Of a stretch of 64,000 nucleotides of DNA, positions 1 through 64,000 are shown piece by piece. Source of the stretch: a virus; IMG/VR virus record IMGVR_UViG_3300027908_000002, positions 35,076-99,075 of that record; one strand, given 5' to 3'. Both the position numbers and the translations under genes were made by a program. How positions within the stretch are numbered: position 1 is the first letter of the stretch; each line of letters starts with the position of its first letter. Under the pieces are notes generated by a model. That model ran no database searches, was not told the origin of the DNA, and saw only the letters and a program-made list of their open reading frames with translations.

Positions 1-116
1 AATCCCGATCCAACGACTACCGTCTGGAGGGTACTGGTAAGCTGAACAGGGGTTCCTGGGGTGGTTACAGTAACCGCGCCAATGGGTTGTGGATTAAGTT
101 GTGGCAAGTAGGCCAT
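1..116 (-). CDS. Virion-associated protein of unknown function, N-terminal part
   Basis: An open frame starts at an ATG at 116 and runs off the left edge, so only 38 residues are visible. They begin MAYLPQLNPQPIG and are rich in Thr, Val and Pro, which fits a structural or fibre-associated phage protein, but I do not recognise a family. No Shine-Dalgarno is present. Instead TACACT (123-128) lies exactly 6 nt upstream of the ATG, and a palindrome (138-155) lies 9 bp before that, so the mRNA is probably leaderless and regulated at the palindrome. It follows the beta-helix gene on the same strand after a 41-nt gap. Confidence 0.6.
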   Translation of the reverse strand, partial: MAYLPQLNPQPIGAVTVTTPGTPVQLTSTLQTVVVGSG

Positions 117-137
117 GCCACAAGTGTACTAAAATTC

Positions 138-155
138 ACATCTCTATAGAGAGCC
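138..155. promoter_or_regulatory. Dispersed palindrome copy 1 with promoter (minus strand)
   Basis: ACATCTCTATAGAGAGCC holds a perfect 12-bp core (141-152) of the dispersed palindrome. On the minus strand it is followed by 9 bp and then TACACT (128-123), which is 6 nt from the ATG at 116. This is the same arrangement as at 27361 and 43196. Confidence 0.6.
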
Positions 156-157
156 CG

Positions 158-2656
158 TCATTTGGCTCCTATATTTGGCGGATTTGCCGTACTTACGCCA
201 GAGATATAGAGTCCCGCTCCTATAGCCGGGGAGCCTGCCTGGAGTGTAAAGATACCGCCGCTTGGGTTAGTAAACATCGGGTCTGACTGGAGCGAATTAG
301 AGCAACCTGTAGTACCGCAGTTTCCAGCAGCAGTTTCCCATGATGAGTAGGTGGCAAAATACGTCCCGGTTCCCCACTGTATAAAGTTCGCTGCGGCGAC
401 TCCGAATCCATTATAGGTATAGACATTACCGCTTCCATCCGTCCCGTCATTCTGGCCACCCTGCTGTGCAAGCAGTTCATTCGGGAAGCCTCCCAGACTC
501 AGGCCGTTGTTGATCGACAGGTTGTTCTGAAATGTGTTGTTGATGGAAGTACCAGCAACCCCCGCAAGTGCTCCTTCATTTCTGATTCCATAGGAAGTGT
601 TCCCGTACACGGTGTTATTCGCTACTAAGTTATACCCACTAAGTCTAATACCAGCGTGAACCGAATCAGTTACGTAGATTCCAATAGTGAATCCTGGTGG
701 TGAACTATTATAGACTACGTTTCCGTAAGCCTGAACGTGCTGGTTGTGCTCAAGGTGTATCTGGGCATACTGGTTAAGAAATACCGTATTATTCCGAATA
801 ATGTTGCCGCCCGCCGAATCATCTATTACGTCGTACCATATACCCTGACCGGTGAAATTAGTGAGATTTGGCTGCCACGTACCATCAGAAAGCTGTCCGT
901 TATTATTTACAGTGTTATTCTGTGTAAGTATGTTGTAAATTGTGCTAGTGTTATCTGTCCACACTTCCCAGAATCTTATACCTCCAGAGAACTGCCAATC
1001 GGGATATCCCCCACCTTGGAATAACTGCGATCCGGGGTTAAATGAGATACCCGCATTCTGGGAGTTGTTAGTGACCGTATTATTTTGAACGGTCCAGTTA
1101 TTCGTGCCTTTCATAGCCAACACCCCACTGCCCCCGTTCCAGCTAATTATGTTGTTACTTACATTTACATAACTTGTCACAATGGGGTCTTCAGCCTCCA
1201 CCCCTGCATCTCCATTAAGGGTAATGGTATTGCCGGTTATATTTACTTCTGTGGATGGATTGTTGAAGTCTATTCCCTGAAAGTTAGCGCCTAGAAGAGT
1301 TAATCCAGATATAGTAAGGTAACTCTTACCATTAGTCTCTATCACTTGATTGCGTGCTGGGACCTCGACACCGGGAGATGTGTAAGCCGAACTTGGTATA
1401 GTAGCTGAATTCAGATACAGAGTGTTAGATGACCAGAACCACTGACCCGCATTCAAACCCAGCGCAGATGGACCCTGTACTCCGGCGACCCGGTTAAGCA
1501 GGAGAATATTCGGTTGTACAGACTGTGCAATAGACCAGGTATTACTCGGATTGGATACCGGGTTGCCGCTTACCATAACGGCCCCTTCGTAATTGTATGC
1601 CCAGGCTTCAAGAAGGGTTACCTGAGTTGCGCTGAGAACACCATTTATAACTAAAACATCATTTATAACGCATGAACAAAAATTACCAGTCGGAGTCACG
1701 CCAACATTGAGGATATAAGATTCACTCGCAGGGGATGCCTGAGTCCAGTTTCCGGAAACGGCAGCGGTGTCAGCTACTGCAATACTGTCGGTATTACCGG
1801 AGAAGTTCCACTGTGCGTATGTGAGACGCATAGTGGCCCCCATTGCCACACCAGAATCCACAATAGTCTTATCACTTTGATCTACCCAGTAATCTCCATT
1901 ATTTCGGTTCTCAATTAAGAGAAATTGCGTTCCGGCATTATTTGACAACCCTCCTGGTCCTGTGAAGTTCCTTGCTGTAGCCGCCACTACAAATACCAGA
2001 GTGGTCGATTGGGAAAGATTAAACAAGCTCGATAATCCGCTGGTCATCACAGTGGAAGAAGCGTTTGAAAATGTAACGCTCTTTATACCATTGGCAGTTG
2101 GCCGGGCACCACCGGACGCGGTTAAAGCAGGTCCGAAGCCGGTTGAACCGCGTGTATCATTCCATGTTGAAACCAAACCGGAAGATAAATCCGCCCCATG
2201 GTAGAAAGCGGCTACAACAGAATTGCCACCTAATGCGGACACAAGATTAGCCGGGGTGGACACATTGAAGCCTGCACTGGCCCATCCGGAACTAAGCAGG
2301 TTTGCGCCATCAATAACAGGCTGAGCCCCAGTCCCGTAACTGGTGTAGGTGATTGCCCCGCCAGCACTGCCGCTCGCTGGGACCGTAATGCTATCACGCC
2401 ATGTGTCGCCAGCCTTCAATCCGACCGAATTACCAGAAACCAAAGTGACCGCTGCACAGTTACTTGAGCAGTTGACCATACCGGGAGCGTTCTGAAACGG
2501 AGATGCCAGTGTTCCTGCATTCGAGTCAGAGCCGCCGACTGAATCTATATAGTACGTGCAGCATTGATTACCGCCTACGGTCAACGCCTGCTGCATAACC
2601 TGTGCATCGCAGGCCAGGGTGAAAATAAAGATAGTAGTGATTAGTGTTTTGACCAT
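158..2656 (-). CDS. Secreted or virion beta-helix protein, tail-spike-like
   Basis: 832 residues from the ATG at 2656. A start 27 nt upstream is possible, but this one places the signal peptide (MVKTLITTIFIFTLACDAQ) at the N-terminus. The segment YYIDSVGGSDSNAGT (about residue 35) is typical of the entry to right-handed beta-helix (pectate-lyase-like, DUF1565/NosD-like) domains. Residues about 120-320 look like a LamG-type jelly-roll insertion. The remainder is rich in Asn ladders such as NNTVTNNSQN and NNTVFLNQ, typical of parallel beta-helix coils. The likely role is binding or degrading host surface polysaccharide. The start overlaps the end of the upstream gene by 16 nt, so the two are co-transcribed. 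Confidence 0.7.
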   Translation of the reverse strand: MVKTLITTIFIFTLACDAQVMQQALTVGGNQCCTYYIDSVGGSDSNAGTLASPFQNAPGMVNCSSNCAAVTLVSGNSVGLKAGDTWRDSITVPASGSAGGAITYTSYGTGAQPVIDGANLLSSGWASAGFNVSTPANLVSALGGNSVVAAFYHGADLSSGLVSTWNDTRGSTGFGPALTASGGARPTANGIKSVTFSNASSTVMTSGLSSLFNLSQSTTLVFVVAATARNFTGPGGLSNNAGTQFLLIENRNNGDYWVDQSDKTIVDSGVAMGATMRLTYAQWNFSGNTDSIAVADTAAVSGNWTQASPASESYILNVGVTPTGNFCSCVINDVLVINGVLSATQVTLLEAWAYNYEGAVMVSGNPVSNPSNTWSIAQSVQPNILLLNRVAGVQGPSALGLNAGQWFWSSNTLYLNSATIPSSAYTSPGVEVPARNQVIETNGKSYLTISGLTLLGANFQGIDFNNPSTEVNITGNTITLNGDAGVEAEDPIVTSYVNVSNNIISWNGGSGVLAMKGTNNWTVQNNTVTNNSQNAGISFNPGSQLFQGGGYPDWQFSGGIRFWEVWTDNTSTIYNILTQNNTVNNNGQLSDGTWQPNLTNFTGQGIWYDVIDDSAGGNIIRNNTVFLNQYAQIHLEHNQHVQAYGNVVYNSSPPGFTIGIYVTDSVHAGIRLSGYNLVANNTVYGNTSYGIRNEGALAGVAGTSINNTFQNNLSINNGLSLGGFPNELLAQQGGQNDGTDGSGNVYTYNGFGVAAANFIQWGTGTYFATYSSWETAAGNCGTTGCSNSLQSDPMFTNPSGGIFTLQAGSPAIGAGLYISGVSTANPPNIGAK

Positions 2657-3195
2657 ACGCCTGAACTCGGACGAAAAAACCAATGAGTTGAATCGACGCC
2701 TACAACGCAGGCGAAGTCTGCTGCTGCTCCGGAAGACTGGACGTATCCACCGCTTGCTGATAAGGTGCCATCAGTGAAAATAATATATTGACCAGACGCC
2801 GATGTTAATATTTCCAGCGTTCCGGTCGTAGGGGCCGAACCGTTATATGAGTTACCGACGCAATATTGCTTACCGGCTGATGCGGTCGGGAGCGTATAGG
2901 TAATTGCCGTGGCAGAAGTTGCTTCCTGATTATAAGTATATCCGCTATTATAAGCTCCACCCAGCGTTGCGGTCGCTGCTGTGGTGATTGTAACCGGGGC
3001 CTGTCCGTCAACGATTCCGGACGCCAAAAGGCTCACCACTGAAACAGGATTTGCCAGAGACGGATTAGGGTATGTCCCGGAAAGCGCCCCACCCGCCGCG
3101 CCAGTGGGTGTTGCTGTTCCATTGTTCCCGTTGTTTACTACTATCTGCGCCGCTGCTAAAGATAAAAAAATCAGGAGAATGGGAAACATCCGCAT
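2641..3195 (-). CDS. Fibre-associated protein with signal peptide
   Basis: 184 residues starting MRMFPILLIFLSLAAAQ, a clear Sec signal peptide with an AAAQ cleavage site. A longer in-frame start exists but would bury the signal, so 3195 is preferred. The motif GGALSGTYPNPSLA is a hallmark of phage tail-fibre proteins. The C-terminal half (TYTLPTASAGKQYCVG to the end) resembles the beta-sandwich domain of the two capsid-decoration-like proteins at 19046 and 19552. TATACT lies 9 nt upstream of the ATG and no ribosome binding site is visible, so translation may be leaderless or nearly so. Confidence 0.65.
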   Translation of the reverse strand: MRMFPILLIFLSLAAAQIVVNNGNNGTATPTGAAGGALSGTYPNPSLANPVSVVSLLASGIVDGQAPVTITTAATATLGGAYNSGYTYNQEATSATAITYTLPTASAGKQYCVGNSYNGSAPTTGTLEILTSASGQYIIFTDGTLSASGGYVQSSGAAADFACVVGVDSTHWFFRPSSGVWSKH

Positions 3196-3232
3196 ATACA
3201 ATAAAGTATAGCAGCGTAAAATCGGAGAAAAA

Positions 3233-4015
3233 TCACTCCCGCCATTGTGCCGGGCGGCTGTTGGACCATTGTTTGGCGTCATCGCGGGCGCGCATGGCTT
3301 CGTCTCCGGAGAGCCCGTCGTTCGGGTCACCCTGGAGCCGCTGGCGATCCTGGTTCAGCATGCGCTGCATATCCTGGGACGTTGGCATGGGCGACGGCGG
3401 CGGCGCTTTAGGAACAATTACCCGCTTCTCTTTGCTATAGCACGCCCCGGCCTGCTGGATAATATCCGACACGATGGCGTCTTTATCAAAGTCTTTCTGC
3501 GAGGTCATGAGCACAAAGCGCGGACCCATGGAGTCCCCTGGAATTGTATAGGAAACGTTGACGAATTTAATACCAGGTCCGCCGACACCGAGGACCAGTT
3601 CCAGTGGCTCCGGAAACCCCGGCAACTGAACTTTGATGGAAGACGGGAGGGCTTTCTTGATGGCGGTTTCGAGGCGTGTGCAGCCGTCGCCTTTACCGGG
3701 CTTAGATTCCCAGTAGTCCACATCTCCGGATTCTTCGGATTCCCCGGCATCGGCCACGGGAGGCGCGGCGGATACCAGAACCGGGCCGGGTTTATTCACG
3801 GGCATAGGCAGTACCGGAGCGGGTGCCTGGGAACGGGCAGCGTTGGCCTGATAATAATAATCGGCGATGTTTTGGGCGGGCGCAGTTGTTTCCCCGGCAA
3901 TCATGGCGGCGATTTTCATAGACCGCTGAAGTTCCAGATAGATTTCATCCGGCGAGCGCCCTTGGGTTTCCGCCAGAACCATTTTGATGACGCCCTGGTA
4001 TCGGGTGAGGTCCAT
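3233..4015 (-). CDS. Hypothetical protein with Pro/Ala-rich linker
   Basis: 260 residues. The N-terminus (MDLTRYQGVIKMVLAETQG) is helical. A Pro/Ala-rich linker follows (about 65-90), then a compact domain with beta strands (LPGFPEPLELVLGVGGPG, VNVSYTIPGDSMGPRFVLM), then a charged C-terminal tail rich in Gln, Arg and Asp. I recognise no family. It lies 8 nt downstream of the coiled-coil membrane protein gene on the same strand, probably in one operon. A plus-strand frame antisense to it is judged a shadow. Confidence 0.6.
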   Translation of the reverse strand: MDLTRYQGVIKMVLAETQGRSPDEIYLELQRSMKIAAMIAGETTAPAQNIADYYYQANAARSQAPAPVLPMPVNKPGPVLVSAAPPVADAGESEESGDVDYWESKPGKGDGCTRLETAIKKALPSSIKVQLPGFPEPLELVLGVGGPGIKFVNVSYTIPGDSMGPRFVLMTSQKDFDKDAIVSDIIQQAGACYSKEKRVIVPKAPPPSPMPTSQDMQRMLNQDRQRLQGDPNDGLSGDEAMRARDDAKQWSNSRPAQWRE

Positions 4016-4023
4016 GTCTTCTG

Positions 4024-4533
4024 TTACTCCTCCATCGGTCCCATGCTGATGGCCGACAGCATCATTTTTTTTTCCTCTGCATCTTTTGTTTCCTGTTCGG
4101 CCTGGGCTACCGGCATGCCACGGAGGAGATTGGCAAAGAAATCTGCCGACCGGGCAGCCTGTTCGTCAGAAGCGGGCGGGGTAAAGTTATCTTCCGGATA
4201 CTGCGGGTCTTCTTTTTTGACGATCAACCGGCGAAACTCGGAGATTTCTTCTTTCATGGCCAGTGCCGAAGCCGCAATAGACTCGCAGGCTTTAATGGTT
4301 CCCGCCAGGAGTTTTGTGGTGTCGGAGCCGAGGGCGTTGCTTTCATCGAGAGACTTGGCGAGGGCGCGAATGGCATCCCGCGCGAATTTCAGTTCCGTCT
4401 CGGCGGTTGTCTTGTTGGCTGCTTGTTCGGTGACATGCTTGTACCAGCGGGCTTTGCCTTCGGTGAATATCTTGAATACCGCGAATGCCGACAGCAAAAT
4501 AATCAGCAGGTTCTGGCTTGTTATAGTAAACAT
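4024..4533 (-). CDS. Membrane-anchored coiled-coil protein
   Basis: 169 residues. One N-terminal membrane segment (NLLIILLSAFAVFKIF, about 8-23) is followed by a long charged helix with heptad character (about 30-120) and an acidic tail. This topology resembles inner-membrane spanin or Rz-like proteins, but no endolysin gene is adjacent, so the role is unknown. It is transcribed divergently from the gene at 4578; the 44-bp gap must contain both promoters. Confidence 0.55.
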   Translation of the reverse strand: MFTITSQNLLIILLSAFAVFKIFTEGKARWYKHVTEQAANKTTAETELKFARDAIRALAKSLDESNALGSDTTKLLAGTIKACESIAASALAMKEEISEFRRLIVKKEDPQYPEDNFTPPASDEQAARSADFFANLLRGMPVAQAEQETKDAEEKKMMLSAISMGPMEE

Positions 4534-4565
4534 GTGTGATGATGTGTACGTTTTCGATTCAATGG

Positions 4566-4571
4566 TAGACT
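4566..4571 (+). promoter_or_regulatory. -10 box of leaderless promoter
   Basis: TAGACT lies exactly 6 nt before the ATG at 4578, so transcription is predicted to begin at the start codon. There is no ribosome binding site. Confidence 0.4.
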
Positions 4572-4577
4572 ATTAGA

Positions 4578-4826
4578 ATGAGCGAAGTCAACGAGCCAGT
4601 AAAGCAGAAGCGCACCGGCAAACAAACTTTCCCGGCCTCCCGCAGGCGCGTGATTTTATCCACTCGGGTGCTCCCGGCAACCAGGAAATACCTGGAAGAC
4701 ATGCACTACCGAACGACAGGGCGGGCGCTCGACGTACTAATAAAAGCCATTCAGCGAAGAGAAATCCGAGAAATGATGAATAATCCAGACTCGGATTTCT
4801 CTATCGTGAACTTGTCCGGGCAGTAA
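4578..4826 (+). CDS. Small basic, possibly DNA-binding protein
   Basis: 82 residues with a basic N-terminus (EPVKQKRTGKQTFPASRRR), then a short strand (VILSTRVLP) and two helices (ATRKYLEDMHYRTTG, RALDVLIKAIQRREIREMM). A strand followed by two helices resembles the ribbon-helix-helix fold, but this is inference. It is the first gene of the plus-strand head block, is probably translated from a leaderless message, and is a candidate regulator. Confidence 0.55.
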   Translation: MSEVNEPVKQKRTGKQTFPASRRRVILSTRVLPATRKYLEDMHYRTTGRALDVLIKAIQRREIREMMNNPDSDFSIVNLSGQ

Positions 4827-4829
4827 ACT

Positions 4830-5012
4830 TCACTTAATACGTACTAATTTCAGACGCCCATCAATTCGCTTCAGGGAGATTGCAATCGTACGGTCTTCTC
4901 TCTCTATTGAACGTGTAGTTGTGGTTACAGGCTTCTTTTCTACGAGTGTTGCCGCTAACATTTGCATATAAAGCCATGGTAAGCCAAACGATTGATAAAG
5001 CAAGTGTGCCAT
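4830..5012 (-). CDS. Possible small hypothetical protein
   Basis: 60 residues starting MAHLLYQSFGLPWLYM with a charged beta-rich tail (SIEREDRTIAISLKRIDGRL). The frame fills an otherwise empty 240-bp gap and converges on the gene ending at 4826. It has no ribosome binding site. The segment encoding RSIERED overlaps a degenerate half of the dispersed palindrome near 4896. It may be real, or the gap may be non-coding. Confidence 0.3.
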   Translation of the reverse strand: MAHLLYQSFGLPWLYMQMLAATLVEKKPVTTTTRSIEREDRTIAISLKRIDGRLKLVRIK

Positions 5013-5068
5013 AGTATTAAGTGATGAATGTAGGTGTTTAATCGAACAAAGTCTTTTGATGAGGGGCG

Positions 5069-5308
5069 ATGTCAACCAGCGAAGCGGAGTTTCTGAGGGC
5101 GCACTTAGCAGCACACGAAACGCTGGACGAAGCCAGGAACACGGCAGTGACAGGGCGACTGACGGCATTGGAAGTGGCACAGGCAGACCTCAAGGGCTAT
5201 ATCCGAGGACGGAGCGCTGTGCTGGCTGTTATTTTGGCGCTGTCCATCCCGATCCTGACGGAAATTGCGCGTGTCATGTTCGAGCACATCAATATCACCT
5301 CACCGTAA
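5069..5308 (+). CDS. Small membrane protein, holin- or XhlA-like
   Basis: 79 residues. An amphipathic helical N-terminus (AEFLRAHLAAHETLDEARN, about 6-50) is followed by one strong membrane segment (SAVLAVILALSIPILTEIA, about 48-66). The start at 5069 has a GAGGGG ribosome binding site. The helix-then-membrane-anchor layout resembles hemolysin XhlA and some phage holin-associated proteins. It precedes the terminase genes. Confidence 0.5.
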   Translation: MSTSEAEFLRAHLAAHETLDEARNTAVTGRLTALEVAQADLKGYIRGRSAVLAVILALSIPILTEIARVMFEHINITSP

Positions 5309-5402
5309 AAATCGACCGCCTGGTAATTTTCCTGAACAACCTCAGTCGCAGGCTTCTTTGGGGCTAAGTGGCGTATTTATATATACGTGTTAAAGTTTAC
5401 AT

Positions 5403-5822
5403 ATGCCTCGCAAGTTCCGGCTGACGAAAGAGCAACTAGCCAAAGAGCCGGAGATGCAGCTTCGGGAAAACTCGCGGGATGTCCTGAAGAAATTCTGGGT
5501 AGGCGTCGGCAAAGCACTGGAAAACCAGGAGCGCTGGGCATTTGAACTTGTCTCCCGGACATACTCGTACGACAAAGGCCCCGGTGGCGTGACGATTTAC
5601 AACCAGCACTTGCAGGTAGGCGGTGGTGCGGCCCCGGCGCAAACAGAGCGCGTGCGTAGTTTCGATCAAATCATTGCCAAACTGGAAGACCGCGACAAAT
5701 TGGGAGCACAGCGGTTACTGGAAGCGCCGATTGAAAACTCGGAACCGGATGAAGAAGACGACGAAGATTCCGAAGACGACGACGAAATTCAGGACGCGGA
5801 AGTAGTGGAAAGTGTATCCTGA
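5403..5822 (+). CDS. Putative terminase small subunit
   Basis: 139 residues: a basic helical N-terminal half (MPRKFRLTKEQLAKEPEMQ, KKFWVGVGKALENQERWAF) and a strongly acidic tail (EPDEEDDEDSEDDDE, about 115-130). Its position immediately upstream of, and overlapping, the large terminase suggests the DNA-recognising small subunit; sequence alone does not prove this. TAAAGT lies 6 nt upstream of the ATG with no ribosome binding site, so the message may be leaderless. Confidence 0.5.
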   Translation: MPRKFRLTKEQLAKEPEMQLRENSRDVLKKFWVGVGKALENQERWAFELVSRTYSYDKGPGGVTIYNQHLQVGGGAAPAQTERVRSFDQIIAKLEDRDKLGAQRLLEAPIENSEPDEEDDEDSEDDDEIQDAEVVESVS

Positions 5823-8130
5823 ATCTCCCATTATTCTCCCGGCACGCGGGCCTTTAATCAAGCCTGCACGGGTTACTTGGGAGCGCGATCTGGAAATGTC
5901 GGAACTTGTCGAGTACTTCGATGAGCCCCGCTTCCATGACAAGAAGATAAAATCCGAAGCCGACCGGTTCCAGCTTCTTACCACCAAAGAAATAAAAGTG
6001 ATTCAGGGAATTGCGGACAAGTGCCGCAAAGATTTCTCTTACGCATCACGGAATTTCTTCTGGATTACTAACAAGAAGCGCGGAGACCAGTTATTCAAGT
6101 TGTGGCCATCGCAGGAGTTAATCTACGAGCACATGCTTCGTTTGCAGTCAAAAGGGCTGCCGATGAAGGTGATAACAATTAAAGCCCGACAATTGGGATG
6201 CTCATCTTTGATCGAGGGTCTTATTGCCTGGAAGACGATGTTCTTCCGCAACGTCAACGCCATTGTGGTTTCATTTGACCCGGACCATGCGGCGTATCTG
6301 TTTGGCATCATGCAGCATATCTATGACTTGATGCCGTGGTGGCTGAGGCCGCAGTGCGCCGCCCGCGAGTACAAAGACGGTCTGATCTTCGAGAACCGGG
6401 ATTATGACAGCCGCCGCATGAACCCAGGGCTTGTGTCTCGCGTGATGGTGCAGGCAGCTAATAAGCGAACCGGTGTCGGACAGGGAGTACGTATCAGCGC
6501 GGCGCACATTTCAGAATTCTGTGACTTCAACCAGGATTATGCCCGTGACGTGATTGAAGAAGATTTAGGTAACGCCCTCGCAGAAGACGACCCCTCAATG
6601 TTTGCGATTCTGGAGTCCACGGCAAAAGGAACCGGTAATTACGCCTATAGGTTATGGAACAAGTGCGTGGAGTTGGGAGAAAGCGCCGAGTGGCATCCCA
6701 TCTTTCTGCCGTGGTTCTTCGAAGCAACCCGCGTGACAGCGCCACCCAAAGGCTGGCGACCGGAAGAACAAGAGCGCGAGATGCGCAATCGTGTGGAAAT
6801 TGAATGGACTTTCTGCCAGTCTTGCGACCGATACCAGGAACGATTCAATAAGACAGAAGATGTCGCGGATACGATATGCCAAAAATGCGGGATAGGAATT
6901 CTCAAGCCATATATTCTTACTGATGACCAGTTGTTCTGGATGCGTCGTAAACGCAAGAACGCCGAGAAAGACTCAGAAAGCAAAAAGAAACTATTGCAGG
7001 AAATGGCAACTACAGCGGTAGAGGCGTTCCAGGTGTCTGGTATACAGGTATTTAGCGATTCCTCTCAGGAGTGGGTCAACTCTACGCTGAGACCGCCAGC
7101 ACTGGAAGGATTCTTTGATAAGTCCGGGAAACTTCACGGCTGCAATCCAAAAGCGAAGAGAATGAATGCGGCGACTGGTGACTACTACGATCCGTGTTAC
7201 CTAGAAGACTGTAACGCCGACCATGAATTCGGCGATGAGCACGGGGAAATGCCCATGCAAATCTGGAAATTGCCGGAGCAGGGGCAGATTTACTGTATTG
7301 GTGCCGACGTGGCCGAAGGACTGGGCGGGGAAGCCGACTACAGCGTCGGGTTTGTTTTAAAAGTAAGCCAGCACGGCGGCATTGACGAAGAAGTTGCCTC
7401 GTTTCGGTCCAATACAACGGACCCAATTGCCTTCGCTCACGTGCTCAACTATCTTGGCCGATGGTACAACGATGCCCTGATGTGCATCGAAGTTAACCGC
7501 TACGATACGACGGCGAGCACGATTCGGTTTAATCTCCAGTACCCAAACCTGTACCGCTGGAAGCATCTGGACTCATTACAGATTCTTTCCAATAAACTGG
7601 GCTGGTATACGCAGTCCAATTCCAAACCGCGCCTCTATCAGACGTGGCATAAGTTAACCAAGCAGCACCTGATTGTCGTTTATTCGCGGAATATCGCCGA
7701 AGAGATGAAGACGTTTATCAAAGACGACTATGACGAACGTGGCGCGGGCAGCGAAAAAGGTTCCAACGACGATCACTTGATGGCGGCCATGATTGCGCTG
7801 TATTGTGCTCACGAGGGCGAATGGGACGACAGTTTGGGGCAGATGAACTTCGCCAGCCGCGAACTTACCATGGAGAGCGCCCCGTGGCATATGTCCTGTG
7901 CAGGTTGCCAGTTGCTTTGGCCAGCGCATAGCAACCGCGATGACCAGAACTGCCCTCGCTGCGGGTCGATGATGATTTCCGGTACGTCAAACCGAAACCA
8001 GGGTTCCACGGGCTACCAGGCGAACCCATTCGAAGACGGGCAAATTGGCAGGCGTGAAGCTCAGGAGTACCACGTTTCAACGGATACCACTGAAGAAGAA
8101 ATGACGGAGCCGGAGTACACGTCTCTATAG
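5812..8130 (+). CDS. terL: Terminase large subunit (ATPase and nuclease)
   Basis: 772 residues from a GTG that overlaps the previous gene by 11 nt; an ATG at 5896 is an alternative. It packages DNA into the procapsid. The Walker A variant is KARQLGCSS (about 124-132) and the Walker B region is ISAAHISEFCDF (about 228-239). The nuclease domain has GADVAEG...ADYSVG (about 495-512) and DDH (about 652). Two CxxC...CxxC zinc-knuckle pairs sit at about 334-360 and 695-722; the second is a C-terminal extension. The stop codon TAG is supplied by palindrome copy 2 (8119-8136). Confidence 0.93.
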   Translation: MYPESPIILPARGPLIKPARVTWERDLEMSELVEYFDEPRFHDKKIKSEADRFQLLTTKEIKVIQGIADKCRKDFSYASRNFFWITNKKRGDQLFKLWPSQELIYEHMLRLQSKGLPMKVITIKARQLGCSSLIEGLIAWKTMFFRNVNAIVVSFDPDHAAYLFGIMQHIYDLMPWWLRPQCAAREYKDGLIFENRDYDSRRMNPGLVSRVMVQAANKRTGVGQGVRISAAHISEFCDFNQDYARDVIEEDLGNALAEDDPSMFAILESTAKGTGNYAYRLWNKCVELGESAEWHPIFLPWFFEATRVTAPPKGWRPEEQEREMRNRVEIEWTFCQSCDRYQERFNKTEDVADTICQKCGIGILKPYILTDDQLFWMRRKRKNAEKDSESKKKLLQEMATTAVEAFQVSGIQVFSDSSQEWVNSTLRPPALEGFFDKSGKLHGCNPKAKRMNAATGDYYDPCYLEDCNADHEFGDEHGEMPMQIWKLPEQGQIYCIGADVAEGLGGEADYSVGFVLKVSQHGGIDEEVASFRSNTTDPIAFAHVLNYLGRWYNDALMCIEVNRYDTTASTIRFNLQYPNLYRWKHLDSLQILSNKLGWYTQSNSKPRLYQTWHKLTKQHLIVVYSRNIAEEMKTFIKDDYDERGAGSEKGSNDDHLMAAMIALYCAHEGEWDDSLGQMNFASRELTMESAPWHMSCAGCQLLWPAHSNRDDQNCPRCGSMMISGTSNRNQGSTGYQANPFEDGQIGRREAQEYHVSTDTTEEEMTEPEYTSL

Positions 8131-8136
8131 ATACGT
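8119..8136. promoter_or_regulatory. Dispersed palindrome copy 2
   Basis: ACGTCTCTATAGATACGT has one mismatch between its arms. It overlaps the 3' end of the terminase gene (its TAG is the stop) and lies 34 bp upstream of the next gene. TATACA follows at 8150-8155. Confidence 0.6.
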
Positions 8137-8170
8137 TAGATAACGGCCATATACATGCTGTACGGATAGT

Positions 8171-8398
8171 ATGTTCCCACAGTCTTTAATCTACTTCGTC
8201 ATCACTCTGATCATTATTGGCGTGCTCTTATGGGCCGCTCAGAAGCTAATTGCTTTGATTCCAATGAACGATACCATTCGCCAGGTGGTACTAGTACTGG
8301 TTACGGTGTTTCTGTTGATTTGGCTGCTTTACGCCATAATGGGCCTGATTGGCGGCGGGTTGTCATTCCCTGTGTATAGTCGCCCACTGGTCCGCTGA
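8171..8398 (+). CDS. Two-helix membrane protein, Thivi_2564-like, possible holin
   Basis: 75 residues with two hydrophobic segments: LIYFVITLIIIGVLLWAA (about 5-23) and VVLVLVTVFLLIWLLYAIM (about 39-57), separated by a short loop containing IPMND. The pattern VITLIIIGVLLW...IPM...VVLVLVTVFLLIWLL closely resembles small bacterial and phage membrane proteins of the Thivi_2564 family. In a phage this topology fits a holin, but an effector role is unproven. Confidence 0.6.
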   Translation: MFPQSLIYFVITLIIIGVLLWAAQKLIALIPMNDTIRQVVLVLVTVFLLIWLLYAIMGLIGGGLSFPVYSRPLVR

Positions 8399-8428
8399 GA
8401 TACCTTACTTCCGTTCACGTTTGTATGT

Positions 8429-8434
8429 TATGTT
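8429..8434 (+). promoter_or_regulatory. -10 box of leaderless promoter
   Basis: TATGTT followed by GGTTGC and the ATG at 8441. The same 6-nt spacer GGTTGC precedes the ATG at 27414. Confidence 0.35.
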
Positions 8435-8440
8435 GGTTGC

Positions 8441-9133
8441 ATGGCAAACAAACCATCGAGCGCTGCGGTGCAACTTCAGGTCCCGGTGATCATTTCCCAG
8501 GAGTCGCTGGCGTTCCTGAGAAAGAACAGCCGCGACGGCGACGTGAGCGCGACTCTTGCCGGGTGGACCAGTTACTGGCTGGATAACCAGGCGCGCGGTG
8601 GTATCTTGCTGGAACCAGCGGATCACGACGGAATCGCGGAGGCCAATGGTGGCAAGAGATTTAAGGATTCCCGGTCGCTGACGGCGGCGATACTGAGGGG
8701 TCTGAATCGCGACGAAGGTGGTTTCAGCTTCCGGATCTCAATCGACCCATCACATGTTCAACCGTTAAAGGAACAAGCTGAAATCTCCAATATGACAACC
8801 GAAGAACTTCTCAACGGTGTTGTAAATCAGTGTTTTACAAATGGCTGGCTGTGGGCGCTCGATCCTGTTGGTGGCAGAAGTATCCCGTTCACTCAGGAAA
8901 TGATTGCAGCCACGGCGGCGGCTTGCGGGAAACACGGCATCGACTCATCGGACATTTCTGGTTTATTGGCGGAGGATAGGTTCCTGCCGGTAAGCCGAAC
9001 GGCAAAAACCAAACTCACAGAGGTTACTGGTAAGAGAGATGTGATGTCGGTCGATGTGGATATCCTGATGGACGAACTGGCGTCCCTCCGTAAAGAAGTA
9101 GTGGAACTTAGAAAACAACCGGTGGCGGTGTAA
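8441..9133 (+). CDS. Hypothetical protein, possible DNA-binding
   Basis: 230 residues, mixed alpha/beta. It has two recurring elements of the type strand plus helices: VPVIISQESLAFLRKN near residue 15 and FSFRISIDPSHVQPLKEQA near residue 95, each followed by helices. This suggests a duplicated ribbon-helix-helix-like unit (inference). It ends in a short coiled coil (DELASLRKEVVELRK). It lies between a probable leaderless promoter and a conserved phage small gene. Confidence 0.5.
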   Translation: MANKPSSAAVQLQVPVIISQESLAFLRKNSRDGDVSATLAGWTSYWLDNQARGGILLEPADHDGIAEANGGKRFKDSRSLTAAILRGLNRDEGGFSFRISIDPSHVQPLKEQAEISNMTTEELLNGVVNQCFTNGWLWALDPVGGRSIPFTQEMIAATAAACGKHGIDSSDISGLLAEDRFLPVSRTAKTKLTEVTGKRDVMSVDVDILMDELASLRKEVVELRKQPVAV

Positions 9134-9137
9134 CACC

Positions 9138-9413
9138 GTGAAAGCCGTAACGCCAGTTGTTCCAGGCATGGAGTTGCCGATAAAGGTCTACGCCAAAGAC
9201 CAGCCGCAATATATACCGCTTCCGTGCTTTGCATTAGGCGACCCGCAAGGCACAATCACGATTCGCTGGCAATTGTCATGGAAGGAGCGATTCGAAGTAT
9301 TTCTTGGTGGCTCGATCTGGCATCAGGTATTGACCTTCGGCCATAGACTACAGCCCATTAAAATCACAACTGAGTGCCCGCTAGTAAACATCCCGGACGA
9401 TGCAGGAGAATAA
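9138..9413 (+). CDS. Conserved phage small protein of unknown function
   Basis: 91 residues from a GTG 4 nt after the previous stop. The pattern RWQLSWKERFEVFLGG...W...LTFGHRLQPIKIT matches a widespread family of short phage proteins with a W-S-W-K-E-R and L-T-F-G-x-x-L-Q-P signature that lack an assigned function. It probably belongs to the operon running to 14645. Confidence 0.6.
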   Translation: MKAVTPVVPGMELPIKVYAKDQPQYIPLPCFALGDPQGTITIRWQLSWKERFEVFLGGSIWHQVLTFGHRLQPIKITTECPLVNIPDDAGE

Positions 9414-9417
9414 AACC

Positions 9418-9759
9418 ATGAAACTACTGTTATTTGTCGCATTAATTGGCGTCGCCTCCGCGCAGAACGCCAATGTGTTCGTGTTGAAGCCATCCGAAAC
9501 GGCTACGGTTAAGGCGGCATACGGAGACGTAGTTGACGCCCAAAACGCACTAACCGAAGCGCAAAAACGGTTTAACCAGGTAAAGTCCAAAATCGCGGCA
9601 TCGCATGGCATTAAGGACTCCGATGGAGACTTTAACCCGGACTTCACGGCGTTCCAGGGCCGGATTATTAGCGGGTGGACGTGGGGAAACGGCACGTACG
9701 CCATATGTGATGGCTCTACGTCACCGGCGTGTTGCTCTTCAACTATCATTACTCAGTAG
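9418..9759 (+). CDS. Secreted small protein
   Basis: 113 residues. The ATG at 9418 is chosen because it follows an AGGAGA ribosome binding site and opens a signal peptide (MKLLLFVALIGVASAQ) with an ASAQ cleavage site. The mature part is a helix (VKAAYGDVVDAQNALTEAQ) followed by a Gly/Trp-rich tail containing ICDGSTSPACCSS. The function is unknown. It is one of several signal-peptide proteins in this genome. Confidence 0.6.
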   Translation: MKLLLFVALIGVASAQNANVFVLKPSETATVKAAYGDVVDAQNALTEAQKRFNQVKSKIAASHGIKDSDGDFNPDFTAFQGRIISGWTWGNGTYAICDGSTSPACCSSTIITQ

Positions 9760-9770
9760 GGGATTAACCT

Positions 9771-10283
9771 ATGAATCGACGATCAATCTTTAAGTTGCTG
9801 GCCGCGCCAGCGGCGGTGGCCGTGGTAAGAGCCGAGAATAAACCAGAATCTGTTGATACCTATGAGAAGCCTAAAGAAGTCGATTCGTTCCAGCACGGCC
9901 CTTGGAAGATCACATGGAGCGGGTGGAAGGACGAGCACGCCAGCGAGTTACTGTACGGCCAATGGACCGCTACTATGCCTGTCGGGGAGAACCTGGATTG
10001 GTATTTTCACGGCATCGTGGCTTTGACTACCGGGCATATTGGTGTCTACCACATGGCGGATATGTTTAATCTTTCGCAAAAAGAAGGCGAACCGTGGATC
10101 ACGGAACGATCCACCGATTACCAGCGTGAAGCCCAAGCGCATCGGACATTAAAGAGGCTGATGGAATACTTGAAAACCAATCCACTCGCCAATCCCAACA
10201 ACTGCTTTCTATGCGGACCACCTGATAAGTATGCGGGAAACTTAAAACTGGCCCTGAAGCACGGCCCGCAAGAAAGATACTGA
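9771..10283 (+). CDS. Hypothetical exported protein, Tat-like signal
   Basis: 170 residues. The N-terminus MNRRSIFKLLAAPAAVAVVRA has an RRSIFK twin-arginine-like motif and a hydrophobic stretch. The mature region is Trp- and His-rich (WKITWSGWKDEH, WYFHGIVALTTGHIGVYHM) with CFLC near the end. No family is recognised. The gene at 15450 has a similar N-terminus. Confidence 0.5.
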   Translation: MNRRSIFKLLAAPAAVAVVRAENKPESVDTYEKPKEVDSFQHGPWKITWSGWKDEHASELLYGQWTATMPVGENLDWYFHGIVALTTGHIGVYHMADMFNLSQKEGEPWITERSTDYQREAQAHRTLKRLMEYLKTNPLANPNNCFLCGPPDKYAGNLKLALKHGPQERY

Positions 10284-10286
10284 CCC

Positions 10287-10496
10287 ATGCCAGCCGAAAC
10301 CAGACGCACGTCAACCGAGACCCTGGTGAGCGCCATGGAGGACATGGGCACCAGTGAAGCCAGGGACTGCCTGGTTATCTACACCAACCAGAACGGAGAC
10401 CTGTGCTGGAGTTGCACCAGCGATTCTTTTACCGTCAAGTTCGGACTGTTGGAAGCCTGTAAACAGGCCATGGTTCAGAAGTTCCGGGAGTTGTAG
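10287..10496 (+). CDS. Small conserved phage protein
   Basis: 69 residues. The core DCLVIYTNQNGDLCW...KFGLLEACKQAM is typical of a short phage family in which a strand-turn-strand is followed by a helix; no function is assigned. It lies 3 nt after the previous stop and 6 nt before the next gene, inside the same operon. Confidence 0.5.
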   Translation: MPAETRRTSTETLVSAMEDMGTSEARDCLVIYTNQNGDLCWSCTSDSFTVKFGLLEACKQAMVQKFREL

Positions 10497-10502
10497 ATTT
10501 TT

Positions 10503-11267
10503 ATGATTATAAATAATATATTTGAAACATTTAAGTCGTGGATAACTGGCCGTAAAAATCCTCCCGGCTGGGCCATTTCGTGGGAGAAGCCTAAGTCGGA
10601 TACTGCCATTGGGTGCTGGGTTGGGTTGCCAGTATCCGGCCAGCGCCATGTGGCACTGAGGGTTCTGGTGAATAAGCCACTGCGTGAGCCGAGTGAGCAT
10701 GGTTATTACCGCGATTATTTCTTTGCTCTTGGCGAGCCAGTCAAAACGTGTGATCATGTGTTAATTATTAATAAGCCAAAGACAAAGATCAGGAAAGAAA
10801 TAAAGAAAGCCATAAGCGACGGATACGCTCGAATGCTGGTGTTAATACACTCGGTTGACTGCTATGGAGAGCGCAACACGCCACTCTACGAAAAGGAAAA
10901 CGGGGATCGGATTCGGTTTAAGCCGGAAGGATACGAAGAAACCGTTGGGATGACCGCCGAGCAGCAGGAAGAGCACGATAGATTCCAGGCATTCAGCAAA
11001 AACCCACCGCCCCTATGGGCTCTGATGAATGTTACTTTTGGCGAACTATGGCACCATGAGGAATACCCAACTCTGGTTTCTTGTGGATATCTAGCATGGG
11101 AGCACATCAACAGATATCGGGATTCTGGTGGCATTAAAGAAGTTGACAAATTTTGCGGAACTCCCATGGTACTAGACAGATCACTCAAACCTGGTCAAGT
11201 TTCGTTTACCGACAGTAAACATCCAGGCGATCCAAAATTCAACCGCATTATAGAGATGCCGGATTAG
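10503..11267 (+). CDS. Hypothetical protein
   Basis: 254 residues, soluble, with no signal or membrane segment. Features include WAISWEKPKSDTAIGCWVG near the start, a basic patch (NKPKTKIRKEIKKAISDG, about 90-107) and several Trp and His residues. The base composition just upstream and at its start (10497-10530) is unusually AT-rich compared with its neighbours. I do not recognise a family. Confidence 0.55.
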   Translation: MIINNIFETFKSWITGRKNPPGWAISWEKPKSDTAIGCWVGLPVSGQRHVALRVLVNKPLREPSEHGYYRDYFFALGEPVKTCDHVLIINKPKTKIRKEIKKAISDGYARMLVLIHSVDCYGERNTPLYEKENGDRIRFKPEGYEETVGMTAEQQEEHDRFQAFSKNPPPLWALMNVTFGELWHHEEYPTLVSCGYLAWEHINRYRDSGGIKEVDKFCGTPMVLDRSLKPGQVSFTDSKHPGDPKFNRIIEMPD

Positions 11268-11281
11268 GCGCAACTGTAATC

Positions 11282-11686
11282 ATGCCACTCTACGACAACG
11301 TGTGTCACCCATGCCGCCGCAAGTTCGAATGGCTGGCGAAGTCCCATGAATCCACAGACCCCCGGTGTCCGGATTGCGATGGCCCCACGGAGCGACTGGT
11401 GGGAGCGCCGAACGTGATCTGGACGAAGCCAATATCTGAATACGGCAATAAGAATGCCGAGACGTACCAAAAAGATTTGAAGAACGGCGGACACTGGACT
11501 TTCGAAAAAAACTCAGATGCAGCCCAGTTAGCCGGTAAACCATTGCCCGTATTTATTCGCAACGAGAAAGATAACGCCGACTACTGCCGCCGAGAGAAAC
11601 TAATCAATCCAAAAGACTTGCCATCGAATCTGAAAGTGTCGGCTGGCGGCGATAGTTATGAAACAGCGAACAGGAGCGAAGTATGA
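11282..11686 (+). CDS. FmdB-like zinc-ribbon protein
   Basis: 134 residues. The N-terminal MPLYDNVCHPCRRKFEWL...CPDCDGPTERLV is a zinc ribbon of the FmdB/CxxC regulatory type: two Cys pairs about 22 residues apart after the M-P-x-Y start. The rest is polar with no recognised domain. A regulatory or assembly role is possible. It overlaps the next gene by ATGA. Confidence 0.65.
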   Translation: MPLYDNVCHPCRRKFEWLAKSHESTDPRCPDCDGPTERLVGAPNVIWTKPISEYGNKNAETYQKDLKNGGHWTFEKNSDAAQLAGKPLPVFIRNEKDNADYCRREKLINPKDLPSNLKVSAGGDSYETANRSEV

Positions 11687-11859
11687 AGACATTTAAAGTA
11701 CAAGTTTACATGAGAGACATAGAGCACACAGTTCAGGCGGAAAGCGTAACAGTGGTAGGTAATGATCATGGGGATTGGCTGCAATTCACCAAGGACGGTG
11801 TGGTGGTTGCCTCATTTCAGGGTAGCTCCGTTGTCGGCTGGTGGATTTCACAGGACTAG
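11683..11859 (+). CDS. Small hypothetical protein
   Basis: 58 residues beginning MKTFKVQVYMRDIEHTVQAE, with strands continuing through LQFTKDGVVVASFQGSSVVG. It is a small all-beta protein. The ATG overlaps the previous stop (ATGA at 11683-11686), and the next gene starts 2 nt after its stop, which supports it despite its size. A frame covering 11762-12067 is a shadow. Confidence 0.6.
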   Translation: MKTFKVQVYMRDIEHTVQAESVTVVGNDHGDWLQFTKDGVVVASFQGSSVVGWWISQD

Positions 11860-11861
11860 TC

Positions 11862-12050
11862 ATGAACCCGGAACCCACAGAAATTCAGGCGCGTGTGATG
11901 GCGTTCGAAGATCGGTTTGTAGTCAACCGGCAAGAGGGCCACTGTGTGGACTGGATGGGCGCGCGCCGCGACGATTTCACAGGGTTCTGCCAGTATCTGA
12001 GGGACCGGCAGTATCTGCGGGCATTCCTGAAAGACCAAGCGTCTTTGTAA
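11862..12050 (+). CDS. Small hypothetical protein
   Basis: 62 residues (MNPEPTEIQARVMAFEDRF ... FLKDQASL), helical and charged. It starts 2 nt after the preceding stop. Its last codons, TCT TTG TAA, lie inside palindrome copy 3, so the palindrome provides the stop codon. No function is recognised. Confidence 0.55.
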   Translation: MNPEPTEIQARVMAFEDRFVVNRQEGHCVDWMGARRDDFTGFCQYLRDRQYLRAFLKDQASL

Positions 12051-12056
12051 AGACGT
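12039..12056. promoter_or_regulatory. Dispersed palindrome copy 3
   Basis: GCGTCTTTGTAAAGACGT lies at the junction before the portal gene. It overlaps the stop at 12050 and ends 15 bp before the ATG at 12072. The portal gene has no visible ribosome binding site. Confidence 0.6.
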
Positions 12057-12071
12057 GCGAAACTTAACTAG

Positions 12072-13946
12072 ATGGCATATGAAGAAATACCCCGCGCTCC
12101 TGTACGAATGGGCAAGTCCGAACGTTTCGACGTGGCCGATGGTTATGAGAGAAAAATTGAAAATTTCCGCATGGCCTCCCGCGAAGAGGCATTCCGTACC
12201 CACAAGTTAAACCACGAATCGGCCAAGATTCACGGGTACATTCAGGCGCTTCTGGGGGATGGTTTCTGGGCGGCGAATCATCGGCGCTGGCGCTCTCGGT
12301 TCGTGGATAACCGGCTGGCCAAGTGCCGACTGGACCATCTGGCGCAACTGACCGATACCAGACCGGTAATTGATGTTTCTACTTCTGTAGACGCTTATAA
12401 GAAAACGGCTCAGGTCATTGCCGCCGACATCCGCGAGATGTGGACCCGTAAAGACTGGGACCTGAAGCTCGTAAGAACCGCCGACATTGCCGACTGCTAC
12501 GGAACCGGGTTCATGCGCCTGGGCGCGGCGTGGCCTGGGGAGCAGAACGCTCTGCCGTGCGGGCCGGATCAGGTACTGCCGATTCAGCCTGGGTTTGATA
12601 TTCAGGAATCTGCGGCGGTATTGTTCCGGACGTGGAAGAGTGTATGGTGGATAAAACAAAAGTTCCCGTTTTCGTCGAACGGCATTGAGCGGGAAATATT
12701 AAATCAGCCGCTCTACGGGACATCCGGGTACAGCGCTGATATCACTTTTAACAGGCCATCGTACATCGACGAATACACCTGGAACGGTCTGTCGCAGGGC
12801 ATGAAGCGGTTACTGGGTGTCCGGGGGATGCCGACGCAGGACCCCTCAGCCGGGCAATACTACAAGACTCTGGAGATCGAAGAGTTATTTGTTGACGACC
12901 CTACGCCTAACGAATCCACCAGCGAAATTATTGTTTCTGATCCGTTCCTGCCGTTCGATGCCCATAATTGGTGGTACAGAGTAAAGCCGTCACAGAGGCT
13001 GTTTCCCAGAAAGCGCCACCTGGTTTTTGCCGGTAGCAAGCTACTGAGTGACGGGCCAGCGCCTTACTGGCACGGGCTCTACCCGTTTGCGATGTTGCAG
13101 TTTAACCCGGTCTTCTGGAGCTTCTGGGGGCTGTCCAAGTACCGGGACCTGTTGCCAATCAATATCGCTATGAACGAAATCGTTGCCGGGTGTATGGACT
13201 TGATTAAACGCGCGCTGAACCCCACGGCGATTACCAAAGAAGGCGCAGTCTCCCCGGCAGCATGGAAAGAATTCTATCCCGATCTGCCGGGCATGAAGCT
13301 CCGTGTCGGCGCTAATGAGCAGTTGACGAATGCCCTGCGTTACATGGAGAGCCCGCAAATCCCGGCTTACGTGGTCCAGATGCTGACGGGATGGCTGGCA
13401 CCGGAGTTTGACCGGATGTCTGGCGCAGTGGATGTGGCGTCTATGGGGCGCAAGAAACAGAACCCTGGCGGAGACACAATTGATTCCATGAAAGATGCCC
13501 AGAATACCAATCTGAGGCTCGAAGAACGCCAGTTGGAAATATTTCTTAGGGATGCCGGAAAACAAGTCGTAAGCAACGATTTACAGTTCTCGACTACGAC
13601 GTTCAGATTACAGCGTCTGGGAGAATCCGGGTTGACGCCATCGGACTTTAACGAGAACTCAGGGAACATGCTTCCGGAAGACGAAGCGGCGCGTCCGGAT
13701 TTCTGGAAGCAGTTTGCTTTAACTATAAGTGCCGGTTCGCTGCACTCGGGAGCCAAAGACAAAGAGAAGCAGATTGCCATTAATCTGGCCGGTAAGCGCC
13801 TGTTGCCGATCCGAAGCATGTATGACAAGTTGGAGATACCGGACGGGGCCAATGTTTTCAAGTCTCTGATAGAAGAAGAGAAGATGACGGCAGAAGCCAC
13901 GGGCGGGAAAAAAACAGGGCCGACGAGCGGGAAGAGGGAGAAATAA
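12072..13946 (+). CDS. Portal (head-tail connector) protein
   Basis: 624 residues; length, acidic/basic pattern and position between terminase and scaffold/capsid fit a portal. Helical N-terminus (SREEAFRTHKLNHESAKIH), a conserved-looking RSRFVDNRLAKCRLDHLAQ segment, and DRMSGAVDVASMGRKKQNPG near residue 455. Portals form the dodecameric ring through which DNA enters and leaves. The stretch 13140-13223 is duplicated, inverted, inside a minus-strand gene at 29674-29757. No direct catalytic motif exists for portals, so the call rests on context. Confidence 0.7.
   Translation: MAYEEIPRAPVRMGKSERFDVADGYERKIENFRMASREEAFRTHKLNHESAKIHGYIQALLGDGFWAANHRRWRSRFVDNRLAKCRLDHLAQLTDTRPVIDVSTSVDAYKKTAQVIAADIREMWTRKDWDLKLVRTADIADCYGTGFMRLGAAWPGEQNALPCGPDQVLPIQPGFDIQESAAVLFRTWKSVWWIKQKFPFSSNGIEREILNQPLYGTSGYSADITFNRPSYIDEYTWNGLSQGMKRLLGVRGMPTQDPSAGQYYKTLEIEELFVDDPTPNESTSEIIVSDPFLPFDAHNWWYRVKPSQRLFPRKRHLVFAGSKLLSDGPAPYWHGLYPFAMLQFNPVFWSFWGLSKYRDLLPINIAMNEIVAGCMDLIKRALNPTAITKEGAVSPAAWKEFYPDLPGMKLRVGANEQLTNALRYMESPQIPAYVVQMLTGWLAPEFDRMSGAVDVASMGRKKQNPGGDTIDSMKDAQNTNLRLEERQLEIFLRDAGKQVVSNDLQFSTTTFRLQRLGESGLTPSDFNENSGNMLPEDEAARPDFWKQFALTISAGSLHSGAKDKEKQIAINLAGKRLLPIRSMYDKLEIPDGANVFKSLIEEEKMTAEATGGKKTGPTSGKREK
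13140..13223. repeat. Portal-gene segment duplicated at 29674-29757
   Basis: 84 bp, 80 identical to the reverse complement of 29674-29757. The four differences are two silent and two missense (Val to Gly, Asn to Asp). The reading frame is kept in both copies. Confidence 0.9.
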
Positions 13947-13947
13947 A

Positions 13948-14391
13948 ATGACGGTTGCGGAGATTGAATCGCGTATACAAAAAGCCTACAATGAAGATGT
14001 GAGCATGGCTAACTTACTGATCGACGGTCAAAGCAATCCGACATGGGGTCCCTCAGTGGAACAGAGGTTGGTGCAGGCCGCACAGAATTCAGCCAATCTG
14101 GCATACCAGGATTTAATGAACGATGCCATCAGTTTGGGCAAGAGCCAGCAACAGGGTAATGCAGAGCAGTCGCTACAGAACGCGCTCGACTGGAATCAGA
14201 AGCAGGCGGTCGGTATGGGTGGATACACGCCTAGTACAACGAACTGGGCTGGGTATGCTTCCAACGTCACCTACGTTTCCGGTATCTGGGGCGGCTTGCC
14301 GTACCCATCGCCAGAATCACAGAAACCAGCCAAGCCGGAATTAAAACTTACGCCGATCCAGCGCGGCAAAAGAATCATCGACCTCGAATAG
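13948..14391 (+). CDS. Hypothetical virion-module protein
   Basis: 147 residues, mostly helical and Gln/Asn-rich (VEQRLVQAAQNSANLAYQD, GKSQQQGNAEQSLQNALDW). It starts 1 nt after the portal stop with a good ribosome binding site inside the portal tail (GGGAG). It ends TPIQRGKRIIDLE; the minus-strand protein at 50468 ends with the related IIKRGKRVISLED. Position suggests a head or connector role. Confidence 0.55.
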   Translation: MTVAEIESRIQKAYNEDVSMANLLIDGQSNPTWGPSVEQRLVQAAQNSANLAYQDLMNDAISLGKSQQQGNAEQSLQNALDWNQKQAVGMGGYTPSTTNWAGYASNVTYVSGIWGGLPYPSPESQKPAKPELKLTPIQRGKRIIDLE

Positions 14392-14396
14392 TATTT

Positions 14397-14645
14397 ATGC
14401 CGGATTTCGAGAAACAATATAACGAACTGGTTGACGCCTTGTGTTCTAAATCGTGGATGGGAAGAACCCGTCATACTTCTGTTGTATCCCTCGCAAAGAG
14501 GTTACGTGACCGGCAATTAATTATTCGCCCAGTCGATTCTGATACCGATGCCATGCTTGCCAGTGGATATTGCACCCGTTTAAGTGGGCACCCAGGACCC
14601 TGTAACGGATTTCCACGCAGTGAATGCCAATCCGCGTCTCTATAA
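14397..14645 (+). CDS. Small hypothetical protein
   Basis: 82 residues with a helical N-terminal part (KQYNELVDALCSKSWMGRT) and a Cys/His/Gly tail (GYCTRLSGHPGPCNGFPRSEC) that could bind a metal. It lies 5 nt downstream of the previous gene without a clear ribosome binding site. The stop TAA lies inside palindrome copy 4. Confidence 0.5.
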   Translation: MPDFEKQYNELVDALCSKSWMGRTRHTSVVSLAKRLRDRQLIIRPVDSDTDAMLASGYCTRLSGHPGPCNGFPRSECQSASL

Positions 14646-14651
14646 AGACGC
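14634..14651. promoter_or_regulatory. Dispersed palindrome copy 4
   Basis: GCGTCTCTATAAAGACGC overlaps the stop codon of the previous gene. After 10 bp it is followed by TATACA (14662-14667), a possible -10 box for the micro-gene region downstream. Confidence 0.6.
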
Positions 14652-14794
14652 CTTTGCGTTATATACAAAGCACATTTTAATCCCACCTGTCTACAGTTTA
14701 AGAAAATAATTATCATTTCCAGTCTTGTAAACACACAAACTCCCTTGTGTGCGATTCAACACGTTTGCTAGCCTGAATTTGGGTATCAAGTTCT

Positions 14795-14845
14795 ATGGCT
14801 CGAAAAGCAAAGCGGGGCATGAAGCGCGGGAAGATGCGTTACTAG
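14795..14845 (+). CDS. Basic micro-peptide, 16 residues
   Basis: MARKAKRGMKRGKMRY is almost entirely Arg, Lys and Gly. TATCAA lies 5 nt before the ATG. Together with the next micro-frame and the ones at 20410 and 20925 it suggests a set of tiny nucleic-acid-binding peptides. It is too short to be sure it is translated. Confidence 0.35.
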   Translation: MARKAKRGMKRGKMRY

Positions 14846-14899
14846 GCTTTCAGGCCCGGTAACCCGTCAACTCATTTTCAAAAAAGGGGGTAACCACAA

Positions 14900-14941
14900 A
14901 TGGCACGCAAGAAGCATCGTGGGGGCAAAAAGCGTAAGTAA
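14900..14941 (+). CDS. Basic micro-peptide, 13 residues
   Basis: MARKKHRGGKKRK. A strong ribosome binding site (AAGGGGG) lies about 9 nt upstream, which supports translation. It shares the MARK start and composition with the preceding micro-frame, suggesting duplication. Confidence 0.4.
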   Translation: MARKKHRGGKKRK

Positions 14942-15077
14942 TTGCGCTTTAGCTAAAGATGGCAGGTAACCCCTGCTGTCCTCTCCGCCAGGCAACTGGC
15001 AGGCGCAGTGGGCTGGACTGGCTGGAAGGCGAAACCCGGCCCACTGAGCGATAAAAAAGCCGGTTTTTAAAAATCAC

Positions 15078-15446
15078 ATGGCAAAACGAGAAAACAGCAA
15101 TAATCCGCAGCCCGGTCGCGGTAACCGAATCCAGTTCATCGGCACGGAAGCGGCACTGGACAAGAATGGTCCCCTGGATATGCGCCAGAGCGCGTTCCCC
15201 GGTGGCACGCTTGAAATGATCGGCACGGAAGCCCGGCTGGTCCACAAGACCACGCCCATGGGCGAATTCGACAAGCACGTGCGCGGCGGCATGGAAGAGT
15301 GGATTGGCAGTCAGGCATCGCTGGACCGCACACCCCGACGCACCTGGCAGTCTTACGAATCGCCGTTCAGTTCCAACTCTGAAGGCGTGCAGGGCGACGA
15401 ATCCAGTTTCCCTGGAACCGGCCCGCGCAAGATGATGAAAGAGTAA
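15078..15446 (+). CDS. Hypothetical protein with three internal repeats
   Basis: 122 residues with three copies of a short motif: QFIGTEAALDK (about 19-29), EMIGTEARLVHK (about 46-57) and EWIGSQASLDR (about 74-84). They are spaced about 27 residues apart and each is followed by a charged turn. This tandem unit could bind a repeated partner such as capsid subunits (inference). The protein is polar, without signal or membrane segments. Confidence 0.55.
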   Translation: MAKRENSNNPQPGRGNRIQFIGTEAALDKNGPLDMRQSAFPGGTLEMIGTEARLVHKTTPMGEFDKHVRGGMEEWIGSQASLDRTPRRTWQSYESPFSSNSEGVQGDESSFPGTGPRKMMKE

Positions 15447-15449
15447 GTA

Positions 15450-15857
15450 ATGAATCGCAGAACTGCATTAACGGCGATGGCGGCTGGAACGGCAACTGTT
15501 GCCAGCACGGCCATGATTCCTGTTCCGGTTAATGGTCGTGACGTATGGACTGAGGCATGGCTGTCAAGGGATATTCACGCCGGGCAAAGTTACGCTACGG
15601 AAATGCAGATGTTCTTTGCGCGTAGAAACGACGGCATGGCTATGACGTTAACATGGGTCGCTGAGCGGGATGTGAAGGAAGAAAGAAAGCACAAAGCTAT
15701 TCGCACGGCTCTTAAGGTCATGTCCACAGCGCAACCAGGCTCGCTGGATAACGTGTCGTTGTTCAAGCTGCAACTTAACAATAAGCAGTATTTGGAAAGT
15801 TTCAAGTTCAATCGAGTTAAATCCACGATGGCAGATTGGACACGGTACGAACTGTAA
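15450..15857 (+). CDS. Hypothetical exported protein, Tat-like signal
   Basis: 135 residues starting MNRRTALTAMAAGTATVASTA, a twin-Arg-like N-terminus followed by an Ala/Thr hydrophobic stretch. The mature part is a mixed domain with basic helices (VKEERKHKAIRTALKVM). No family is recognised. It resembles the gene at 9771 only in its N-terminus. The stop overlaps the next start (TAATG). Confidence 0.5.
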   Translation: MNRRTALTAMAAGTATVASTAMIPVPVNGRDVWTEAWLSRDIHAGQSYATEMQMFFARRNDGMAMTLTWVAERDVKEERKHKAIRTALKVMSTAQPGSLDNVSLFKLQLNNKQYLESFKFNRVKSTMADWTRYEL

Positions 15858-16225
15858 TGGATTCTCAGATGCCGCCAGTGCCGCCTTCGGTTGCCGCCCA
15901 ACAGGGCGGGACTCCTCCGATGCAGCAGTACGCGCAGTCGGCATCCCAGGGTGGCGGCGGCCAGCAGCAGTCCAGCGATCAGTTAATGGCGCAGTATATC
16001 GATCAGGTTGGGCAGGGCATGACTAAGATCGCCCAGATCGCTCAGCAGTCTAAGCCTGAGTTAGTGCCGATTTTGAAACAGGCCGTGCAGGCAATGGCAA
16101 TGTTCGCAAGCAAAGTTAAGTCCGGTGGAGCGCAGCAGGGCGGCCCGGATGGCGGTAACCAGGGTACGGCGGGCGGCGGGGCTCCGGACGCAGCGGGCGG
16201 GGCAGCGATGGGGATGCCGCAGTAA
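15857..16225 (+). CDS. Gln/Gly-rich virion or assembly protein
   Basis: 122 residues. The N-terminal and C-terminal thirds are low-complexity (Gln/Ser/Gly and Gly/Ala/Pro), flanking one helical core (IDQVGQGMTKIAQIAQQSK, ILKQAVQAMAMFASKV). The ATG at 15857 overlaps the previous stop. It lies directly before the scaffold candidate, so a head-assembly role is plausible but unproven. Confidence 0.5.
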   Translation: MDSQMPPVPPSVAAQQGGTPPMQQYAQSASQGGGGQQQSSDQLMAQYIDQVGQGMTKIAQIAQQSKPELVPILKQAVQAMAMFASKVKSGGAQQGGPDGGNQGTAGGGAPDAAGGAAMGMPQ

Positions 16226-16231
16226 TAAGCC

Positions 16232-17059
16232 ATGAATTACTTTGAACAGTTACTCGGTAAAATCTCGGACGCAGAGGCGCGGCAACAGTTACAGGACCTT
16301 GCCGGTAAGCACACGGAAATTTCGCAATGGGTAGCCGATCCGGAAGACGTGAACCGGGCGCAGCAGTTCAACGAATGGGCAGACACCAACTGGGACCACG
16401 AGCACAACATGACTCGCCTGGAATTCCAGCAACAGGCAGAATTAGAGTCACTTAAGACAAGAGAAAAGAGTAACGGCATGGAACTCGATCAATTAAACGA
16501 ATTTTTGGGTAAATACATCAAAGACAACGGGCTGCTTACCAGAACCGAAGTCGATGCGCAGATCAAAGCCAAGGAAGATGCGTTCAATACCCAGTTGGGT
16601 GTGGTCAGCACCCTGGCAACGCGCATCCCGTTTCTGAATGCCCGGCACCAGAAAGATTTCGGGGACCTGTTCGACCCGGATGAATTCCTGAAGCAAGCCG
16701 ACGAAAAGGGCTACGCCCGCTACGGAACCCAGGGACTCGACAAGTTCTACGACGAATACACGTCGGACAAGCGCGCGGCCAAGACGGCTGCCGATATCCA
16801 GTCTCAGATTGATGCCGCCCGCGCCGATGAGCGCAAGAAGACTCTGGCAGAGCGCGGCATGGGTCCGGGCGGGCAGATTCCCGCTATCGACGGTTCCCCG
16901 GAGATGGGTCATTTCCAGGCACGGCTGATGGGTCTCAATAAGCCGCCAGTGGAAGGTCAGACTTCCGCGCCGCCTGAAGCCGAACTTGGGCGCGGCCAGA
17001 TTGCCCGCTTCGCGGCGGCGGCGGCAGATGCCAAGGATCGGGCGGGTCTGGTTCAGTAA
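16232..17059 (+). CDS. Putative capsid scaffold protein
   Basis: 275 residues, highly charged and helical with coiled-coil stretches (about 60-110 and 185-210), an acidic middle (FGDLFDPDEFLKQADEKG) and a Pro/Gly-rich C-terminal segment. This profile and its position just before the major capsid gene are typical of scaffolding proteins, which template procapsid assembly and are then lost. An endonuclease gene on the opposite strand now separates it from the capsid gene. Confidence 0.6.
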   Translation: MNYFEQLLGKISDAEARQQLQDLAGKHTEISQWVADPEDVNRAQQFNEWADTNWDHEHNMTRLEFQQQAELESLKTREKSNGMELDQLNEFLGKYIKDNGLLTRTEVDAQIKAKEDAFNTQLGVVSTLATRIPFLNARHQKDFGDLFDPDEFLKQADEKGYARYGTQGLDKFYDEYTSDKRAAKTAADIQSQIDAARADERKKTLAERGMGPGGQIPAIDGSPEMGHFQARLMGLNKPPVEGQTSAPPEAELGRGQIARFAAAAADAKDRAGLVQ

Positions 17060-17060
17060 G

Positions 17061-17846
17061 TTACTGGGAAACATGGGAATCGGAAACAGCATGAGCGTCA
17101 ATGTAATCGATAGCCGCCAAAAGCAGGCTGCGGTTATCCTTGAACCCGCCGATTCCGACATTGCAGTGGGAACAGAGAAGCGCACGGACTTTACCGGTGG
17201 TATGGCAGTGATCGACGGCGAGATGGATGGTTCTGCTTTTTCGCTTACCACCAGGCGGGAGTTTACAGATAGCGCAGACTCCACCTTGTTCGGACAGCAT
17301 GCGGTTGTAGTCTTCGATGCTGATCCCGTACGACATCAGAAGGTTTCTGTGTTTCTGCTTAAAGAACGAAGTGGTATTAGTGGATTTTTCAAGAACACTT
17401 TCCATATCCGGAAGGCTCGGGTCAACTGGTTTAAGTTCGCCGGATCGACCATGTGTCCTGGGATGTTTGTCGCAGGATCGAACGTGAAGAAACATGCCTT
17501 CAAACGTATATTGCTTACCACAATATCGGCATGGTTTGAGTTTCCATCTACCAGGGCGAGTTTTGATTCGGCTGTAGTCACGTCGGTCAATACCAACGTT
17601 CTCCTTTCGCCATTGATGATATCTGGCGAGAGAGCATTCTTTGCAGTCATTCATGAGGCCATCAATATTGCCAACTTTATTAGAAAAGGCATCGTTGGCT
17701 TTAATGGACTGGCAGGACGAGCATGGTCGATATCCATTTTGCATCGGTGGAATCTGATCGCAGATATCGCTCCAGTGGCGGCGAAGTTTCTTCGGGGTTG
17801 TATCGCATTTACAGAATCTACAAGTAACGGTTTTTTCTCCGGGCAT
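17061..17846 (-). CDS. Recombination endonuclease VII-like HNH endonuclease
   Basis: 261 residues. The C-terminal domain (about 170-250) has YGISIEDYNRMLSEQGGVCAICK, HLAVDHCHTTGKVRALLC and CNVGIGGFKDN, the signature of recombination endonuclease VII-type HNH (His-Me finger) nucleases; the DHCH pair is catalytic and the CxxC pairs bind zinc. The N-terminal half holds further Cys pairs (CRFCKC, CSSCQS, CKEC, CRYCGK) that look like DNA-binding zinc fingers. It lies on the strand opposite its neighbours, between scaffold and capsid genes, as expected for a free-standing homing endonuclease. Confidence 0.85.
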   Translation of the reverse strand: MPGEKTVTCRFCKCDTTPKKLRRHWSDICDQIPPMQNGYRPCSSCQSIKANDAFSNKVGNIDGLMNDCKECSLARYHQWRKENVGIDRRDYSRIKTRPGRWKLKPCRYCGKQYTFEGMFLHVRSCDKHPRTHGRSGELKPVDPSLPDMESVLEKSTNTTSFFKQKHRNLLMSYGISIEDYNRMLSEQGGVCAICKLPPGGKRKSRTIHLAVDHCHTTGKVRALLCSHCNVGIGGFKDNRSLLLAAIDYIDAHAVSDSHVSQ

Positions 17847-17918
17847 ATGTTTAGTCTATACAAGTATAGGCAAAATGTCAACTGGAGCAGAGTATCTAAC
17901 TAAAGGACAACAAACACA

Positions 17919-19013
17919 ATGGCTCTCCCAGTTTCGGTATCGGATATTTCCGCGTATACCACTATTGAGATTGTTCCGCGCACAACGGACGTAATCTTTA
18001 AAAAATCGCCCTTACTAACCCGGATGTTGAACCGAAATAGCGTCAATTTCGATGGCGGTACTTTGATTCAGCGGCCCTTGATGTATGCGCAGTTGAACGG
18101 CGGGTTCTTCGCGAAGAACGACACGCTGAATATTGCCTATGTACAAACAGATACGTCTGTTCAGTTGAATATGAAGTACGCATACGTATCGATCTTCCTG
18201 AACGGTACGGACGACGTGCTCAACCGTGGCCGCAACGCGGCATTCAGCGAAGTCGAACTAAAGTTCGCCAACGCCTCGGCAACAATGGCAAAGATTCTGA
18301 CAACGGGTCTCTACCAGGACGGGCAGAGCACGGCGGGCAGCGCGGGTGTAATAAGCGGTGTCCAGTCCACGTCAACCTCGATGGATGGATTGCTGGCTTG
18401 GATCGACGACGGCAATAACTCCGGGTCTTACACTACTGCCACGGACTCTACCAAGAGCTTCACTGCCATCGGCGGCCTCAACCGCTCGGACCTGTTCACC
18501 ACGGCTCCGGTATTCACGGGCGCAACGACCCCCAACACCGCCATCCAAGGGCTCAACGCCTATACGAACCGCGCATTTAATGCATTCACGCTGAATGACA
18601 TGCAGTTCGCGTTCGGTCAGGCTTGGTTCGGCAACGACTTCCCGGACCTGATCGTTACCACGCAGAACGGCTTCAACAAAGTTTGGAACGCGACACAGCC
18701 GCAGCAACGGTACATGGACGACAACTCGGATGTCGCCAAGGTCGGTTTCAAGGCTTTCCGGTTCAATGGCGTTGCCGACGTGGTTGTGGATAAGTACCTG
18801 CCGTCCGATGGAACCAACGGCGTGATGTATATGCTGAACACCCGGTACCTGGAATTCTTCATCAGCAGCAACAAGAAGTTCCAGTTCGGATTCACTGGTT
18901 TTAAAGATGCTCAGGGCACCATCGATCTCGCGGGCCAGTTCCTGTGGTCCGGTGATCTGGTCGCACCTAACCCAAGGACCTCGGCCAAGCTCGTGGGCAC
19001 GGCGTTGTACTGA
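17919..19013 (+). CDS. Major capsid protein
   Basis: 364 residues. Length, position after the scaffold candidate, a good ribosome binding site (AAGGA) and sequence character fit an HK97-fold major capsid protein: an N-arm (MALPVSVSDISAYTTIEIV), an E-loop-like segment (FDGGTLIQRPLMYAQLNGG), and strands near the end (GVMYMLNTRYLEFFIS). It forms the shell. No protease gene is visible nearby. The codon use is regular, suggesting high expression. Confidence 0.8.
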   Translation: MALPVSVSDISAYTTIEIVPRTTDVIFKKSPLLTRMLNRNSVNFDGGTLIQRPLMYAQLNGGFFAKNDTLNIAYVQTDTSVQLNMKYAYVSIFLNGTDDVLNRGRNAAFSEVELKFANASATMAKILTTGLYQDGQSTAGSAGVISGVQSTSTSMDGLLAWIDDGNNSGSYTTATDSTKSFTAIGGLNRSDLFTTAPVFTGATTPNTAIQGLNAYTNRAFNAFTLNDMQFAFGQAWFGNDFPDLIVTTQNGFNKVWNATQPQQRYMDDNSDVAKVGFKAFRFNGVADVVVDKYLPSDGTNGVMYMLNTRYLEFFISSNKKFQFGFTGFKDAQGTIDLAGQFLWSGDLVAPNPRTSAKLVGTALY

Positions 19014-19045
19014 GTTGATTCTAAAGACTTTAAGAGGAAACTATC

Positions 19046-19516
19046 ATGGCATCACAGGCAAATCAAATCGCGTACAACACGAACTCGCCATCGGCGCTGG
19101 GCGACCTGAACTACTGGCAAAAAGGCGACATCGTTATCAACAACGGCACCGCTGTTAACGTCCAGCAGGCATGGGGCTGGGTGTGCGAAGTTGCCGGTTT
19201 CCCTGGTACCTGGCAGATACTGAGTTTGCAGCCCACGGTTACGGCGACCACCACGGCAACTTCCGGTACTTTGACCAATGGTATCCGGTTCCAGCTTCTG
19301 AACCCGGCTACCACGGGTACTTATTCGTTGCCGGAAGCCTCGGCTAATGCCGCTGGCACCCAGGTATGGTACAAGTCCCTGGCATCTGGCAGCATCACTC
19401 TGACGCCGCTGGCGACCGACCAGTACGACAAGGGCGTGGCAGCAATCACCCTGGCCCAGTACGCCGTGATTAACCTACTGACAGATGGCAGCACTAACTG
19501 GTACAAACAGACTTAG
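19046..19516 (+). CDS. Capsid decoration-like protein A
   Basis: 156 residues with a strong ribosome binding site (AGAGGA). The C-terminal 85 residues are paralogous to the next gene: both have ATSGTL, LLNPATTGTYSLPEAS, LASGS/IASGS-x-TLTPL and a W-Y-K ending. The N-terminal half (LNYWQKGDIVINNGTAV, WGWVCEVAG) resembles the carbohydrate-binding-like beta domains of decoration proteins. It probably sits on the capsid surface. Confidence 0.6.
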   Translation: MASQANQIAYNTNSPSALGDLNYWQKGDIVINNGTAVNVQQAWGWVCEVAGFPGTWQILSLQPTVTATTTATSGTLTNGIRFQLLNPATTGTYSLPEASANAAGTQVWYKSLASGSITLTPLATDQYDKGVAAITLAQYAVINLLTDGSTNWYKQT

Positions 19517-19551
19517 GCTCTGGTATAAAAACCGGCAAAGAGAGATAACTT

Positions 19552-20106
19552 ATGGCCCAGAATGACTTTAGCTTTTTGCCATTCGGCGCGGGCGGTATCC
19601 CGGCGAATGAGAACTCCGGTACGAGCCTGCCAGCGCCGCGCTGGTACATGGGCACGGCAGCCCCGACGAGCGGCAATTACTACAACGTAGGTGATATCGT
19701 CTACAACGCTACCCCTACTGCATCGAGTGGCACGGTACAGTGCGTCATTGGCTGGATATGCACCACGGCTGGCGTGGGCGGCACGGCGGTCTTCACGGTC
19801 ATCAACAGTAACGCCACTTTGGGAACCGGGGATGCCATCACGACCACGGCGACTTCCGGGACACTAGCCGGTTACTACTCAATCACGCTGCTGAACCCTG
19901 CGACTACGGGAACTTACTCACTGCCGGAAGCATCAACTAACATCTCCGGTAAAGTCGTACGATTCAAGAATATTGCATCTGGCAGTGTCACTCTGACGCC
20001 ATTGGGAACCGACACTTATGCCGATGCGGCGGCCATCACACTGGCGCAGTTTGGCGTGGTCAATCTCGTTAGTGCGGGCACAACGGCATGGTATAAGGCT
20101 GCTTAG
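19552..20106 (+). CDS. Capsid decoration-like protein B (paralogue)
   Basis: 184 residues. It shares the layout and C-terminal domain of its neighbour (LLNPATTGTYSLPEASTN, TLTPLGTDTY, TAWYKAA) and has a longer N-terminus (FLPFGAGGIPANENSGTSL). A ribosome binding site is present (AAAGAGAG). Tandem duplication after the capsid gene suggests two different surface or tip proteins. The fibre-associated protein at 2641 has a related C-terminal domain. Confidence 0.6.
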   Translation: MAQNDFSFLPFGAGGIPANENSGTSLPAPRWYMGTAAPTSGNYYNVGDIVYNATPTASSGTVQCVIGWICTTAGVGGTAVFTVINSNATLGTGDAITTTATSGTLAGYYSITLLNPATTGTYSLPEASTNISGKVVRFKNIASGSVTLTPLGTDTYADAAAITLAQFGVVNLVSAGTTAWYKAA

Positions 20107-20109
20107 AAT

Positions 20110-20406
20110 ATGCCGGTCAACAAGACCATCAAGCGCAGTATCTACGATCCGGAGATAGCATCCCCGGATTCGGCCAGTGCCTATAGCGCCGACATGCGCG
20201 ATCTGAGCTTCTTATCCGGCAGCGAAAATTCCAATGACATGGGATACCGTGGCGGCGGGATGCCGGGATATGCGATATCGGAGCCCGGCGACGACTGGCG
20301 TACGCGCTATGAACGAAAAGACCGCCTGATCCGCCATACCCACGACCAGGGGATGTCAACTTTTTCATTTCCAAAAGATGCGATCAGCAAGAAAACCGGA
20401 GAGTAA
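20110..20406 (+). CDS. Hypothetical head-module protein
   Basis: 98 residues, polar and flexible, rich in Ser, Asp, Gly and Arg (SDMGYRGGGMPGYA-like stretch in the middle; DWRTRYERKDRLIRHTH). It has no signal or membrane segment. It lies 3 nt after the decoration gene and 3 nt before a basic micro-gene. The role is unknown. Confidence 0.5.
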   Translation: MPVNKTIKRSIYDPEIASPDSASAYSADMRDLSFLSGSENSNDMGYRGGGMPGYAISEPGDDWRTRYERKDRLIRHTHDQGMSTFSFPKDAISKKTGE

Positions 20407-20409
20407 TTC

Positions 20410-20517
20410 ATGAAACGCAAAAAGAAGGCGCGCGGCAGCATGGACGTTAGCGGTCACGGCAAAGAAGTTCTTCGCAAAAAAGGCCCGCGCCACTCGATGC
20501 GGGCGACGACGCGATAA
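20410..20517 (+). CDS. Basic small peptide, 35 residues
   Basis: MKRKKKARGSMDVSGHGKE... ends HSMRATTR; 14 of 35 residues are Lys, Arg or His. It starts 3 nt after the previous stop. Like the micro-genes at 14795, 14900 and 20925 it could bind DNA or RNA, for example as a minor condensing peptide in the head (inference). Confidence 0.45.
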   Translation: MKRKKKARGSMDVSGHGKEVLRKKGPRHSMRATTR

Positions 20518-20525
20518 GTAACCCA

Positions 20526-20543
20526 GCGTCTTTATAGAGACGT
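20526..20543. promoter_or_regulatory. Dispersed palindrome copy 5
   Basis: GCGTCTTTATAGAGACGT lies 8 bp after the stop of the basic peptide gene and 60 bp before a terminator. Confidence 0.6.
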
Positions 20544-20606
20544 GAATTTAATCAAAGGGGGTGATCCAGCATTCCCGTATTTCCTGGGTAAAGCCAGGCC
20601 AGGGCC

Positions 20607-20638
20607 GTGAGTTGAATAAACTTGTCGGCCCTTTTTTG
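20607..20638 (+). terminator. Intrinsic terminator of the head operon
   Basis: GGCCGTGAG...CTTGTCGGCC forms a stem (GGCCG with CGGCC) followed directly by CTTTTTTG. It closes the capsid operon before the gene at 20678. Confidence 0.65.
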
Positions 20639-20677
20639 TTTTATTATACAGATGTGTAGTAAACGGGTACGTAATAC

Positions 20678-20965
20678 ATGCCAAGCCGGTATCACATTCT
20701 TGTTGACCAGGCGATATGGGGGATATCACCGGGTTTAATGCCTGCTACCCCGGAACTTAGGCTGGAATGGTATCGGGAAGCTCAGCGGATAATAGAGCGG
20801 GTGCCACTGGATAACTCAGTTTCCTGGACCGTGGATGACCTGAAGTTTGCCGTGGAGCGCACCCATGAGCGCATTGAGGTACTGGAAATAATCATCAAAG
20901 CCAAACAGGACGCAGGGATAGAAGATGCCAGCGATAAGGTTCACAAAAAAGGCAAACACGGCTAA
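20678..20965 (+). CDS. Small helical hypothetical protein
   Basis: 95 residues, helical (LRLEWYREAQRIIERVPLD, VDDLKFAVERTHERIEVLE) with a basic tail (KVHKKGKHG). It starts after the terminator, with AT-rich promoter-like sequence (TTATTATACA) about 25 nt upstream. No family is recognised. The next gene overlaps its last 41 nt. Confidence 0.5.
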   Translation: MPSRYHILVDQAIWGISPGLMPATPELRLEWYREAQRIIERVPLDNSVSWTVDDLKFAVERTHERIEVLEIIIKAKQDAGIEDASDKVHKKGKHG

Positions 20966-21083
20966 AAAGTCTCGGCAATGGGACGAAGTTTACAGGAGCG
21001 CCAAGGATCGTGGGGAGTCACCCGGCGCGGCGATCCGCATGGCTTCCGGAGTTATCAAGAAACGCGGTAAGAAGCGCCGCTAG
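20925..21083 (+). CDS. Basic small protein, 52 residues
   Basis: MPAIRFTKKANTAKKSRQW to IKKRGKKRR. The middle (QWDEVYRSAKDRGESPGAAIRMASGVIKK) resembles a short phage/bacterial helical unit found in small DNA-associated proteins; the ends are strongly basic. It overlaps the previous gene by 41 nt and its stop overlaps, by 4 nt, the end of the convergent kinase/phosphatase gene. Confidence 0.5.
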   Translation: MPAIRFTKKANTAKKSRQWDEVYRSAKDRGESPGAAIRMASGVIKKRGKKRR

Positions 21084-21970
21084 AAGTTTCCATCTGCTAC
21101 TTGGAAAACAGTCAAGCCCAGTGACCGCCACATTTCAACGACTTTGTTACGGTCGTCCCAGATAGCGATGACATTGAATTTCCCTTCTATGTCTCTACGG
21201 TAAATTTCTTCTTTGATGATTCGGTCGTCGCGGGTGTCGCCAGCGGGGCGCATGTGCAAGTCGCCAGCAGGTAACCCGTTAACCATAAGCCACTGGGTAG
21301 TTTGCTGACGGCATGACTCATCGCGACCGGAAACATAGATGATCGTAGTCCAGATTCCGCCGAATTCTTTCACGGCCTTGAGTGAATCAATAACAGCCGT
21401 GTTTGGCTTGTCTCCCAGTACTTTGTCCCAGTCGAACCAGCCGCGATGGCCGTCATTGATAGCGACCGTACCGTCCAAGTCACAGATGTAGCAGTCTTGT
21501 AACTTGGGATTGCGCTCTATCACTGGCGGCTTAGGTGCCAGGTATTCGCGCCACATCTTGCGGATCACGGCCTCGCCCACGGACCTTGGGCGCTTCAGGT
21601 CGCGATCGATGCACGTCTCTATAGAGACGCTGGTGAAGTCCTGAATGGTGACTTCTACCTGTGTTCCATGGCCTCCGCCGCGCAGTTCGCGGGCGATTTC
21701 GTTCATGCGCTCCAAGTGCTTGGGAGCGAAATTTGTGTCGTCCACGATGACGTTATAGCCGTGCTTCAAGGCGTCGATGACAATGGCATCACGGACGCGC
21801 AGAACGATTGCTTCGTTGCCTTTACTATATTTACCGGCGTGGAGCATGTCGCGAAGCTCGTCTTTGTTAACCCGAACGTACTTAGCCGGGTGATCCAGAA
21901 CGACTTGCCGCGCCCATGTGCTCTTGCCGCTTCCGGGTAACCCACGAGTCAGTATGAGATTTAAAGTCAC
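21080..21970 (-). CDS. Polynucleotide 5'-kinase/3'-phosphatase
   Basis: 296 residues from a GTG at 21970 that overlaps the ligase stop by 4 nt (GTGA); the longer upstream start would read through the ligase end. The N-terminal kinase has the P-loop RGLPGSGKST (about 9-18) and the VIVDDTNF motif. The C-terminal HAD phosphatase has ICDLDGTVA (about 160-168), YVSGRDESCR and IWDDR. This is the T4 PseT-like architecture: it phosphorylates 5'-OH ends and removes 3' phosphates so that RNA ligase can seal breaks. Palindrome copy 6 lies within it. Confidence 0.9.
   Translation of the reverse strand: MTLNLILTRGLPGSGKSTWARQVVLDHPAKYVRVNKDELRDMLHAGKYSKGNEAIVLRVRDAIVIDALKHGYNVIVDDTNFAPKHLERMNEIARELRGGGHGTQVEVTIQDFTSVSIETCIDRDLKRPRSVGEAVIRKMWREYLAPKPPVIERNPKLQDCYICDLDGTVAINDGHRGWFDWDKVLGDKPNTAVIDSLKAVKEFGGIWTTIIYVSGRDESCRQQTTQWLMVNGLPAGDLHMRPAGDTRDDRIIKEEIYRRDIEGKFNVIAIWDDRNKVVEMWRSLGLTVFQVADGNF
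21613..21630. repeat. Dispersed palindrome copy 6 (intragenic)
   Basis: ACGTCTCTATAGAGACGC, inside the kinase/phosphatase gene, where it encodes SVSIET on the minus strand. No -10-like box follows on either strand. Confidence 0.6.
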
Positions 21971-23292
21971 TCCGCAACCGCCTCGGATTCCGCCGTTTCC
22001 ATATCGGCTTCGCCCTTGTCCAGTTGCTTCGATTCCCACTCCAGGAAGACAAAACTCTTGAGTTTATAGGCTTCATCTTCTTCGAGGCGGTCCACTTTTA
22101 AAACCACGCCTTCGGCTGGCACTTCGTTGTTATTATGCTGGCACATCGCTCCGGAAACGTGGAGAACTTCCAGGTGCTTAACAAAGTATTCCTGCCAATC
22201 AGCCAGCGGGCCGCCCGTCACGTAGGGGAAAAAGTCTGCCGCCCTTCCGTGGTAAAGTTCCTTGACCATTTCGAATCCGTACTTGGCGCAAAAGTATTTC
22301 ACTTGTTGCCACGAAAGCTCAAGGACGCGACCATCGGCGTTGGTTGAAGTAACCCGGTACACGACCGTTCGATGCGCGCCCATCTGGCATCCGTAGTGGT
22401 AGCCTTTCTGAATGGCCGCTCCCTCCGGCGTGTAGCCTACGATTTCCGCGTAGACGGTATAGCCCTTTGGAATCTGAGCGCGGATTTCTTTGGCCACGAC
22501 TCCCCAGATATCGGAATCGTAGAAGTGAACGGCGTTGGCTTTGTTTTCGTCCCCAACCCCCTTGACGACTCTCCGCGAACTCCAGACGAGTCCGTAGTCA
22601 CTATCCCGTACTTTGAGTCCGATATAGTTAGCCAATCGCTCCAGCCACGTTAGATCGCGCTTCACAAGCACGTTGGCGAATACGGCGCTGGTGCCGTGCC
22701 ACTTCTCAGAGATACTGATCCACGATTCCGGGTCCAGTTTGTGGGAATTGCGTCGCAGGTTCTCGGTGTCGATATGGAACCGGAACTGACCATCGACAAT
22801 CTTGTCTTCCGCGCGCGCCTGCCGTCCCTGGTGGCCGCGAGTAAGCTCTTGGGTGCGGGCGTTGCGCGGGATATATTTATGGCAGATTTCATGGTCACCG
22901 ATTTTGTCGAACTCCGCGCCGACCGCCAGATCGTTTGTGCCAGTGTAACTAATGGCATCCAGTGGAATCCAGAATCCTTCGGATTTGTGACCACGGAACT
23001 TGACGGCACGGACGCGCCCGTGTTCTTCAAAGAAGCCTTTCTTGGCGGTGTCCGTATTGCCCCATTCTGGCTTTCTAAAGAGATTATTCGCGCCGCAGAA
23101 TTCCGTGGACAGGGCAGTTTCCACCGGGAAGAACAGACCGACTTCTCCCGCTCCAGCCGTCTTAGCGACGATCACTGAGTTACCAAAGATCAGGGCCGCT
23201 TTCACTTTGTCGCAGTTGGGCAGATCGACGAATTTATCCAGCGCGACAACGACAGCCGCGTAGTTCTTATTCTTGGGGGCTTCAAGTGTCAT
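21967..23292 (-). CDS. RNA ligase, Rnl5/DRB0094-like
   Basis: 441 residues. The nucleotidyltransferase motif I is SEKWHGTSAVF (Lys at about 196). Other motifs are YTVYAEIVGY, EGVVLKV (about 394) and YKLKSF (about 410). An N-terminal domain (residues 1-170, with VGLFFPVETALSTEFCGANN) precedes the catalytic domain, as in the Deinococcus RNA ligase (Rnl5) group. It joins RNA 5'-phosphate and 3'-OH ends, working with the downstream kinase/phosphatase. Expression is from a good sigma70-type promoter (23301-23329), divergent from tRNA-Lys. Confidence 0.85.
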   Translation of the reverse strand: MTLEAPKNKNYAAVVVALDKFVDLPNCDKVKAALIFGNSVIVAKTAGAGEVGLFFPVETALSTEFCGANNLFRKPEWGNTDTAKKGFFEEHGRVRAVKFRGHKSEGFWIPLDAISYTGTNDLAVGAEFDKIGDHEICHKYIPRNARTQELTRGHQGRQARAEDKIVDGQFRFHIDTENLRRNSHKLDPESWISISEKWHGTSAVFANVLVKRDLTWLERLANYIGLKVRDSDYGLVWSSRRVVKGVGDENKANAVHFYDSDIWGVVAKEIRAQIPKGYTVYAEIVGYTPEGAAIQKGYHYGCQMGAHRTVVYRVTSTNADGRVLELSWQQVKYFCAKYGFEMVKELYHGRAADFFPYVTGGPLADWQEYFVKHLEVLHVSGAMCQHNNNEVPAEGVVLKVDRLEEDEAYKLKSFVFLEWESKQLDKGEADMETAESEAVAE

Positions 23293-23300
23293 ATATACTA

Positions 23301-23329
23301 ATTGTATCCCATACGTAAACGTCGTTCAA
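23301..23329 (-). promoter_or_regulatory. Sigma70-type promoter for RNA-repair operon
   Basis: On the minus strand, TTGAAC (23329-23324), a 17-bp spacer and TACAAT (23306-23301), with the ATG 8 nt further on. The -35 element overlaps the putative -35 of the divergent tRNA promoter (-10 TACAAT at 23346-23351). Confidence 0.7.
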
Positions 23330-23345
23330 GCGAAAAATATTAGTA

Positions 23346-23351
23346 TACAAT
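23346..23351 (+). promoter_or_regulatory. -10 box of tRNA-Lys promoter
   Basis: TACAAT ends 8 nt before the tRNA 5' end, so the transcript would start at or near the mature end. The -35 (TTCAAG, 15-bp spacer) is weak. Confidence 0.5.
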
Positions 23352-23359
23352 GGAGTTTC

Positions 23360-23435
23360 GGACTCGTAGCTCAGTTGGAAGAGCAAGACACTCTTAATGT
23401 CAAGGTCGCCCGTTCGATCCGGGCCGGGTCCACCA
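23360..23435 (+). tRNA. tRNA-Lys (CTT)
   Basis: 76 nt including the encoded CCA. Acceptor GGACTCG pairs with CGGGTCC (one T-G pair), D stem GCTC/GAGC, anticodon loop CTCTTAA with CTT at the anticodon, T stem GCCCG/CGGGC with loop TTCGATC. The anticodon stem has one A-A mismatch at its outer pair. It sits beside, and divergent from, the RNA ligase and kinase/phosphatase genes. Confidence 0.92.
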
Positions 23436-23465
23436 GTATTCCAGCGAGCGGACAGGGGTAGCTGA

Positions 23466-23549
23466 ATGTTCGATCCATTCGCCGCTGTCTCGGTGCCTGC
23501 ACTGCCGGGACTCACGCTGGAACTTAATTTCTACCGCCTCATCCGGTAA
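23466..23549 (+). CDS. Possible 27-residue peptide
   Basis: MFDPFAAVSVPALPGLTLE then LNFYRLIR. An AGGGG ribosome binding site lies 8 nt upstream. It lies between the tRNA and the next gene in a 160-bp stretch that otherwise holds only the TACAAT box at 23583. The evidence is weak. Confidence 0.3.
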   Translation: MFDPFAAVSVPALPGLTLELNFYRLIR

Positions 23550-23582
23550 AAATACCCAGGTGATTGTCTAGGTACACTGTGC

Positions 23583-23588
23583 TACAAT
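23583..23588 (+). promoter_or_regulatory. -10 box upstream of 23598 gene
   Basis: TACAAT 9 nt before the ATG at 23598, with no ribosome binding site. Confidence 0.4.
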
Positions 23589-23597
23589 TGTTAACGT

Positions 23598-23906
23598 ATG
23601 CAGTGGCTCTCCAAGAAATTCGTGGGCCGTCAAGAATTCGAAACATTACTCCAGGAGATACATAAAATCATGAGCGCATTGACAGATTTGCAGGGGATTG
23701 TGGCCGGGCTGGGAACCAGCATCTCGGCTGAGATTGCAGCCGTTGCGGCGGCCATTACGGCTTCCCAGGCGGCTAATAACGGGTCAGTAGCGGCATCCGA
23801 TGCCGAAGCCATCGTGACTTCATTGACGACACTTAAGGCTCAGGTGGATGCGGAAACGGCTGCTTTGGCTCCCGTTACTCCGCCGACTCCGGCACCCGGT
23901 AGTTAA
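23598..23906 (+). CDS. Small coiled-coil protein
   Basis: 102 residues; an internal ATG at 23688 may be an alternative start. The middle is an Ala-rich heptad helix (LTDLQGIVAGLGTSISAEI, AAVAAAITASQAA) and the end is Pro-rich (APVTPPTPAPGS). Short proteins of this type are common in phages and have no assigned function. It ends just before a terminator. Confidence 0.55.
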   Translation: MQWLSKKFVGRQEFETLLQEIHKIMSALTDLQGIVAGLGTSISAEIAAVAAAITASQAANNGSVAASDAEAIVTSLTTLKAQVDAETAALAPVTPPTPAPGS

Positions 23907-23940
23907 TTTATTTGATTCCAGTCGGCCCGCAGTAAATTTA

Positions 23941-23971
23941 AGCCAGCGCCTTTCGGGGTTGCTGGCTTTTA
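23941..23971. terminator. Intrinsic terminator, possibly bidirectional
   Basis: AGCCAGC pairs with GCTGGCT around a 13-nt loop, followed by TTTTAT on the plus strand. The minus strand also ends in an A/T-rich tail, so it may terminate both converging transcripts. Confidence 0.7.
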
Positions 23972-24142
23972 TAGTTTCTTGGCTTCCTCGATTACGATCC
24001 CGCAGTGTTTCTCGAATTCGTTAGTGTCTTCGATGGTTTTCTCGCAAGTGACTTTAAACCGGTGAGCCCGCCCGGCGTCCGTCATGACGGTTGGCTCCCA
24101 TGAGTTGATTGGTCCCTGGCAGATAGGGCAGACAAGGGTCAT
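23969..24142 (-). CDS. Small Cys-containing protein
   Basis: 57 residues (MTLVCPICQGPINSWEP... to EEAKKL). The CPICQG pair and two later Cys suggest a zinc-binding fold. The ATG overlaps the stop of the upstream gene (ATGA at 24142-24139), which is the main support. It is the last gene of a four-gene minus operon. Confidence 0.5.
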   Translation of the reverse strand: MTLVCPICQGPINSWEPTVMTDAGRAHRFKVTCEKTIEDTNEFEKHCGIVIEEAKKL

Positions 24143-24531
24143 GGCTTGCCATCGCAGTTTTTCGATACCGTGTTGCCGTTTCCTGCCACGTTGGCCGAGC
24201 AGGGGACGGTGGTTAACCGCCTAATTTCACCCGGCCCCACCGTGAGGACTGAATCGGGGCAGCGGATTTCGGTGGCGTAACTATCGGAAAAGCAATGAAT
24301 TGATACTGGCGGTTCTCCGCTCATAACTTGTGGGTGATCCGGTATCTTGTCCCGATCATATCCCTTAATCCATGCTCCGTCTCTGCATAAGGCGATGCTT
24401 CCGTCGAAGATGCCTACGGGTGGTCCCGGAACCGGTTGTGTCACGATCACAGGAGCGGGGCGCAATAAAGAACCCGCCACGAACGCCAAAAAGCATCCAG
24501 TGAAGTAAAACAGTATTAAGTTTAACTTCAT
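24139..24531 (-). CDS. Membrane-anchored or secreted Cys-rich protein
   Basis: 130 residues from the ATG at 24531, which overlaps the previous stop (ATGA) and opens an N-terminal hydrophobic segment (LNLILFYFTGCFLAFVAGSLL). The exported part has a Pro-rich linker (VTQPVPGPPVG), then a beta domain with five Cys. No family is recognised. Its operon of small membrane and secreted proteins could be a lysis or superinfection cassette (inference). Confidence 0.5.
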   Translation of the reverse strand: MKLNLILFYFTGCFLAFVAGSLLRPAPVIVTQPVPGPPVGIFDGSIALCRDGAWIKGYDRDKIPDHPQVMSGEPPVSIHCFSDSYATEIRCPDSVLTVGPGEIRRLTTVPCSANVAGNGNTVSKNCDGKP

Positions 24532-24890
24532 GATCGGCACCCATGGCCACGGCACTCACAATGCTGCATTTTACAGTAAGTGAGACATGCCCGATCCATC
24601 TCGACATTTACGGGTCCTTGAGGGATGCCGCCGTTGCAGTTCTGCTTGTCGCGGGCGCAGTGACACTTCATGTCTGCCGGGGTACCCAGGTAGTTGTCGC
24701 ACCTCATAGGCTTGCCTGGCTCTTCTGGGTCGTCTGTATCCGGTGCTTGCGCGATTGCCAGCGTAAGATGCGAATCCCAGTCGATTTCCTGCGCGACGAC
24801 CTGATCATTCATACGCCACTGCGTCAAAGTCGTTGCGGCGGTCAGGATAATTGTCGTTAACAACAGCAGAGCCAGCACGGCAAGTTTCAT
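24528..24890 (-). CDS. Secreted or anchored Cys-rich protein
   Basis: 120 residues from 24890, preceded by a strong ribosome binding site (GGAGG). An N-terminal hydrophobic helix (LAVLALLLLTTIILTAATTL) is followed by an acidic linker and a C-terminal domain with ten Cys in about 60 residues (CDNY, CHCARDKQNC, CLTYCKMQHCECRGHGC). It is probably disulfide-rich or metal-binding outside the cytoplasm. I do not recognise the family. Confidence 0.55.
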   Translation of the reverse strand: MKLAVLALLLLTTIILTAATTLTQWRMNDQVVAQEIDWDSHLTLAIAQAPDTDDPEEPGKPMRCDNYLGTPADMKCHCARDKQNCNGGIPQGPVNVEMDRACLTYCKMQHCECRGHGCRS

Positions 24891-25105
24891 TTGTTTCCTC
24901 CAATTGATGAAATGATAGCGGCTATAGCTAAACATGCAATCGTCAGCGCCTGAGAGCCGAATATAGCCATCTGGTGCCGCTCATGGCAGGACCAAAAATC
25001 CTGGTTAATAGATGTGCCACATTGATCGAAAACAAGCTCCGCCCCGGCCCCAAGGAAGCACGCCAAACCGATCATAATAAACAACCATATTAAAACTTTT
25101 CGCAT
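24887..25105 (-). CDS. Two-helix membrane protein
   Basis: 72 residues with two membrane segments (VLIWLFIMIGLACFLGAG, about 4-21; and ALTIACLAIAAIISSIG, about 53-69) joined by a loop with two Cys (DQCGTSINQDFWSCHE). It could be a holin-type or inner-membrane protein. It is the first gene of the four-gene operon, downstream of a terminator-like hairpin. Confidence 0.5.
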   Translation of the reverse strand: MRKVLIWLFIMIGLACFLGAGAELVFDQCGTSINQDFWSCHERHQMAIFGSQALTIACLAIAAIISSIGGNK

Positions 25106-25130
25106 TTATGCCAGCTTTCTGAAAGAAAAA

Positions 25131-25156
25131 TCCCCCTGTGGACTGTGCCGCAGGGG
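25131..25156 (-). terminator. Terminator-like hairpin in operon leader
   Basis: CCCCCTG pairs with CAGGGGG over a 12-nt loop, and on the minus strand it is followed by ATTTTTC. No minus gene lies upstream within 240 bp, so it may be an attenuator in the leader of the operon at 25105. The rest of 25106-25399 shows no gene; it must hold divergent promoters, including TAAAAT (25385-25390) 9 nt before the reductase ATG. Confidence 0.5.
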
Positions 25157-25399
25157 GAGGAGTTGAAGTCACACCCAGATAGGAGAAAGTAATTTGATAA
25201 TAACACGAAACCGCCGCCGTTGATCGACATTTCCAGAAATCCCCCCGGACACCTAGTCCTCTCTATCAACGACAGCGGTTGAGTTACGGCATGAATCACC
25301 ACGCCGCTCAGTGTGCCCGGTAGATTCCGAGCGCTTGCATGTTGCCACTGAGTTAAATGTAACACGTTTACGGATGACTTGCGGTAAAATAAATTACCA

Positions 25400-27343
25400 A
25401 TGCCTCAACCAACACTGCAATCGAACCCGTATCCCAATTGCGACACATGGACACCAGGACAAAAGTTCATATATACCCGCACATACAGTCGGTGGCGGGA
25501 AGAAGATCAGCGACGAGAGCGCTATTCGGAAACAGTCGCGCGATATTGTGATTTCATGAAAGTTGAAATCGGAGATGCGATCACCGATAAGCACATGGCC
25601 CGCGCCTGCGAATCCATCCTGTCATTATCTGTGCTGCCGTCTATGCGCGCCCTGTGGGCTGCTGGCCCCGTATTGCGCGAAAATAATTTCACCGCTTATA
25701 ATTGCGCATACGTAGCAATTACAGATGTAACAGTATTCTCTGAGATACTGTTTATCTTGATGAGTGGAACCGGTGTAGGATTTTCCGTAGAGCGTGAATA
25801 CGTAGAGCAACTGCCATATATCTCAACGGAAACCGGCAACACGATATCCATAAAAATCTCGGATTCGCGCGAGGGATGGGCTGTCGGGCTGTTCGAAGTA
25901 CTTACAAATCTTTGGTCTGGCAACGACATAGATGTGGATTACTCGCTCATACGACCAAGGGGAGCCAGACTAAAAACGATGGGGGGGAGGGCTAGCGGGC
26001 CAGAGCCACTACGGTCCCTGTTTGAATATTGCGTTGCGTTATTTCGGGATAAGAGAGCACGACGCCAACGCCGATTGCAGCCTATAGACTGTCAGGATAT
26101 TGCAAATAAAATAGCAGAGATCGTGGTAGCTGGTGGCGTACGCCGATCAAGCGAAATAAGCCTTAGCGACCTTGATGATATGGCTGTATCCACTGCAAAA
26201 ACAGGGGAGTTCTGGCGCGACCATGGTCACCGCTCCATGAGTAACAACAGCGCTGTATATCATGGGCGGCCAGATGCGCTGACGTTTCTGGAAGAGTTCG
26301 GCAGGCTGATTCGCTCGCGTGCCGGGGAGCGCGGAATATTCAACAGGGAGGGCGCACGAAAGCAGATGATGATGTCCGGAAGGAGGGAGGATTACGAACA
26401 TATCGGAACTAACCCTTGTGCCGAAATTATCCTCCGCGATCAGGAACTGTGTAATTTGTCATCTGTGGTTGTTCGCGCAGGAGACAGTTTGGAATCACTT
26501 AGGTATAAGGTTCGTACGGCTACCATGTTCGGCGTGTGGCAATCTTCGTTCACCAGATTCCCCTATGTAAGGCCTGGATGGAAAACCAACTGCGATGCAG
26601 AGCGTCTTCTGGGTGTATCCCTTTCCGGTATTATGGACCATCCAATTCTTAATAATGTCAATGACATCATGAAGCGATGGCTGTCCGACCTTCGCGGCGT
26701 AGCCATTAACGAGTGCTCCAAATGGTCCAAAAGAATCGGCATACCCATGAGTGCCGCTATAACGTGCGTGAAGCCAGAGGGAACAAGTAGTGCATTAGTT
26801 GACTCGTCCAGCGGAATCCACCCGCGATATTCTGAATACTACATACGGCGGTATCGGATTTCTATCACCGACCCGCTGTTTCGCATGATGCGCGATCAGG
26901 GGGTAGTCGCCAATCCTGAAGTTGGGCAGGACCCTCAGTCAGCATCTACGATGGTCCTGGAATTTCCAGTAAAATCTCCATCTGGATGCAAAAACCGTAA
27001 TAGTTTCAGTGCTATACAACAACTTGAGCATTGGTTAGTTGTAAAAAACTTTTGGTGCGAGCATCAGCCATCTATGACGACTTATGTTGGCGATGAAGAA
27101 TGGCCAGCCGTGGCCGCCTGGGTATACGATCATTTCGATGATGTATGCGGGCTGAGTTTTCTGCCCCGATCTAATCATGTGTACCAACTTGCTCCCTACG
27201 AAGAAATAACCGCCACTGACTATTCGATCAGAAAGGAAGCTTTCCCTGATCTTGATTTCACTCAACTGTCTCGTTATGAAATAGAAGACGGAACGGAGGG
27301 CGCATCTTCATATGCCTGCACTGGCGACAAATGCGATTTGTAA
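25400..27343 (+). CDS. nrdJ: Class II (adenosylcobalamin) ribonucleoside-triphosphate reductase
   Basis: 647 residues. The active-site loop is TNPCAEIIL (Cys about 339) with LCNLSS following; the redox partner is the first Cys in TAYNCAYV (about 103); the specificity/effector region includes GGRASGPEPL (about 195); and the C-terminal redox pair is CTGDKCDL. These match the monomeric cobalamin-dependent reductases (Lactobacillus leichmannii type), although this protein is somewhat shorter. It makes dNTPs from NTPs for phage DNA synthesis, needs host B12 and works with or without oxygen. Confidence 0.9.
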   Translation: MPQPTLQSNPYPNCDTWTPGQKFIYTRTYSRWREEDQRRERYSETVARYCDFMKVEIGDAITDKHMARACESILSLSVLPSMRALWAAGPVLRENNFTAYNCAYVAITDVTVFSEILFILMSGTGVGFSVEREYVEQLPYISTETGNTISIKISDSREGWAVGLFEVLTNLWSGNDIDVDYSLIRPRGARLKTMGGRASGPEPLRSLFEYCVALFRDKRARRQRRLQPIDCQDIANKIAEIVVAGGVRRSSEISLSDLDDMAVSTAKTGEFWRDHGHRSMSNNSAVYHGRPDALTFLEEFGRLIRSRAGERGIFNREGARKQMMMSGRREDYEHIGTNPCAEIILRDQELCNLSSVVVRAGDSLESLRYKVRTATMFGVWQSSFTRFPYVRPGWKTNCDAERLLGVSLSGIMDHPILNNVNDIMKRWLSDLRGVAINECSKWSKRIGIPMSAAITCVKPEGTSSALVDSSSGIHPRYSEYYIRRYRISITDPLFRMMRDQGVVANPEVGQDPQSASTMVLEFPVKSPSGCKNRNSFSAIQQLEHWLVVKNFWCEHQPSMTTYVGDEEWPAVAAWVYDHFDDVCGLSFLPRSNHVYQLAPYEEITATDYSIRKEAFPDLDFTQLSRYEIEDGTEGASSYACTGDKCDL

Positions 27344-27360
27344 ACTGTTGGAAGGCGGGG

Positions 27361-27378
27361 CCGTCTTCATAGAGACGT
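27361..27378. promoter_or_regulatory. Dispersed palindrome copy 7 with promoter
   Basis: CCGTCTTCATAGAGACGT is followed, after GAAAACTAG, by TACATA (27388-27393); another -10-like TAAACT (27402-27407) lies 6 nt before the ATG at 27414. Confidence 0.65.
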
Positions 27379-27413
27379 GAAAACTAGTACATAAACTGGG
27401 ATAAACTGGTTGC

Positions 27414-27686
27414 ATGGAGAACGCCACCGACCCGCAACCAACGCCGCCAACCTCCGCACCAGTTTCTTCCAAATCGGAACCCATCGAACCGATCATGCTG
27501 CTGCTCTTTGGCGGCATGGTGTTCTTTACGGCGGTGCTGATTGCTGTTGAGGTCTGGTTCAAGAGTGACGGGCAGGTATTCCAGGTTGTCGCCGGTCTGC
27601 TGACGGGCTTCTCGGGCGCGTTCTTCGGCAGATTAAAGCCAGCCGCCAGCCCCACGGAAACTCCCGCAGTCCAGAAGCAGACATAA
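27414..27686 (+). CDS. Small membrane protein, possible holin
   Basis: 90 residues. Polar Pro-rich ends flank two hydrophobic stretches (PIMLLLFGGMVFFTAVLIAV, about 26-45, and VFQVVAGLLTGFSGAFFG, about 55-72). The class II holin-like layout is suggestive only. It has no ribosome binding site and lies just downstream of palindrome copy 7. Confidence 0.5.
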   Translation: MENATDPQPTPPTSAPVSSKSEPIEPIMLLLFGGMVFFTAVLIAVEVWFKSDGQVFQVVAGLLTGFSGAFFGRLKPAASPTETPAVQKQT

Positions 27687-27692
27687 TCCCAA

Positions 27693-28853
27693 ATGCCCTA
27701 TACTTCCAGCCTTTTCGAGCTTACCAGTCGTGTGGCCGCGAATAAAGCGAACACGAACAAGAGTCAATGCGTGAAAGATATCAATTCCCGTATCCGGGCT
27801 TTACTTGATTTTAGGGAAAACTGGAGTGACTTAATCACCCGGTATGTCATCAACATCCCGAACGCTTACTCAACGGGCGGCGTGACACTGAATTCCGGGT
27901 CAACCCAGATAATCGGCGTCGGCACAAGCTGGCCGTACAGCGACGTAGTGAACACGACGATGGTCACCGGCCCCCGGAATCCTGGATTCTCGGAAATCAC
28001 CCCGGCGTCTATGTTCGGCATCGCCGTGGATACTTTCCTGTACGTCAATGACGGCGTGTTCTCGGAAGTAGTCGGCGTCATTGAGACTACAAACTCTACT
28101 TTTACGGCGAATTTTCAGTACCAGCACAACAACGGAACCACACTTACGTGTTCGTCGCTGGCAGGGCAGCAGTTACAGCTAGGACCTCTGACGCCTATTT
28201 ATACGCTACTGGGAGTCTCGGGAGCTTCCGGTAGCAACAACACGGGCATCATCGATATGCCGTTCGGCGGCGGTAGTTTAACAGATTCCGGATATCAGCT
28301 TGTCAAAGCCTACATCACGATTCCAAACTTCCGTTCTTTTATACAGGTCTGGGACCCGCAACAAGGGATTTCACTGGCAACCAATACCTCGCAGGCGTAT
28401 CTGGATGCCATTGACGCGCAGCGGACATCCCAGGGCTGGCCGCAGTGTCTGGCCGACCTGAGTAACAGCATTTCCGGGAATTACCAGGTCGAAGTGTGGC
28501 CGTGGCAGACTACCAGTTACAGTATTCCTATTCTTTATTGCCGGAACTGGCCGGAACTGAAGCGCCCGACCGACCGGCCACCGGGATTCATCAATCCCAC
28601 GGTTATTACTGACGGAGCCATCGCGGACGCGTTGCGCAGAAAAGACATCCGGACTGCCGGTGATCAGGACCCGTACTTTAATCCGGCGCTGGCACGGGAG
28701 TACGAAGACAAGTTCACGCAGGGGGCAATACTCGCGGCCAGAGCCGATGAGAACCGCTGCCAGCAGGCACTGACCAGTTCCTATGTGCAAGCTGGTAACG
28801 CCCGCCCCGGCGCTGCTTATTTTCAATCCCATGTGGACTGGGGCGGTGACTAG
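27693..28853 (+). CDS. Virion structural protein, tail/connector region
   Basis: 386 residues. The N-terminus is helical and basic (LTSRVAANKANTNKSQCVK), the middle is beta-rich (STGGVTLNSGSTQIIGVGTSW), and the C-terminus is helical (ALAREYEDKFTQGAILAAR). The segment TLNSGSTQIIGVGTSW resembles a beta domain found in other tail proteins of this window (for example TVTWVSGALFDVNW at 29987). It precedes the adaptor-like gene and probably belongs to the head-tail joining region. Confidence 0.55.
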   Translation: MPYTSSLFELTSRVAANKANTNKSQCVKDINSRIRALLDFRENWSDLITRYVINIPNAYSTGGVTLNSGSTQIIGVGTSWPYSDVVNTTMVTGPRNPGFSEITPASMFGIAVDTFLYVNDGVFSEVVGVIETTNSTFTANFQYQHNNGTTLTCSSLAGQQLQLGPLTPIYTLLGVSGASGSNNTGIIDMPFGGGSLTDSGYQLVKAYITIPNFRSFIQVWDPQQGISLATNTSQAYLDAIDAQRTSQGWPQCLADLSNSISGNYQVEVWPWQTTSYSIPILYCRNWPELKRPTDRPPGFINPTVITDGAIADALRRKDIRTAGDQDPYFNPALAREYEDKFTQGAILAARADENRCQQALTSSYVQAGNARPGAAYFQSHVDWGGD

Positions 28854-28856
28854 TAA

Positions 28857-29522
28857 ATGGCGCAGTCACTTTACACGCTGGAACAGTTACAGGACGCCTC
28901 GTACAGCAGGCTTGAAAACAACACTCTGTTCTTCCCGGTTGCGGACATCACTGCGATCATAAACGAAGCCATCAAAGTAGTTAATATTCAAACTGCATTT
29001 TACCAGGGAACGGCCACTGCGATTATCAGCGTTAGAAATCAGTTGATTTACCCAACGCCACCGGGAATTTTATACGCTCAGCGCGTGCAGTTCGAAGGCA
29101 CTCAGCTTGACCCTGTGCCAATCACCAGAATCGGGCAGGACTACCGTACCTGGGCTACGGACACGAGCGCAAAACTGGGAGCCGTGGCACGATGGATACC
29201 CATCGGCATCAATTACTTTGCCATCCATCCGGCAGATTCGTATGGCGGCAACAGCATCTTTGTTACCGGTGTCATGGAACCGCCGCTGCTTATTCTGCCG
29301 GGAGACTCAATGACACTGGACGACGAATACGCGGATATAATCGTCGAATACGTCGCATCGCGTGTGCCTTTGGCTGTTTCTGGACCGAGCACTTCCGCCG
29401 CTTTGAGTCTGTACACCAAGAGTTTTATACCGGCTATGAAGGGGCTTACGGTTCTGGAACAGATGAAGTGGCCGAGGTTCTTTGTAATGCAAACGCCCGC
29501 CGAAGAGGGGCGGACTAAGTAG
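28857..29522 (+). CDS. Putative head-tail adaptor protein
   Basis: 221 residues. The helical start (TLEQLQDASYSRLENNTLF), the LIYPTPPGILYAQRVQFEGTQL middle segment and the helical C-terminus (LYTKSFIPAMKGLTVLEQM) fit podovirus-like adaptor proteins that ring the portal. There is no clear catalytic motif. It lies 3 nt downstream of the preceding structural gene, and its end overlaps the minus-strand gene by 8 nt. Confidence 0.55.
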   Translation: MAQSLYTLEQLQDASYSRLENNTLFFPVADITAIINEAIKVVNIQTAFYQGTATAIISVRNQLIYPTPPGILYAQRVQFEGTQLDPVPITRIGQDYRTWATDTSAKLGAVARWIPIGINYFAIHPADSYGGNSIFVTGVMEPPLLILPGDSMTLDDEYADIIVEYVASRVPLAVSGPSTSAALSLYTKSFIPAMKGLTVLEQMKWPRFFVMQTPAEEGRTK

Positions 29523-29907
29523 CTTTCTCCCCGCTTTTCTCCGCCACCAGGTTACGCATGGTCGCACTCATGCCAGCCCACGTAATCTCATCGACTCCAT
29601 TGGGTCGCTCCGGATACGTTAGGTTAACTGGTGGTTCCGAGATAGCGAAAGTATACGGGTAGTGGTTTGGTAAGGGGTCCAGTGCGCGTTTAATCAAGTC
29701 CATGCACCCGGCACCGATTTCGTTCATAGCGATATTGATTGGCAACAGGTCCCGGTACTGCTGAGACGTATGCGCCAAGCTATTCTCTGAACGCTTCAGG
29801 TACTCTTTGGTTACTTCCAGTTCCGTCTGCGCGTCCGTAAGTGCGAACGCCATCCAGACACATGCCAGTACCAGTGCCCCGATTATAAGCCCGATAATTA
29901 CACTCAT
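29515..29907 (-). CDS. Membrane protein carrying a copied portal fragment
   Basis: 130 residues on the strand opposite its neighbours. An N-terminal membrane helix (IIGLIIGALVLACVWMAFAL) and a short coiled coil (TDAQTELEVTKEYLKRSEN) are followed by residues about 51-78, which match the portal protein at 26 of 28 positions (starting YRDLLPINIAMNEI). A Pro-rich tail follows (NHYPYTFAISEPPVNLTYP). The first half resembles an Rz/spanin-like protein; the portal segment must have been copied in by recombination and kept in frame. Confidence 0.65.
   Translation of the reverse strand: MSVIIGLIIGALVLACVWMAFALTDAQTELEVTKEYLKRSENSLAHTSQQYRDLLPINIAMNEIGAGCMDLIKRALDPLPNHYPYTFAISEPPVNLTYPERPNGVDEITWAGMSATMRNLVAEKSGEKAT
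29674..29757. repeat. Inverted copy of portal-gene segment
   Basis: 84 bp, 95% identical to the reverse complement of 13140-13223; two of the four changes are silent. It encodes the portal-like stretch of the minus-strand membrane protein. Confidence 0.9.
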
Positions 29908-29967
29908 TGTGTTTCAAGTGTAGTCACCAATACGCTCCGTGTCAAGGGGATTATGTGTTCTTTTTAG

Positions 29968-29973
29968 TACAAT
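29968..29973 (+). promoter_or_regulatory. -10 box upstream of 29987 gene
   Basis: TACAAT preceded by TTTTTAG, similar to the AG-TACA context after palindrome copies 1, 7 and 10. It ends 13 nt before the ATG at 29987. Confidence 0.4.
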
Positions 29974-29986
29974 CGAATGAGCGACC

Positions 29987-30934
29987 ATGGCGACGTACTT
30001 TACAGTACAGGATGTTTATAATAGTGTCACTTCGGCAATCTGCGAACCGTGGTCATCGGGCACTGCGCCCGGCCTCACTCTGGGCATCCTGACGCTTCAG
30101 GATTTCTTTAATTTATTTGCTGTGGTCCTTGAGGAATTTCTCAATAGAACCGGGCTCGTCTGGAATATTTACACCCAGCAGTTAATCCTGAATCAGGGCC
30201 AGTACCTGGCTCCGCCTGACATTGACGAAATCAAGTGCGCGTTCATTGGCGGCCAGTGGATCGACCACCAGACACTATTTGAACTGGACCAGTGGCAATA
30301 CGCATGGCGAACCACCCTCGATGCCCCGGAATACTGGCACGAAGACGGATTGCCGCCCAAAACCATCGAAGTCGCCGCCAACCCTAGTTACACGGGAGCC
30401 GGGTACGTCATCCCCACAGGGCCGGAGCCTGAGCCGCCCTACGGCGTCTACGGCCTGTTCAACGGTGCCACGGTCGGCCAGTACACGGGAACAGTCAATA
30501 CCACCTCCACGGCGGTTACCTGGGTATCCGGGGCGCTCTTTGACGTGAACTGGAATAATTATTATCCGCCCGTGTCGATGGTAATCGCCGGGACAGCCTA
30601 CCCGATCCAAAGCGTCACTGATAACCAGGATATTATTTTGGCGCTTCCCGCTGCCACGCTCACCGCTGCGCCGTTCACGGTTTCTATCGGCAACGACGGC
30701 AATCTTACGCTTCTGGGAACGACTGGACTGATCAGTATCACGTTCACCTTAGATCAATTGGTGCCTGTTTGCCCCGATAGTTTTTGCCCAGCTTTGTCGT
30801 ACGGAATTCTGGCCAGAGTGTTCAGCACGGACGGGGAAGCTAAAGACTTACAGCGTGCGGCATACTGCGCGGCAAGATTTATTGAATTTATCAACGCCGG
30901 AGCGGCGATCTCAGGGCAGATGGTGGCTAGGTAA
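29987..30934 (+). CDS. Virion structural protein, tail region
   Basis: 315 residues. The N-terminus is helical (QDVYNSVTSAICEPWSSG, DFFNLFAVVLEEFLNRTG). A beta domain (about 155-260) contains GTVNTTSTAVTWVSGALFD. The end is helical (LQRAAYCAARFIEFINAGA). No enzyme motif is visible. Its place between the adaptor and the large fibre gene suggests a connector or tail-tube role. Confidence 0.55.
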   Translation: MATYFTVQDVYNSVTSAICEPWSSGTAPGLTLGILTLQDFFNLFAVVLEEFLNRTGLVWNIYTQQLILNQGQYLAPPDIDEIKCAFIGGQWIDHQTLFELDQWQYAWRTTLDAPEYWHEDGLPPKTIEVAANPSYTGAGYVIPTGPEPEPPYGVYGLFNGATVGQYTGTVNTTSTAVTWVSGALFDVNWNNYYPPVSMVIAGTAYPIQSVTDNQDIILALPAATLTAAPFTVSIGNDGNLTLLGTTGLISITFTLDQLVPVCPDSFCPALSYGILARVFSTDGEAKDLQRAAYCAARFIEFINAGAAISGQMVAR

Positions 30935-30959
30935 AAGACGGCGGGCTAAAAGAACAAAC

Positions 30960-33900
30960 ATGACAAAGAAGATTCTACTGATTTCCCTGATGGCCGCCAG
31001 CGTCTTTATAGAGACGGCACACGCTCAGGCTCCCACGGCAAGCCTGCAAGCAACGTATTACTACAACATCACGGCGTCTTCTTTGCTGGACGGAGCGGGA
31101 TACATTGACAACCGCAGTCAGTTCACCCGGCAGAATAACTATCACTCGTTCTATGCCACGGGCACCGGAACATGGTCGATCACGATGCAGTATGCCGATG
31201 GCACGCCGACCGGCTGGCAGAGTTTTGGCGGGTCGGCGGTCATTTCGCAGTCCACCACTGCCATTGGATTCGGTATAGGCTACCACGATTTCATTAAGTT
31301 CGCGTTTACCGGGATAGCAGTTATCAGCAATTACTCTGCCGCTAAGAACTTTTGGTTTCCGGGCACTTCCGGATCAGGGTCTATTGTTTTCCCGATTACG
31401 GTCGGGCAGGGCGGAACCGGAGCTACCACGGCTGCCGGGGCACGCACGAATCTGGGCGCGGCAGCGAGCGGATCAAACAGCGACATTACTTCGCTTACGG
31501 CGATTCAGATCATCGACCAAACCGGCCCGGCATCGTCCACTTTGACAATTGGCGAGGCTATTAATTCGATCACAGCAAACTTGCCGTCTTCTACGACTAT
31601 CCCGTCTCAGTACGTCATGACTGGACTGGAATCCTGGATTGGTACAGATGTTGAAATGGGGGCTTACGATGTCCACCAGAGATTCGACTTGGGATTAATT
31701 GAAGTCAGCCGGGCTACGTGCGCCATCCCGTCAACAGCCAATCCAGGAGCCCCAGGAGGATACTTTTACAGCGCCAATTTCTGTGTTCCGTTTGCCGGAT
31801 ACGCATCTACTTCCAGCGCCGCCATGAGCGCCGTTGGGGCTCTCTACGATGTCTGGGTACAGGTGACAGATACAACGTCTCTTGGCCTTGGTAACGCGAC
31901 ACTGGTCGATAATATCACCAGCCCGACGCAAACCGGAACGGTGAATTTCAATGTTGCCAATTTTCCTACCCAGGTAAACTTCCAGACCTCGACGGGAGTA
32001 ATTACTTACGAGTTCTATGCCCGCGTGGATAACGAATGGATCGTGGTGATTAATCCCACCCAGGCAACCAGCGGCACGGTTGCCCTGACGGTTGTGGCGC
32101 GCGGCCTGTGGGGCAGTACCCCGGTAACACACTCCAGCGGGGCCACGGTGTATATGTCCACCGGGCACTATGGATTCGGACCAAACCCGGTAATCCAGGG
32201 CGGGACAGCCCTCGGAATTGGCGGAGAAGCGAATCAGGAAGTGTCTTTTCCTGCCAGAATCATTGGCATTGAATCCGATCTGGGATGCTTTGCCGGGTGC
32301 GCGCAACTCGAAGGCATGCTGATTCAGGGTGTATCCCGGCAACCAGCATGGGAGCCATCACACGGCGTCCTGAATGACCGGGCCGGAGCTTACTTCAGCA
32401 CTTCACTAAACGCCGTCTCCGTCGCCGGGCTGATCACTACTTACCAGTATCCGCATAAGTTGCAGGTTGGTGACCTTGCGCTTATTCAGGGCTGCCAGCT
32501 TTCCGCCTATAACGGGTTATGGAACGTGGCCAGCGTGATCGACTCGCTGAACTTCACCATCGCCGCGCCAGTCGGAGGCGGCAATGCGAATACCTACGTA
32601 AGCAGTACCACGGACCCGTTTGGGCAGTACGAAGCGCTCTACGGATCGCTCACCGGAGTCATCGCGGAGGGCATGATTATCACCGGGTCCAATGTTTCTG
32701 CCGGAACTACAGTTCTGGGAGTCAATCCGATATCCGGGCAGATAGTATTTTCGACGCCACCCAGCGGCACTCCGGGAAACCTGACATTCACCGTTCCGTC
32801 TGTTCCTGCTACGACCGGAGCCTGCAACGCCAACCAGGCGGCTCCGACATCGACCGTGACCAAACTGGGACAGCCCACGGTTACCAATGGCAATCTAAGC
32901 CTGTATGGCAATGCGACTTACAATATCCCGTTTAACTATGGCTATTACTGCGCTGACGGCGGTTGCCTGGTCGGGATGTACATCGGGACTCTGATTCAGC
33001 CATTCACACCGTATACGATGCCGTCAGCTTCGGCTCCATTGCAGTTTGGCTCATGGAACGGGGCATTCACCCAGATCGGGGAAATCTACCAGACATCAGG
33101 TGGCAGCGTTCAGATTACCGACCCAAATGGGTCGATGTTCTCCACTTTCCAGATTACACTCAACCCGCTGACCTTCAACTGGACACAGTATCCCGGTGGT
33201 ACTGTTACGGCTGGCTCCAGCGTAACGATTACGCTGCCCGGTGGCGCTCCGCGCGGAGTTAACGGCACGAATAGCAACTTCTACGTAGAACTTTCCAACA
33301 CAGCCGGAACTACCACGGAATCAGACCTGGTAACAGGTGGCACCTGTGTTTCTGCCCCTACGGGGCCCAACGGAGTCCCCTGTACGCTGATTCTCGCCAG
33401 CGTAGCCAATAACTACAGTGGCGTGTGGACAGTCAGCAGTTCGAACAATGGCGGCGCGGAAGCATTCTGGTTCAATGGCGGTGCAGGTGGCGTAGAAATC
33501 CATTATCCGCAGGGTTCTTACGTGATCCACGGGCCGATTGCCGGATCATCCAACGGGGCAGTGATATCCGGAGCGGGGCGCGTTGCCACGACACTTACGG
33601 TCGCAGCGGATTTCCCGGTAACCGGGCCGAACGCGGCGTGCGCCGTGATTATCTGCTTCAATAACACTACGAACCCGAATGTCCCCGCAACTACGTTGCA
33701 GGACATGACTATTGTCCTGCCACAGCCGTTTGCGGCCTGTTCTTCACCGTGCTCACTGAGTGGGTTTAAGCAATATCCTCCCGTGGCATATATCATTGCC
33801 GGGGCGCTGAATGCCAAAAATCTGCGTGTGGACGGCGCGTGGACCGGATTCTATATCCACAGTTCTCCGGACAACGCCACGCCAATCGTGTTTGGGGGCC

Positions 33901-35501
33901 AGAGTGACTCTGATGATGTGCAGATTTCCGCCTATGGACCCATGGGGGCATTCAACATCGCCGGGCAGGGAGACCAGATAAGATTATCCAAAACTCATTG
34001 CTGGCCATACACGAACGGAATCAATTTAACAGCAGCCTTCAGCGCCTATTTTGGCCCCACCGTACGATGCCTCGTTACGGACGGCGGCAGCGAAGGCGTT
34101 GTACAGACCACCGGCACGGCAAGCGCCAGTTCTACCGCGCTGGCTATTACCAGCGGCACACTAACGGCAAACGGGCAGGGCGTCACCGGCCCAGGTATCA
34201 GTTCCGGGACGACGATTACGTGTACGCCCAATTGCGGGGATTCAGGACCGATCACGGTAACCCTCAATCAGCCCACTTATGCAGCTATCCAGTCGGCGTC
34301 CACTACGGCCACTGCGGCGTCCGGGGCGAATATTCTTACGCTAGCTTCCGGAACCAATACACACAACGGGCAACTAATCTCCGGGGCCGGGATACCGGCA
34401 GGAACTTTTGTGGTATATGGCGGGAGCACGAATACGGTCGGTATCTCACAGCTTACGACGGCACCACTTAGTACCACGGCAGTTACATTTACTTCGCAAA
34501 TCACTTTTTTTATCAACGGCATGGCAGGATCGGACATAATGCTGGACGATTTCGAATCCAACGCTGGTGTGGCAATCGACATGGGCAACGCCTCTCAGGT
34601 GACGGCCACAAATAGCTGGTTTGAGACTTTCGGTGCAATCAAAACAGGATTCACCGGTAACGCTATCCTGAATATCTCGGCGTCTACGTTCTTCCACAAC
34701 GATGCAACTTCCGGAATAAATTGCAGCCAGCCGTCAATCTGGGTCGGTAGCCAGCCAGCGAGCATCACATTCACCGGTAACAAGGTATTGCATTACTGCG
34801 GCGCGTCCCCGTTCTGGTTGCAGACTAATCCCAGTGTTTTCTACGGGCTGTTCGCAGCGACAACCATCACGGGTAACACTTTTGAGGCGGACAAGTCTTT
34901 TCCCGGTAATGCCGCTCAGCCCAGCGTTTTTGTTTTTGACGGTGCCGGGCCGGGAGGGTCGGGCGCAGTTACCAATCTCAGCGGCAATACCATTACCTAT
35001 ACCGGAAACGTAACCTACACGCAGCCCATGCTGAATGATCTGGGGGCGCTGTTTCAGATCGGCTTCACCGGCAACCAAAGTAACAGCGTAGGCGGCGGAA
35101 CGTGGTTCTCAGCCATGGGAACCGCTCCATACGTGACATTCACGGGTAACACTATGCTGGCTACAGGCACGTGGACACCAATTGCGTTTAATCAGGTGGA
35201 TGGCAATCTGGTGATCACCGGTAACAACGGTATTGATGATATTGTCCCTACGGTTACATCTGCGGCACTGGCTGCCGGAGGAAACATCCCGCTCAGTCCC
35301 CAGTTTGTAATCAGCGGGACTTCTACAATTGGGACTATTTACGGTGTTTGGCGCAGAGCAGGGACGTTCTACACGACAGGCGCGGTTCCGTTCGTGACGG
35401 GCGGGAATATTAACCAGAATTGCACCACTACGGCGGGATGGCCGTATTCCTATACCTACGACGGCGCGACATTTTACATCATCGGTCACGGGTGCTACTA
35501 A
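30960..35501 (+). CDS. Very large fibre/spike protein with signal peptide
   Basis: 1513 residues from the ATG at 30960, chosen because it opens a signal peptide (MTKKILLISLMAASVFIETA) ending AHAQ; a longer upstream frame exists but lies within the previous gene. The middle has GQGGTGATTAAGARTNLGAA, a phage tail-fibre motif. The C-terminal half contains Asn-rich beta-helix coils (TGNTFEADKSF, TITGNT) typical of a depolymerase/tail-spike fold. It is likely the receptor-binding or polysaccharide-degrading appendage. Palindrome copy 8 lies in the signal-peptide coding region. Confidence 0.75.
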   Translation: MTKKILLISLMAASVFIETAHAQAPTASLQATYYYNITASSLLDGAGYIDNRSQFTRQNNYHSFYATGTGTWSITMQYADGTPTGWQSFGGSAVISQSTTAIGFGIGYHDFIKFAFTGIAVISNYSAAKNFWFPGTSGSGSIVFPITVGQGGTGATTAAGARTNLGAAASGSNSDITSLTAIQIIDQTGPASSTLTIGEAINSITANLPSSTTIPSQYVMTGLESWIGTDVEMGAYDVHQRFDLGLIEVSRATCAIPSTANPGAPGGYFYSANFCVPFAGYASTSSAAMSAVGALYDVWVQVTDTTSLGLGNATLVDNITSPTQTGTVNFNVANFPTQVNFQTSTGVITYEFYARVDNEWIVVINPTQATSGTVALTVVARGLWGSTPVTHSSGATVYMSTGHYGFGPNPVIQGGTALGIGGEANQEVSFPARIIGIESDLGCFAGCAQLEGMLIQGVSRQPAWEPSHGVLNDRAGAYFSTSLNAVSVAGLITTYQYPHKLQVGDLALIQGCQLSAYNGLWNVASVIDSLNFTIAAPVGGGNANTYVSSTTDPFGQYEALYGSLTGVIAEGMIITGSNVSAGTTVLGVNPISGQIVFSTPPSGTPGNLTFTVPSVPATTGACNANQAAPTSTVTKLGQPTVTNGNLSLYGNATYNIPFNYGYYCADGGCLVGMYIGTLIQPFTPYTMPSASAPLQFGSWNGAFTQIGEIYQTSGGSVQITDPNGSMFSTFQITLNPLTFNWTQYPGGTVTAGSSVTITLPGGAPRGVNGTNSNFYVELSNTAGTTTESDLVTGGTCVSAPTGPNGVPCTLILASVANNYSGVWTVSSSNNGGAEAFWFNGGAGGVEIHYPQGSYVIHGPIAGSSNGAVISGAGRVATTLTVAADFPVTGPNAACAVIICFNNTTNPNVPATTLQDMTIVLPQPFAACSSPCSLSGFKQYPPVAYIIAGALNAKNLRVDGAWTGFYIHSSPDNATPIVFGGQSDSDDVQISAYGPMGAFNIAGQGDQIRLSKTHCWPYTNGINLTAAFSAYFGPTVRCLVTDGGSEGVVQTTGTASASSTALAITSGTLTANGQGVTGPGISSGTTITCTPNCGDSGPITVTLNQPTYAAIQSASTTATAASGANILTLASGTNTHNGQLISGAGIPAGTFVVYGGSTNTVGISQLTTAPLSTTAVTFTSQITFFINGMAGSDIMLDDFESNAGVAIDMGNASQVTATNSWFETFGAIKTGFTGNAILNISASTFFHNDATSGINCSQPSIWVGSQPASITFTGNKVLHYCGASPFWLQTNPSVFYGLFAATTITGNTFEADKSFPGNAAQPSVFVFDGAGPGGSGAVTNLSGNTITYTGNVTYTQPMLNDLGALFQIGFTGNQSNSVGGGTWFSAMGTAPYVTFTGNTMLATGTWTPIAFNQVDGNLVITGNNGIDDIVPTVTSAALAAGGNIPLSPQFVISGTSTIGTIYGVWRRAGTFYTTGAVPFVTGGNINQNCTTTAGWPYSYTYDGATFYIIGHGCY
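31000..31017. repeat. Dispersed palindrome copy 8 (intragenic)
   Basis: GCGTCTTTATAGAGACGG, encoding SVFIET inside the signal peptide of the fibre protein. Confidence 0.55.
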
Positions 35502-35503
35502 AT

Positions 35504-35674
35504 ATGAAAATATTACTTTTTATTGCTTTGGCTTCTGTTCTTAAAGCTCAGACGCCTGTGCCGACCCAGAAACCGGCACCGACTCCGCCCACGTATCAAC
35601 CAAGACGTACGCCGCAGGACAAACAGGTCCACAAAGGCATGCCAAAGCAACTGGGGCCTGCCCAGCAGAAATAA
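35504..35674 (+). CDS. Short secreted Pro-rich protein
   Basis: 56 residues with a signal peptide (MKILLFIALASVLKAQ) and a Pro/Gln/Lys-rich mature part (TPVPTQKPAPTPPTYQP). It starts 2 nt after the fibre gene. Its signal peptide resembles that of the gene at 9418. The function is unknown. Confidence 0.5.
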   Translation: MKILLFIALASVLKAQTPVPTQKPAPTPPTYQPRRTPQDKQVHKGMPKQLGPAQQK

Positions 35675-35686
35675 CGTGCTTTTGTA

Positions 35687-35692
35687 TACAAT
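35687..35692 (+). promoter_or_regulatory. -10 box of leaderless promoter
   Basis: TACAAT lies exactly 6 nt before the ATG at 35699; the gene has no ribosome binding site. Confidence 0.5.
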
Positions 35693-35698
35693 ATAACT

Positions 35699-36040
35699 AT
35701 GACAAAATCACTTGTGCCCGTGTTGGTTATGGCTTTTGCCCTGACTGCATTGGCCCAGAAAAAACCTGCACCGACGACTATCCCCGTGCCCGTCCCTACG
35801 CCGGTCACTCCGCACACTACGGGACAGATTGACGCCCAGTTTTACAAAGACATTGCCGATTTGCAGTCCGAAGAACCGGTGGTTCGCTCCATGATGGACC
35901 GGGTGGAGAATTTCCGCCTGCGCAATGAGAATCTGAGAATCCGCGTGTGCGAAGCGGCGGGGATGCAGATCAACGGCTGCACGTTCGATCCTGCCGCCAA
36001 GACCGTAACCGGCACGGCCAAAACGGCTGCGGCAAAGTAA
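35699..36040 (+). CDS. Secreted protein of tail module
   Basis: 113 residues. The signal peptide MTKSLVPVLVMAFALTALAQ is followed by a Pro/Thr-rich linker (about 22-40) and a helical domain (YKDIADLQSEEPVVRSMMD, VENFRLRNENLRIRVCEAA) with two Cys. It may be a periplasmic or virion-associated coiled-coil protein; there is no family match. It lies between fibre genes. Confidence 0.5.
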   Translation: MTKSLVPVLVMAFALTALAQKKPAPTTIPVPVPTPVTPHTTGQIDAQFYKDIADLQSEEPVVRSMMDRVENFRLRNENLRIRVCEAAGMQINGCTFDPAAKTVTGTAKTAAAK

Positions 36041-36043
36041 TCT

Positions 36044-39000
36044 ATGACCTCCGGATATAGTTCCACCCCGGCTCCGTTCATCAATAAGGGACTCGTGCAG
36101 AAGCATGACCCCAGTCAACTGGGGCCGGGGGAGTACTATTTTCTGGAAAACGCCACTTCCCAGCAGGAAGGCGCTCTGACCATCAGAACCGGGCACGAGA
36201 AACTGACATCAGTTGGGCTATCGAATCCGATTGTTTCTCTGTCCAAGCTGAATCTGGGTGGCCCGGACAACCTGAATCCCCGTTACCGTGGATCGGGCGC
36301 TAATATCTACCGCGACACGCCAACGTACCCGGCAAACACCAGCGTAACGGGTGGGGTGACACTGACCAGCGGCGCACGCTGGAGCGCCCAACAGTACAAT
36401 GCCGGGGCTTCCGGGACGCCCGCTCTCTATCTGGCCACTCCCAACGCCGCACTGCGCGACGGGTACGCGCCGGGATCGACGCCGGGGGCTCTCTATACGA
36501 CACTTCAGAAGTGGGGCATTGATCCTCCGCCAGTGCCGGTGCAGGTAACCCCTAATATCCCGTTTGTTAGTTCTCTGGGGGTTTTCGACAGCGGCGGGTC
36601 ATCGCGGTTTGTGCCGTTCGGATCAGGCGCTCCAAATTCCAATTCCAGCGGTGCCAAACAGATTGCGACACTGGCAGACGGGGTAGCGCCACAGGTCGCC
36701 AATGTCGCCGTTACGGCAATAGCATTTTCAGGCGGCCACAATACCGTTACTTATACGCCGGGACTGTTCACGCCCACAACCGGAGAGTACGCCGCAATAG
36801 TAGGCTCTACAACGGCTGCCAATGACGGGGTTTTCCAGATCACCGGCACCGGCACCAATACATTCACGGTTACCAATGCCAGCGGTGTCAGCGAAAGCGA
36901 AACAGCGACTGCTTACCTGTACCAGGGAGCAAGTAATATTCCCCCCGGATACGTCACTTTCACTCCAATCCCGGCAGTTTCCTCAGCGACCGTTGGCGGA
37001 GATGGTGTCAACGGTATCTATGCAGGCATGTTGCTGACGCTCACGGACTCCAACACTCTGGCGATTACCAACGTAGTTTTCTCCGCAGGTAATAATACTT
37101 ACTCGTATACGGGAACAGCGACAGTAGCCATTGGCGAATACGTGACTGTTGCGGGCTGCACGACACCGGCAAACGACGGCACTTTCCCGATTACAGCCAC
37201 AGGCTCCGGGACGTTTACCGTAGCCAATACCAACGGCGTCAGCGAAGCCGAATCGGCGTCAGCTAATTTCAATGAAATCATCGTTGTTTTGGCCGTTGAT
37301 ACGCTGAATTTTTATGCCGTGACGGTTAATTATCACCTGGCTTATCACTGTACGGTCAGCGGCAGCCAGATATCCGGAGTCACTACAACTCATTCATTTA
37401 CAGGGCTCAGCATCGACGCTAGTTTCAACGGTACAGCCGTAAACGGCTACAGCACCGATGACAATTTCCACATTGCTCTGCAATGCACCAACACGACCGC
37501 AGTAACCAATATCCAGATACAGGTTGTCCCGGATTTCAGCGGGAGCGGGCCGACAAACTATTACTACTACAACATAGTCCCATCAGCTTCGATGAGTTCC
37601 AGCGCAATTCTCACGGACCCGGCATGGGTGGAATTCAATATCCCGAAAAGTAGCTTCTTAACTAACGGAAGCGCCGGGGCAGGTGTCTGGACATGGAAAA
37701 ACATAACTCAGGTAATTGTGGTAGTGACGGGTGGCGGAGGCGGGAATACCGTCAACATCGGCAATGTCTATTTTATCGGCGGCGGCGGGCTCAATTCCAT
37801 TGCTCCTGGGACCACGGCCTATGATTGGCTATATACTTACAGGAATCCCACGACGCAGCAGGAGGGCAACCCGTGCCCGTTGATGATCACGCCTAACTTG
37901 CCGCCTCCCATCAATAACGGCCAGGTGACACTGACATTGACCGGGACCGTTCAGGCGGCAGTTACGGCGAATGGTATCGTGGATATCTTCGGGCCGGGAA
38001 GTATTGCGGTTTACCGGCGCGGCGGGACGTTCTCGGACGGCCTGTACCGGCTCATAGGCTATTCCAATAACCCGTTTCCGACGATTCCCGGAGTGATCGC
38101 GGACACGGTGACGTTTATTGATAACGCATCGGATCAGTCCCTCGATCAGGCACGCACGCTTCAGTTCGACAACGATCCTCCGGTTCCCAGCAATCTGCCT
38201 ACGCCGCTCACCGCTTCGATTGCCGGGTTCGTGCCGCGCGGCGGCGGAGCATATTCGGCTACGTCCTCCGGGGCTCTCTACAACAGTCCGACGCACAATT
38301 CCGACCTGCTTACTAACGGCATAGTCAGGATGGTATTGGCCGACTCCACGCTGCCTAATTACTGGATTGAAACCGGCTCCGGGGGCCAGGGGAACATCAC
38401 CAAAATAGCTTCCATTATCACAATCGGCAGCACTATACAGGTTGGCTTCGGGTCCACGTTTGAGCAGGCCATCGTAACGGGCGTTGGCTATGACACCGGC
38501 AACGCCTGGGGCTGGATTGAGTGCTGGCTACAGTATAATCATGGGCAGTCCTTCTATCCCAACACAGTCCGGTATGATGCCAGCGACACTATTGAAATCG
38601 ACGCCATATTACGTGGAAACTGCGATCTGGTTCATCAGGATTTTGATTGCGTTTTTCTGGCGGGTGATCCTAACAACCCCGCGACACTCTACCAGTCAAA
38701 AGTCGGCAGACCGGAATCGTTCCCGGTCATAAACCTCGAAAATAATTTCATCCAGCAGGCTACAGTCGGGTCACCATCGAATCCCATCAACGGGGTAACC
38801 AGTATCGGGCCAGGCGAGCTTGTCTGTCTCAACTACGACAACATTTTTATTGTTCAGGTCTGGGCCGGGCAGATGCAACAGCCGATCCAGGCACCGGCTA
38901 CGCGCGGGCTCTATTCCAAGTGGTGCTGGTGCAAAGGCGACAACCGCATCTGGTATCTGTCTTACGACGGGGTTTACACGTGGGCGGGCGGCCAGAGCCA

Positions 39001-41329
39001 GAAAGTATCGGAAGCCATTGATTTCTTATTCACAAACCAGACCGTAAACGGGATTGCGCCAATCGACATGACGCAGGCGGCAAACTTCACGTTCGCCTAC
39101 GCCCGGAATTCGCTGTATATCTCTTATGTAGACACGGCAGGCGGCCATCACCGTCTGAGATTTGAGTCGCTTTACAGCCGATGGACTATTGAGACGATCT
39201 ACTCAGGCGGCATTGAGTCCGTTTCTTTGTCTCAGGATTGCCTGTTTACGGAACCAGATACCGGAAACTTGTTGGTTACCATCACCGATAAATCGCATCT
39301 GTCGTGGATGTGGCTGGCGGATTTCTACAGTACCACCGATGGCTGGAGTGGGCTACCCACGTCCGGGACGCCGATTACCTATAATATCCAGCGCTACTGG
39401 TCCATCGGCGACATGGGGACCGATTACCAGGTGGGGGAATTCATTCTGGAAATGGCTAATGCCTCCGATGCGGTTGGCATGGCGATCTTCTATAACTACG
39501 GCACTTCCCAGACAACCGGAAACGTCTTTGCTGCGGCAGCCGGGGCCTTGCCGAATCGCGGCAGATTCATTTCTACCGTCAATAACGGCACACCTATGCC
39601 AGCTTATTCGATTGGCATTTTGATCAGTGGATCAAGCGGCGCAGGCGTTTCTCCGGTTTATTTCTACACTTTTGAGCCACGGGCGCTGAAACTGGAGCAA
39701 GTAACCACCGGTCCCAGTCTCGATTGGGATGACCTCGGTTACCCATATGACAAGTTCTTATTCGACGTAGTTGTCCAGTACGATACCGGGGGCCAAAGTA
39801 TCGAAGTGGCGCTGGATACCATCAACGGCGTAACCGGAAACGTCGAAAATCTGGCCGTTGCTACTTACACGATATCGGGAAGTCAGCGCAGTCAGAGGGT
39901 CTTTGTGGTTCCGGATCAGACCGTCGCCAAAATGATCCGGTTGCGGCCCATCAACACCGCGCTTACGCAGTTCAAATGGTGGAAATATCAGTTCAGAAAA
40001 CTGGATTATCCGCCTGATGTGGTCGAATCCACCGCTTGGGAAGACGACGGCTATTTACTGCCCAAGTATGCTCAGGAAATCATGGTGGAAGTAGACACGG
40101 GCGGCAGCGCAGTCCAATTTGACGTGCAGGCCGATGGCGCAAGCGTTCAGACTGTCTCCGTATTGACGACAACCACCGACCGGCACCGGAATATCACGCT
40201 GAATCCCAACTTACAGGGCAAGCAGTGGCGCATAGTGCTGACTCCGACGCAGCCCACGGTTACCAAATTTCAGCTTTTCCAGCATAAATTTCAGTTTCAA
40301 CCGGTAGATAAAGGTCCGGTTTCGCATACTTTTGACTATGACGACCTGGGGCACCCGTTTGACAAATTAATCCAGACCGTCACTTTTGAATTTGATACTT
40401 CGTATGCGCCGGGAACTGCCTGGACAATTAACATGGATACGCTGACCGGGATCGACGGCAATATTCTGACCGTGGCAGCCCAGCAGTTTGTGATTCCGGT
40501 GGCGCTGGTCGGCGGGCGCGGCAAAAAGACATTCGCCATTAACCCCAGCACTATCGTAAAGATGGTTCGTATGTATCCCGTGAGCGATACCGTTGGCGCT
40601 CGGCAGTGGAAATATACATTCACCAAAGTTGACTACCCGGCAGACACGATTTTGGCGACCGACTGGAGCAATTCCGGGTACGGCTGTGACAAGACATTCA
40701 AATGGCTGAAAATGCAGGTAGACACCGGAGGCGTCATTGCCGTAGTTCAGTTCCAGATCGACGGAGCAACGGTATTCACGTTCCCGGTCAACACTACCAG
40801 CAACACCAGGGATGTGATTATTACGCTGCCATCGAATCTGACCGGCAAGCAATGGAGAATTTTATCAACACCGGGAGCGGGCGGGAAATTTCAGTTATTT
40901 GGCCTTCAGCCGCAATTTGAAAAGCAGCCATGCGCGCTGACACATTTCGATTCTTTAATGCAGGTTTTTGGCTCTGCCGGTTGGAAAATTATCTGGCAAA
41001 TTTGGGTTGATTTTCAGTGCTCCGTGCCGATTATTGTAAGTATTTATAGAGACGGAGACGTTTTATTTTTTCAGCAGACGCTGGACGCCCAGCCAGAGCG
41101 TGACGTGGCAAGATTTTACCTGCCACCTGTGAATACACCTACTGGGGCAACAGCCCCGGTATTTAATAAGTCGCAGGGATATCAGATTTTGATCGATTCC
41201 AGCGATGGGTCCACTCCATTTTATTTGTACCGCGATGGAACCCGCGTCGAGATACGAAATCTTAGCGCCGAACAGCGCGGCAGTTTTGATCAAAAAATCG
41301 ACTGGACACTGATCCCATTGGAGTCGTAA
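36044..41329 (+). CDS. Giant tail protein (nozzle/hub-like)
   Basis: 1761 residues, the largest gene here. The N-terminus (DPSQLGPGEYYFLENATSQ) has the P-G-E-Y...L-N pattern seen in podovirus tail-nozzle/tubular B-like proteins. Two copies of a ~68-residue domain (about 223-290 and 340-405; NDGVFQITGTGTNTFTV versus NDGTFPITATGSGTFTV) follow. Near the C-terminus two ~205-residue tandem repeats (starting DWDDLGYPYDKF about 1226 and DYDDLGHPFDKL about 1428) and a degenerate third occur. It is likely the central tail hub with carbohydrate-binding modules. Palindrome copy 9 is inside it. Confidence 0.65.
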   Translation: MTSGYSSTPAPFINKGLVQKHDPSQLGPGEYYFLENATSQQEGALTIRTGHEKLTSVGLSNPIVSLSKLNLGGPDNLNPRYRGSGANIYRDTPTYPANTSVTGGVTLTSGARWSAQQYNAGASGTPALYLATPNAALRDGYAPGSTPGALYTTLQKWGIDPPPVPVQVTPNIPFVSSLGVFDSGGSSRFVPFGSGAPNSNSSGAKQIATLADGVAPQVANVAVTAIAFSGGHNTVTYTPGLFTPTTGEYAAIVGSTTAANDGVFQITGTGTNTFTVTNASGVSESETATAYLYQGASNIPPGYVTFTPIPAVSSATVGGDGVNGIYAGMLLTLTDSNTLAITNVVFSAGNNTYSYTGTATVAIGEYVTVAGCTTPANDGTFPITATGSGTFTVANTNGVSEAESASANFNEIIVVLAVDTLNFYAVTVNYHLAYHCTVSGSQISGVTTTHSFTGLSIDASFNGTAVNGYSTDDNFHIALQCTNTTAVTNIQIQVVPDFSGSGPTNYYYYNIVPSASMSSSAILTDPAWVEFNIPKSSFLTNGSAGAGVWTWKNITQVIVVVTGGGGGNTVNIGNVYFIGGGGLNSIAPGTTAYDWLYTYRNPTTQQEGNPCPLMITPNLPPPINNGQVTLTLTGTVQAAVTANGIVDIFGPGSIAVYRRGGTFSDGLYRLIGYSNNPFPTIPGVIADTVTFIDNASDQSLDQARTLQFDNDPPVPSNLPTPLTASIAGFVPRGGGAYSATSSGALYNSPTHNSDLLTNGIVRMVLADSTLPNYWIETGSGGQGNITKIASIITIGSTIQVGFGSTFEQAIVTGVGYDTGNAWGWIECWLQYNHGQSFYPNTVRYDASDTIEIDAILRGNCDLVHQDFDCVFLAGDPNNPATLYQSKVGRPESFPVINLENNFIQQATVGSPSNPINGVTSIGPGELVCLNYDNIFIVQVWAGQMQQPIQAPATRGLYSKWCWCKGDNRIWYLSYDGVYTWAGGQSQKVSEAIDFLFTNQTVNGIAPIDMTQAANFTFAYARNSLYISYVDTAGGHHRLRFESLYSRWTIETIYSGGIESVSLSQDCLFTEPDTGNLLVTITDKSHLSWMWLADFYSTTDGWSGLPTSGTPITYNIQRYWSIGDMGTDYQVGEFILEMANASDAVGMAIFYNYGTSQTTGNVFAAAAGALPNRGRFISTVNNGTPMPAYSIGILISGSSGAGVSPVYFYTFEPRALKLEQVTTGPSLDWDDLGYPYDKFLFDVVVQYDTGGQSIEVALDTINGVTGNVENLAVATYTISGSQRSQRVFVVPDQTVAKMIRLRPINTALTQFKWWKYQFRKLDYPPDVVESTAWEDDGYLLPKYAQEIMVEVDTGGSAVQFDVQADGASVQTVSVLTTTTDRHRNITLNPNLQGKQWRIVLTPTQPTVTKFQLFQHKFQFQPVDKGPVSHTFDYDDLGHPFDKLIQTVTFEFDTSYAPGTAWTINMDTLTGIDGNILTVAAQQFVIPVALVGGRGKKTFAINPSTIVKMVRMYPVSDTVGARQWKYTFTKVDYPADTILATDWSNSGYGCDKTFKWLKMQVDTGGVIAVVQFQIDGATVFTFPVNTTSNTRDVIITLPSNLTGKQWRILSTPGAGGKFQLFGLQPQFEKQPCALTHFDSLMQVFGSAGWKIIWQIWVDFQCSVPIIVSIYRDGDVLFFQQTLDAQPERDVARFYLPPVNTPTGATAPVFNKSQGYQILIDSSDGSTPFYLYRDGTRVEIRNLSAEQRGSFDQKIDWTLIPLES
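41038..41055. repeat. Dispersed palindrome copy 9 (degenerate, intragenic)
   Basis: AAGTATTTATAGAGACGG keeps only the right arm intact. Confidence 0.4.
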
Positions 41330-41968
41330 ATGACCCCGACGACTCTGGTTCTGGCATCTTCGCCGTCACCCGCTGCTTTTGCTTCTCAGGTTACTTTGAC
41401 GGCAATGGTTTCGCCCTCAGCGGCCACGGGCGTTATAACGTTTCTGGACAGTGGCGTGGCTCTGGGAACCGGGACTCTGGGAAGTGGCACGGCGACTTTT
41501 GCCACGAGCGCTTTATCCAGCGGCCCGCACTATCTGACGGCCACTTACGGCGGAGATGCCAATTACTATCCCAGCGCGTCTACGACCGTTATCCAGCAAG
41601 TCAACCCGCCGCAGACCCAGATTGGACTCGCCACCGTGACATCGGCTCAGTTGCAGGCCAATGACCCAAGTTTACTCAACAGAACCATAAACCTGATTGC
41701 CCAGCAGACGTATTCAGCGCAGAATCCCGGCAGCACGGGAAACTTAACGGGCGTACCGCAAATCACGGCGTCAGATTTATCCGGCAACGATCCATCACGG
41801 TTGAACCGTACCCTGCAACTGGTCGCAACCCAGATTCAGGTCACGCAGGGGTCCAGTGTAGCCAACGGCCTACCACAGGTTACCCAAAGTGACTTGGAAA
41901 ACTCAGACCCCACCACCATTAACCGAATCTTGCAGTTGCTGGCTGGGCAGGTTCGGCTACTGAAGTGA
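41330..41968 (+). CDS. Ig-like (Big_3_5 type) virion protein
   Basis: 212 residues. Residues 1-90 form a bacterial Ig-like domain with its characteristic run (VTLTAMVSPSAATGVITFLD, GSGTATFATSALSSGPHYL, ATYGGDANYYPSAS). Three short helical repeats follow (TSAQLQANDPSLLNRTINL, TASDLSGNDPSRLNRTLQL, TQSDLENSDPTTINRILQL), each about 35-50 residues apart. Ig-like modules on phage virions usually bind host or environmental polysaccharide. It starts immediately after the tail-hub stop. Confidence 0.7.
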   Translation: MTPTTLVLASSPSPAAFASQVTLTAMVSPSAATGVITFLDSGVALGTGTLGSGTATFATSALSSGPHYLTATYGGDANYYPSASTTVIQQVNPPQTQIGLATVTSAQLQANDPSLLNRTINLIAQQTYSAQNPGSTGNLTGVPQITASDLSGNDPSRLNRTLQLVATQIQVTQGSSVANGLPQVTQSDLENSDPTTINRILQLLAGQVRLLK

Positions 41969-42005
41969 AAATTAAAGCCCCCGCCAAGTATCCTATGACG
42001 GGGGC
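41968..42005 (-). terminator. Intrinsic terminator, minus strand
   Basis: On the minus strand GCCCCCG pairs with CGGGGGC across a 15-nt loop, followed by TTTAATTTT. It ends the transcript that contains the gene at 42278 and the permuted tRNA. Confidence 0.7.
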
Positions 42006-42074
42006 CGATTGGTTTTCAAGACCAAGTAGTACTTGCCAAATCTTTACACAATCAGTACTCGCAGAGTTCAGCCT

Positions 42075-42160
42075 AATCCCGATGCCTTACCGCTAGACCA
42101 CGGGGCCATAGTTTTTATTGGAGGCCCCGGCTGGATTTGAACCAGCGTTCTCGGTTTGTT
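42075..42160 (-). tRNA. Circularly permuted tRNA candidate
   Basis: On the minus strand the 3' half comes first: ACCGA, GAAC, T stem GCTGG/CCAGC with loop TTCAAAT, acceptor CGGGGCC, T, CCA (ending at 42119). After an 11-nt linker (42118-42108) comes the 5' half: acceptor GGCCCCG (42107-42101), TG, D stem GTCT/AGGC with AGCGGTA loop, A, TCGGG (to 42078), ATT. The acceptor arms pair perfectly (7/7) and TCGG pairs with CCGA. If joined to give a 7-nt loop the anticodon could be TAC (Val). The junction and function are not known. Confidence 0.6.
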
Positions 42161-42277
42161 GCTCCGCGCCCATCATGCTTCTTATTTCTGGCTTTAGCCT
42201 TCGGGTAATAGATTAAGCTTATTAGTTAAGCCTGACCATGACCTTTAGCCTGGATTGCGGTTACCCGCCACCCGAAT

Positions 42278-43033
42278 TTACAGGCCGAAGATATAACTGA
42301 TGATCTTCTGGCCGATCTTAGTGTCTATTTTATTGATTTCCTGTTCGTTAGCCCGCGAACGGGCCTTTTTCACTGCGCGGGTGAAGTCTTCCACACGAGA
42401 TAGCATATCTCCCTTGGCCGCCACTGTGATTAGCCCGGACCATTCCAGCGTAGTGATTTCTCCGACCGGTACATCTTCAGTGACAAGTTGAACCTGAGCC
42501 GGATGCTTATCGGTAGCCGGGGCCAGAGTGAGCGGCTTATTGACTTTCTTGGTCCGCGTCTTCTTCTCTTCTCTGGCCTTGAACACATCTCCGCCCTTGT
42601 CCGGGTCGGCGCGGAATCCCTTTGCCGGGTCCAGCGTCGGGATCGCCATAACAAAGTCATGAAGTTCTTTCGAGCGCTTCTCCAGTTCCAGAAGAGAAGT
42701 GGCCGGAAGTTGCGACAGGAACACGCCGTCGTAGTCTTCCAGAACCACGTCGGCGCGGGCGACCGTGTTGGCCTCTGCAACCTGATATGATACGTCAAGG
42801 CTCTTGACCAGGAAGTCGGAAATCCATTTAAGCTCCTTGGGAACCGTAGTCTGGATATCCAATTGTCCTTCTATGGTCGTCGGAGTGCCTTCTTCAAACG
42901 GTTTATAGGAGACGGTCTTTTCCGAGAAGTGGTGCTGCTTCTTTTCGAACGTACCCATCAGTTCCGCACGCGTTTTGTCGGCCTGTGCTTTCAGGTTACC
43001 GTCCACGGCCAAAAGCTCGTGTAACTTGGACAT
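42278..43033 (-). CDS. Conserved phage/bacterial protein of unknown function (DUF7873-like)
   Basis: 251 residues. MSKLHELLAVDGNLKAQADK, TFEKKQHHFSEK, SYQVAEANTVARADVVLED, IPTLDPAKGF and the ending ANEQEINKIDTKIGQKI match a conserved family found in phages and bacteria, annotated as a domain of unknown function. It has a good ribosome binding site (GAAGGA). The permuted tRNA lies in its 3' region before the terminator. Role unknown. Confidence 0.65.
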   Translation of the reverse strand: MSKLHELLAVDGNLKAQADKTRAELMGTFEKKQHHFSEKTVSYKPFEEGTPTTIEGQLDIQTTVPKELKWISDFLVKSLDVSYQVAEANTVARADVVLEDYDGVFLSQLPATSLLELEKRSKELHDFVMAIPTLDPAKGFRADPDKGGDVFKAREEKKTRTKKVNKPLTLAPATDKHPAQVQLVTEDVPVGEITTLEWSGLITVAAKGDMLSRVEDFTRAVKKARSRANEQEINKIDTKIGQKIISYIFGL

Positions 43034-43195
43034 AGCTTGATCCTTCTTTCTAGTTAATCTAAGTGTGATTGATTGGTGGAGCGACTACTTGCCAGTGGCT
43101 TTCACCGCCCCGTGACTATTTAAGATTAATATATACGTAGACATTGCGTCAAGTGGCAAGTGTGATTATTTACGTAGATGGCGGGATGTATAGCC

Positions 43196-43230
43196 ACGTC
43201 TCTATAGATACGTGTGAAAAACAGTACAAT
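43196..43230 (+). promoter_or_regulatory. Palindrome copy 10 with leaderless promoter
   Basis: ACGTCTCTATAGATACGT (43196-43213), then 11 bp, then TACAAT (43225-43230) exactly 6 nt before the GTG at 43237. The palindrome covers where a -35 element would be, suggesting an operator or activator site. Confidence 0.65.
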
Positions 43231-43236
43231 ATACGT

Positions 43237-43785
43237 GTGGCAGAGATTATCCGCAACGGTGATTTGATCGTAACGCCCGTTGTGACGGACATGCACCTGG
43301 CACGGGCGTATTTCAACATGCTGGAAGAAAACACTCTGGATACCGTGTGTTACCAGGGAAGGCCAACGCTTACGGCATTTTTGGCGGAATATCTGACGCA
43401 CGGCAAGCGCATCACTCTGGGCTGCTTCCGGGAACGGGAAGACCAGGAACCGGAATTCGCCGGGATGGGATGGGTTTCAGACGCCGTAAAGCTCGGGAAG
43501 CACATGCGGGCCGACACGGGGATGGTGTTTTTCAGACGCCAGTCCCGCAAGACCGATAACCTGATGTTCGGGCGCATGATGCTGGGAATGTTCTTTGATA
43601 CGTACAAGATAGACGTAATTTTCGGGACTACTCCGGAGCCCAATAAACTGGCGCTCCGGTATGCTCAGCGACTGGGGATGGATTTAAGCAACCCGATCCC
43701 TGATCTATGCTCGTGGCACGGGGAACTGGTCCCAGGGGTGGTTAGTCATATATCGAAAGCGCAGTGGATGGAGCGGGGGAGGTAA
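43237..43785 (+). CDS. GNAT-like acyltransferase-fold protein
   Basis: 182 residues from the GTG at 43237. An upstream ATG at 43144 would place the promoter and palindrome inside the gene, so it is not preferred. MGWVSDAVKLGKHMRADTG, GRMMLGMFFDTYKIDVIFG and NKLALRYAQRLGMD follow the order of strands and helices in GNAT proteins; the usual Q/R-x-x-G-x-G/A loop is poorly kept. Phages of T7 type carry such a protein near their internal virion genes. The substrate is unknown. Confidence 0.55.
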   Translation: MAEIIRNGDLIVTPVVTDMHLARAYFNMLEENTLDTVCYQGRPTLTAFLAEYLTHGKRITLGCFREREDQEPEFAGMGWVSDAVKLGKHMRADTGMVFFRRQSRKTDNLMFGRMMLGMFFDTYKIDVIFGTTPEPNKLALRYAQRLGMDLSNPIPDLCSWHGELVPGVVSHISKAQWMERGR

Positions 43786-43788
43786 ATT

Positions 43789-44415
43789 TTGGGCAGCGGC
43801 GGAATTTCAAACAGTCAATCGCAGTTACAAGGTGTCGCGGGGCAGCAACAGGCTAATGCCAATATACTCAGCGGCGAAGGCCAGGGGCTGGTCCAGCAGG
43901 GGCAGGCCAACCAGGCACCGTTACAGAGTTTCCTGCAAAGCATCATCGGGGGCAACTCCGTTACGACCAATCAGGCCCTTGCGCCGGTCATCGGCAATAT
44001 CGCCAAGAGCACCAACGCAACCCAGGAAAACATCTACGACACGACATCTCCGGGGGCGGCGCGGGATGTGTTACTGGGGCAGAACCAGTTAAACCAGGGC
44101 ACGCAGGTAGCCGGGGCGACCAACCAGACGTTCCTGAGTGCTTTCCCGGAACTGGCGCAACTGGGTGGTTCCCAGATTGGCGCTGGCACGGGGTTAACCG
44201 GGCAGGGTATCACCAGTCTGGGGAACTCCGCGCAGACCACGGGTAGCGTCCTGAACAGCCAGGAACAGCAGAAAGCCTCGACTATGCAATTGATAAGCGG
44301 CCTCGCATCCACGGCGGGAGGAATCGCCACGGGTTTTAGCGGAGGTGGGGGAGGAGCGCCAGCTTTGCCCACCTACAATTACGTTCCTAATGGCATCTCG
44401 CAGATGGGGCTTTAA
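43789..44415 (+). CDS. Internal virion/ejection-like protein A
   Basis: 208 residues from a TTG 3 nt after the previous stop with GGGAGG as ribosome binding site. Gln/Asn/Gly-rich helices (QSQLQGVAGQQQANANILS, LNQGTQVAGATNQTFLSAF) and a Gly-rich hydrophobic C-terminus (LISGLASTAGGIATGFSGG) resemble small internal virion (T7 gp14-like) proteins. It opens a block of four large plus genes that probably encode ejected inner-head proteins. Confidence 0.55.
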   Translation: MGSGGISNSQSQLQGVAGQQQANANILSGEGQGLVQQGQANQAPLQSFLQSIIGGNSVTTNQALAPVIGNIAKSTNATQENIYDTTSPGAARDVLLGQNQLNQGTQVAGATNQTFLSAFPELAQLGGSQIGAGTGLTGQGITSLGNSAQTTGSVLNSQEQQKASTMQLISGLASTAGGIATGFSGGGGGAPALPTYNYVPNGISQMGL

Positions 44416-46698
44416 ATGGCATCTCAGGATAACAGCAACCAGAATCCATTCGGGTCCAGTAACCAGTACGGGGCAGACCCGGCACAGGCGCAGTTGCCGC
44501 CACAGCGGGAACAGATGCCGGTCAGTTACGCGCCAGCCAAAGGCGCTGCGCTAGCGTCTTATGCTAATAGTTTCATCCAGGGACTACAGCGCGGGCAGGC
44601 GGCAAAGTATTTGCGCTCTGAACAGGAAAAAGCCGAAAAAGAGCGGCACATGGACCAATACTATGCCCATTCCATGGCCGATCCGACACTGAGTCCGGAA
44701 GGTAAGCAGGCCGTAGAGAAAGCTTATTTGCAGGCCAAGTTCGGAGCCGTCCAAGAGGGATTGAAAGGCGCAAAAGATCAGAAAGACAACCCTCTGATCC
44801 ACTTGGCGCGGACGATCTCAGGTGCCGTACTGGGACCTGGTGAAAACAAGAAGCACCAGGACATGGATGTCAATTCCTTGATGTCTATCGGCAATAACCC
44901 GCAGTACCGGGTGAATCCGTCGCAGACCGAAGCGCAGGCCATGCAGATCGCGGGCGGCGGCCAGGGCAATGCTCAGCCCACACAGCCGATTCCGGGAGCT
45001 AACCCGGCAGTTAATAGATTCAATCAACCAGTAATTCAGCAAACAGCCGCGCCGCAAGCGAATAAGCAATTCGCCGATCAGGCTCAGTTTCTGGCGGACC
45101 CGGATAACAAGAAAGCCATTCAGTTCTACGACTCTAAGCACGGGCAGGGAAGCTGGCAGAACACGCAACTGGGCGCACAGTTTGCGGCACTACCAAAAGC
45201 AACAGCTACTCCGCAGGCCGCACCTAAAGTGGCGACACCGGTTACGGCAGAGGTTCCACAACCAGACGGCAGCATAAAGCGCCAGGCGGCCCGACAGGAA
45301 CCGGACGGGAAGGTTGTCGATCCATCTACGGGGAAAGTGATTCCAGGCGCTTACGTTCCCACAGCGGGACTAGCGGCACAGACACGGGCGGATGCTGCGC
45401 CAAAGACGGGTAATATGCAGCATGCTTGGGTTCAAATTCCAGGAGGCGGTAACCCGGTTCTAGGGTTCTTTGATCCAAAGAACCCTTCTGGATATAAAGA
45501 CGTAAACGGCAATCCGATAGCCAATGCTCAGCCCGTAGCGACTCCGACCCAAGGCAGCGGCATGGCCGCGCAGTATAAATTAGCGGCTGAAGCGGAACTG
45601 AAACGCTCTGGCGTAGAAAACCCTACAGACGATCAGATTAAGACCCGCGCCGGGGAAATTATAGACCAGGTTCTGGGGACCACGCAGGCCGGTAAACAGC
45701 AGGCGCAGGCAGTCAAAGCGGAAATGACAGGCATTGGCCCTGGTGCAGGGCTTACCGGGACCGGCGCTGGAACACCAAAACCTACAGGTAAACCGCCATC
45801 GATAGACTCTAAATCATCCACTGGTGAAACATTGCCCGCGCCAAAAACGCAAGTGCCACCGCGCACAAGTGCCACTTCGTCAGGGATACCACCAGCTTTT
45901 AAAAGCAAAAGTGACCTAGATAATGCCAATTTATGGTTCCAGTCAGAAGTCAACGGGCTGAAGACGCCAGGGATGGGCTTGCGGGTCACTTCGGGTCAAC
46001 GGGCCGCCCAGGAAGCAACTGGTCTTGACCCTGGTACGTTTGTGGCGGAAACCAATAAACTCAAGGGGGATATGGATGCCCTGAAAAATATTTCCAAATC
46101 CGCCGATCTGTATAGCCGTATTCCGAACATGTTGAAAGAGCACGGAGATGTATTTGTTAACGCTGCCAAACAACTGAAAGACAAGACATACGGACTTGGT
46201 GATAGCCCGTTGAAGAATGCCACGGTACAGTGGTTCGACGCGAATGTCGGTCCTCACCCGGAATTGCAGCGTTACCGGGAAGCTATTCAGGCTGTTGCTC
46301 GTGAGCAGGCGCAGTTGCTTTCAGGTGGCATTACAACAAACTCCAGATTGCCTGTACAGACCTCGGCCAAGGGCGATGCGACGTTCCCGCCCAATATGAC
46401 ATTTGCCGATATTCTAGCAGGCGTCGATCAGTTGAAAGTTGAAGCCGAAGCGTCTAAACGGGGATACAATACAACCAAAAAAGACGTTGAGCAACGCATA
46501 GCCGATAATCCGATCAGTAAAGCTCTAAAGCCTCCTTCCAGCGGGAAATCCGCGCAACCACAGGCACAAGGCGCGGATCAGATTGACGGGTCGATCCAGA
46601 AGAACAGCAAGGGCTGGAGTGTTGGGCAAGTATACACGCCGACTGGGAAGAAAATACTTGGATTCACCAAAGACGGCCATATGGTGACTGAGGATTAG
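44416..46698 (+). CDS. Large internal virion-like protein B
   Basis: 760 residues, low-complexity, Gln/Pro/Ala-rich and helical (YANSFIQGLQRGQAAKYLR, SEQEKAEKERHMDQYYAHS) with long Pro/Thr linkers (about 260-500) and a folded C-terminal region. It starts at the stop of gene A with no gap. No enzyme motif is recognised. Its size, composition and position fit an internal core or ejection protein. Confidence 0.5.
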   Translation: MASQDNSNQNPFGSSNQYGADPAQAQLPPQREQMPVSYAPAKGAALASYANSFIQGLQRGQAAKYLRSEQEKAEKERHMDQYYAHSMADPTLSPEGKQAVEKAYLQAKFGAVQEGLKGAKDQKDNPLIHLARTISGAVLGPGENKKHQDMDVNSLMSIGNNPQYRVNPSQTEAQAMQIAGGGQGNAQPTQPIPGANPAVNRFNQPVIQQTAAPQANKQFADQAQFLADPDNKKAIQFYDSKHGQGSWQNTQLGAQFAALPKATATPQAAPKVATPVTAEVPQPDGSIKRQAARQEPDGKVVDPSTGKVIPGAYVPTAGLAAQTRADAAPKTGNMQHAWVQIPGGGNPVLGFFDPKNPSGYKDVNGNPIANAQPVATPTQGSGMAAQYKLAAEAELKRSGVENPTDDQIKTRAGEIIDQVLGTTQAGKQQAQAVKAEMTGIGPGAGLTGTGAGTPKPTGKPPSIDSKSSTGETLPAPKTQVPPRTSATSSGIPPAFKSKSDLDNANLWFQSEVNGLKTPGMGLRVTSGQRAAQEATGLDPGTFVAETNKLKGDMDALKNISKSADLYSRIPNMLKEHGDVFVNAAKQLKDKTYGLGDSPLKNATVQWFDANVGPHPELQRYREAIQAVAREQAQLLSGGITTNSRLPVQTSAKGDATFPPNMTFADILAGVDQLKVEAEASKRGYNTTKKDVEQRIADNPISKALKPPSSGKSAQPQAQGADQIDGSIQKNSKGWSVGQVYTPTGKKILGFTKDGHMVTED

Positions 46699-46699
46699 C

Positions 46700-48385
46700 A
46701 TGGCGGTTATTCAGGCAGACGACATTCAGGCACCGCCGTCAGATCAGACAGCTAAGCCCCCCACGCCAACAGCCACTCCGCCATCGTGGCGAAACACAGC
46801 GCAGAAAGCTGCTAAAAACATTGTTGCGGAATTACCCACAGCAGGAATGGTAATTGGCGGGGCGCTCGGCACTCCTGCCGACGTGGTGAGCGGACCCATG
46901 GGTACCGCCGTGGGGGCGGGGATTGGCGCAGGCGCAGGAGAGGCCGTGCGGCAGACTCTGACACATTGGTTTCCCGATCTAGGTGATGCGCCAAAAGGGA
47001 CCGCTGACGCACTGGAAAATACAACAAGGCAGATCGCCTTTGGCGTGGGCGGGGAGGCTGTCGGACAGGGTATAAATAAGTTATTTGAGGTTGCGGCCCC
47101 CTATGTGGCTAAAGCAGCGCCTTACGTAGCCAAAGCAGCTAAGGCTGTTTATGCTGTGCCCGACGCGGCACTGGACGCAGTATCGGGCAAGTTGAAATCG
47201 TCAGCGAGCAAGAATTTACAGGCCGTCATGCGCCCAAGTACGTCGCATTCCGTGACAGAGGCCGAATCTGCGGCAAAAGGGTTATTAGAAGGACCGGCAA
47301 GCAACTATCTTTCTTTAACCCGTAAGGGCCTTGAGAGCAAAGCAGCAGCCAGAGGCAAACAAGTTGGTGCGGCTATAGAATCAGCCGAAGCGCCCATATC
47401 AAAAGAGCCGGTCAAGGCAGAATTGGTAACTGAACTAAATAAGTCACTAAATGAATACGTTAAAAAATTCTTCCCATATAGTGTAAATCCTGATTTACCT
47501 GGATTCGACACGGATGCTCAACGTAACGAACTAGGTAAACTAGCAGAGCATTACAAGGGTATAACCAGTGCTAGTGATGCAGAAATTCCTGGGAGCGAAG
47601 TCACCAATCCTGACACTGGAGAAGTTAGAATTGATACGCAACTAGTTAAGGGAGTTGACCGTGGTGACCTTCGCAAACTCAAGCAGTTCGTCGATAAATC
47701 TATCGAAAGATCGCATGGATTCCAGATAGCGGCTGTTTCCAGGGAAAACCCATTAGCTCCAAACTTACAGGCCAAGATGGAAGTCGATAAAGTAGCGGCT
47801 GACATGTTTCGCAAGACACTAAACGAAGATCGCCCGGACATTTCCAAACTTAACGCAGAATTTCACTTAACTCAGCAGATTCGGGCGGCAATGGCACCGT
47901 TCACCCAACAGGAAAAACTACAGAAGTTTTCTACTCCATGGGCTCAGTTGTGGCACGCAAAAGCTACCGCATGGATGATTGGGCTTGGCAGCGCCGCTGG
48001 TGCCGGGGCTGGCCACTCTCTGGGCAATGCTGCCATATCGGAAACAGCGCTGGCCACCGGGGCATTATTCGCGACAGCGAAACTGATGCAAAGCGCGGCA
48101 TGGAACACCGCGAGTGCGGCGGCTAAAAACCAACTGGCCGATTTACTGGCAAAAGGGGAATATGAGTCGGTAGCCAAACTAGCAACACAGATTGCGGCTG
48201 GGACGGTTGCGGCAGCGCCTACTGCGGCAAAAGTTGCGGCAACCGATACGGCACGGAAAACGGTAAGGCCACCATCGGTCGCAAATAAAACTATCAAGAT
48301 GCGTGCTCCAAATGGGCAGACTCAGGATGTTCCAGCCGAACAGGCGGATCATTACAAATCTCTCGGGGCTCAAGTGGTTCAATAA
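46700..48385 (+). CDS. Internal virion-like protein C
   Basis: 561 residues. The N-terminus MAVIQADDIQAPPS is shared with the next protein (MAVINSEDIQSPPT). Gly/Ala-rich amphipathic or membrane-active segments follow (AGMVIGGALGTPADVVSGP, MGTAVGAGIGAGAGEAV; also 430-470), with helical charged regions between. Such features suit ejected proteins that cross the cell envelope. The stop overlaps the next start by 1 nt. Confidence 0.5.
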   Translation: MAVIQADDIQAPPSDQTAKPPTPTATPPSWRNTAQKAAKNIVAELPTAGMVIGGALGTPADVVSGPMGTAVGAGIGAGAGEAVRQTLTHWFPDLGDAPKGTADALENTTRQIAFGVGGEAVGQGINKLFEVAAPYVAKAAPYVAKAAKAVYAVPDAALDAVSGKLKSSASKNLQAVMRPSTSHSVTEAESAAKGLLEGPASNYLSLTRKGLESKAAARGKQVGAAIESAEAPISKEPVKAELVTELNKSLNEYVKKFFPYSVNPDLPGFDTDAQRNELGKLAEHYKGITSASDAEIPGSEVTNPDTGEVRIDTQLVKGVDRGDLRKLKQFVDKSIERSHGFQIAAVSRENPLAPNLQAKMEVDKVAADMFRKTLNEDRPDISKLNAEFHLTQQIRAAMAPFTQQEKLQKFSTPWAQLWHAKATAWMIGLGSAAGAGAGHSLGNAAISETALATGALFATAKLMQSAAWNTASAAAKNQLADLLAKGEYESVAKLATQIAAGTVAAAPTAAKVAATDTARKTVRPPSVANKTIKMRAPNGQTQDVPAEQADHYKSLGAQVVQ

Positions 48386-50487
48386 TGGCCGTCATAAACA
48401 GCGAAGACATTCAGTCACCGCCGACTGCGCCGCCGCCATCGGCACCGGAAACAAATTGGTTCGCGGACAATGCGCCGAAGCCTAAAGTTGCTGCCACTAC
48501 CGCGCCACCACGTCTCAATAAAGACGTTAAAAAGCCGGGAGTCGCGGGCGCATTCCAGGACGTAGACCCATCTAAGCCGGTAATTAACCAGCCAGGAACC
48601 GGTGGAGACTATCAACCTGCTTTGGCTCAAGCTGGTAACGCTATGTTCCCGGTTCTTCCCGGTGCCATGGAAGCCGCCAAGGGAGTGAAACAGGCCGTGG
48701 GGGCCAAGACCGGCACAGAATTCGCTGGCGGGGCGCATAGAGCACTTACCGGAACACTGGAAGCGGCAAGTCCGCTCATCGGAGAAGGGTTACTCAATGC
48801 TCCAATAAAGACTCTGGCAACCGTAGGCGGCGCAATGGTTACCCAGGATCGCGTGGAAGCAGGACTCCAGAAACTGGGGTTACCAAAAGAGTATGCCCAG
48901 GTTGCGGGGGATTTGGTTGGTATCCTGGCTGGCGCGGCGGCGCATCAAGGCGTCGAAGCACTGGAGTCGCTCAAAAAGCGCGTGGAGCCGGTATTGAGAC
49001 AGCGGGCGCAGGAACAGGCAAAGCCAGCAGAAACTCTCGTCACTCCGCCCAGCACTCCAGAGATACCAGTAGAAACACGGAAACCGGTAGAGACTCCCCT
49101 GGCTACCGCTCCAGTGGCTGATCAGCCTGTCGCCAAAGACGGTGATCCTGTTCCACGACTTACGGGAAGCAATCCGGAAGAGTCTGGCCCCAAGGTGGAA
49201 ACTGAAGGACAATCAGAACCCGCCGCCGCAGAAGTAGCGAGCGAAACCCGCAAGGCGCGAGAAGAGTTTCTACTTCAAGGCGTTGCGAAAGAGATGCGGG
49301 ATAGAAATCCACCCAAAGATTTAATTAAGGATGATACTGCTACTCATGGTTGGAGACAGCCTTATCCTGGAGAACGAACGAGTTTACACGCGGTATCATC
49401 AAAAGAAGCACCGCAGGTTTCCACGCCTGAAAAACCGAAGCGCTTCAAGTCCAAGAAATACGCTCCTGCTACGGAGCCAATAGCTCCAGTTAAGCGCACA
49501 GAAACTCCGCCGTCCAAGAAGAAGCCGAAAACCTTACCCGGAGACCCTGATGAATACGAACGTAAATACAAAGATATTCAGGATAAGATAGACACCAGCG
49601 AAACTGACCTTGAAAAACAGGGTATTAACCCGGTTTATCTGATACACCCTGATATGAAAAATTCGCAATGGCTTGGGTCTGAATATAAGCCTATGCCGAA
49701 AGACTTGGCTGAATTGTACCGGCAGCGTGACACACTGCAAAAAGACAACGACGATAATTTTGCAGCCGGTTTTGATGAAAACCTACGTGACGTAATACCA
49801 GACCAAGAAGCCAGACGAAAACTTGTCAATCAGATCACCGAAATCGATGTACCACCAGCGCTGCGCGGATCATATCGCAAAGATCCAAGCTGGACAGAAC
49901 TTGCCAGAATAATCCAGCACGTTCTTACCTTCGCTAGAAGGGAAAACGAAGACAAGTTTGATGATTCCTTTGCGAAGATTGAAGGTAGATTAGGCGGTAC
50001 TGCGGAATCACCAGGAATCCAGTTAGTGCTGAAAGATAACCCGGTTGGGACCAGGTACCCAACTGCTAAAGTGTTCGACCGGGCTCAAGAGATACTACGT
50101 GCGGCATTGGGAGATCAAGCCCCGGAAATTCCACGTCCAGGCAAAAAAGTAGCAAACAAGACGATTGCGGAACCGGAACCGATAGTTCCAGTTAAGCGCA
50201 CAGAAACTCCGCCGTCCAAGAAGAAGCCGAAGAAAGTACCCCAGGAACAAGAAGAATCAGAAGCCAAAGAGCCGTCTAATGAAGATGAATCAATCGACAT
50301 AGAAACCGGTCTGTCAAATAAATCCCTTAAACGATTAAAGGCAACGCTGGATATTTACAAAAAATACGACAAACAAACAGACGATAGCGTGTTTAAAAAA
50401 GCGGCAGAAGACAATAAGGCAAAGCCCACCAAGAAGACCGCTCCCCCGCCATCAAAGAAAAATAAGCCTAGTCCTCCAGCGAAATAA
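48385..50487 (+). CDS. Internal virion-like protein D with repeats
   Basis: 700 residues. It shares its first ~15 residues with protein C. Ala/Gly-rich segments (about 80-200) precede a charged, Lys/Pro-rich C-terminal half. The segment PVKRTETPPSKKKPK occurs twice (about 370 and 600) as a near-identical ~58-bp DNA repeat, and a shorter PPSKKNKP ends the protein. The final part is highly basic/acidic and probably disordered. Palindrome copy 11 lies near its start. The end overlaps the convergent minus gene by 20 nt. Confidence 0.5.
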   Translation: MAVINSEDIQSPPTAPPPSAPETNWFADNAPKPKVAATTAPPRLNKDVKKPGVAGAFQDVDPSKPVINQPGTGGDYQPALAQAGNAMFPVLPGAMEAAKGVKQAVGAKTGTEFAGGAHRALTGTLEAASPLIGEGLLNAPIKTLATVGGAMVTQDRVEAGLQKLGLPKEYAQVAGDLVGILAGAAAHQGVEALESLKKRVEPVLRQRAQEQAKPAETLVTPPSTPEIPVETRKPVETPLATAPVADQPVAKDGDPVPRLTGSNPEESGPKVETEGQSEPAAAEVASETRKAREEFLLQGVAKEMRDRNPPKDLIKDDTATHGWRQPYPGERTSLHAVSSKEAPQVSTPEKPKRFKSKKYAPATEPIAPVKRTETPPSKKKPKTLPGDPDEYERKYKDIQDKIDTSETDLEKQGINPVYLIHPDMKNSQWLGSEYKPMPKDLAELYRQRDTLQKDNDDNFAAGFDENLRDVIPDQEARRKLVNQITEIDVPPALRGSYRKDPSWTELARIIQHVLTFARRENEDKFDDSFAKIEGRLGGTAESPGIQLVLKDNPVGTRYPTAKVFDRAQEILRAALGDQAPEIPRPGKKVANKTIAEPEPIVPVKRTETPPSKKKPKKVPQEQEESEAKEPSNEDESIDIETGLSNKSLKRLKATLDIYKKYDKQTDDSVFKKAAEDNKAKPTKKTAPPPSKKNKPSPPAK
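48510..48527. repeat. Dispersed palindrome copy 11 (intragenic)
   Basis: ACGTCTCAATAAAGACGT, encoding RLNKDV in internal protein D. Confidence 0.55.
49473..49530 (+). repeat. Direct repeat, copy 1
   Basis: 58 bp encoding EPIAPVKRTETPPSKKKPK; its last 45 or so bases match 50175-50232 almost exactly. Confidence 0.8.
50175..50232 (+). repeat. Direct repeat, copy 2
   Basis: 58 bp encoding EPIVPVKRTETPPSKKKPK, about 700 bp downstream of copy 1 in the same gene and frame. Confidence 0.8.
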
Positions 50488-51304
50488 CCCGCTTCCCGCG
50501 CTTAATGATCGGCGGAGCTTTTACGGGAGCGGTTACTGGCCTGCGGTTACGGGAATACTCGGCAAAATCAAAATCGTCTTCTATCTCTCGTTCTAGTGAA
50601 CCGGCTATTGGCGCTGGTGCCTGCTGGATACTAAGCACTTCCCGTACAACCGGTTCCCCTGCGTCCAGACGTGCCTGCACGCGCCTTCTCAGGTCATCGG
50701 CTTCCCGGATATACTTCGCTGCCGTGCGCTGGTCCCCGGCAGCCAGAAACGCAGCAGAGGCTGAGCGTAACTCATCTACCTGAGAGAATGCCTCGCGCTG
50801 TTTGATGAGCGCCCTAGCCGCTTCCCCTTCGGCTTTCAGTCGCTCCAGGTCGCGTACCATGCGGGCCTCCTGTGTCGGCGGATGCGCCCGTTCGAATGAA
50901 TACTGGGAATCAAACGGGTTGGATGATCCACCGGCCTCGTTGGTCAGAAATAAGTCCAGCGGATAAAAAAACGACCCGCGCGACTGATTGCCGATGTAAT
51001 AGCCCTTTGAGAGAGACACTTTTGGCGAGTACTTGGCAAACCAGTCGTAATCTGATTTGAAGTTAAATTTCCCGCCCAACTGGCTGCGCACGGCACTGGA
51101 TATATACAGCGCCGAATTGTCTTCCCAGCACACGATATCCCAGGTGACTTTCGACAGGCACGGCAGAAACTGAACAAGCGTCAACTGCTCCGCTCCGGTC
51201 GTCTGGATACAGACGTACCGCACACCACCGATTAGCTCATCAAACGAGTTGAGTGTTATTGGGCGATATCCGGCAAGTGAAAGCGCCGCTGTTACGTCTT
51301 CCAT
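50468..51304 (-). CDS. Hypothetical protein, last gene of the minus operon
   Basis: 278 residues. A mixed N-terminal half (GVRYVCIQTTGAEQLTLVQ) is followed by a long charged helix (LERLKAEGEAARALIKQRE, ADDLRRRVQARLDAGEP) and a basic end, IIKRGKRVISLED, similar to the end of the 13948 protein (IQRGKRIIDLE). It could be a virion or assembly protein despite lying on the minus strand. Palindrome copy 12 is inside. Its 3' end overlaps the plus gene ending at 50487 by 20 nt. Confidence 0.5.
   Translation of the reverse strand: MEDVTAALSLAGYRPITLNSFDELIGGVRYVCIQTTGAEQLTLVQFLPCLSKVTWDIVCWEDNSALYISSAVRSQLGGKFNFKSDYDWFAKYSPKVSLSKGYYIGNQSRGSFFYPLDLFLTNEAGGSSNPFDSQYSFERAHPPTQEARMVRDLERLKAEGEAARALIKQREAFSQVDELRSASAAFLAAGDQRTAAKYIREADDLRRRVQARLDAGEPVVREVLSIQQAPAPIAGSLEREIEDDFDFAEYSRNRRPVTAPVKAPPIIKRGKRVISLED
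51199..51216. repeat. Dispersed palindrome copy 12 (degenerate, intragenic)
   Basis: TCGTCTGGATACAGACGT, encoding VCIQT on the minus strand. Confidence 0.4.
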
Positions 51305-51319
51305 AAATAATAATATAAA

Positions 51320-51751
51320 TCACATTTTAACAAGTGAAGACGGCATGTCTGCCAGGGAAGTGCCCATGTCGATCATGGATTTCTGGCGCAGTTCTTCGAT
51401 ACGGCGGGACATCACCACTGCGTCCGCCATGGTGTAGGCATAGAATTCGTGCCGGTAAAAAGAAGTGCCCACGTTTACCGCGAATTTATCCAGTTCCCAG
51501 CCGTTGTCGGCGGGCTTGTAGCTGAGCAGCATACTGATTGCTGAGTAGCCAGGGAGATTATCGAACACTGTCAGCATCATTTCCCGCGTGGATGCCGTGA
51601 ACAACCCCGCCACTTTTTCGAGGGAATCCGGGATATCGGCCCAGATTTCTTCCGGCAGAATGAGTTTCGCGTACGTGGCCATTTCCCGGTAGTGCAGGCG
51701 GGCGTTCTCCAGCCCGATTTCGTGTAATTCGATCAAGCTCATTGGTATCAT
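51320..51751 (-). CDS. Hypothetical protein
   Basis: 143 residues, helical N-terminal half (MSLIELHEIGLENARLHYR, DSLEKVAGLFTASTREMML) and mixed C-terminal half (WELDKFAVNVGTSFYRHEF). The start at 51751 overlaps the glycosyltransferase stop (ATGA), so the two are co-translated. No family is recognised. Confidence 0.5.
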   Translation of the reverse strand: MIPMSLIELHEIGLENARLHYREMATYAKLILPEEIWADIPDSLEKVAGLFTASTREMMLTVFDNLPGYSAISMLLSYKPADNGWELDKFAVNVGTSFYRHEFYAYTMADAVVMSRRIEELRQKSMIDMGTSLADMPSSLVKM

Positions 51752-52800
51752 TCACAAGCCTCCAGTAGATTCTCAGCGCAGCGTTTCCATGTGAACCGGC
51801 TGATAAATTCGCGGGGATTAACGCAATCTGTTTCTTTGCGCTTGTAGGCATGCTCCAGCGCGGCCACAGTGCTGTCCAGGTCCGGTTCATACCAAGTCGC
51901 CTGCGGTCCATGTGGTCCGTTGATAACTACGTCTTTACTGGGTATTACGATAGATATTCCCAGTCTCATATCCCCGTGCCCGTGTTCAACCGTCGCAATA
52001 ACCGGCAAGTCGCACGCCATGGCTTCCATCATGGGCAGGTTCGTTCCGGCTTCGCAGCGGTTCGGAAACAGCGCAACATCACATACGTTCATGTGTTTCA
52101 CTGTGCCGCCATGGGCGACTGGTTGCATAAACTCCACGCGTGACATATCCAGGTGCTCAGCACAGGCGTTCTCCACGTCTCCCGTGAAGTTAATCAGCTT
52201 AGACTGGCACATGGTCGCCATGCTAATAGGCCACGGATTCCACCAGGCGGCCTTGAGATACACGTCTTTGTGGCGCTCCATTAGTATCCCCACGGCGCGG
52301 ATGACAACATCCTGGGATTTCCTGTATTCGAACTTGCCGCCAGAGTAAATCGTGAACCGTGAAGGGTCCGGACGGGTCTCGGGATCGGGCTTAAAGATAT
52401 CAGTATCGACGCCTTGGATAGCTATGCCGACGCGAATATCTTGGCCGCGCAGCGCTTCCTTCATGCAACTTGTCGCCCAAGAAGAACCGCACATGACGGC
52501 GGACCAGAAGCGGGCATTCTCGGCGTACTTCTTGAGTAACAGGTCATCTTCTATGAAGCAATATCCAATGTCATAATAACCCATTATTTGCGGGTACATT
52601 GGAAGTAAATTAACTCCCTGCATCGCCTGAAGCACCGGAAGGTTGACGCGGATCGGGAAGTCTCTATTAAGGTAAGCCGAACCCCTGAAATCGTGAACAA
52701 GAGTCAGTTTCCCCAGTTCCTCAGTGATCCGGCGAGAGGCCGTGCCCCAGCCCGTGGGAGATTCTGGCGGGAGGGCGGAAGCCAGACATGTGAGTTTCAT
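51748..52800 (-). CDS. GT-B glycosyltransferase (group 1/family 4-like)
   Basis: 350 residues. The C-terminal half has FPNRCEAGTNLPMMEAMACD followed by LPVIAT, the E-x7-E nucleotide-sugar binding pattern of GT4-type enzymes; the middle has a GGKFEYRKSQDVVI strand-loop typical of the second Rossmann domain. It probably transfers a sugar to phage DNA, a virion protein or host surface polysaccharide; the acceptor is unknown. It lies in the long minus operon beside a second glycosyltransferase. Confidence 0.8.
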   Translation of the reverse strand: MKLTCLASALPPESPTGWGTASRRITEELGKLTLVHDFRGSAYLNRDFPIRVNLPVLQAMQGVNLLPMYPQIMGYYDIGYCFIEDDLLLKKYAENARFWSAVMCGSSWATSCMKEALRGQDIRVGIAIQGVDTDIFKPDPETRPDPSRFTIYSGGKFEYRKSQDVVIRAVGILMERHKDVYLKAAWWNPWPISMATMCQSKLINFTGDVENACAEHLDMSRVEFMQPVAHGGTVKHMNVCDVALFPNRCEAGTNLPMMEAMACDLPVIATVEHGHGDMRLGISIVIPSKDVVINGPHGPQATWYEPDLDSTVAALEHAYKRKETDCVNPREFISRFTWKRCAENLLEACE

Positions 52801-53001
52801 TTATTTGTTTCTCCACGGACTTGGCGTCGAACCGGCGATTTGCAAAAGTTGCGAAGCGTGATCGATAGATATACCACCAGGTAACCACGAGATTAGCAAG
52901 CAAATAGTACGTTCCAGTCTATCAATACGCTGGGTATTAGTCATATTTCCCGATTCAGTAGGTGGTATTGATTGATAATCAAGTTGTAAATTGTCGCTCA
53001 T
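52801..53001 (-). CDS. Small hypothetical protein
   Basis: 66 residues from the ATG at 53001, which overlaps the previous stop (ATGA) and has a strong AAGGAG ribosome binding site. A helix (NTQRIDRLERTICLLISWL) and a short C-terminal helix (ISIDHASQLLQIAG) are visible. The longer upstream frame lies inside the previous gene and is rejected. Function unknown. Confidence 0.5.
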   Translation of the reverse strand: MSDNLQLDYQSIPPTESGNMTNTQRIDRLERTICLLISWLPGGISIDHASQLLQIAGSTPSPWRNK

Positions 53002-54347
53002 TTGCAAATCTCCTTTATCGCCGCATTCATGCGTTTCAGTGGCTCTTCCCAGTTCAGTGGCTCCGTCGCCCGAAACAGGCGCACACTTGGATACCACGGG
53101 GTTGTCTCGCCTTCGGTTCCCCAGCGCCAGTCCGGGTTACTGGGGATCAGCGCAAAGCATGGCACCCCCATGGACCCGGCAATATGCAAAACCGCTGTAT
53201 CTACGGTGACGATCAGGTCCATTGATCTGATCTGCCGCGCCAGTGTAACAAGCGTATTGATATCCGGGGTGTGTAATTTTCCCGGCAGACCAGCGTTGTA
53301 TTTGCTCTGTTGTAGAGAATGCAGAATAACCCCATCGACTCCTTGAAACGCCTTAATCAACGTCTCTATAGAGACGCTTCGGTACTTGTCGTTATCGTGT
53401 TCCGGGTTACCCTTCCAACAGATGCCAATATTCCGATGAACCGGGCGGAAAGTCGGGTCTAATTCTTTTCCCAGATACGGCGAGTTATCCGGTTTATATG
53501 TCGGCCACCCTTCGGTTTTTAACAGGCTCATCATTGGCACGTGCCAGTAGAACTCCGGCAACTCAGCGACACTGGAATAAACACCATCCACGCCGTCAAC
53601 AAGCTTTAACAAGTCCACCATGGCTTCCCGGCACAGGATATAGACTTTCTGATGCGATGACATCCGGGATTTCAAATATCTGGCATAGCGGACGAACATA
53701 ACGGCGTCACCGATGCCCTGCTCGGCAACGAGAACGATATTCCCGGACGTAAGCAGGCTTGGCTGTCCCGTGTACATTACACTGCCGCTCATATCGAATG
53801 TTTTATGGGTTAAGATGTGCCGTATCTCGTATTCTCCCAGCGCTTCATCCCAGTCGTACTGCGTCTTCGCCATGAGTAACATGGTCATAGAGCGCCAGTG
53901 GCGGACAGTCAGGTCCAGCGGGTAAAGGTCCCGCACCCGCGTATATAGCCTGAGAGCTTCATGTGGCTGTCCCATAAGCTGACAGAAGTACGCTGTATTA
54001 GTCAGAGTGTCCCGGCAATCAGGGTCAACGCAAAGAGACTTGTGGAACCATTCTTTGGCTTTATCCCAGTCCCGTTGTTGTATTGCCGCATCTCCTATCA
54101 TGCGCATGGCGTGCTGGTTAAGCGGATCGATACCAAGCGCCCTGTATGACCATTCCGAAGCCATTACCGGCAGTTTGGATTGCAGATACACCGCCGCAGC
54201 GTTGCATGCCGCCTTGGCGTTGTTAGGCTCCAGGTCAAGCACCGATTCATAGACTTTGGCCGACCGGTCCAGATCGCCGCTTTCCATGTAGGCGCGTCCC
54301 AGGTCCATGCGCTGTGTAACTGGCAGTAATTGGTTAAGGTCGATCAT
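52998..54347 (-). CDS. TPR-repeat protein with glycosyltransferase family 9-like domain
   Basis: 449 residues. About six TPR-like helical pairs occupy residues 15-160 (DLGRAYMESGDLDRSAKVY, NAAAVYLQSKLPVMASEWS). The C-terminal domain (about 205-449) has GDAVMFVRYARYLKS, NIGICWKGNPEHDND and TVDTAVLHIAGSMG, the pattern of heptosyltransferase-like (GT9) enzymes fused to TPRs. It probably acts on a protein or glycan substrate. Palindrome copy 13 encodes RSVSIETL within it. Confidence 0.75.
   Translation of the reverse strand: MIDLNQLLPVTQRMDLGRAYMESGDLDRSAKVYESVLDLEPNNAKAACNAAAVYLQSKLPVMASEWSYRALGIDPLNQHAMRMIGDAAIQQRDWDKAKEWFHKSLCVDPDCRDTLTNTAYFCQLMGQPHEALRLYTRVRDLYPLDLTVRHWRSMTMLLMAKTQYDWDEALGEYEIRHILTHKTFDMSGSVMYTGQPSLLTSGNIVLVAEQGIGDAVMFVRYARYLKSRMSSHQKVYILCREAMVDLLKLVDGVDGVYSSVAELPEFYWHVPMMSLLKTEGWPTYKPDNSPYLGKELDPTFRPVHRNIGICWKGNPEHDNDKYRSVSIETLIKAFQGVDGVILHSLQQSKYNAGLPGKLHTPDINTLVTLARQIRSMDLIVTVDTAVLHIAGSMGVPCFALIPSNPDWRWGTEGETTPWYPSVRLFRATEPLNWEEPLKRMNAAIKEICK
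53360..53377. repeat. Dispersed palindrome copy 13 (intragenic)
   Basis: ACGTCTCTATAGAGACGC, a perfect core, inside the TPR-glycosyltransferase gene. Confidence 0.6.
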
Positions 54348-54664
54348 AGGTCACCGTCCGGGTCGTTAATCCCCATAGTGCCTTGGTTTATGGCCTCTTG
54401 CATCATAGAATACAGAAATCGAGTTAGCGGGGTGCTCCCATCCTCCGCTTCGTCGTTCATTGCGCGGCATACATCTTTGGCGAACTGCTGAGCATCACAG
54501 ATAGAATATGTGCGCACCGTATCGCACAGGTTATCGTCGTACGGATTATTTTCCTCACCGTTTTCAAAGGCGAACTGCAAAGTGGAAATCCCGATTTCGA
54601 TGGACAGTTTTCCTTCATCCACTTCCGCATTTAGCGGCTTATTGATGTTGTCTGGTTCGATCAT
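54344..54664 (-). CDS. Acidic hypothetical protein
   Basis: 106 residues, acidic (EVDEGKLSIEIGISTLQFA, FENGEENNPYDDNLCD) with a helical C-terminal half (AQQFAKDVCRAMNDEAEDG). It overlaps the next gene by ATGA and follows the endolysin stop by 3 nt. No family is recognised. Confidence 0.5.
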   Translation of the reverse strand: MIEPDNINKPLNAEVDEGKLSIEIGISTLQFAFENGEENNPYDDNLCDTVRTYSICDAQQFAKDVCRAMNDEAEDGSTPLTRFLYSMMQEAINQGTMGINDPDGDL

Positions 54665-54667
54665 AGG

Positions 54668-55210
54668 TTAACCGGGGAGTTTCTCCGCCCGTGCCAGCCA
54701 CCCTGCCAGGTTCCCCGCCAGTTCCGGGTGAGCTTCCGCGATGGTATTGTAGTGGTCTTCCAGTTCCGACACCAGCGCCGCCAGAAGCATGAACTCGCCG
54801 TTCGGGTAGGTAAGTTCAGCCTGGATGGCGGCGATGGTAGCCGGGCCGATCAGCCCGTCGCACGTAATATGTTCCTCGTGCGGTTCCAGTGGCTGATTCA
54901 GAGTCGATTGCAGTAACTTGATTCCGGTCTGCGGCCCGCAGTTAACGCAGATATCCAGCATCTTAGTTGCGATATTGTCATTGGGTATCTGGTCAAGTTT
55001 GATATCCCGCCACCAGTACTTGTAATAGAGATCGATTGCCGCGTCCCGTGACAGGTTCCTGATGGTATCAGCCGTGGCCTCCGGGTCGATGGTTTCCAGC
55101 CATTTGAGAGATATCCCAAAGTTGGAGCATTCATGTGTTACCGGGCTCTCGTATAGACCGCCTTCGGAATTTAAAAGATAGTTAACTGCTTTGGTGAAAT
55201 CAGGCATCAA
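54668..55210 (-). CDS. Endolysin, GH108 N-acetylmuramidase type
   Basis: 180 residues. FTKAVNYLLNSEGGLYESP carries the catalytic Glu in an E-G-G motif, followed by CSNFGISLKWLE as in GH108 (ZliS-like) lysozymes. DICVNCGPQTGIKLLQSTL and GLIGPATIAAIQ match the peptidoglycan-binding helical domain normally fused to it. It cleaves the peptidoglycan glycan chain at the end of infection. No signal peptide is present, so it needs a holin. ATG at 55210 or 55207; it overlaps the nuclease stop. Confidence 0.82.
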   Translation of the reverse strand: MMPDFTKAVNYLLNSEGGLYESPVTHECSNFGISLKWLETIDPEATADTIRNLSRDAAIDLYYKYWWRDIKLDQIPNDNIATKMLDICVNCGPQTGIKLLQSTLNQPLEPHEEHITCDGLIGPATIAAIQAELTYPNGEFMLLAALVSELEDHYNTIAEAHPELAGNLAGWLARAEKLPG

Positions 55211-55614
55211 CGCTCCCAGTTTGGTAAGTCCCCGAATTCCGATTCCAGTTCGGCGTATTTTTCTTTCCCGACCAGCAACACCGTCACGTCCGGGTGATAA
55301 CGAGACATCCGGCTCAGTGCCGTAATTGATTTCTGGTCTAAAAATCCCTTAACCTCGATGTAATACGAGTTATTCGGCTCGATCACCATAAAATCCGGCT
55401 TATAAAATCGAGTCCCACGCTTTACCGGAAAATAAAAATCGCGTGGTTCATAAGCCCATGAAACCACGTCGCCGCGCTCTTTCAATGCGTTAAGCCATCG
55501 GGCACAGTTACTTTCCCATTTACTCCTGAAATACTTGTTATCCAAATCCGTCCGCTTCCCGCCATGGGCGCTGGCCTTCGGGTTAAATAGTCTTTTTTTG
55601 AGAAACCGGTTCAT
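55207..55614 (-). CDS. PD-(D/E)XK nuclease (DUF1064/T7 endonuclease-like)
   Basis: 135 residues. RSKWESNCARWLNALKERG, YEPRDFYFPV, YKPDFMVIEPNNSYYIEVKG give the E...D...E-x-K pattern of PD-(D/E)XK nucleases; the D-F and E-V-K-G are the metal-binding core. Related phage proteins act as Holliday-junction or recombination nucleases. It may resolve branched DNA before packaging. It overlaps both neighbours by ATGA. Confidence 0.75.
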   Translation of the reverse strand: MNRFLKKRLFNPKASAHGGKRTDLDNKYFRSKWESNCARWLNALKERGDVVSWAYEPRDFYFPVKRGTRFYKPDFMVIEPNNSYYIEVKGFLDQKSITALSRMSRYHPDVTVLLVGKEKYAELESEFGDLPNWER

Positions 55615-55763
55615 CGGGAGATATGATAAAACAGCACATAGGCCACGTACGCCGCTCCGTAGCAGAAACCGACAATCAGTACCGCAGACAACGCGAACGC
55701 AAGCATTATCGACAGATTCTCAGCCACACTGCCGGTTCTCAGGAAATTAATTAATCTTTGCAT
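55611..55763 (-). CDS. Small membrane protein, possible holin
   Basis: 50 residues with a hydrophobic region of about 35 residues (LSIMLAFALSAVLIVGFCY, GAAYVAYVLFYHI) that can form one or two membrane helices. The stop overlaps the nuclease start (ATGA), and the endolysin follows two genes later, so a holin role is plausible. The start overlaps the previous small frame by 13 nt. Confidence 0.5.
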   Translation of the reverse strand: MQRLINFLRTGSVAENLSIMLAFALSAVLIVGFCYGAAYVAYVLFYHISR

Positions 55764-55888
55764 CTTAATGTCTCTTTATTGGCCTCTTCCAGCAACTCGT
55801 CAATTCGATCCAGCGCGGCGCATATACACTCGCACGGGACCGCCTCGTGACAGTGCTTACAGCGCAGCGGGTCGGTGAATATTTCCAT
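55751..55888 (-). CDS. Small zinc-finger-like protein
   Basis: 45 residues (MEIFTDPLRCKHCHEAVPC to LRCKD). CKHCHEAVPCEC gives a possible metal site, followed by a helix (ALDRIDELLEEANKE). It overlaps the HNH gene end by 32 nt and the next start by 13 nt. Support is coding-like sequence and gap filling only. Confidence 0.4.
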   Translation of the reverse strand: MEIFTDPLRCKHCHEAVPCECICAALDRIDELLEEANKETLRCKD

Positions 55889-56219
55889 GGCAATCACTGC
55901 ATAATCCCCGAATATTATAATCTACATCCAGCGGCCCATCCTGCCTGCGCCAGCGGGATTTATATATCACATGGTGCCCCTGAAGCGGTTTCACGCCAGA
56001 GCACTCTGCGCATTTCCATTCCTGGGATTCGAACTTGAGAAAGCAAATCCGTTTCCAGTTGATATCGCGCAACGACTTACAGGCTTCTTTTTCGTCTTTT
56101 ACAAAAGAAAACAAAGCGCAGTCCGGGTTGATATCCAGCGAATAACAAGCCTCCGCGCGCTTACGGGCCACCAGACCCGTTATAGCCGATAACTTGCGCA
56201 GCGCGGAACCGGGAATCAT
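55857..56219 (-). CDS. HNH endonuclease
   Basis: 120 residues. CAECSGVKPLQGHHVIYKS and NIRGLCSDCHGNIH form an HNH zinc-nuclease motif (two Cys pairs, the HH catalytic pair and the final H). The N-terminal half is helical and basic with no known domain. It may be a homing-type nuclease or help packaging or recombination. It overlaps the upstream gene by 4 nt. Confidence 0.75.
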   Translation of the reverse strand: MIPGSALRKLSAITGLVARKRAEACYSLDINPDCALFSFVKDEKEACKSLRDINWKRICFLKFESQEWKCAECSGVKPLQGHHVIYKSRWRRQDGPLDVDYNIRGLCSDCHGNIHRPAAL

Positions 56220-57007
56220 ATGTTGCTTGCCTGCGCGTCAATCACCAGCGCCCGGATTTCCCACTCCCCGATAACTTCAGATATCGCCCTCTCCAGAATC
56301 GTTCCGGGAGAAGTAGTTTCGCAGTACGCCCGGACCTGTGGATTGTCGATGAACGACTGCAAGAATTTCTTCTGCGCTTTGGTCAGGTTTACCTGAAACA
56401 CGTCCCACTCCAGTTCGTCGGGCTGGGCTAAGTTTTTTTTTGCGATGCGTTCGCGCAACTGAGGGATGGTATCTGTCTTGGCCGATTCCATCAATTCGCT
56501 GAAATTTGAGTCGCTGTACTTGGCCACCCCGGTAACCAGTGCCATCTTGGTAAACCCGATTTCTCGGGCGTCTTCTAGGCTCATACCGGGACCGGAGGAA
56601 TTGGCGACTTTTTTGGCTTTATAAAGCTCCGCTCGGCTGATTCCGGTAATTTCCTGAAGACCGTTCGGTTTGTCCGATGACATAAACTCATCAAACGAAG
56701 AGAACCCGCGAGACTGATAAATCACCGGGGTTTCCTGAATAACCATGAGCGCCCGGCCAATCAGCAACTTCAACTGCCCAGTGGCGAATCTCACGCGGCG
56801 ATATACGCGGGCACACACGTCGAACGCGCGCCAAAGTTCCGCTGGCGGCATATCTGCCGGGATCGCCAGGTCCACGCGGTCATTCTGGGTCAGCAGAAAC
56901 ACCAGTGACGCCCGATCTTCCGGAGTCAGTATCTCTTCCGACCGGGCATCGAACAGAGCCGCTGTTTCCGTGCCGGTTACTGGCAGTTCAAGCTCATTGT
57001 CTTCCAT
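56216..57007 (-). CDS. Hypothetical protein, helical
   Basis: 263 residues, largely helical (AELWRAFDVCARVYRRVRF, SFDEFMSSDKPNGLQEITG, ISRAELYKAKKVANSSG). The middle resembles helix-turn-helix or ParB-associated helical domains, but I see no ParB nuclease motif. It is driven by the best promoter in the window, just downstream of palindrome copy 14, and may be a regulator. Confidence 0.5.
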   Translation of the reverse strand: MEDNELELPVTGTETAALFDARSEEILTPEDRASLVFLLTQNDRVDLAIPADMPPAELWRAFDVCARVYRRVRFATGQLKLLIGRALMVIQETPVIYQSRGFSSFDEFMSSDKPNGLQEITGISRAELYKAKKVANSSGPGMSLEDAREIGFTKMALVTGVAKYSDSNFSELMESAKTDTIPQLRERIAKKNLAQPDELEWDVFQVNLTKAQKKFLQSFIDNPQVRAYCETTSPGTILERAISEVIGEWEIRALVIDAQASNI

Positions 57008-57015
57008 GTATTTAT

Positions 57016-57045
57016 ATCATACCTCTAAAGTAATCCAAGTGTCAA
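57016..57045 (-). promoter_or_regulatory. Near-consensus sigma70 promoter
   Basis: On the minus strand, TTGACA (57045-57040), an 18-bp spacer and TATGAT (57021-57016), 8 nt before the ATG at 57007. Palindrome copy 14 lies 7 bp upstream of the -35. The strongest match to a host promoter here. Confidence 0.75.
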
Positions 57046-57050
57046 CGGCA

Positions 57051-58118
57051 TCACGTCTCTATTGAGACGGCAATCTCGCACTCTTCTTTGATGGCGTCCT
57101 GGGCTCCCAACTGTGCCATCCAGTCGTCAGAACGGGAACCCATCATCAGCGTGCCTTGGTCGCGCATAGATAGCGCCACGTTAAGATTGGCGACAGCCTG
57201 CCGGTAATAGGATTCTTTTAGTTCTGCGCCGATAAAGCGGCGTTTTTCTTCGATAGCGACGTAACCTTCGGACCCTATACCAGTAAACGGGCTCAGGACG
57301 ATATCTCCGGGTGCCGACCATAACTCGATGGCGCGGCGGATCACGGTCAATTGAAGCGGACAGATATGGCGGGAATCGTCGTCTTCGCGGGCCGAACCCT
57401 TTTGTAGTGTGTCGGATGGGTTGATATCGAACCAGACCGGCGATGCATATCGCTGCCATACGTAATGCGAATACTTGTTTACACGTGAATCAATCTCAGG
57501 CGTTTGCGCCGCGTGCTTCGGGGTGCGGTTGCCTTTACGCTCGGCGGGCTCATCTTCCGGCGCTCCAATCCAGCGATTAAATCCTGAACCATGCGATATC
57601 GGCTCCGGGTTGACTCCCGGCTTCCGCATGACCACAAGATAATCGGGGCTCCCGACACGGCAGATAGCGGAGTCTTTCACCAGTTGCTTATGCATCAGGC
57701 CGAGTGCTTTTGTGCGCGTGGCCTCAATCAGCGGGTCTTTCCAAATCACGACTTCCGAATGGTAGATAAACCCATTCCGCTGATACAGTCGGATTAAATC
57801 TCCGCGAAAGTCTTTCAGGCCGATATATCCGTCGCGCTCTTTCATAGCTGGAATCTGCATACAATGAAAAGCCACGATGCGCCCTGGCATCAGGACACGG
57901 TACATTTCCGCCACCATGAATTCCATACCTGCCAGAAACTCGGCATCCGTACGGACGTTAGACATATCAGCCGTGGCATCTGTGTACGAATATAGTGAAC
58001 CGAAAGGAGGACTCGACACCGAAAAATGCACTGAGTTTTCCGGAAGGTCTTTCATTACAGTCACGCAATCAGCGTGATAAATCGCATAGTCGTCTGTTAT
58101 TTGCTGGTTGATAACCAT
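57051..58118 (-). CDS. DNA methyltransferase (N4/N6, beta-class order)
   Basis: 355 residues. Motif IV is SSPPFG (about 35-40), of the S-P-P-F type for N4-cytosine or N6-adenine amino-methylation, and it precedes motif I, LSPFTGIGSEG (about 271-281), followed by ELKESYYRQA, giving the beta-class order. It may protect phage DNA from restriction or act in regulation. It overlaps the helicase gene by 22 nt; such pairing is common in phages. The last codons (SIET, stop) come from palindrome copy 14. Confidence 0.85.
   Translation of the reverse strand: MVINQQITDDYAIYHADCVTVMKDLPENSVHFSVSSPPFGSLYSYTDATADMSNVRTDAEFLAGMEFMVAEMYRVLMPGRIVAFHCMQIPAMKERDGYIGLKDFRGDLIRLYQRNGFIYHSEVVIWKDPLIEATRTKALGLMHKQLVKDSAICRVGSPDYLVVMRKPGVNPEPISHGSGFNRWIGAPEDEPAERKGNRTPKHAAQTPEIDSRVNKYSHYVWQRYASPVWFDINPSDTLQKGSAREDDDSRHICPLQLTVIRRAIELWSAPGDIVLSPFTGIGSEGYVAIEEKRRFIGAELKESYYRQAVANLNVALSMRDQGTLMMGSRSDDWMAQLGAQDAIKEECEIAVSIET
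57053..57070. promoter_or_regulatory. Dispersed palindrome copy 14
   Basis: ACGTCTCTATTGAGACGG overlaps the 3' end of the methyltransferase gene (its minus-strand TGA adjoins the palindrome at 57053) and lies just upstream of the promoter at 57016-57045. Confidence 0.65.
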
Positions 58119-59482
58119 TTCGGAATCTCCATTTCCATGCCGTGATCGTACTTTGCATTCTTGTGCCGTGCCGCCAGTTGTTCTTCCTTCATGGCAGCGT
58201 TCATTTCCATCTGCAACTCTTCATACTGTGCTTCTTTGCGGCGTATCGAAGCGAGCACAGCGCCTTCGGTTTCCGCGATGACGATGTGGGCAAAGACGGG
58301 TTCAGTCTGCCCAAATCTCCAGCATCGCCGCACGCCTTGGAAGAACTGCTCAAAACTGTACCCGATGCCCATGAACGCCATATTGCGACAATGCTGAAGA
58401 TTAAGCCCGAATCCAAAGATCGACGTCTTGCTCAACAGCCAGTCATCCGGCGAGTCGAGGAAATGCAGAATGGATGTCTCTTTGCGCTCTTGTGAATCAG
58501 AGCCTTTTACCTCTACCACTTTAGGTAGCACGGCCCGGATGGCATCGGCTTCGTAGTTCGTGCCACACCATATAATCCACGGAACGTCTGGTTTCTGTCG
58601 GACTAACTCAGCCACTTTAACGGCACGCGCCGCACACGTGAGACGAAGCTCTTTGTGTAGCCCGGTAGCGCTCATGTCCGGGCAACGGAACAGCATTCCA
58701 TCCGTGTTTACTGAGTGATCGACCGGGACGATGTGCTCCTGGATATCCAGTTTCGGTAAAACATACAGAAGATCATCATAGCCAAGATCAGACGGCTTAT
58801 TCAGGCAAACGGCCCATGATGCGACGAACTTCCAGAATGGTTTCTTTCCGTGTCCTTTCAGTGACCACTTGGAAGTCTCACCGCCATCGTGCTCAAAAAA
58901 CATGGCCAGCATGGCGGCACGTCTCATTACGTCCAGCAGTTCCGCATGGGTTCCCAGTTCGGCATGGTCATTGGGGCTCGGCGTGGCCGTGGAGCACAGT
59001 TTAAACGGGACTTTGGCGAGGCGTTCAATCAGGCCAGATGTCGTCTTCGAAGTCCAATCTTTGATACAGCTAGATTCATCGAGAGCCACCCCCGCAAACG
59101 ATTCCACGTCGAACAAATCCGTACGCTCATAGTTAGTGATGTTTATACCTGGCCTAACGTCATCCTGTGATTTACACAGCGTTACGCCCTCCCCGAACTT
59201 GGCAGCTTCGCGGACGAATTGCTGAGACACCGCCAGTGGGGCCAGAATAAGTGTGTTGCCGCCTGTATGCTGGCATACCAAACGGCACCATTCCATCTGA
59301 ATTGGTCCTTTGCCGAGTCCGGTATGCGCGAAGACAGCAGCTTTGCCGCGTTTACATGCCCACCGCACGATATCCCGCTGGAATGGAAAAAGCATCGGGT
59401 TAATATCGCAATCTTCCACATCGAATCCACATGCGGCTGAGAATATGCGCTTGGAATCCAAAAACTCCTGGTAATCAATCAC
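58097..59482 (-). CDS. SNF2/DEAD-type helicase
   Basis: 461 residues from a GTG at 59482 that overlaps the DnaB stop by 4 nt; the longer frame would read through dnaB. Walker A is AHTGLGKGPIQ (about 47-57, with Gly instead of the usual Thr/Ser after Lys), motif II is DESS (about 135), motif III region STATPSPND, and motif VI is QGVRRCWRFGQ (about 380). It is likely a DNA translocase for replication or recombination, working next to the methyltransferase. Confidence 0.8.
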   Translation of the reverse strand: MIDYQEFLDSKRIFSAACGFDVEDCDINPMLFPFQRDIVRWACKRGKAAVFAHTGLGKGPIQMEWCRLVCQHTGGNTLILAPLAVSQQFVREAAKFGEGVTLCKSQDDVRPGINITNYERTDLFDVESFAGVALDESSCIKDWTSKTTSGLIERLAKVPFKLCSTATPSPNDHAELGTHAELLDVMRRAAMLAMFFEHDGGETSKWSLKGHGKKPFWKFVASWAVCLNKPSDLGYDDLLYVLPKLDIQEHIVPVDHSVNTDGMLFRCPDMSATGLHKELRLTCAARAVKVAELVRQKPDVPWIIWCGTNYEADAIRAVLPKVVEVKGSDSQERKETSILHFLDSPDDWLLSKTSIFGFGLNLQHCRNMAFMGIGYSFEQFFQGVRRCWRFGQTEPVFAHIVIAETEGAVLASIRRKEAQYEELQMEMNAAMKEEQLAARHKNAKYDHGMEMEIPKWLSTSK

Positions 59483-60858
59483 GCTGCCGTCTCCTCCGCC
59501 GCTGGCGATCCGCCGTCGTACTGTCCAAAGCGCATCAGCCACGGCTGGAACCTGAGCTTCACGTTCGCCACGGAACCGCTGCGGTTCTTTTCGATCAGAA
59601 ACTCTGCCTGTTCCCGTAAATCCGCGCGTTCTTTTTTGCGCAGATATTCCCGATACAAGCAGGCCCCTACGAATGCAATCTCTTCCCATATACCAGCGCC
59701 GCGCGCCTGAGACAACTTTGGCCGGTTGTCCCCGCGATCTTTCTCAGACTCGCGGTTCAATTGAGAAAGCAGTAACATGGGCACTCCGGTTTCTTTGGTA
59801 AGTATCTTGATTTCTTCGCCAACCAGCGTGAACTTGTCGTTCTCAGTGTTGAAACGTATGCCCTTTGGCGGCTTTATCAACTGGGCATAGTCGGCTACTA
59901 TGAGCCCGACCGGTCCGTCGCGCAGAATCTTGTTTAACTTAACGCGCATGTCGGATACCCGCAATCCGGAAGTGTCGTCGATGTATAACGGCAAGTCCAT
60001 GATGGTGCTGGTAGCAGCCCGCACCCGCGCCCGTTGATCGTCGTCCATCTCTCCGCGTCGGAACCGTGAGTAAGCCACATATGCCTCTTCGCAGATCAGC
60101 CGGTGCAGCAGCATAGTCTTTGACAGTTCCATAGAAAATATAACCACTCGCTTGTCGTTGCGGGCGACGTTCTTGGCGATGTTACAGCCGATTGCAGTTT
60201 TGCCGGATGCGGGTCTTGCTGCCACAATGAATATTTCCCCGGCGTGGAATCCATCTGTATAGCCGTCAATGTCCGCGAATCCCGTGGGTGTCCCAGGGTT
60301 CGCCCGCGACGGGTCCAGAAACAAATTAATGCCGCCAGGGTACGATTCGACAAATTCCCGCGCGGTTTCTGCCTGGCTGGTGCCGTAGCCACTGCCGGTT
60401 TCCGTTAAGTATGTCTGACCGTTGAGCGCCACATCGTCGGCGGTACATTCGCCAGATAGAACCTGCGTCATGATCTTCTGGGCGGCGGCGGCAAGTTTGC
60501 GTAAGCGCCACTTCTCGACAACGATTCTTACGTATGCATCGAGACTGCTGACTTCCGGGAGACCGCTGTCCATGTCAACCAGGTAACTCAGGCTCAGGTC
60601 ACCAGCCAGTTCCCCGTAGCGCATCAGTTCGTTTGCCACGGTCACGCGGTCAATCTTCTCTGAACGCGCGGCCAATTCGCCCATGCGAATCCATATGCGC
60701 CTGTGATTCTCCAGCGCAAATACTTCGGTCGTAATAGCCCCGGTGACTTCCGAGAACTTGGAATCATCGAGTAATATACTCCCGAGAATCATGCGCTCAG
60801 TGGCCACCGACTCCGGAAGTCCCTTCTTCAGGGGAGTGTTGTTATTCTCCTTTGGCAT
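59479..60858 (-). CDS. dnaB: Replicative DNA helicase DnaB-like
   Basis: 459 residues. N-terminal DnaB domain (ESVATERMILGSILLDDSK, FALENHRRIWIRMGELAAR); Walker A ARPASGKTA (about 212-220); VIFSMELSKTMLLHRLICE (H1a); LIVADYAQLIKPP (Walker B with Asp); MLLLSQLNRESEKDRGDNR (H3); and RSGSVANVKLRFQPWLMRF at the end. It unwinds the phage replication fork in 5'-3' direction. No primase is visible in this window. It overlaps both neighbours. Confidence 0.93.
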   Translation of the reverse strand: MPKENNNTPLKKGLPESVATERMILGSILLDDSKFSEVTGAITTEVFALENHRRIWIRMGELAARSEKIDRVTVANELMRYGELAGDLSLSYLVDMDSGLPEVSSLDAYVRIVVEKWRLRKLAAAAQKIMTQVLSGECTADDVALNGQTYLTETGSGYGTSQAETAREFVESYPGGINLFLDPSRANPGTPTGFADIDGYTDGFHAGEIFIVAARPASGKTAIGCNIAKNVARNDKRVVIFSMELSKTMLLHRLICEEAYVAYSRFRRGEMDDDQRARVRAATSTIMDLPLYIDDTSGLRVSDMRVKLNKILRDGPVGLIVADYAQLIKPPKGIRFNTENDKFTLVGEEIKILTKETGVPMLLLSQLNRESEKDRGDNRPKLSQARGAGIWEEIAFVGACLYREYLRKKERADLREQAEFLIEKNRSGSVANVKLRFQPWLMRFGQYDGGSPAAEETAA

Positions 60859-61306
60859 ATATCAACGGTGCATCAGTATAAGCAGCCATACAGGGGTGTA
60901 GCGGAAAGCCTTCTTTAGTCAGCCCAATACAGTAAAGTGTAATATCCGGTATAACCTGTTTAATCACGGTTTGTGCTCGGCCTAAAAAGCTCCCATGCGT
61001 ACCCCATGCAACGACAACCAAATCAGATTCACTTGCGGCTGAAATGATATCTTGGTCGTTGCCATATCCGACTGCTCTGGAGTAATCCAACTTGGCCAGC
61101 GCCTTCATTTCTCTTGGTTCGGTCGCCCGAAATGCGAATAGGTTAGTTACCACGAGAGAGCCGTATCCCCATCTTTTCGTAAACCCGATGCACTTGCGGA
61201 TAGTTGGGTCATCGAAAACATCATCAGCGGTTGATGGGTTTAGCATTATCCAGTTGACCTGTCCGCTACCCATCCATGAACGGCGGAGTATGTAACGGTG
61301 ATTCAT
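60842..61306 (-). CDS. DUF1643 family protein
   Basis: 154 residues. RYILRRSWM, WIMLNPSTADDVFDDPTIRK, LVVTNLFAFRATEPREMKAL and VVVAWGTHGSFLGRA match the DUF1643 family, which is common in phages and mobile elements and has no established activity. It overlaps the start of dnaB by 17 nt. Confidence 0.8.
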   Translation of the reverse strand: MNHRYILRRSWMGSGQVNWIMLNPSTADDVFDDPTIRKCIGFTKRWGYGSLVVTNLFAFRATEPREMKALAKLDYSRAVGYGNDQDIISAASESDLVVVAWGTHGSFLGRAQTVIKQVIPDITLYCIGLTKEGFPLHPCMAAYTDAPLIYAKGE

Positions 61307-61635
61307 TCCGCCCTCCCCTTCCCGCCCGTTAAATAGTCGCTGGCATCTAAGTCCCGTTCGTGGATTCCGTCCGCTGCCGGGCCGCGCTTAGCTGTATAGA
61401 AGCGCCGCAATTCAATGGGTGCCGGGCAGCGCGGGAAACCATTGACTACCTGCTGAGAGAGCCATACGGCCTCTTCTATGGTCCCCGTGATGTCCATGAA
61501 AGCATCCCGAAGCGCTTCGATCCCTTCCTGGGTTCTGGGGAACGAGTAGCCAAAGCATTCCCAGCGGCGTACTAACTTGAGAGCTTCAGCTTTGCTTATA
61601 TTAACCTTGGTTGTCTGTATCGGCATAGAATTCAT
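61303..61635 (-). CDS. Small hypothetical protein of replication operon
   Basis: 110 residues (an ATG at 61626 is an alternative start). It is helical with a pattern (SKAEALKLVRRWECFGYSF, AFMDITGTIEEAVWLSQQV, CPAPIELRRFYTA) that recalls phage replication organiser or helicase-loader proteins, though this is weak. It overlaps the next gene by ATGA and precedes DnaB by two genes. Confidence 0.5.
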   Translation of the reverse strand: MNSMPIQTTKVNISKAEALKLVRRWECFGYSFPRTQEGIEALRDAFMDITGTIEEAVWLSQQVVNGFPRCPAPIELRRFYTAKRGPAADGIHERDLDASDYLTGGKGRAE

Positions 61636-61780
61636 CGCTCAAAGTGTCATTGGCGGCTCGGCGCAACTCAGATTCCAGGGCTTTGGCCCGCGTGAGCGCC
61701 GCTGGTGTGCGCGACCTAAAGTAATTCTGCTGGGAATCCAGAACTTTAAGAGCCAGTGCAGCCAGTCCCTGGGCGGTCAT
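61601..61780 (-). CDS. Small hypothetical protein
   Basis: 59 residues from the ATG at 61780, which overlaps the previous stop (ATGA). It is helical and charged (LAALALKVLDSQQNYFRSR, ALTRAKALESELRRAAND). A longer frame starting at 61828 is less likely because this start fits the overlap rule. No family is recognised. Confidence 0.5.
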   Translation of the reverse strand: MTAQGLAALALKVLDSQQNYFRSRTPAALTRAKALESELRRAANDTLSDEFYADTDNQG

Positions 61781-61929
61781 AGACCGGCGCTCCGTTCCCA
61801 GTCGGACGTGTATCTTGCGATTATCCAAACCGCAGCAAATGCCGCAGCATCCCAGTGATTACCGGAGAGAATTACAGCCACCACTCCAGCAACACATGCG
61901 CCTAGGCAGCCGCGCCAGTACTTATTCAC
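61777..61929 (-). CDS. Small membrane protein
   Basis: 50 residues from a GTG at 61929 that overlaps the previous stop (GTGA). Two short hydrophobic stretches (LGACVAGVVAVILSG, AAAFAAVWIIARY) suggest a membrane hairpin. Role unknown. Confidence 0.5.
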   Translation of the reverse strand: MNKYWRGCLGACVAGVVAVILSGNHWDAAAFAAVWIIARYTSDWERSAGL

Positions 61930-62207
61930 TTGACCTCCCGGAAAGGTTCGAGTGCGGCGTCGATCTTCTTAAGTTCGGCCAGCAATTCAGCCTTTCCCCT
62001 TCCAAAACATTCAGAAGGAAGCCATGCCCGCGCTTCCCGCAGCGCCCGCACCAAGGCCTCATTAGCGCCACGCTGGCCAGCATCGAAGGCAGCATTAGCA
62101 TATTCATCGACAGGGCCTGCAACTCCGGTCTCGCCAATGTCAGCACGGCGAACCACATTCCATAACCTGATTGCTTCGTCGGTTTTATCCCACTCGCTGA
62201 ATGTCAT
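61926..62207 (-). CDS. Small helical hypothetical protein
   Basis: 93 residues from the ATG at 62207, which has an AGGGGAC ribosome binding site and overlaps the preceding micro-gene (ATGA). Helical and charged (SEWDKTDEAIRLWNVVRRA, GANEALVRALREARAWLPS, GKAELLAELKKIDAALEPF). No family is recognised. Confidence 0.5.
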   Translation of the reverse strand: MTFSEWDKTDEAIRLWNVVRRADIGETGVAGPVDEYANAAFDAGQRGANEALVRALREARAWLPSECFGRGKAELLAELKKIDAALEPFREVK

Positions 62208-62269
62208 CGTGTCCCCCTGAATAACAAGTGAATCGCAGTAATCCCCGCTACCAGAAACAAGATTCCCAT
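62204..62269 (-). CDS. Tiny membrane peptide, 21 residues
   Basis: MGILFLVAGITAIHLLFRG then TR, a single hydrophobic helix with a basic end. It fills the gap between two genes and shares the ATGA overlap style, which supports it, but it is too short to be certain. Confidence 0.4.
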   Translation of the reverse strand: MGILFLVAGITAIHLLFRGTR

Positions 62270-62274
62270 TGTGG

Positions 62275-63039
62275 TTACTGTTTCGCCATCGCAACCAGCC
62301 AGTGCATAGCGACCGGGCGGAACTCGCACACGGCCAGCCCCCGGTCAAGACTCGACAGATTCTTTAAAACTTCAAACCCGGACGGATCACGCGGGCCTTC
62401 ACGGATGATTGTGATGTCGTGCGTGTCCTGGTAAATATCTTGTAGTGACTGGGTAATCATCGGGTCCACGAAGTCGTGGCACTCGACAATTAAATCGGCC
62501 CGCTTTAAAGACTCAGGGACGCGCGAACCTGACAGTAATTCCAGTTCTGCGCCTTCGATGTCGATGACAAATAGGCCGTGCTGTGTTTTGTCCCAATCTG
62601 GATTAGACAGGTTTTGCGGATGACACTTTCCATTAACGCAAATATTCCCTGCGTTATTGATGTGATCGGCGTCATGGACAACGGATCTAGCATTAACATC
62701 GGAGTCGTACGAAAAAACGCTGACTTTCGGCATCCTAAGAGCCAGTCCCACGGCGTAATACCCTTCGGCGCAGCCCACGTTAACCACATACTCCGGTTTG
62801 CGTGCAATGCACGTCTCTATAGCGACGTGAAGTTCCTGCTCGTACGTGCCCAGCAGTTTCGGGCAGATATCCCCGTTTCCCCAGGAGACCGCATCCGGGA
62901 GTTTCATACCCTTGAAAGGCCCCGCCTGCACGGTTTTATTGGTTTCTTCCGCCATGGCTTCGGTGATTTCCCGGACGCGGGCGGCAGCGGCCATGTTTAA
63001 AATATTTACGCAGGTTTTCCCGTAGTGCTCGTGGTTCAT
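62275..63039 (-). CDS. FkbM-like SAM-dependent methyltransferase
   Basis: 254 residues from the ATG at 63039; an upstream ATG at 63159 would overlap the previous gene. VVNVGCAEGYYAVGLAL (about 85-101) is the SAM-binding glycine loop and FVIDIEGAELELL (about 165) is the D-I-E-G-A-E motif of FkbM-type enzymes. It may methylate a sugar or other glycan, consistent with the two glycosyltransferases in the operon. Palindrome copy 15 is inside it. Confidence 0.78.
   Translation of the reverse strand: MNHEHYGKTCVNILNMAAAARVREITEAMAEETNKTVQAGPFKGMKLPDAVSWGNGDICPKLLGTYEQELHVAIETCIARKPEYVVNVGCAEGYYAVGLALRMPKVSVFSYDSDVNARSVVHDADHINNAGNICVNGKCHPQNLSNPDWDKTQHGLFVIDIEGAELELLSGSRVPESLKRADLIVECHDFVDPMITQSLQDIYQDTHDITIIREGPRDPSGFEVLKNLSSLDRGLAVCEFRPVAMHWLVAMAKQ
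62811..62828. repeat. Dispersed palindrome copy 15 (intragenic)
   Basis: ACGTCTCTATAGCGACGT, encoding HVAIET on the minus strand. Confidence 0.6.
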
Positions 63040-63043
63040 TGGC

Positions 63044-63415
63044 TTATTTCTGATGCGTGCCTTCGACGCCACGGGCGATACGTCGGCGGGTCCGCCCCTG
63101 TAACCACCACAGCGCCCGCTTGGTATCTTCCAGTGCCTGTTCGTTCTCTTCGCAGGCAAACGGACCCGCCTGAAACGATTTGAGACGGTCTATCACGATG
63201 GCCAAGAGTGCTTCCTGGGTTACGCCGTTGACGCCGAATTCTTTGATGGGTCCGTTCTGAAAACTCACTTCCTGATGCCAATTCAATTGCGGGCTGTCAT
63301 GCCCGATCAAATACCTGTGATTCGCACCGCCCGCTCCCGGTTCGTCAGTGACGGTAATTGTCAGTTGATGGTTTGCGGAATCGCCTTCAACTATGTGGTC
63401 CGTGATTGTTCTCAT
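63044..63415 (-). CDS. Acb2/Tad1-like hairpin protein, possible anti-CBASS sponge
   Basis: 123 residues. The C-terminal part GPFACEENEQALEDTKRAL then WWLQGRTRRRIARGVEGTHQK follows the Cys/Glu-Asn...Ala-Leu...W-L...R-T...R-G-V-E-G-T-H pattern of the Acb2/Tad1 hairpin family. Family members form oligomers that bind cyclic nucleotides or gcADPR and block host CBASS or Thoeris defence. The N-terminal half (GANHRYLIGHDSPQL, GVNGVTQEALLAIVIDRL) is a common phage domain of unknown role. Sequestration activity here is inferred only. Confidence 0.5.
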   Translation of the reverse strand: MRTITDHIVEGDSANHQLTITVTDEPGAGGANHRYLIGHDSPQLNWHQEVSFQNGPIKEFGVNGVTQEALLAIVIDRLKSFQAGPFACEENEQALEDTKRALWWLQGRTRRRIARGVEGTHQK

Positions 63416-63464
63416 GCGTATGCTCCCTTTTCTGTAAATACTCCAGTGCGGTGTTTCTGGAAAA

Positions 63465-64000
63465 TTATCGCAGCGGAATTTCCCCTAAGATTTCCCGCTG
63501 AAGCGCTCCGGATTTATTGTCGTCGTGGATTACTTCTCCATGAAGAGCGACAACCCAAAGGCGTTCTCCCTTCCACTTTTCAGGTTTCATGGTGGCGTGG
63601 AGCGCTTTAGGTCCGCATAATTTCAGTGGCCCGTTGATAGTTTGCATGTCGCCTGCCTGAACTGCGTTCCCGATGCCACCGTTTGACGGTTTGCCTTCTT
63701 TATCGGACCACCAGAACGACACAAAGCAATCGACCGCCAGCGATAACTTAGCGATTTGAGATTGTCCCCATTGCGAAATGGCGGTGATCGCAGTTAATCG
63801 CCAATAGCCGTACCCGTACCCGTACCCGGACCCGTCCCCGGACCCGTACCCGTACCCGGACCCGTCCCCGTCCCCGTACCCGTCCCCGGACCCGGACCCG
63901 TACCCGGACCCGGACCCGTCCCCGTCCCCGGACCCGGACCCGTACCCGTACCCGTACCCGGACCCGGACCCGGACCCGTACCCGGACCCGGACCCGTACC
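63465..64000 (-). CDS. (Tyr/Ser/Asp)-Gly repeat protein with conserved C-terminal domain, partial
   Basis: The minus frame is open from the right edge to the stop at 63465; the N-terminus lies outside. The visible part starts with 31 perfect hexamer units encoding YG, SG or DG dipeptides (63813-63998), then YWRLTAITAISQWGQSQ, WWSDKEGKPSNGGIGNAVQ, LKLCGPKALHATMKPEKWK and GERLWVVALHGEVIHDDNK. This layout matches a phage family (DUF7666-like) with a [YSD]G-repeat tail and a C-terminal ALHAT...KWKGERLW...ALHGEV domain of unknown function. A GTG at 63722 is not needed. Confidence 0.7.
   Translation of the reverse strand, partial: YGSGSGYGSGSGSGYGYGYGSGSGDGDGSGSGYGSGSGDGYGDGDGSGYGYGSGDGSGYGYGYGYWRLTAITAISQWGQSQIAKLSLAVDCFVSFWWSDKEGKPSNGGIGNAVQAGDMQTINGPLKLCGPKALHATMKPEKWKGERLWVVALHGEVIHDDNKSGALQREILGEIPLR
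63813..63998. repeat. Degenerate hexanucleotide repeat, 31 units
   Basis: On the plus strand, 31 consecutive units of CCCG(T/G)(A/C): 11 CCCGTA, 14 CCCGGA and 6 CCCGTC, in no simple order. On the minus strand they read TACGGG, TCCGGG or GACGGG (YG, SG, DG). The repeat continues past the window edge. Confidence 0.95.

Follow-up and report, generated by a model that had tools for sequence, protein, structure and literature searches.

An accessory gene between structural genes

The window, the whole 64,000-nt stretch analysed here, is taken from a viral contig 99,075 bp long, of which it covers positions 35076-99075. It contains a small minus-strand gene, P0001, that fills a short insertion between two genes for structural proteins. 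The features of this junction are:

28857..29522, plus strand: upstream neighbour, a structural protein (PHROG 399, E 6e-4); its 3' end overlaps the end of P0001
29495..29515, minus strand: weak terminator-like hairpin at the end of P0001; such sites are no more numerous here than in shuffled sequence
29515..29907, minus strand: P0001, chimeric gene, 130 aa; membrane helix (about residues 3-21), coiled-coil-like stretch, segment A (51-78), linker, segment B (101-122)
29523..29986, no strand: insertion between the two structural genes, 464 bp; missing from most relatives
29917..29945, minus strand: sigma-70-like promoter-like site, TTGACA-17-TACACT (10/12 match), directly before the P0001 start codon
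29987..30934, plus strand: next gene downstream, with an adaptor-like product (matches Pfam SU10_adaptor at E 1.5e-4, short of the curated cut-off)

Homologues of both neighbours occur together in 20 related records. The gap between them is -55 to 15 bp in 15 of these, and 245-305 bp in the other five, three of which look like one virus. Small plus-strand ORFs, different ones, lie in the same junction in G037-G039, G028 and G021 (L069, L091, L080; three distinct gaps inspected). Because the wide gaps hold differing ORFs, the junction looks like an insertion spot. Judged from this comparison, P0001 is an accessory gene at a junction that takes small inserts.

A moron is a single accessory gene located between core genes, often with its own promoter and terminator. 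P0001 resembles morons in its opposite strand, its promoter-like and terminator-like sites, and its position in an insertion whose flanking genes adjoin each other in relatives. It differs from them in that the base composition is ordinary (50.9% G+C in the insertion versus 52.9%) and in that one stretch of it was copied from the portal of the phage itself. The promoter-like site is suggestive only, since three such sites were found in 2.5 kb, against 2.0 in shuffles; its spacing to P0001 would yield an almost leaderless message. P0001 would be a moron-like accessory gene, probably transcribed on its own.

The coding character of P0001 is clear from its codon usage: the gene scores 0.143 per codon, and 130-codon tiles cut from long ORFs have a median score of 0.152. 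Residues 1-50 score 0.162 and residues 79-130 score 0.088, whereas the five other frames of the insertion range from -0.46 to -0.14. With its typical codon usage and its promoter-like site, and occupying the insertion as it does, P0001 looks like a real gene.

Elsewhere, the window encodes a ribonucleotide reductase with B12-dependent-type domains (25400-27343). It also contains a 58-bp direct repeat, 94.8% identical (49472-49529 and 50174-50231, within ORF 48385-50487), and a short-period tandem repeat that runs to the contig end (63805-64000), where the assembly probably breaks.

A copied portal segment

The portal gene lies elsewhere in the window, on the opposite strand to P0001. It and the two related segments are:

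12072..13946, plus strand: portal gene, 624 aa (PHROG 1216 portal, E 9.5e-12; structural model)
13140..13223, plus strand: source of segment A within the portal gene, at predicted helix 357-382
29674..29757, minus strand: segment A, copy of portal codons 357-384 (putative stem helix 1); 80/84 nt, 26/28 aa

The sequence-only reading had reported an 84-bp inverted repeat with four differences, two of them silent, and the repeat is exactly as it described: window positions 13140-13223 and 29757-29674 agree at 80 of 84 sites. From portal to copy the differences are T>G (V371G), T>C (silent), G>A (silent), and A>G (N383D). BLAST aligns 86 bp (13138-13223, 95.3%, E 1.4e-32), and outside both ends of the 84-bp repeat identity falls immediately to background level. 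The copy forms in-frame residues 51-78 of P0001, so the earlier statement that 28 portal residues lie in frame past the membrane helix stands. The accompanying term "inserted" goes beyond the evidence, as no allele lacking the piece was found. In the entire 99,075-bp record, DNA resembling P0001 occurs in the portal gene only.

Two element-based origins were considered and rejected. A diversity-generating retroelement does not fit, as the differences are not adenine-specific (T>G, T>C, G>A and A>G; in reverse, G>T, C>T, A>G and G>A). For an insertion sequence or IS200/605 end, no transposase family matched P0001, the insertion's one long minus-strand ORF. An Rfam search of positions 29400-30100 gave no match at E up to 1.

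The locus is known from one metagenomic contig, so a chimeric assembly that placed portal reads inside P0001 must also be weighed. This explanation is very improbable: the two copies differ at four positions; the frame is open, with gene-like codon usage across both junctions; and a parallel case, described below, is identical in four separate records.

A structural model of the portal (31 sequences, mean pLDDT 78.6) matches solved portals including those of SU10, N4, P22 and T7; Z reaches 24.6, with 380 residues aligned at an rmsd of 3.4. In this model the copied codons 357-384 correspond approximately to one whole predicted helix, 357-382. We read this helix as stem helix 1, given its position ahead of a short mixed region and then a second long helix (432-450), with the clip lying between the stem helices. 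The same stem-clip-stem layout is described for YonE in the accessible part of PMC12847820. A coincidence with whole-helix boundaries as good as that of segment A, noticed post hoc, is found for 5 of the 596 possible 28-residue windows.

How old is the copy? Segment A matches its own portal at 80 of 84 positions, and the next closest portal, that of L004, at 62 of 84. (Over 1839 bp the L003 portal shows no difference from the one here.) Segment A is thus far nearer to its own portal, indicating that the copy was made after this portal and that of L004 split, and the proposal of a recent transfer by recombination is thereby supported. The two replacements most likely arose in the copy, because V or L and N are retained at these sites by the nearest portals. 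In a set of 28 portals the first site most often holds G (13) or V (10), and the second N (23); the copy carries G and D, both of which occur in the portal family.

Evidence for selection on segment A is not significant: a random draw of changes would give P 0.22 for two silent ones in four, and the occurrence of both replacement residues in other portals at those positions has p about 0.12. Retained function, as earlier suggested, is possible.

A second portal-like segment

When P0001 and its own portal were compared by BLASTP, another portal-like segment emerged, absent from the sequence-only account:

29542..29607, minus strand: segment B, P0001 residues 101-122, portal-like; 10/22 identical to residues 228-249 of its own portal, 11/23 to the L004 portal
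12753..12818, plus strand: part of the portal wing that segment B resembles; helices are predicted at 234-239 and 242-248

With reference to portals of the SU10/N4/P22 fold, segment A would be stem helix 1 of the virus's own portal, and segment B resembles the wing. The order of the two segments in P0001 is opposite to that in the portal.

Is the likeness of segment B real? Only about 22 residues are involved, the DNA agrees at just 27 of 66 bases, and the codons are saturated: eight of the identical residues could be encoded in more than one way, and none of these has the same codon in both. Moreover, a 35-residue antisense ORF in a related record (G015:C1:18203-18307, minus strand) reaches E 0.01 with the same wing profile, probably by chance. 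Against chance likeness, with segment A alone portal-derived, stand several results. Shuffles of residues 79-130 never reached the segment B score with the portals of this virus, L003, L004 or L005 (0/~2000 each); with the more distant L006 portal, 19/1997 did. A 31-portal profile gave segment B 11.9 bits, compared with 5.0 for the best of 5000 shuffles. Finally, when the wing-segment profile was run against 29,597 ORFs of the virus group, P0001 was the top non-portal (E 1.7e-5), the next being at 0.01. Chance likeness is accordingly judged unlikely.

The lack of any shared degenerate codon (0/8) implies that segment B is very old, came from elsewhere, or is convergent. By these comparisons segment A would be recent, and segment B either old, or acquired from another virus, or the product of convergence.

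Two further readings of this region were set aside. Distant portals stretch the P0001 alignment to residues 50-112 (L037, 40% over 63), but a clip-like linker is not evident: residues 79-112 match portal residues beyond 330 no better than shuffles do (379/500 reach the score). As for the P22 tryptophan belt, those residues are dispensable for scaffold binding, according to the available portion of the source, and segment B could not be mapped onto them.

The P0001 protein

Portal-like sequence accounts for 50 of the 130 residues of P0001. With a membrane anchor and these segments in permuted order, P0001 is not itself a portal. Hydropathy, which peaks at residue 3 with a value of 2.78, points to a single membrane helix near the N-terminus (about residues 3-21); the flanking charges do not decide its orientation. 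A single-sequence fold consists of one helix, residues 2-76, at low confidence (pLDDT 61.7). As this helix is unbroken, the portal piece would prolong the coiled-coil-like stretch, and the product would be a small membrane-anchored helical protein.

Pfam, NCBIfam and PADLOC gave no useful match for P0001, and 49 related records contain no homologues of it other than portals. A viral contig scan with P0001 matched only the L003 portal; scans with the adaptor-like, 386-aa and 1548-aa neighbour proteins recovered no new relative of P0001 or of its neighbours. A genome contig scan with the portal alignment likewise found no relative of the locus. In a phage collection, P0001 as query returned nothing (best chance match E 3) and P0002 returned two distant portals only. 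L003-L006, the contigs with closely related portals, are 5-9 kb long and end short of the P0001 locus.

One known family does invite comparison. Rz-like inner-membrane spanins (PHROG 15533), like P0001, begin with a membrane helix that leads into a long helix, and the two match weakly (E 0.0093, residues 3-63). No spanin family is among the Pfam matches of P0001, and a simple, crude scan found no candidate for a lipobox partner beside it. Unlike spanins, P0001 lies 25 kb from the endolysin-like gene, and its C-terminal half carries the portal segments. (The endolysin-like gene, at 54668-55614, is beside a Holliday-junction-resolvase-like gene.)

A parallel capture in a distant relative

Fifty records were searched with a portal profile, and each record, or the available stretches of it, also with its own portal. 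Convincing non-portal ORFs were found in two viruses only: P0001 here, and a 131-codon open frame in the virus represented by G036-G039. (Another match, in L033 with E 0.044, is no better than chance.) The four records G036-G039 carry identical copies, and are counted as one virus and one event.

L050 1116-1439 (also L048, L049 and L051; G039:C1:58071-58394): parallel ORF, coding-like, with a 169-bp portal copy

Here 169 bp of the virus's own portal gene, codons 388-443, are copied in frame into a 107-aa ORF about 9.8 kb upstream of the portal, in the same orientation and with 95% identity. Aligned to the portal model, the piece spans the clip region together with the beginning of stem helix 2. 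All eight differences fall within the first 46 bp and seven of them change a residue, so that this part of the copy is not conserved; the other 123 bp are identical. The unique 43-codon tail of the ORF scores 0.153, against a gene-tile median of 0.124, and its five other frames are negative. With its coding-like tail, this ORF also looks like a chimeric gene. The capture is independent of that in P0001; it is found in a distant relative, and the piece taken is the neighbouring one in the portal.

To gauge how unusual such captures are, 14 long records (1.14 Mb) were surveyed for repeats more than 2 kb apart, and for fragments of 859 long ORFs inside other ORFs. Once the repeats listed below are set aside, the portal gene, in two of the 14 records, stands alone among recognisable core structural genes in having a piece of itself within an unrelated small ORF; among the 859 query ORFs, no other core gene had a fragment fused into an unrelated small ORF. 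As P0001 was the starting case, the independent evidence is the G036-G039 case alone, and the portal gene makes up about 2% of the genome.

The remaining repeats were read by eye and set aside as IS200/605 ends, collagen-like and other repeats, contig-end redundancy, or HNH-like paralogues. A few were left unexplained, and fragment duplication as a general habit of these phages was rejected. The unexplained repeats are in G010, G031, G041 and G045, together with a fragment pair about 600 bp apart in G039 (87453-89185). Two further observations were made. G023 (L130-L133), from a relative of this phage, has several IS200/605-like elements, for example at 32920-34443 and 8383-9971, with TnpA-like and TnpB-like ORFs (recognised by eye) and scattered end fragments. 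G039 has two inverted copies of an ORF composed of short repeats (AAGVSTRDLL-like), about 13 kb apart (G039:C1:56480-56864 and 69427-69841).

In wider surveys of well-sampled portals, places beyond one per record numbered two for SU10 (317 records), 22 for T7 (2535) and five for lambda (549); matches broken at the ends of records may account for some of them, and short pieces in remote relatives would escape such a count. In the accessible portions of the literature on portal fragments, duplications, decoys and portal-sensing defences, no description of such a capture was met. The capture of fragments into accessory genes is a known process; its recurrence from one gene is what makes the present case notable.

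Mimicry or neutral capture

How might P0001 have arisen, and what might it do? Portal sequence would have been acquired at least once recently, when stem helix 1 was copied by a short template switch or by illegitimate recombination. An earlier, long-ago uptake of the wing segment is probable. The likeliest use would be mimicry: a monomeric piece of the stem and wing surface competing for a protein that normally binds the portal. This partner could be a host portal-sensing defence protein, for which P0001 would act as a decoy, or the phage's own adaptor or terminase.

That P0001 is a membrane-anchored portal mimic of some kind is the reading tentatively preferred here, plausible though somewhat short of probable. 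The copy, its frame and its source are established, and the frame is coding-like on both sides of the copy. Mimicry is further favoured by segment B, by the whole-helix boundaries of segment A, by the G036-G039 capture, and by the outcome of the 859-ORF control. Two independent in-frame captures from the portal suggest that the captured pieces may be functional mimics of the part that sensors recognise.

Several points weigh against mimicry. There is no significant signal of selection on segment A; at degenerate positions the codons of segment B never agree with those of the portal; the linker is no more portal-like than shuffles; and seven of the eight differences in the parallel copy change a residue. 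Moreover, portals are the only homologues of P0001 in the 49 related records, and two events are few. The main obstacle is topological. The weak spanin match, if meaningful, would put the portal pieces outside the cytoplasm, and a C-terminal part so placed, as in spanins, cannot meet a cytoplasmic sensor or adaptor.

Almost as likely as mimicry is that the capture was neutral, or structural only. Here a short template switch would have placed a helix of the portal within a helical stretch able to tolerate it, lengthening the helix and nothing else. The recipient would be a spanin-like or other accessory membrane protein, and the portal origin of the piece would be functionally meaningless. This fits the Rz-like profile match over residues 3-63, the continuous helix that runs through the copied piece in the low-confidence fold, and the lack of a selection signal. 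In addition, sense orientation in frame is estimated to be roughly a one-in-six accident. Neutral capture would nevertheless require two coincidences: segment B within the same protein, and an independent in-frame portal capture elsewhere with none comparable from other core genes.

Among the possible forms of mimicry, one is regulation of head-tail assembly, with the tethered mimic occupying adaptor or terminase until portal rings are ready. P0001 does adjoin the adaptor-like gene, and the SU10 adaptor, through its embracing loop, contacts the portal clip, stem and wing loop, according to the portion of PMC9509320 available. However, relatives lack P0001 at this site, so the phage group assembles without it there. 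The opposite strand and the separate promoter-like site also argue against co-regulation with the structural neighbours, and this role seems rather improbable.

The other form, a decoy for a host sensor, draws on published portal-sensing defences (SpbK/YonE/Nip, and Avs4). In the accessible parts of these reports, the portal parts bound by the SpbK and Avs4 sensors are stem, wing and clip, and the pieces captured here are parts that those sensors bind. A monomeric portal piece could occupy a sensor without activating it. P0001 (stem plus wing) and the G036-G039 protein (clip) would occupy sensors of the Avs4 or SpbK kind while lacking the complete portal surface or ring that activation requires. 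We regard this specific form as doubtful. The antagonist Nip, as described in the text available, binds the sensor's TIR domain and, unlike P0001, is not said to derive from a portal. The literature searched mentioned no decoy made of a portal fragment.

The suggestion of a decoy or interference peptide in the sequence-only reading has therefore gained support from segment B, the G036-G039 parallel and the published portal-sensing defences, and is weakened by the lack of a selection signal and by the topological obstacle. Its extension to the whole group, in which these phages repeatedly build small counter-defence proteins from their own portal, is likewise regarded as doubtful.

Were it true, self-derived decoys, refreshed by recombination with the very gene that they imitate, would form a new class of anti-defence gene. 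Two separate captures in frame, each into a coding-like small gene and each from the sensor-read part of the portal, would tie the origin of new phage genes to the arms race with the host. Moreover, fragments of a phage's own portal in small ORFs would provide a simple signature for finding counter-defence genes.

What the first reader, a model, noticed from the sequence alone, without database searches (positions are those of the whole stretch)
42075..42160. Circularly permuted tRNA gene in a phage
On the minus strand a complete tRNA 3' half (T arm, acceptor, CCA) lies upstream of a complete 5' half (acceptor, D arm, half anticodon stem), separated by 11 nt. The acceptor arms pair 7 of 7, T stem 5 of 5, D stem 4 of 4 and anticodon stem 4 of 5. 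Permuted tRNA genes are known in some algae and archaea; I do not recall one in a phage. The window also encodes RNA ligase and kinase/phosphatase, which might join or repair the ends. The anticodon depends on the junction.
Basis: partly seen in the sequence, partly recalled or inferred. Interest (0 to 1): 0.9.

Follow-up and report, generated by a model that had tools for sequence, protein, structure and literature searches.

The report
Phage tRNA-mimic RNA paired with DUF7873
What looked like a back-to-front tRNA gene is one part of a widespread, apparently undescribed non-coding RNA that imitates tRNA, resembles the bacterial Y RNAs, and sits next to the gene of one uncharacterised protein (DUF7873) in phages and bacteria of many kinds.

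Summary
In detail: on the minus strand a tRNA T-arm, acceptor 3' strand and CCA precede an acceptor 5' strand and D-arm, with all stated pairings. It is neither chance nor an assembly artefact. The same permuted module lies within 700 nt downstream of a DUF7873 gene, same strand, in 152 of 171 distinct loci (0 of 168 upstream), in phages of Gordonia, Arthrobacter, Rhodococcus, Rhizobium, Vibrio, Klebsiella and cyanobacteria and in bacterial contigs, with compensatory changes throughout. A covariance model built without the window's clade finds it at 69 bits.

It is probably not a tRNA gene: U33 is not conserved, there is no BHB motif, and the "anticodon stem" continues into an outer stem. T-arm, acceptor, D-arm is the known layout of the tRNA-mimic domain of bacterial Y RNA (YrlA), which I also find beside phage Ro (TROVE) genes. 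But these RNAs lack the Ro-associated motif, score below Rfam's YrlA cut-off, and mostly occur without Ro. They have their own architecture: a 5' motif, one or two permuted modules, often a downstream anticodon arm, and a 3' hairpin with a GGNUA loop.

Best reading: a new Y-RNA-like RNA whose protein partner is DUF7873. Binding and function are inferred.

The parts
42278..43033 (-). DUF7873 protein gene (251 aa), proposed protein partner of the RNA
   Evidence: Pfam PF25283, E 7.7e-68; AlphaFold model pLDDT 84.9, no fold match
41968..42277 (-). whole proposed non-coding RNA, from just after the DUF7873 stop codon to the T-run; transcript ends not measured
   Evidence: fold z-score -3.2; aligned relatives
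42200..42276 (-). 5' domain: stem TTCGGGT (42270-42276) / ACCCGAA (42200-42206); contains TCTATTACCCG (42202-42212), the window's version of the conserved TCAGRYTATYRCYC motif
   Evidence: alignment A3; coordinates; motif in 75 of 149 loci versus 0 in shuffles
42060..42168 (-). outer stem CGCGGAG (42162-42168) / CTCTGCG (42060-42066) that carries the tRNA-like module
   Evidence: outer stems exceed shuffled partners across 203 elements
42078..42155 (-). anticodon-like stem ACCGA (42151-42155) / TCGGG (42078-42082); leads into the outer stem, no anticodon loop
   Evidence: 4 of 5 pairs; helix covaries in relatives and was not used for selection
42130..42146 (-). T-arm GCTGG-TTCAAAT-CCAGC
42101..42129 (-). 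acceptor stem CGGGGCC (42123-42129) / GGCCCCG (42101-42107) closed by linker T-CCA-ATAAAAACTAT (42108-42122)
   Evidence: 7 of 7 pairs; all seven positions covary in relatives; CCA in 66 of 101 viral elements
42084..42098 (-). D-arm GTCT-AGCGGTA-AGGC with the GG of the tRNA elbow
42070..42077 (-). internal-loop motif ATTAGGCT, conserved in the window's clade (ATNAGRCT)
   Evidence: alignment A3
42009..42025 (-). anticodon-arm-like hairpin TTGGT-CTTGAAA-ACCAA (U33, UGA, A37)
   Evidence: such arms in 47 of 94 non-actinobacterial loci versus 2.2% of shuffles
41976..42006 (-). 3' hairpin with GGAUA loop followed by a T-run (41968-41976); terminator-like, candidate protein-binding site
   Evidence: GGNUA-type loop in 79 of 99 distinct terminal hairpins, 18 expected; 2 of 57 control terminators

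Best explanation
The locus is the core of a two-component unit: the DUF7873 protein gene and, just downstream on the same strand, a non-coding RNA of about 300 nt. The RNA carries a tRNA-mimic domain of the Y-RNA (YrlA) type. Its 'permuted' order arises because the domain is entered through the place where a tRNA has its anticodon loop; it is not a tRNA gene waiting to be circularised. Shown by sequence comparison: the RNA is conserved, structured and nearly always next to DUF7873; it keeps the tRNA elbow, acceptor stem and often CCA, and has its own 5' motif and 3' GGNUA hairpin. Inferred: DUF7873 binds the RNA, probably at the GGNUA hairpin or 5' domain, and the RNP presents tRNA-like surfaces (elbow, acceptor and, in many lineages, an anticodon arm with variable anticodon) to a tRNA-handling enzyme, either as a tether (as Y RNA does for PNPase) or as a decoy or sensor for tRNA-attacking enzymes. 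I favour the decoy/sensor mode (about 0.4) over the tether mode (about 0.3).
For: Linkage: element within 700 nt downstream of DUF7873 in 152 of 171 distinct loci, 0 of 168 upstream, 3 of 1710 shuffles; model R1 adds 16 more. Structure: 34 of 44 predicted pairs with double changes; counts and controls; stems versus shuffled partners. Window recovered by a model from other clades at 69.1 bits. Same module beside phage Ro genes and in Rfam YrlA. Own features: GGNUA hairpin, 5' motif, variable anticodon arm on a fixed body. No other recurrent gene partner in 80 bacterial loci.
Against: No transcript, binding or phenotype data. DUF7873 has no recognisable RNA-binding fold. Adjacency does not prove binding. 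The Ro-absence argument rests on 23 records, nine of them IMG/VR contigs that may be fragments. Anticodon arms are missing in about half of non-actinobacterial loci and most actinobacterial ones. The decoy/tether choice is inference.
Confidence: 0.72

Rival explanations
1. A true circularly permuted tRNA gene: the halves are joined in the anticodon loop, for example by host or phage RNA ligase, and RNase P plus 3' processing remove the linker to give a working tRNA.
For: Gene order, full acceptor, T and D pairing and encoded CCA; RNA ligase and kinase/phosphatase in the window.
Against: U33 is not conserved and there is no consistent anticodon loop; no bulge-helix-bulge motif (compared with PMC3978253); an outer stem extends the anticodon-like stem; tandem copies and the fixed DUF7873 linkage do not fit a decoding tRNA.
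Confidence: 0.05
2. A canonical Y RNA (YrlA) that works with a Ro60/Rsr protein supplied by another phage or the host.
For: Same tRNA-like module; YrlA model matches relatives over its full length at 30-38 bits; two DUF7873-bearing records also encode TROVE.
Against: Below Rfam's 69-bit cut-off everywhere tested; Ro-associated flanking motif absent in DUF7873-linked RNAs but present in most TROVE-linked ones; TROVE missing from 21 of 23 records and from the window's record; where TROVE is present it has its own modules.
Confidence: 0.13
3. A two-piece tmRNA-like RNA: RNase P cuts the linker, leaving a nicked tRNA-like end with free CCA that is aminoacylated and used by the ribosome.
For: CCA kept in 66 of 101 viral elements although every acceptor pair varies; C74 in 87-100% of elements; partial match of L030 to the permuted beta_tmRNA model.
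Against: No tmRNA or tag frame found by ARAGORN in the window; no alanine G3-U70 pair in the window and G-U in either order at that pair in only 8 of 204 elements; most bacterial (mainly actinobacterial) elements have no encoded CCA.
Confidence: 0.1

Closest known systems
Bacterial Y RNA YrlA (Rfam RF02553; Chen et al. 2014 as cited in PMC7790460; structure 6CU1 as cited in PMC8394870)
   Same: T-arm, acceptor, D-arm order on a stem; tRNA elbow; modular RNA next to one protein gene; found in phages and bacteria
   Different: Partner gene is DUF7873, not TROVE; Ro-associated flanks absent; often two modules; GGNUA 3' hairpin, own 5' motif, frequent anticodon arm; below the Rfam cut-off
Circularly permuted tRNA genes of algae and archaea (PMC3978253, PMC3218864)
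   Same: 3' half precedes 5' half with a short linker; encoded CCA in some
   Different: No BHB motif, no conserved anticodon loop, extra outer stem and domains, fixed protein-gene neighbour
Two-piece (permuted) tmRNA
   Same: Permuted acceptor arm with a linker between CCA and the 5' acceptor strand
   Different: No tag frame found; has a D-arm with the GG of the tRNA elbow; no alanine identity pair in the window

Membership tests
Bacterial Y RNA (YrlA, RF02553) | tRNA-like module of T, acceptor and D arms in permuted order on a stem | tested here: met
Bacterial Y RNA (YrlA, RF02553) | score at or above the Rfam gathering cut-off (69 bits) | tested here: not met
   window 20.4 bits; relatives 23.8-37.6; even Ro-linked phage RNAs reach only 42.4, so the cut-off alone is a weak test
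Bacterial Y RNA (YrlA, RF02553) | Ro60/Rsr (TROVE) gene nearby | tested here: not met
   none in the 99-kb record; 2 of 23 DUF7873-bearing records
Bacterial Y RNA (YrlA, RF02553) | Ro-associated flanking motif as seen in TROVE-linked phage RNAs | tested here: not met
   5' half in 2 of 204 elements, both halves in none; window has neither
Bacterial Y RNA (YrlA, RF02553) | binds Rsr and PNPase | not testable with these tools
   needs biochemistry
Circularly permuted tRNA gene | 3' half upstream of 5' half with pairing arms | tested here: met
Circularly permuted tRNA gene | BHB motif at the junction | tested here: not met
   6 x 11 nt internal loop, then a 7-bp outer stem; definition from PMC3978253
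Circularly permuted tRNA gene | anticodon loop with U33 after joining | tested here: not met
   U33 12% / 38% over 204 elements; the window itself has U at that position, so the test is on the family
Circularly permuted tRNA gene | joined mature tRNA in cells | not testable with these tools
   needs RNA sequencing
Two-piece tmRNA | tag reading frame and alanine identity pair G3-U70 | tested here: not met
   no tmRNA in the window by ARAGORN; window pair 3-70 is C-G

The most novel reading that the evidence does not exclude
A previously undescribed ribonucleoprotein system shared by phages and bacteria: DUF7873 plus a composite tRNA mimic that offers the tRNA elbow, the acceptor/CCA end and, in many lineages, an anticodon loop that changes quickly while its scaffold stays fixed, serving as bait for, or sensor of, enzymes that attack tRNA.
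Probability: 0.4. Interest if true: 0.92.

Novelty: new variant of a known kind. Interest (0 to 1): 0.78.

Why it matters
As far as the papers read here say, bacterial Y RNAs are known with Ro60/Rsr. A second, larger set of RNAs with the same tRNA-mimic layout but a different, single, uncharacterised protein gene would show that tRNA mimicry on a modular RNA scaffold is a general phage and bacterial strategy. It gives an unknown protein family (222 viral-contig and 279 bacterial-contig matches) a concrete partner and testable functions. The changing anticodon arms suggest an arms race over tRNA cleavage. It also explains some odd tRNA annotations in phage genomes.

Tried and rejected
Rfam at gathering threshold found only tRNA-Lys. 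Nucleotide BLAST of the region against phages gave only generic tRNA-arm matches. PHROGs, NCBIfam, PDB-sequence and PADLOC searches with DUF7873 gave nothing significant. Foldseek with a good model gave no significant match; weak Cas7-like hits have TM-scores near 0.1 and were discarded. Permuted group I intron: considered because of the exon order; no Rfam intron match, and the flanks are explained by the outer stem and other domains. Integration scar (attP within a tRNA gene): rejected because the permuted order is conserved beside DUF7873 in unrelated phages. Neighbour genes in bacterial contigs: no recurrent partner. No paper in the library mentions DUF7873. Chen et al. 2014 and Sim et al. 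2020 on Y RNA are not held, so their content comes from papers that cite them.

Full report
1. What is there. The window is positions 35076-99075 of a 99-kb IMG/VR virus record. All stated pairings are correct. Standard tRNA searches do not see it. Rfam's best match is YrlA, the Y-RNA-like family, at 20.4 bits against a cut-off of 69.

2. It is conserved and linked to DUF7873. The upstream minus-strand gene is a clear DUF7873 (PF25283) member. Relatives came from viral contigs, annotated phages and bacterial contigs. A pattern scan (T stem 5/5, acceptor 7/7, D stem at least 3, GG in the D-loop) found the element within 700 nt downstream on the same strand in 152 of 171 distinct loci, in none of 168 upstream regions, in none of the downstream opposite strands, and in 3 of 1710 Markov shuffles. 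All 14 annotated phage representatives carry it. A covariance model from 34 relatives outside the window's clade gives the window element 69.1 bits, E 9e-22. The same model finds an element in 17 of the 19 loci that the strict scan missed, 16 of them downstream on the same strand. 63 loci have two tandem elements, typically about 150 nt apart.

3. It is an RNA structure. In a 22-sequence alignment of the full RNA, RNAalifold predicts 44 pairs, 34 with double compensatory changes. In 34 diverse elements 92% of cells pair, against 61% after shuffling and 38-46% after sliding. T and acceptor helices were selection criteria, so their pairing is partly by construction. The anticodon-like helix was not a criterion, and all four of its pairs show double changes. 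Anticodon-like and outer stems both score well above shuffled partners.

4. Why it is probably not a tRNA gene. A permuted tRNA needs an anticodon loop once the halves are joined. Over 204 distinct elements position 33 is U in only 12% or 38% by class, and in the window's clade the sequence after the stem is a shared motif (ATNAGRCT) and not a varied anticodon. There is no bulge-helix-bulge motif, the hallmark of permuted tRNA junctions (PMC3978253). The stem instead continues through a 6 x 11 nt internal loop into an outer stem. The window's own copy does have U at position 33, so this argument is about the family.

5. What it resembles. YrlA Y RNAs have a tRNA-like domain made of D, T and acceptor arms (PMC8394870), and Rfam's YrlA consensus shows the same order. 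As a positive control I fetched phage loci with TROVE (Ro) genes. The same permuted module lies beside the Ro gene in Brevundimonas, Xanthomonas, Caulobacter, Streptomyces and Gordonia phages, flanked in most cases by TACTTCG-like and TTCCCC-like sequences, and the model from DUF7873 RNAs matches many of these at about 38-59 bits. So the module is shared. DUF7873-linked RNAs lack that flanking motif (2 of 204 for the 5' half, none for both), and TROVE occurs in only 2 of 23 DUF7873-bearing records. In those two there are separate modules by the TROVE gene.

6. Features of its own. (a) A 5' motif, TCAGRYTATYRCYC, in 75 of 149 loci against none in shuffles. (b) A long GC-rich 3' hairpin whose loop carries GGNUA or a close variant in 79 of 99 distinct cases, against 18 expected from loop composition and 2 of 57 control terminators in the same contigs; the window has TAGGATACT. 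(c) CCA after the discriminator in 66 of 101 viral elements against 1.6% elsewhere in the linker, although all seven acceptor pairs vary. (d) Downstream of the permuted module, often a canonical-order tRNA-like body or only an anticodon arm: 47 of 94 non-actinobacterial loci against 2.2% of shuffles, a count that includes some T-arm-like loops. The window has TTGGT-CUUGAAA-ACCAA. In Nocardia the body is nearly unchanged while the loop reads CUGUUAA, CUGUUGA, CUCUCAU or CUAUCGA, and its acceptor appears to have only five pairs; in Thiomargarita relatives (DUF7873 89-91% identical) the anticodons are CAG, GCU and GCC. Some 'tRNA-Ser' calls there are only 72-76 nt, without the long variable arm that tRNA-Ser has (general knowledge). 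I read these as mimics and not as decoding tRNAs.

7. The protein. The DUF7873 model is confident (pLDDT 84.9) but matches no solved or viral predicted fold. Conserved residues cluster at T174-x-x-HPAQV181 and N229. No family library names a function. In 80 bacterial contigs no other gene family recurs in more than 11 loci apart from frames overlapping DUF7873.

8. Mechanism. Shown: a conserved, structured, DUF7873-linked RNA with a tRNA-mimic module. Inferred: DUF7873 binds it, most plausibly at the GGNUA hairpin or 5' domain, and the mimic surfaces engage tRNA-handling enzymes. Two modes remain open: a tether, as Y RNA to PNPase (PMC8394870), or a decoy or sensor for tRNA-cleaving enzymes. 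Variable anticodon arms, residence in phage tRNA arrays and the RNA-repair genes in the window favour the second, but none proves it. RNase P cleavage of the linker, leaving a two-piece molecule with a free CCA end, fits the CCA retention and is untested.

9. Verdict. Observation confirmed; the permuted-tRNA reading is not upheld as a tRNA; a new variant of the Y-RNA kind with a new protein partner, possibly a separate RNP system. The literature check is limited to open-licence papers.

Noticed in passing
window 21083-23292 (-) and 23360-23435 (+): RNA ligase (PF09414) and polynucleotide kinase/phosphatase (HAD_PNKP) genes lie side by side next to the only ordinary tRNA gene of the window, tRNA-Lys(CTT).
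   Followed up: partly
L130, L133, L149, L154, L155, L161, L176, L181, about 7000-7110: Nocardia: a canonical-order tRNA-like body after the permuted module keeps its sequence while the anticodon loop differs between species; L155 and L161 differ only inside the loop over the 95 nt compared.
   Followed up: partly
L117 3464-3537, L050 4998-5069, L054 5043-5118: ARAGORN calls tRNA-Ser genes of only 72-76 nt downstream of the permuted module, too short for a real tRNA-Ser with its long variable arm.
   Followed up: partly
L203 1643-1710, L206 1833-1906, L032 4013-4096: Annotated phage tRNAs (CcrColossus tRNA-Gln, Alone3 tRNA-Ser, Centimanus tRNA-Stop(tta)) overlap permuted tRNA-mimic modules and are probably misannotations.
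   Followed up: partly
L199 1282-2040 and L200 about 5000-5260 (-): Unannotated Y RNA-like modules, four in L199 and two in L200, lie just upstream of TROVE/Ro genes in two phages that also carry DUF7873.
   Followed up: partly
L131, L162 (Streptomyces), L130 (Nocardia): The first tRNA-like module (E1) is replaced by a short hairpin or stretch while the conserved flanks remain, so modules seem exchangeable.
   Followed up: no
L058 6505-6895, L067 3164-3531: Two DUF7873-bearing viral contigs also encode a tmRNA.
   Followed up: no
L070 4001-4726: The DUF7873 frame has one internal stop although both downstream RNA modules look intact.
   Followed up: no
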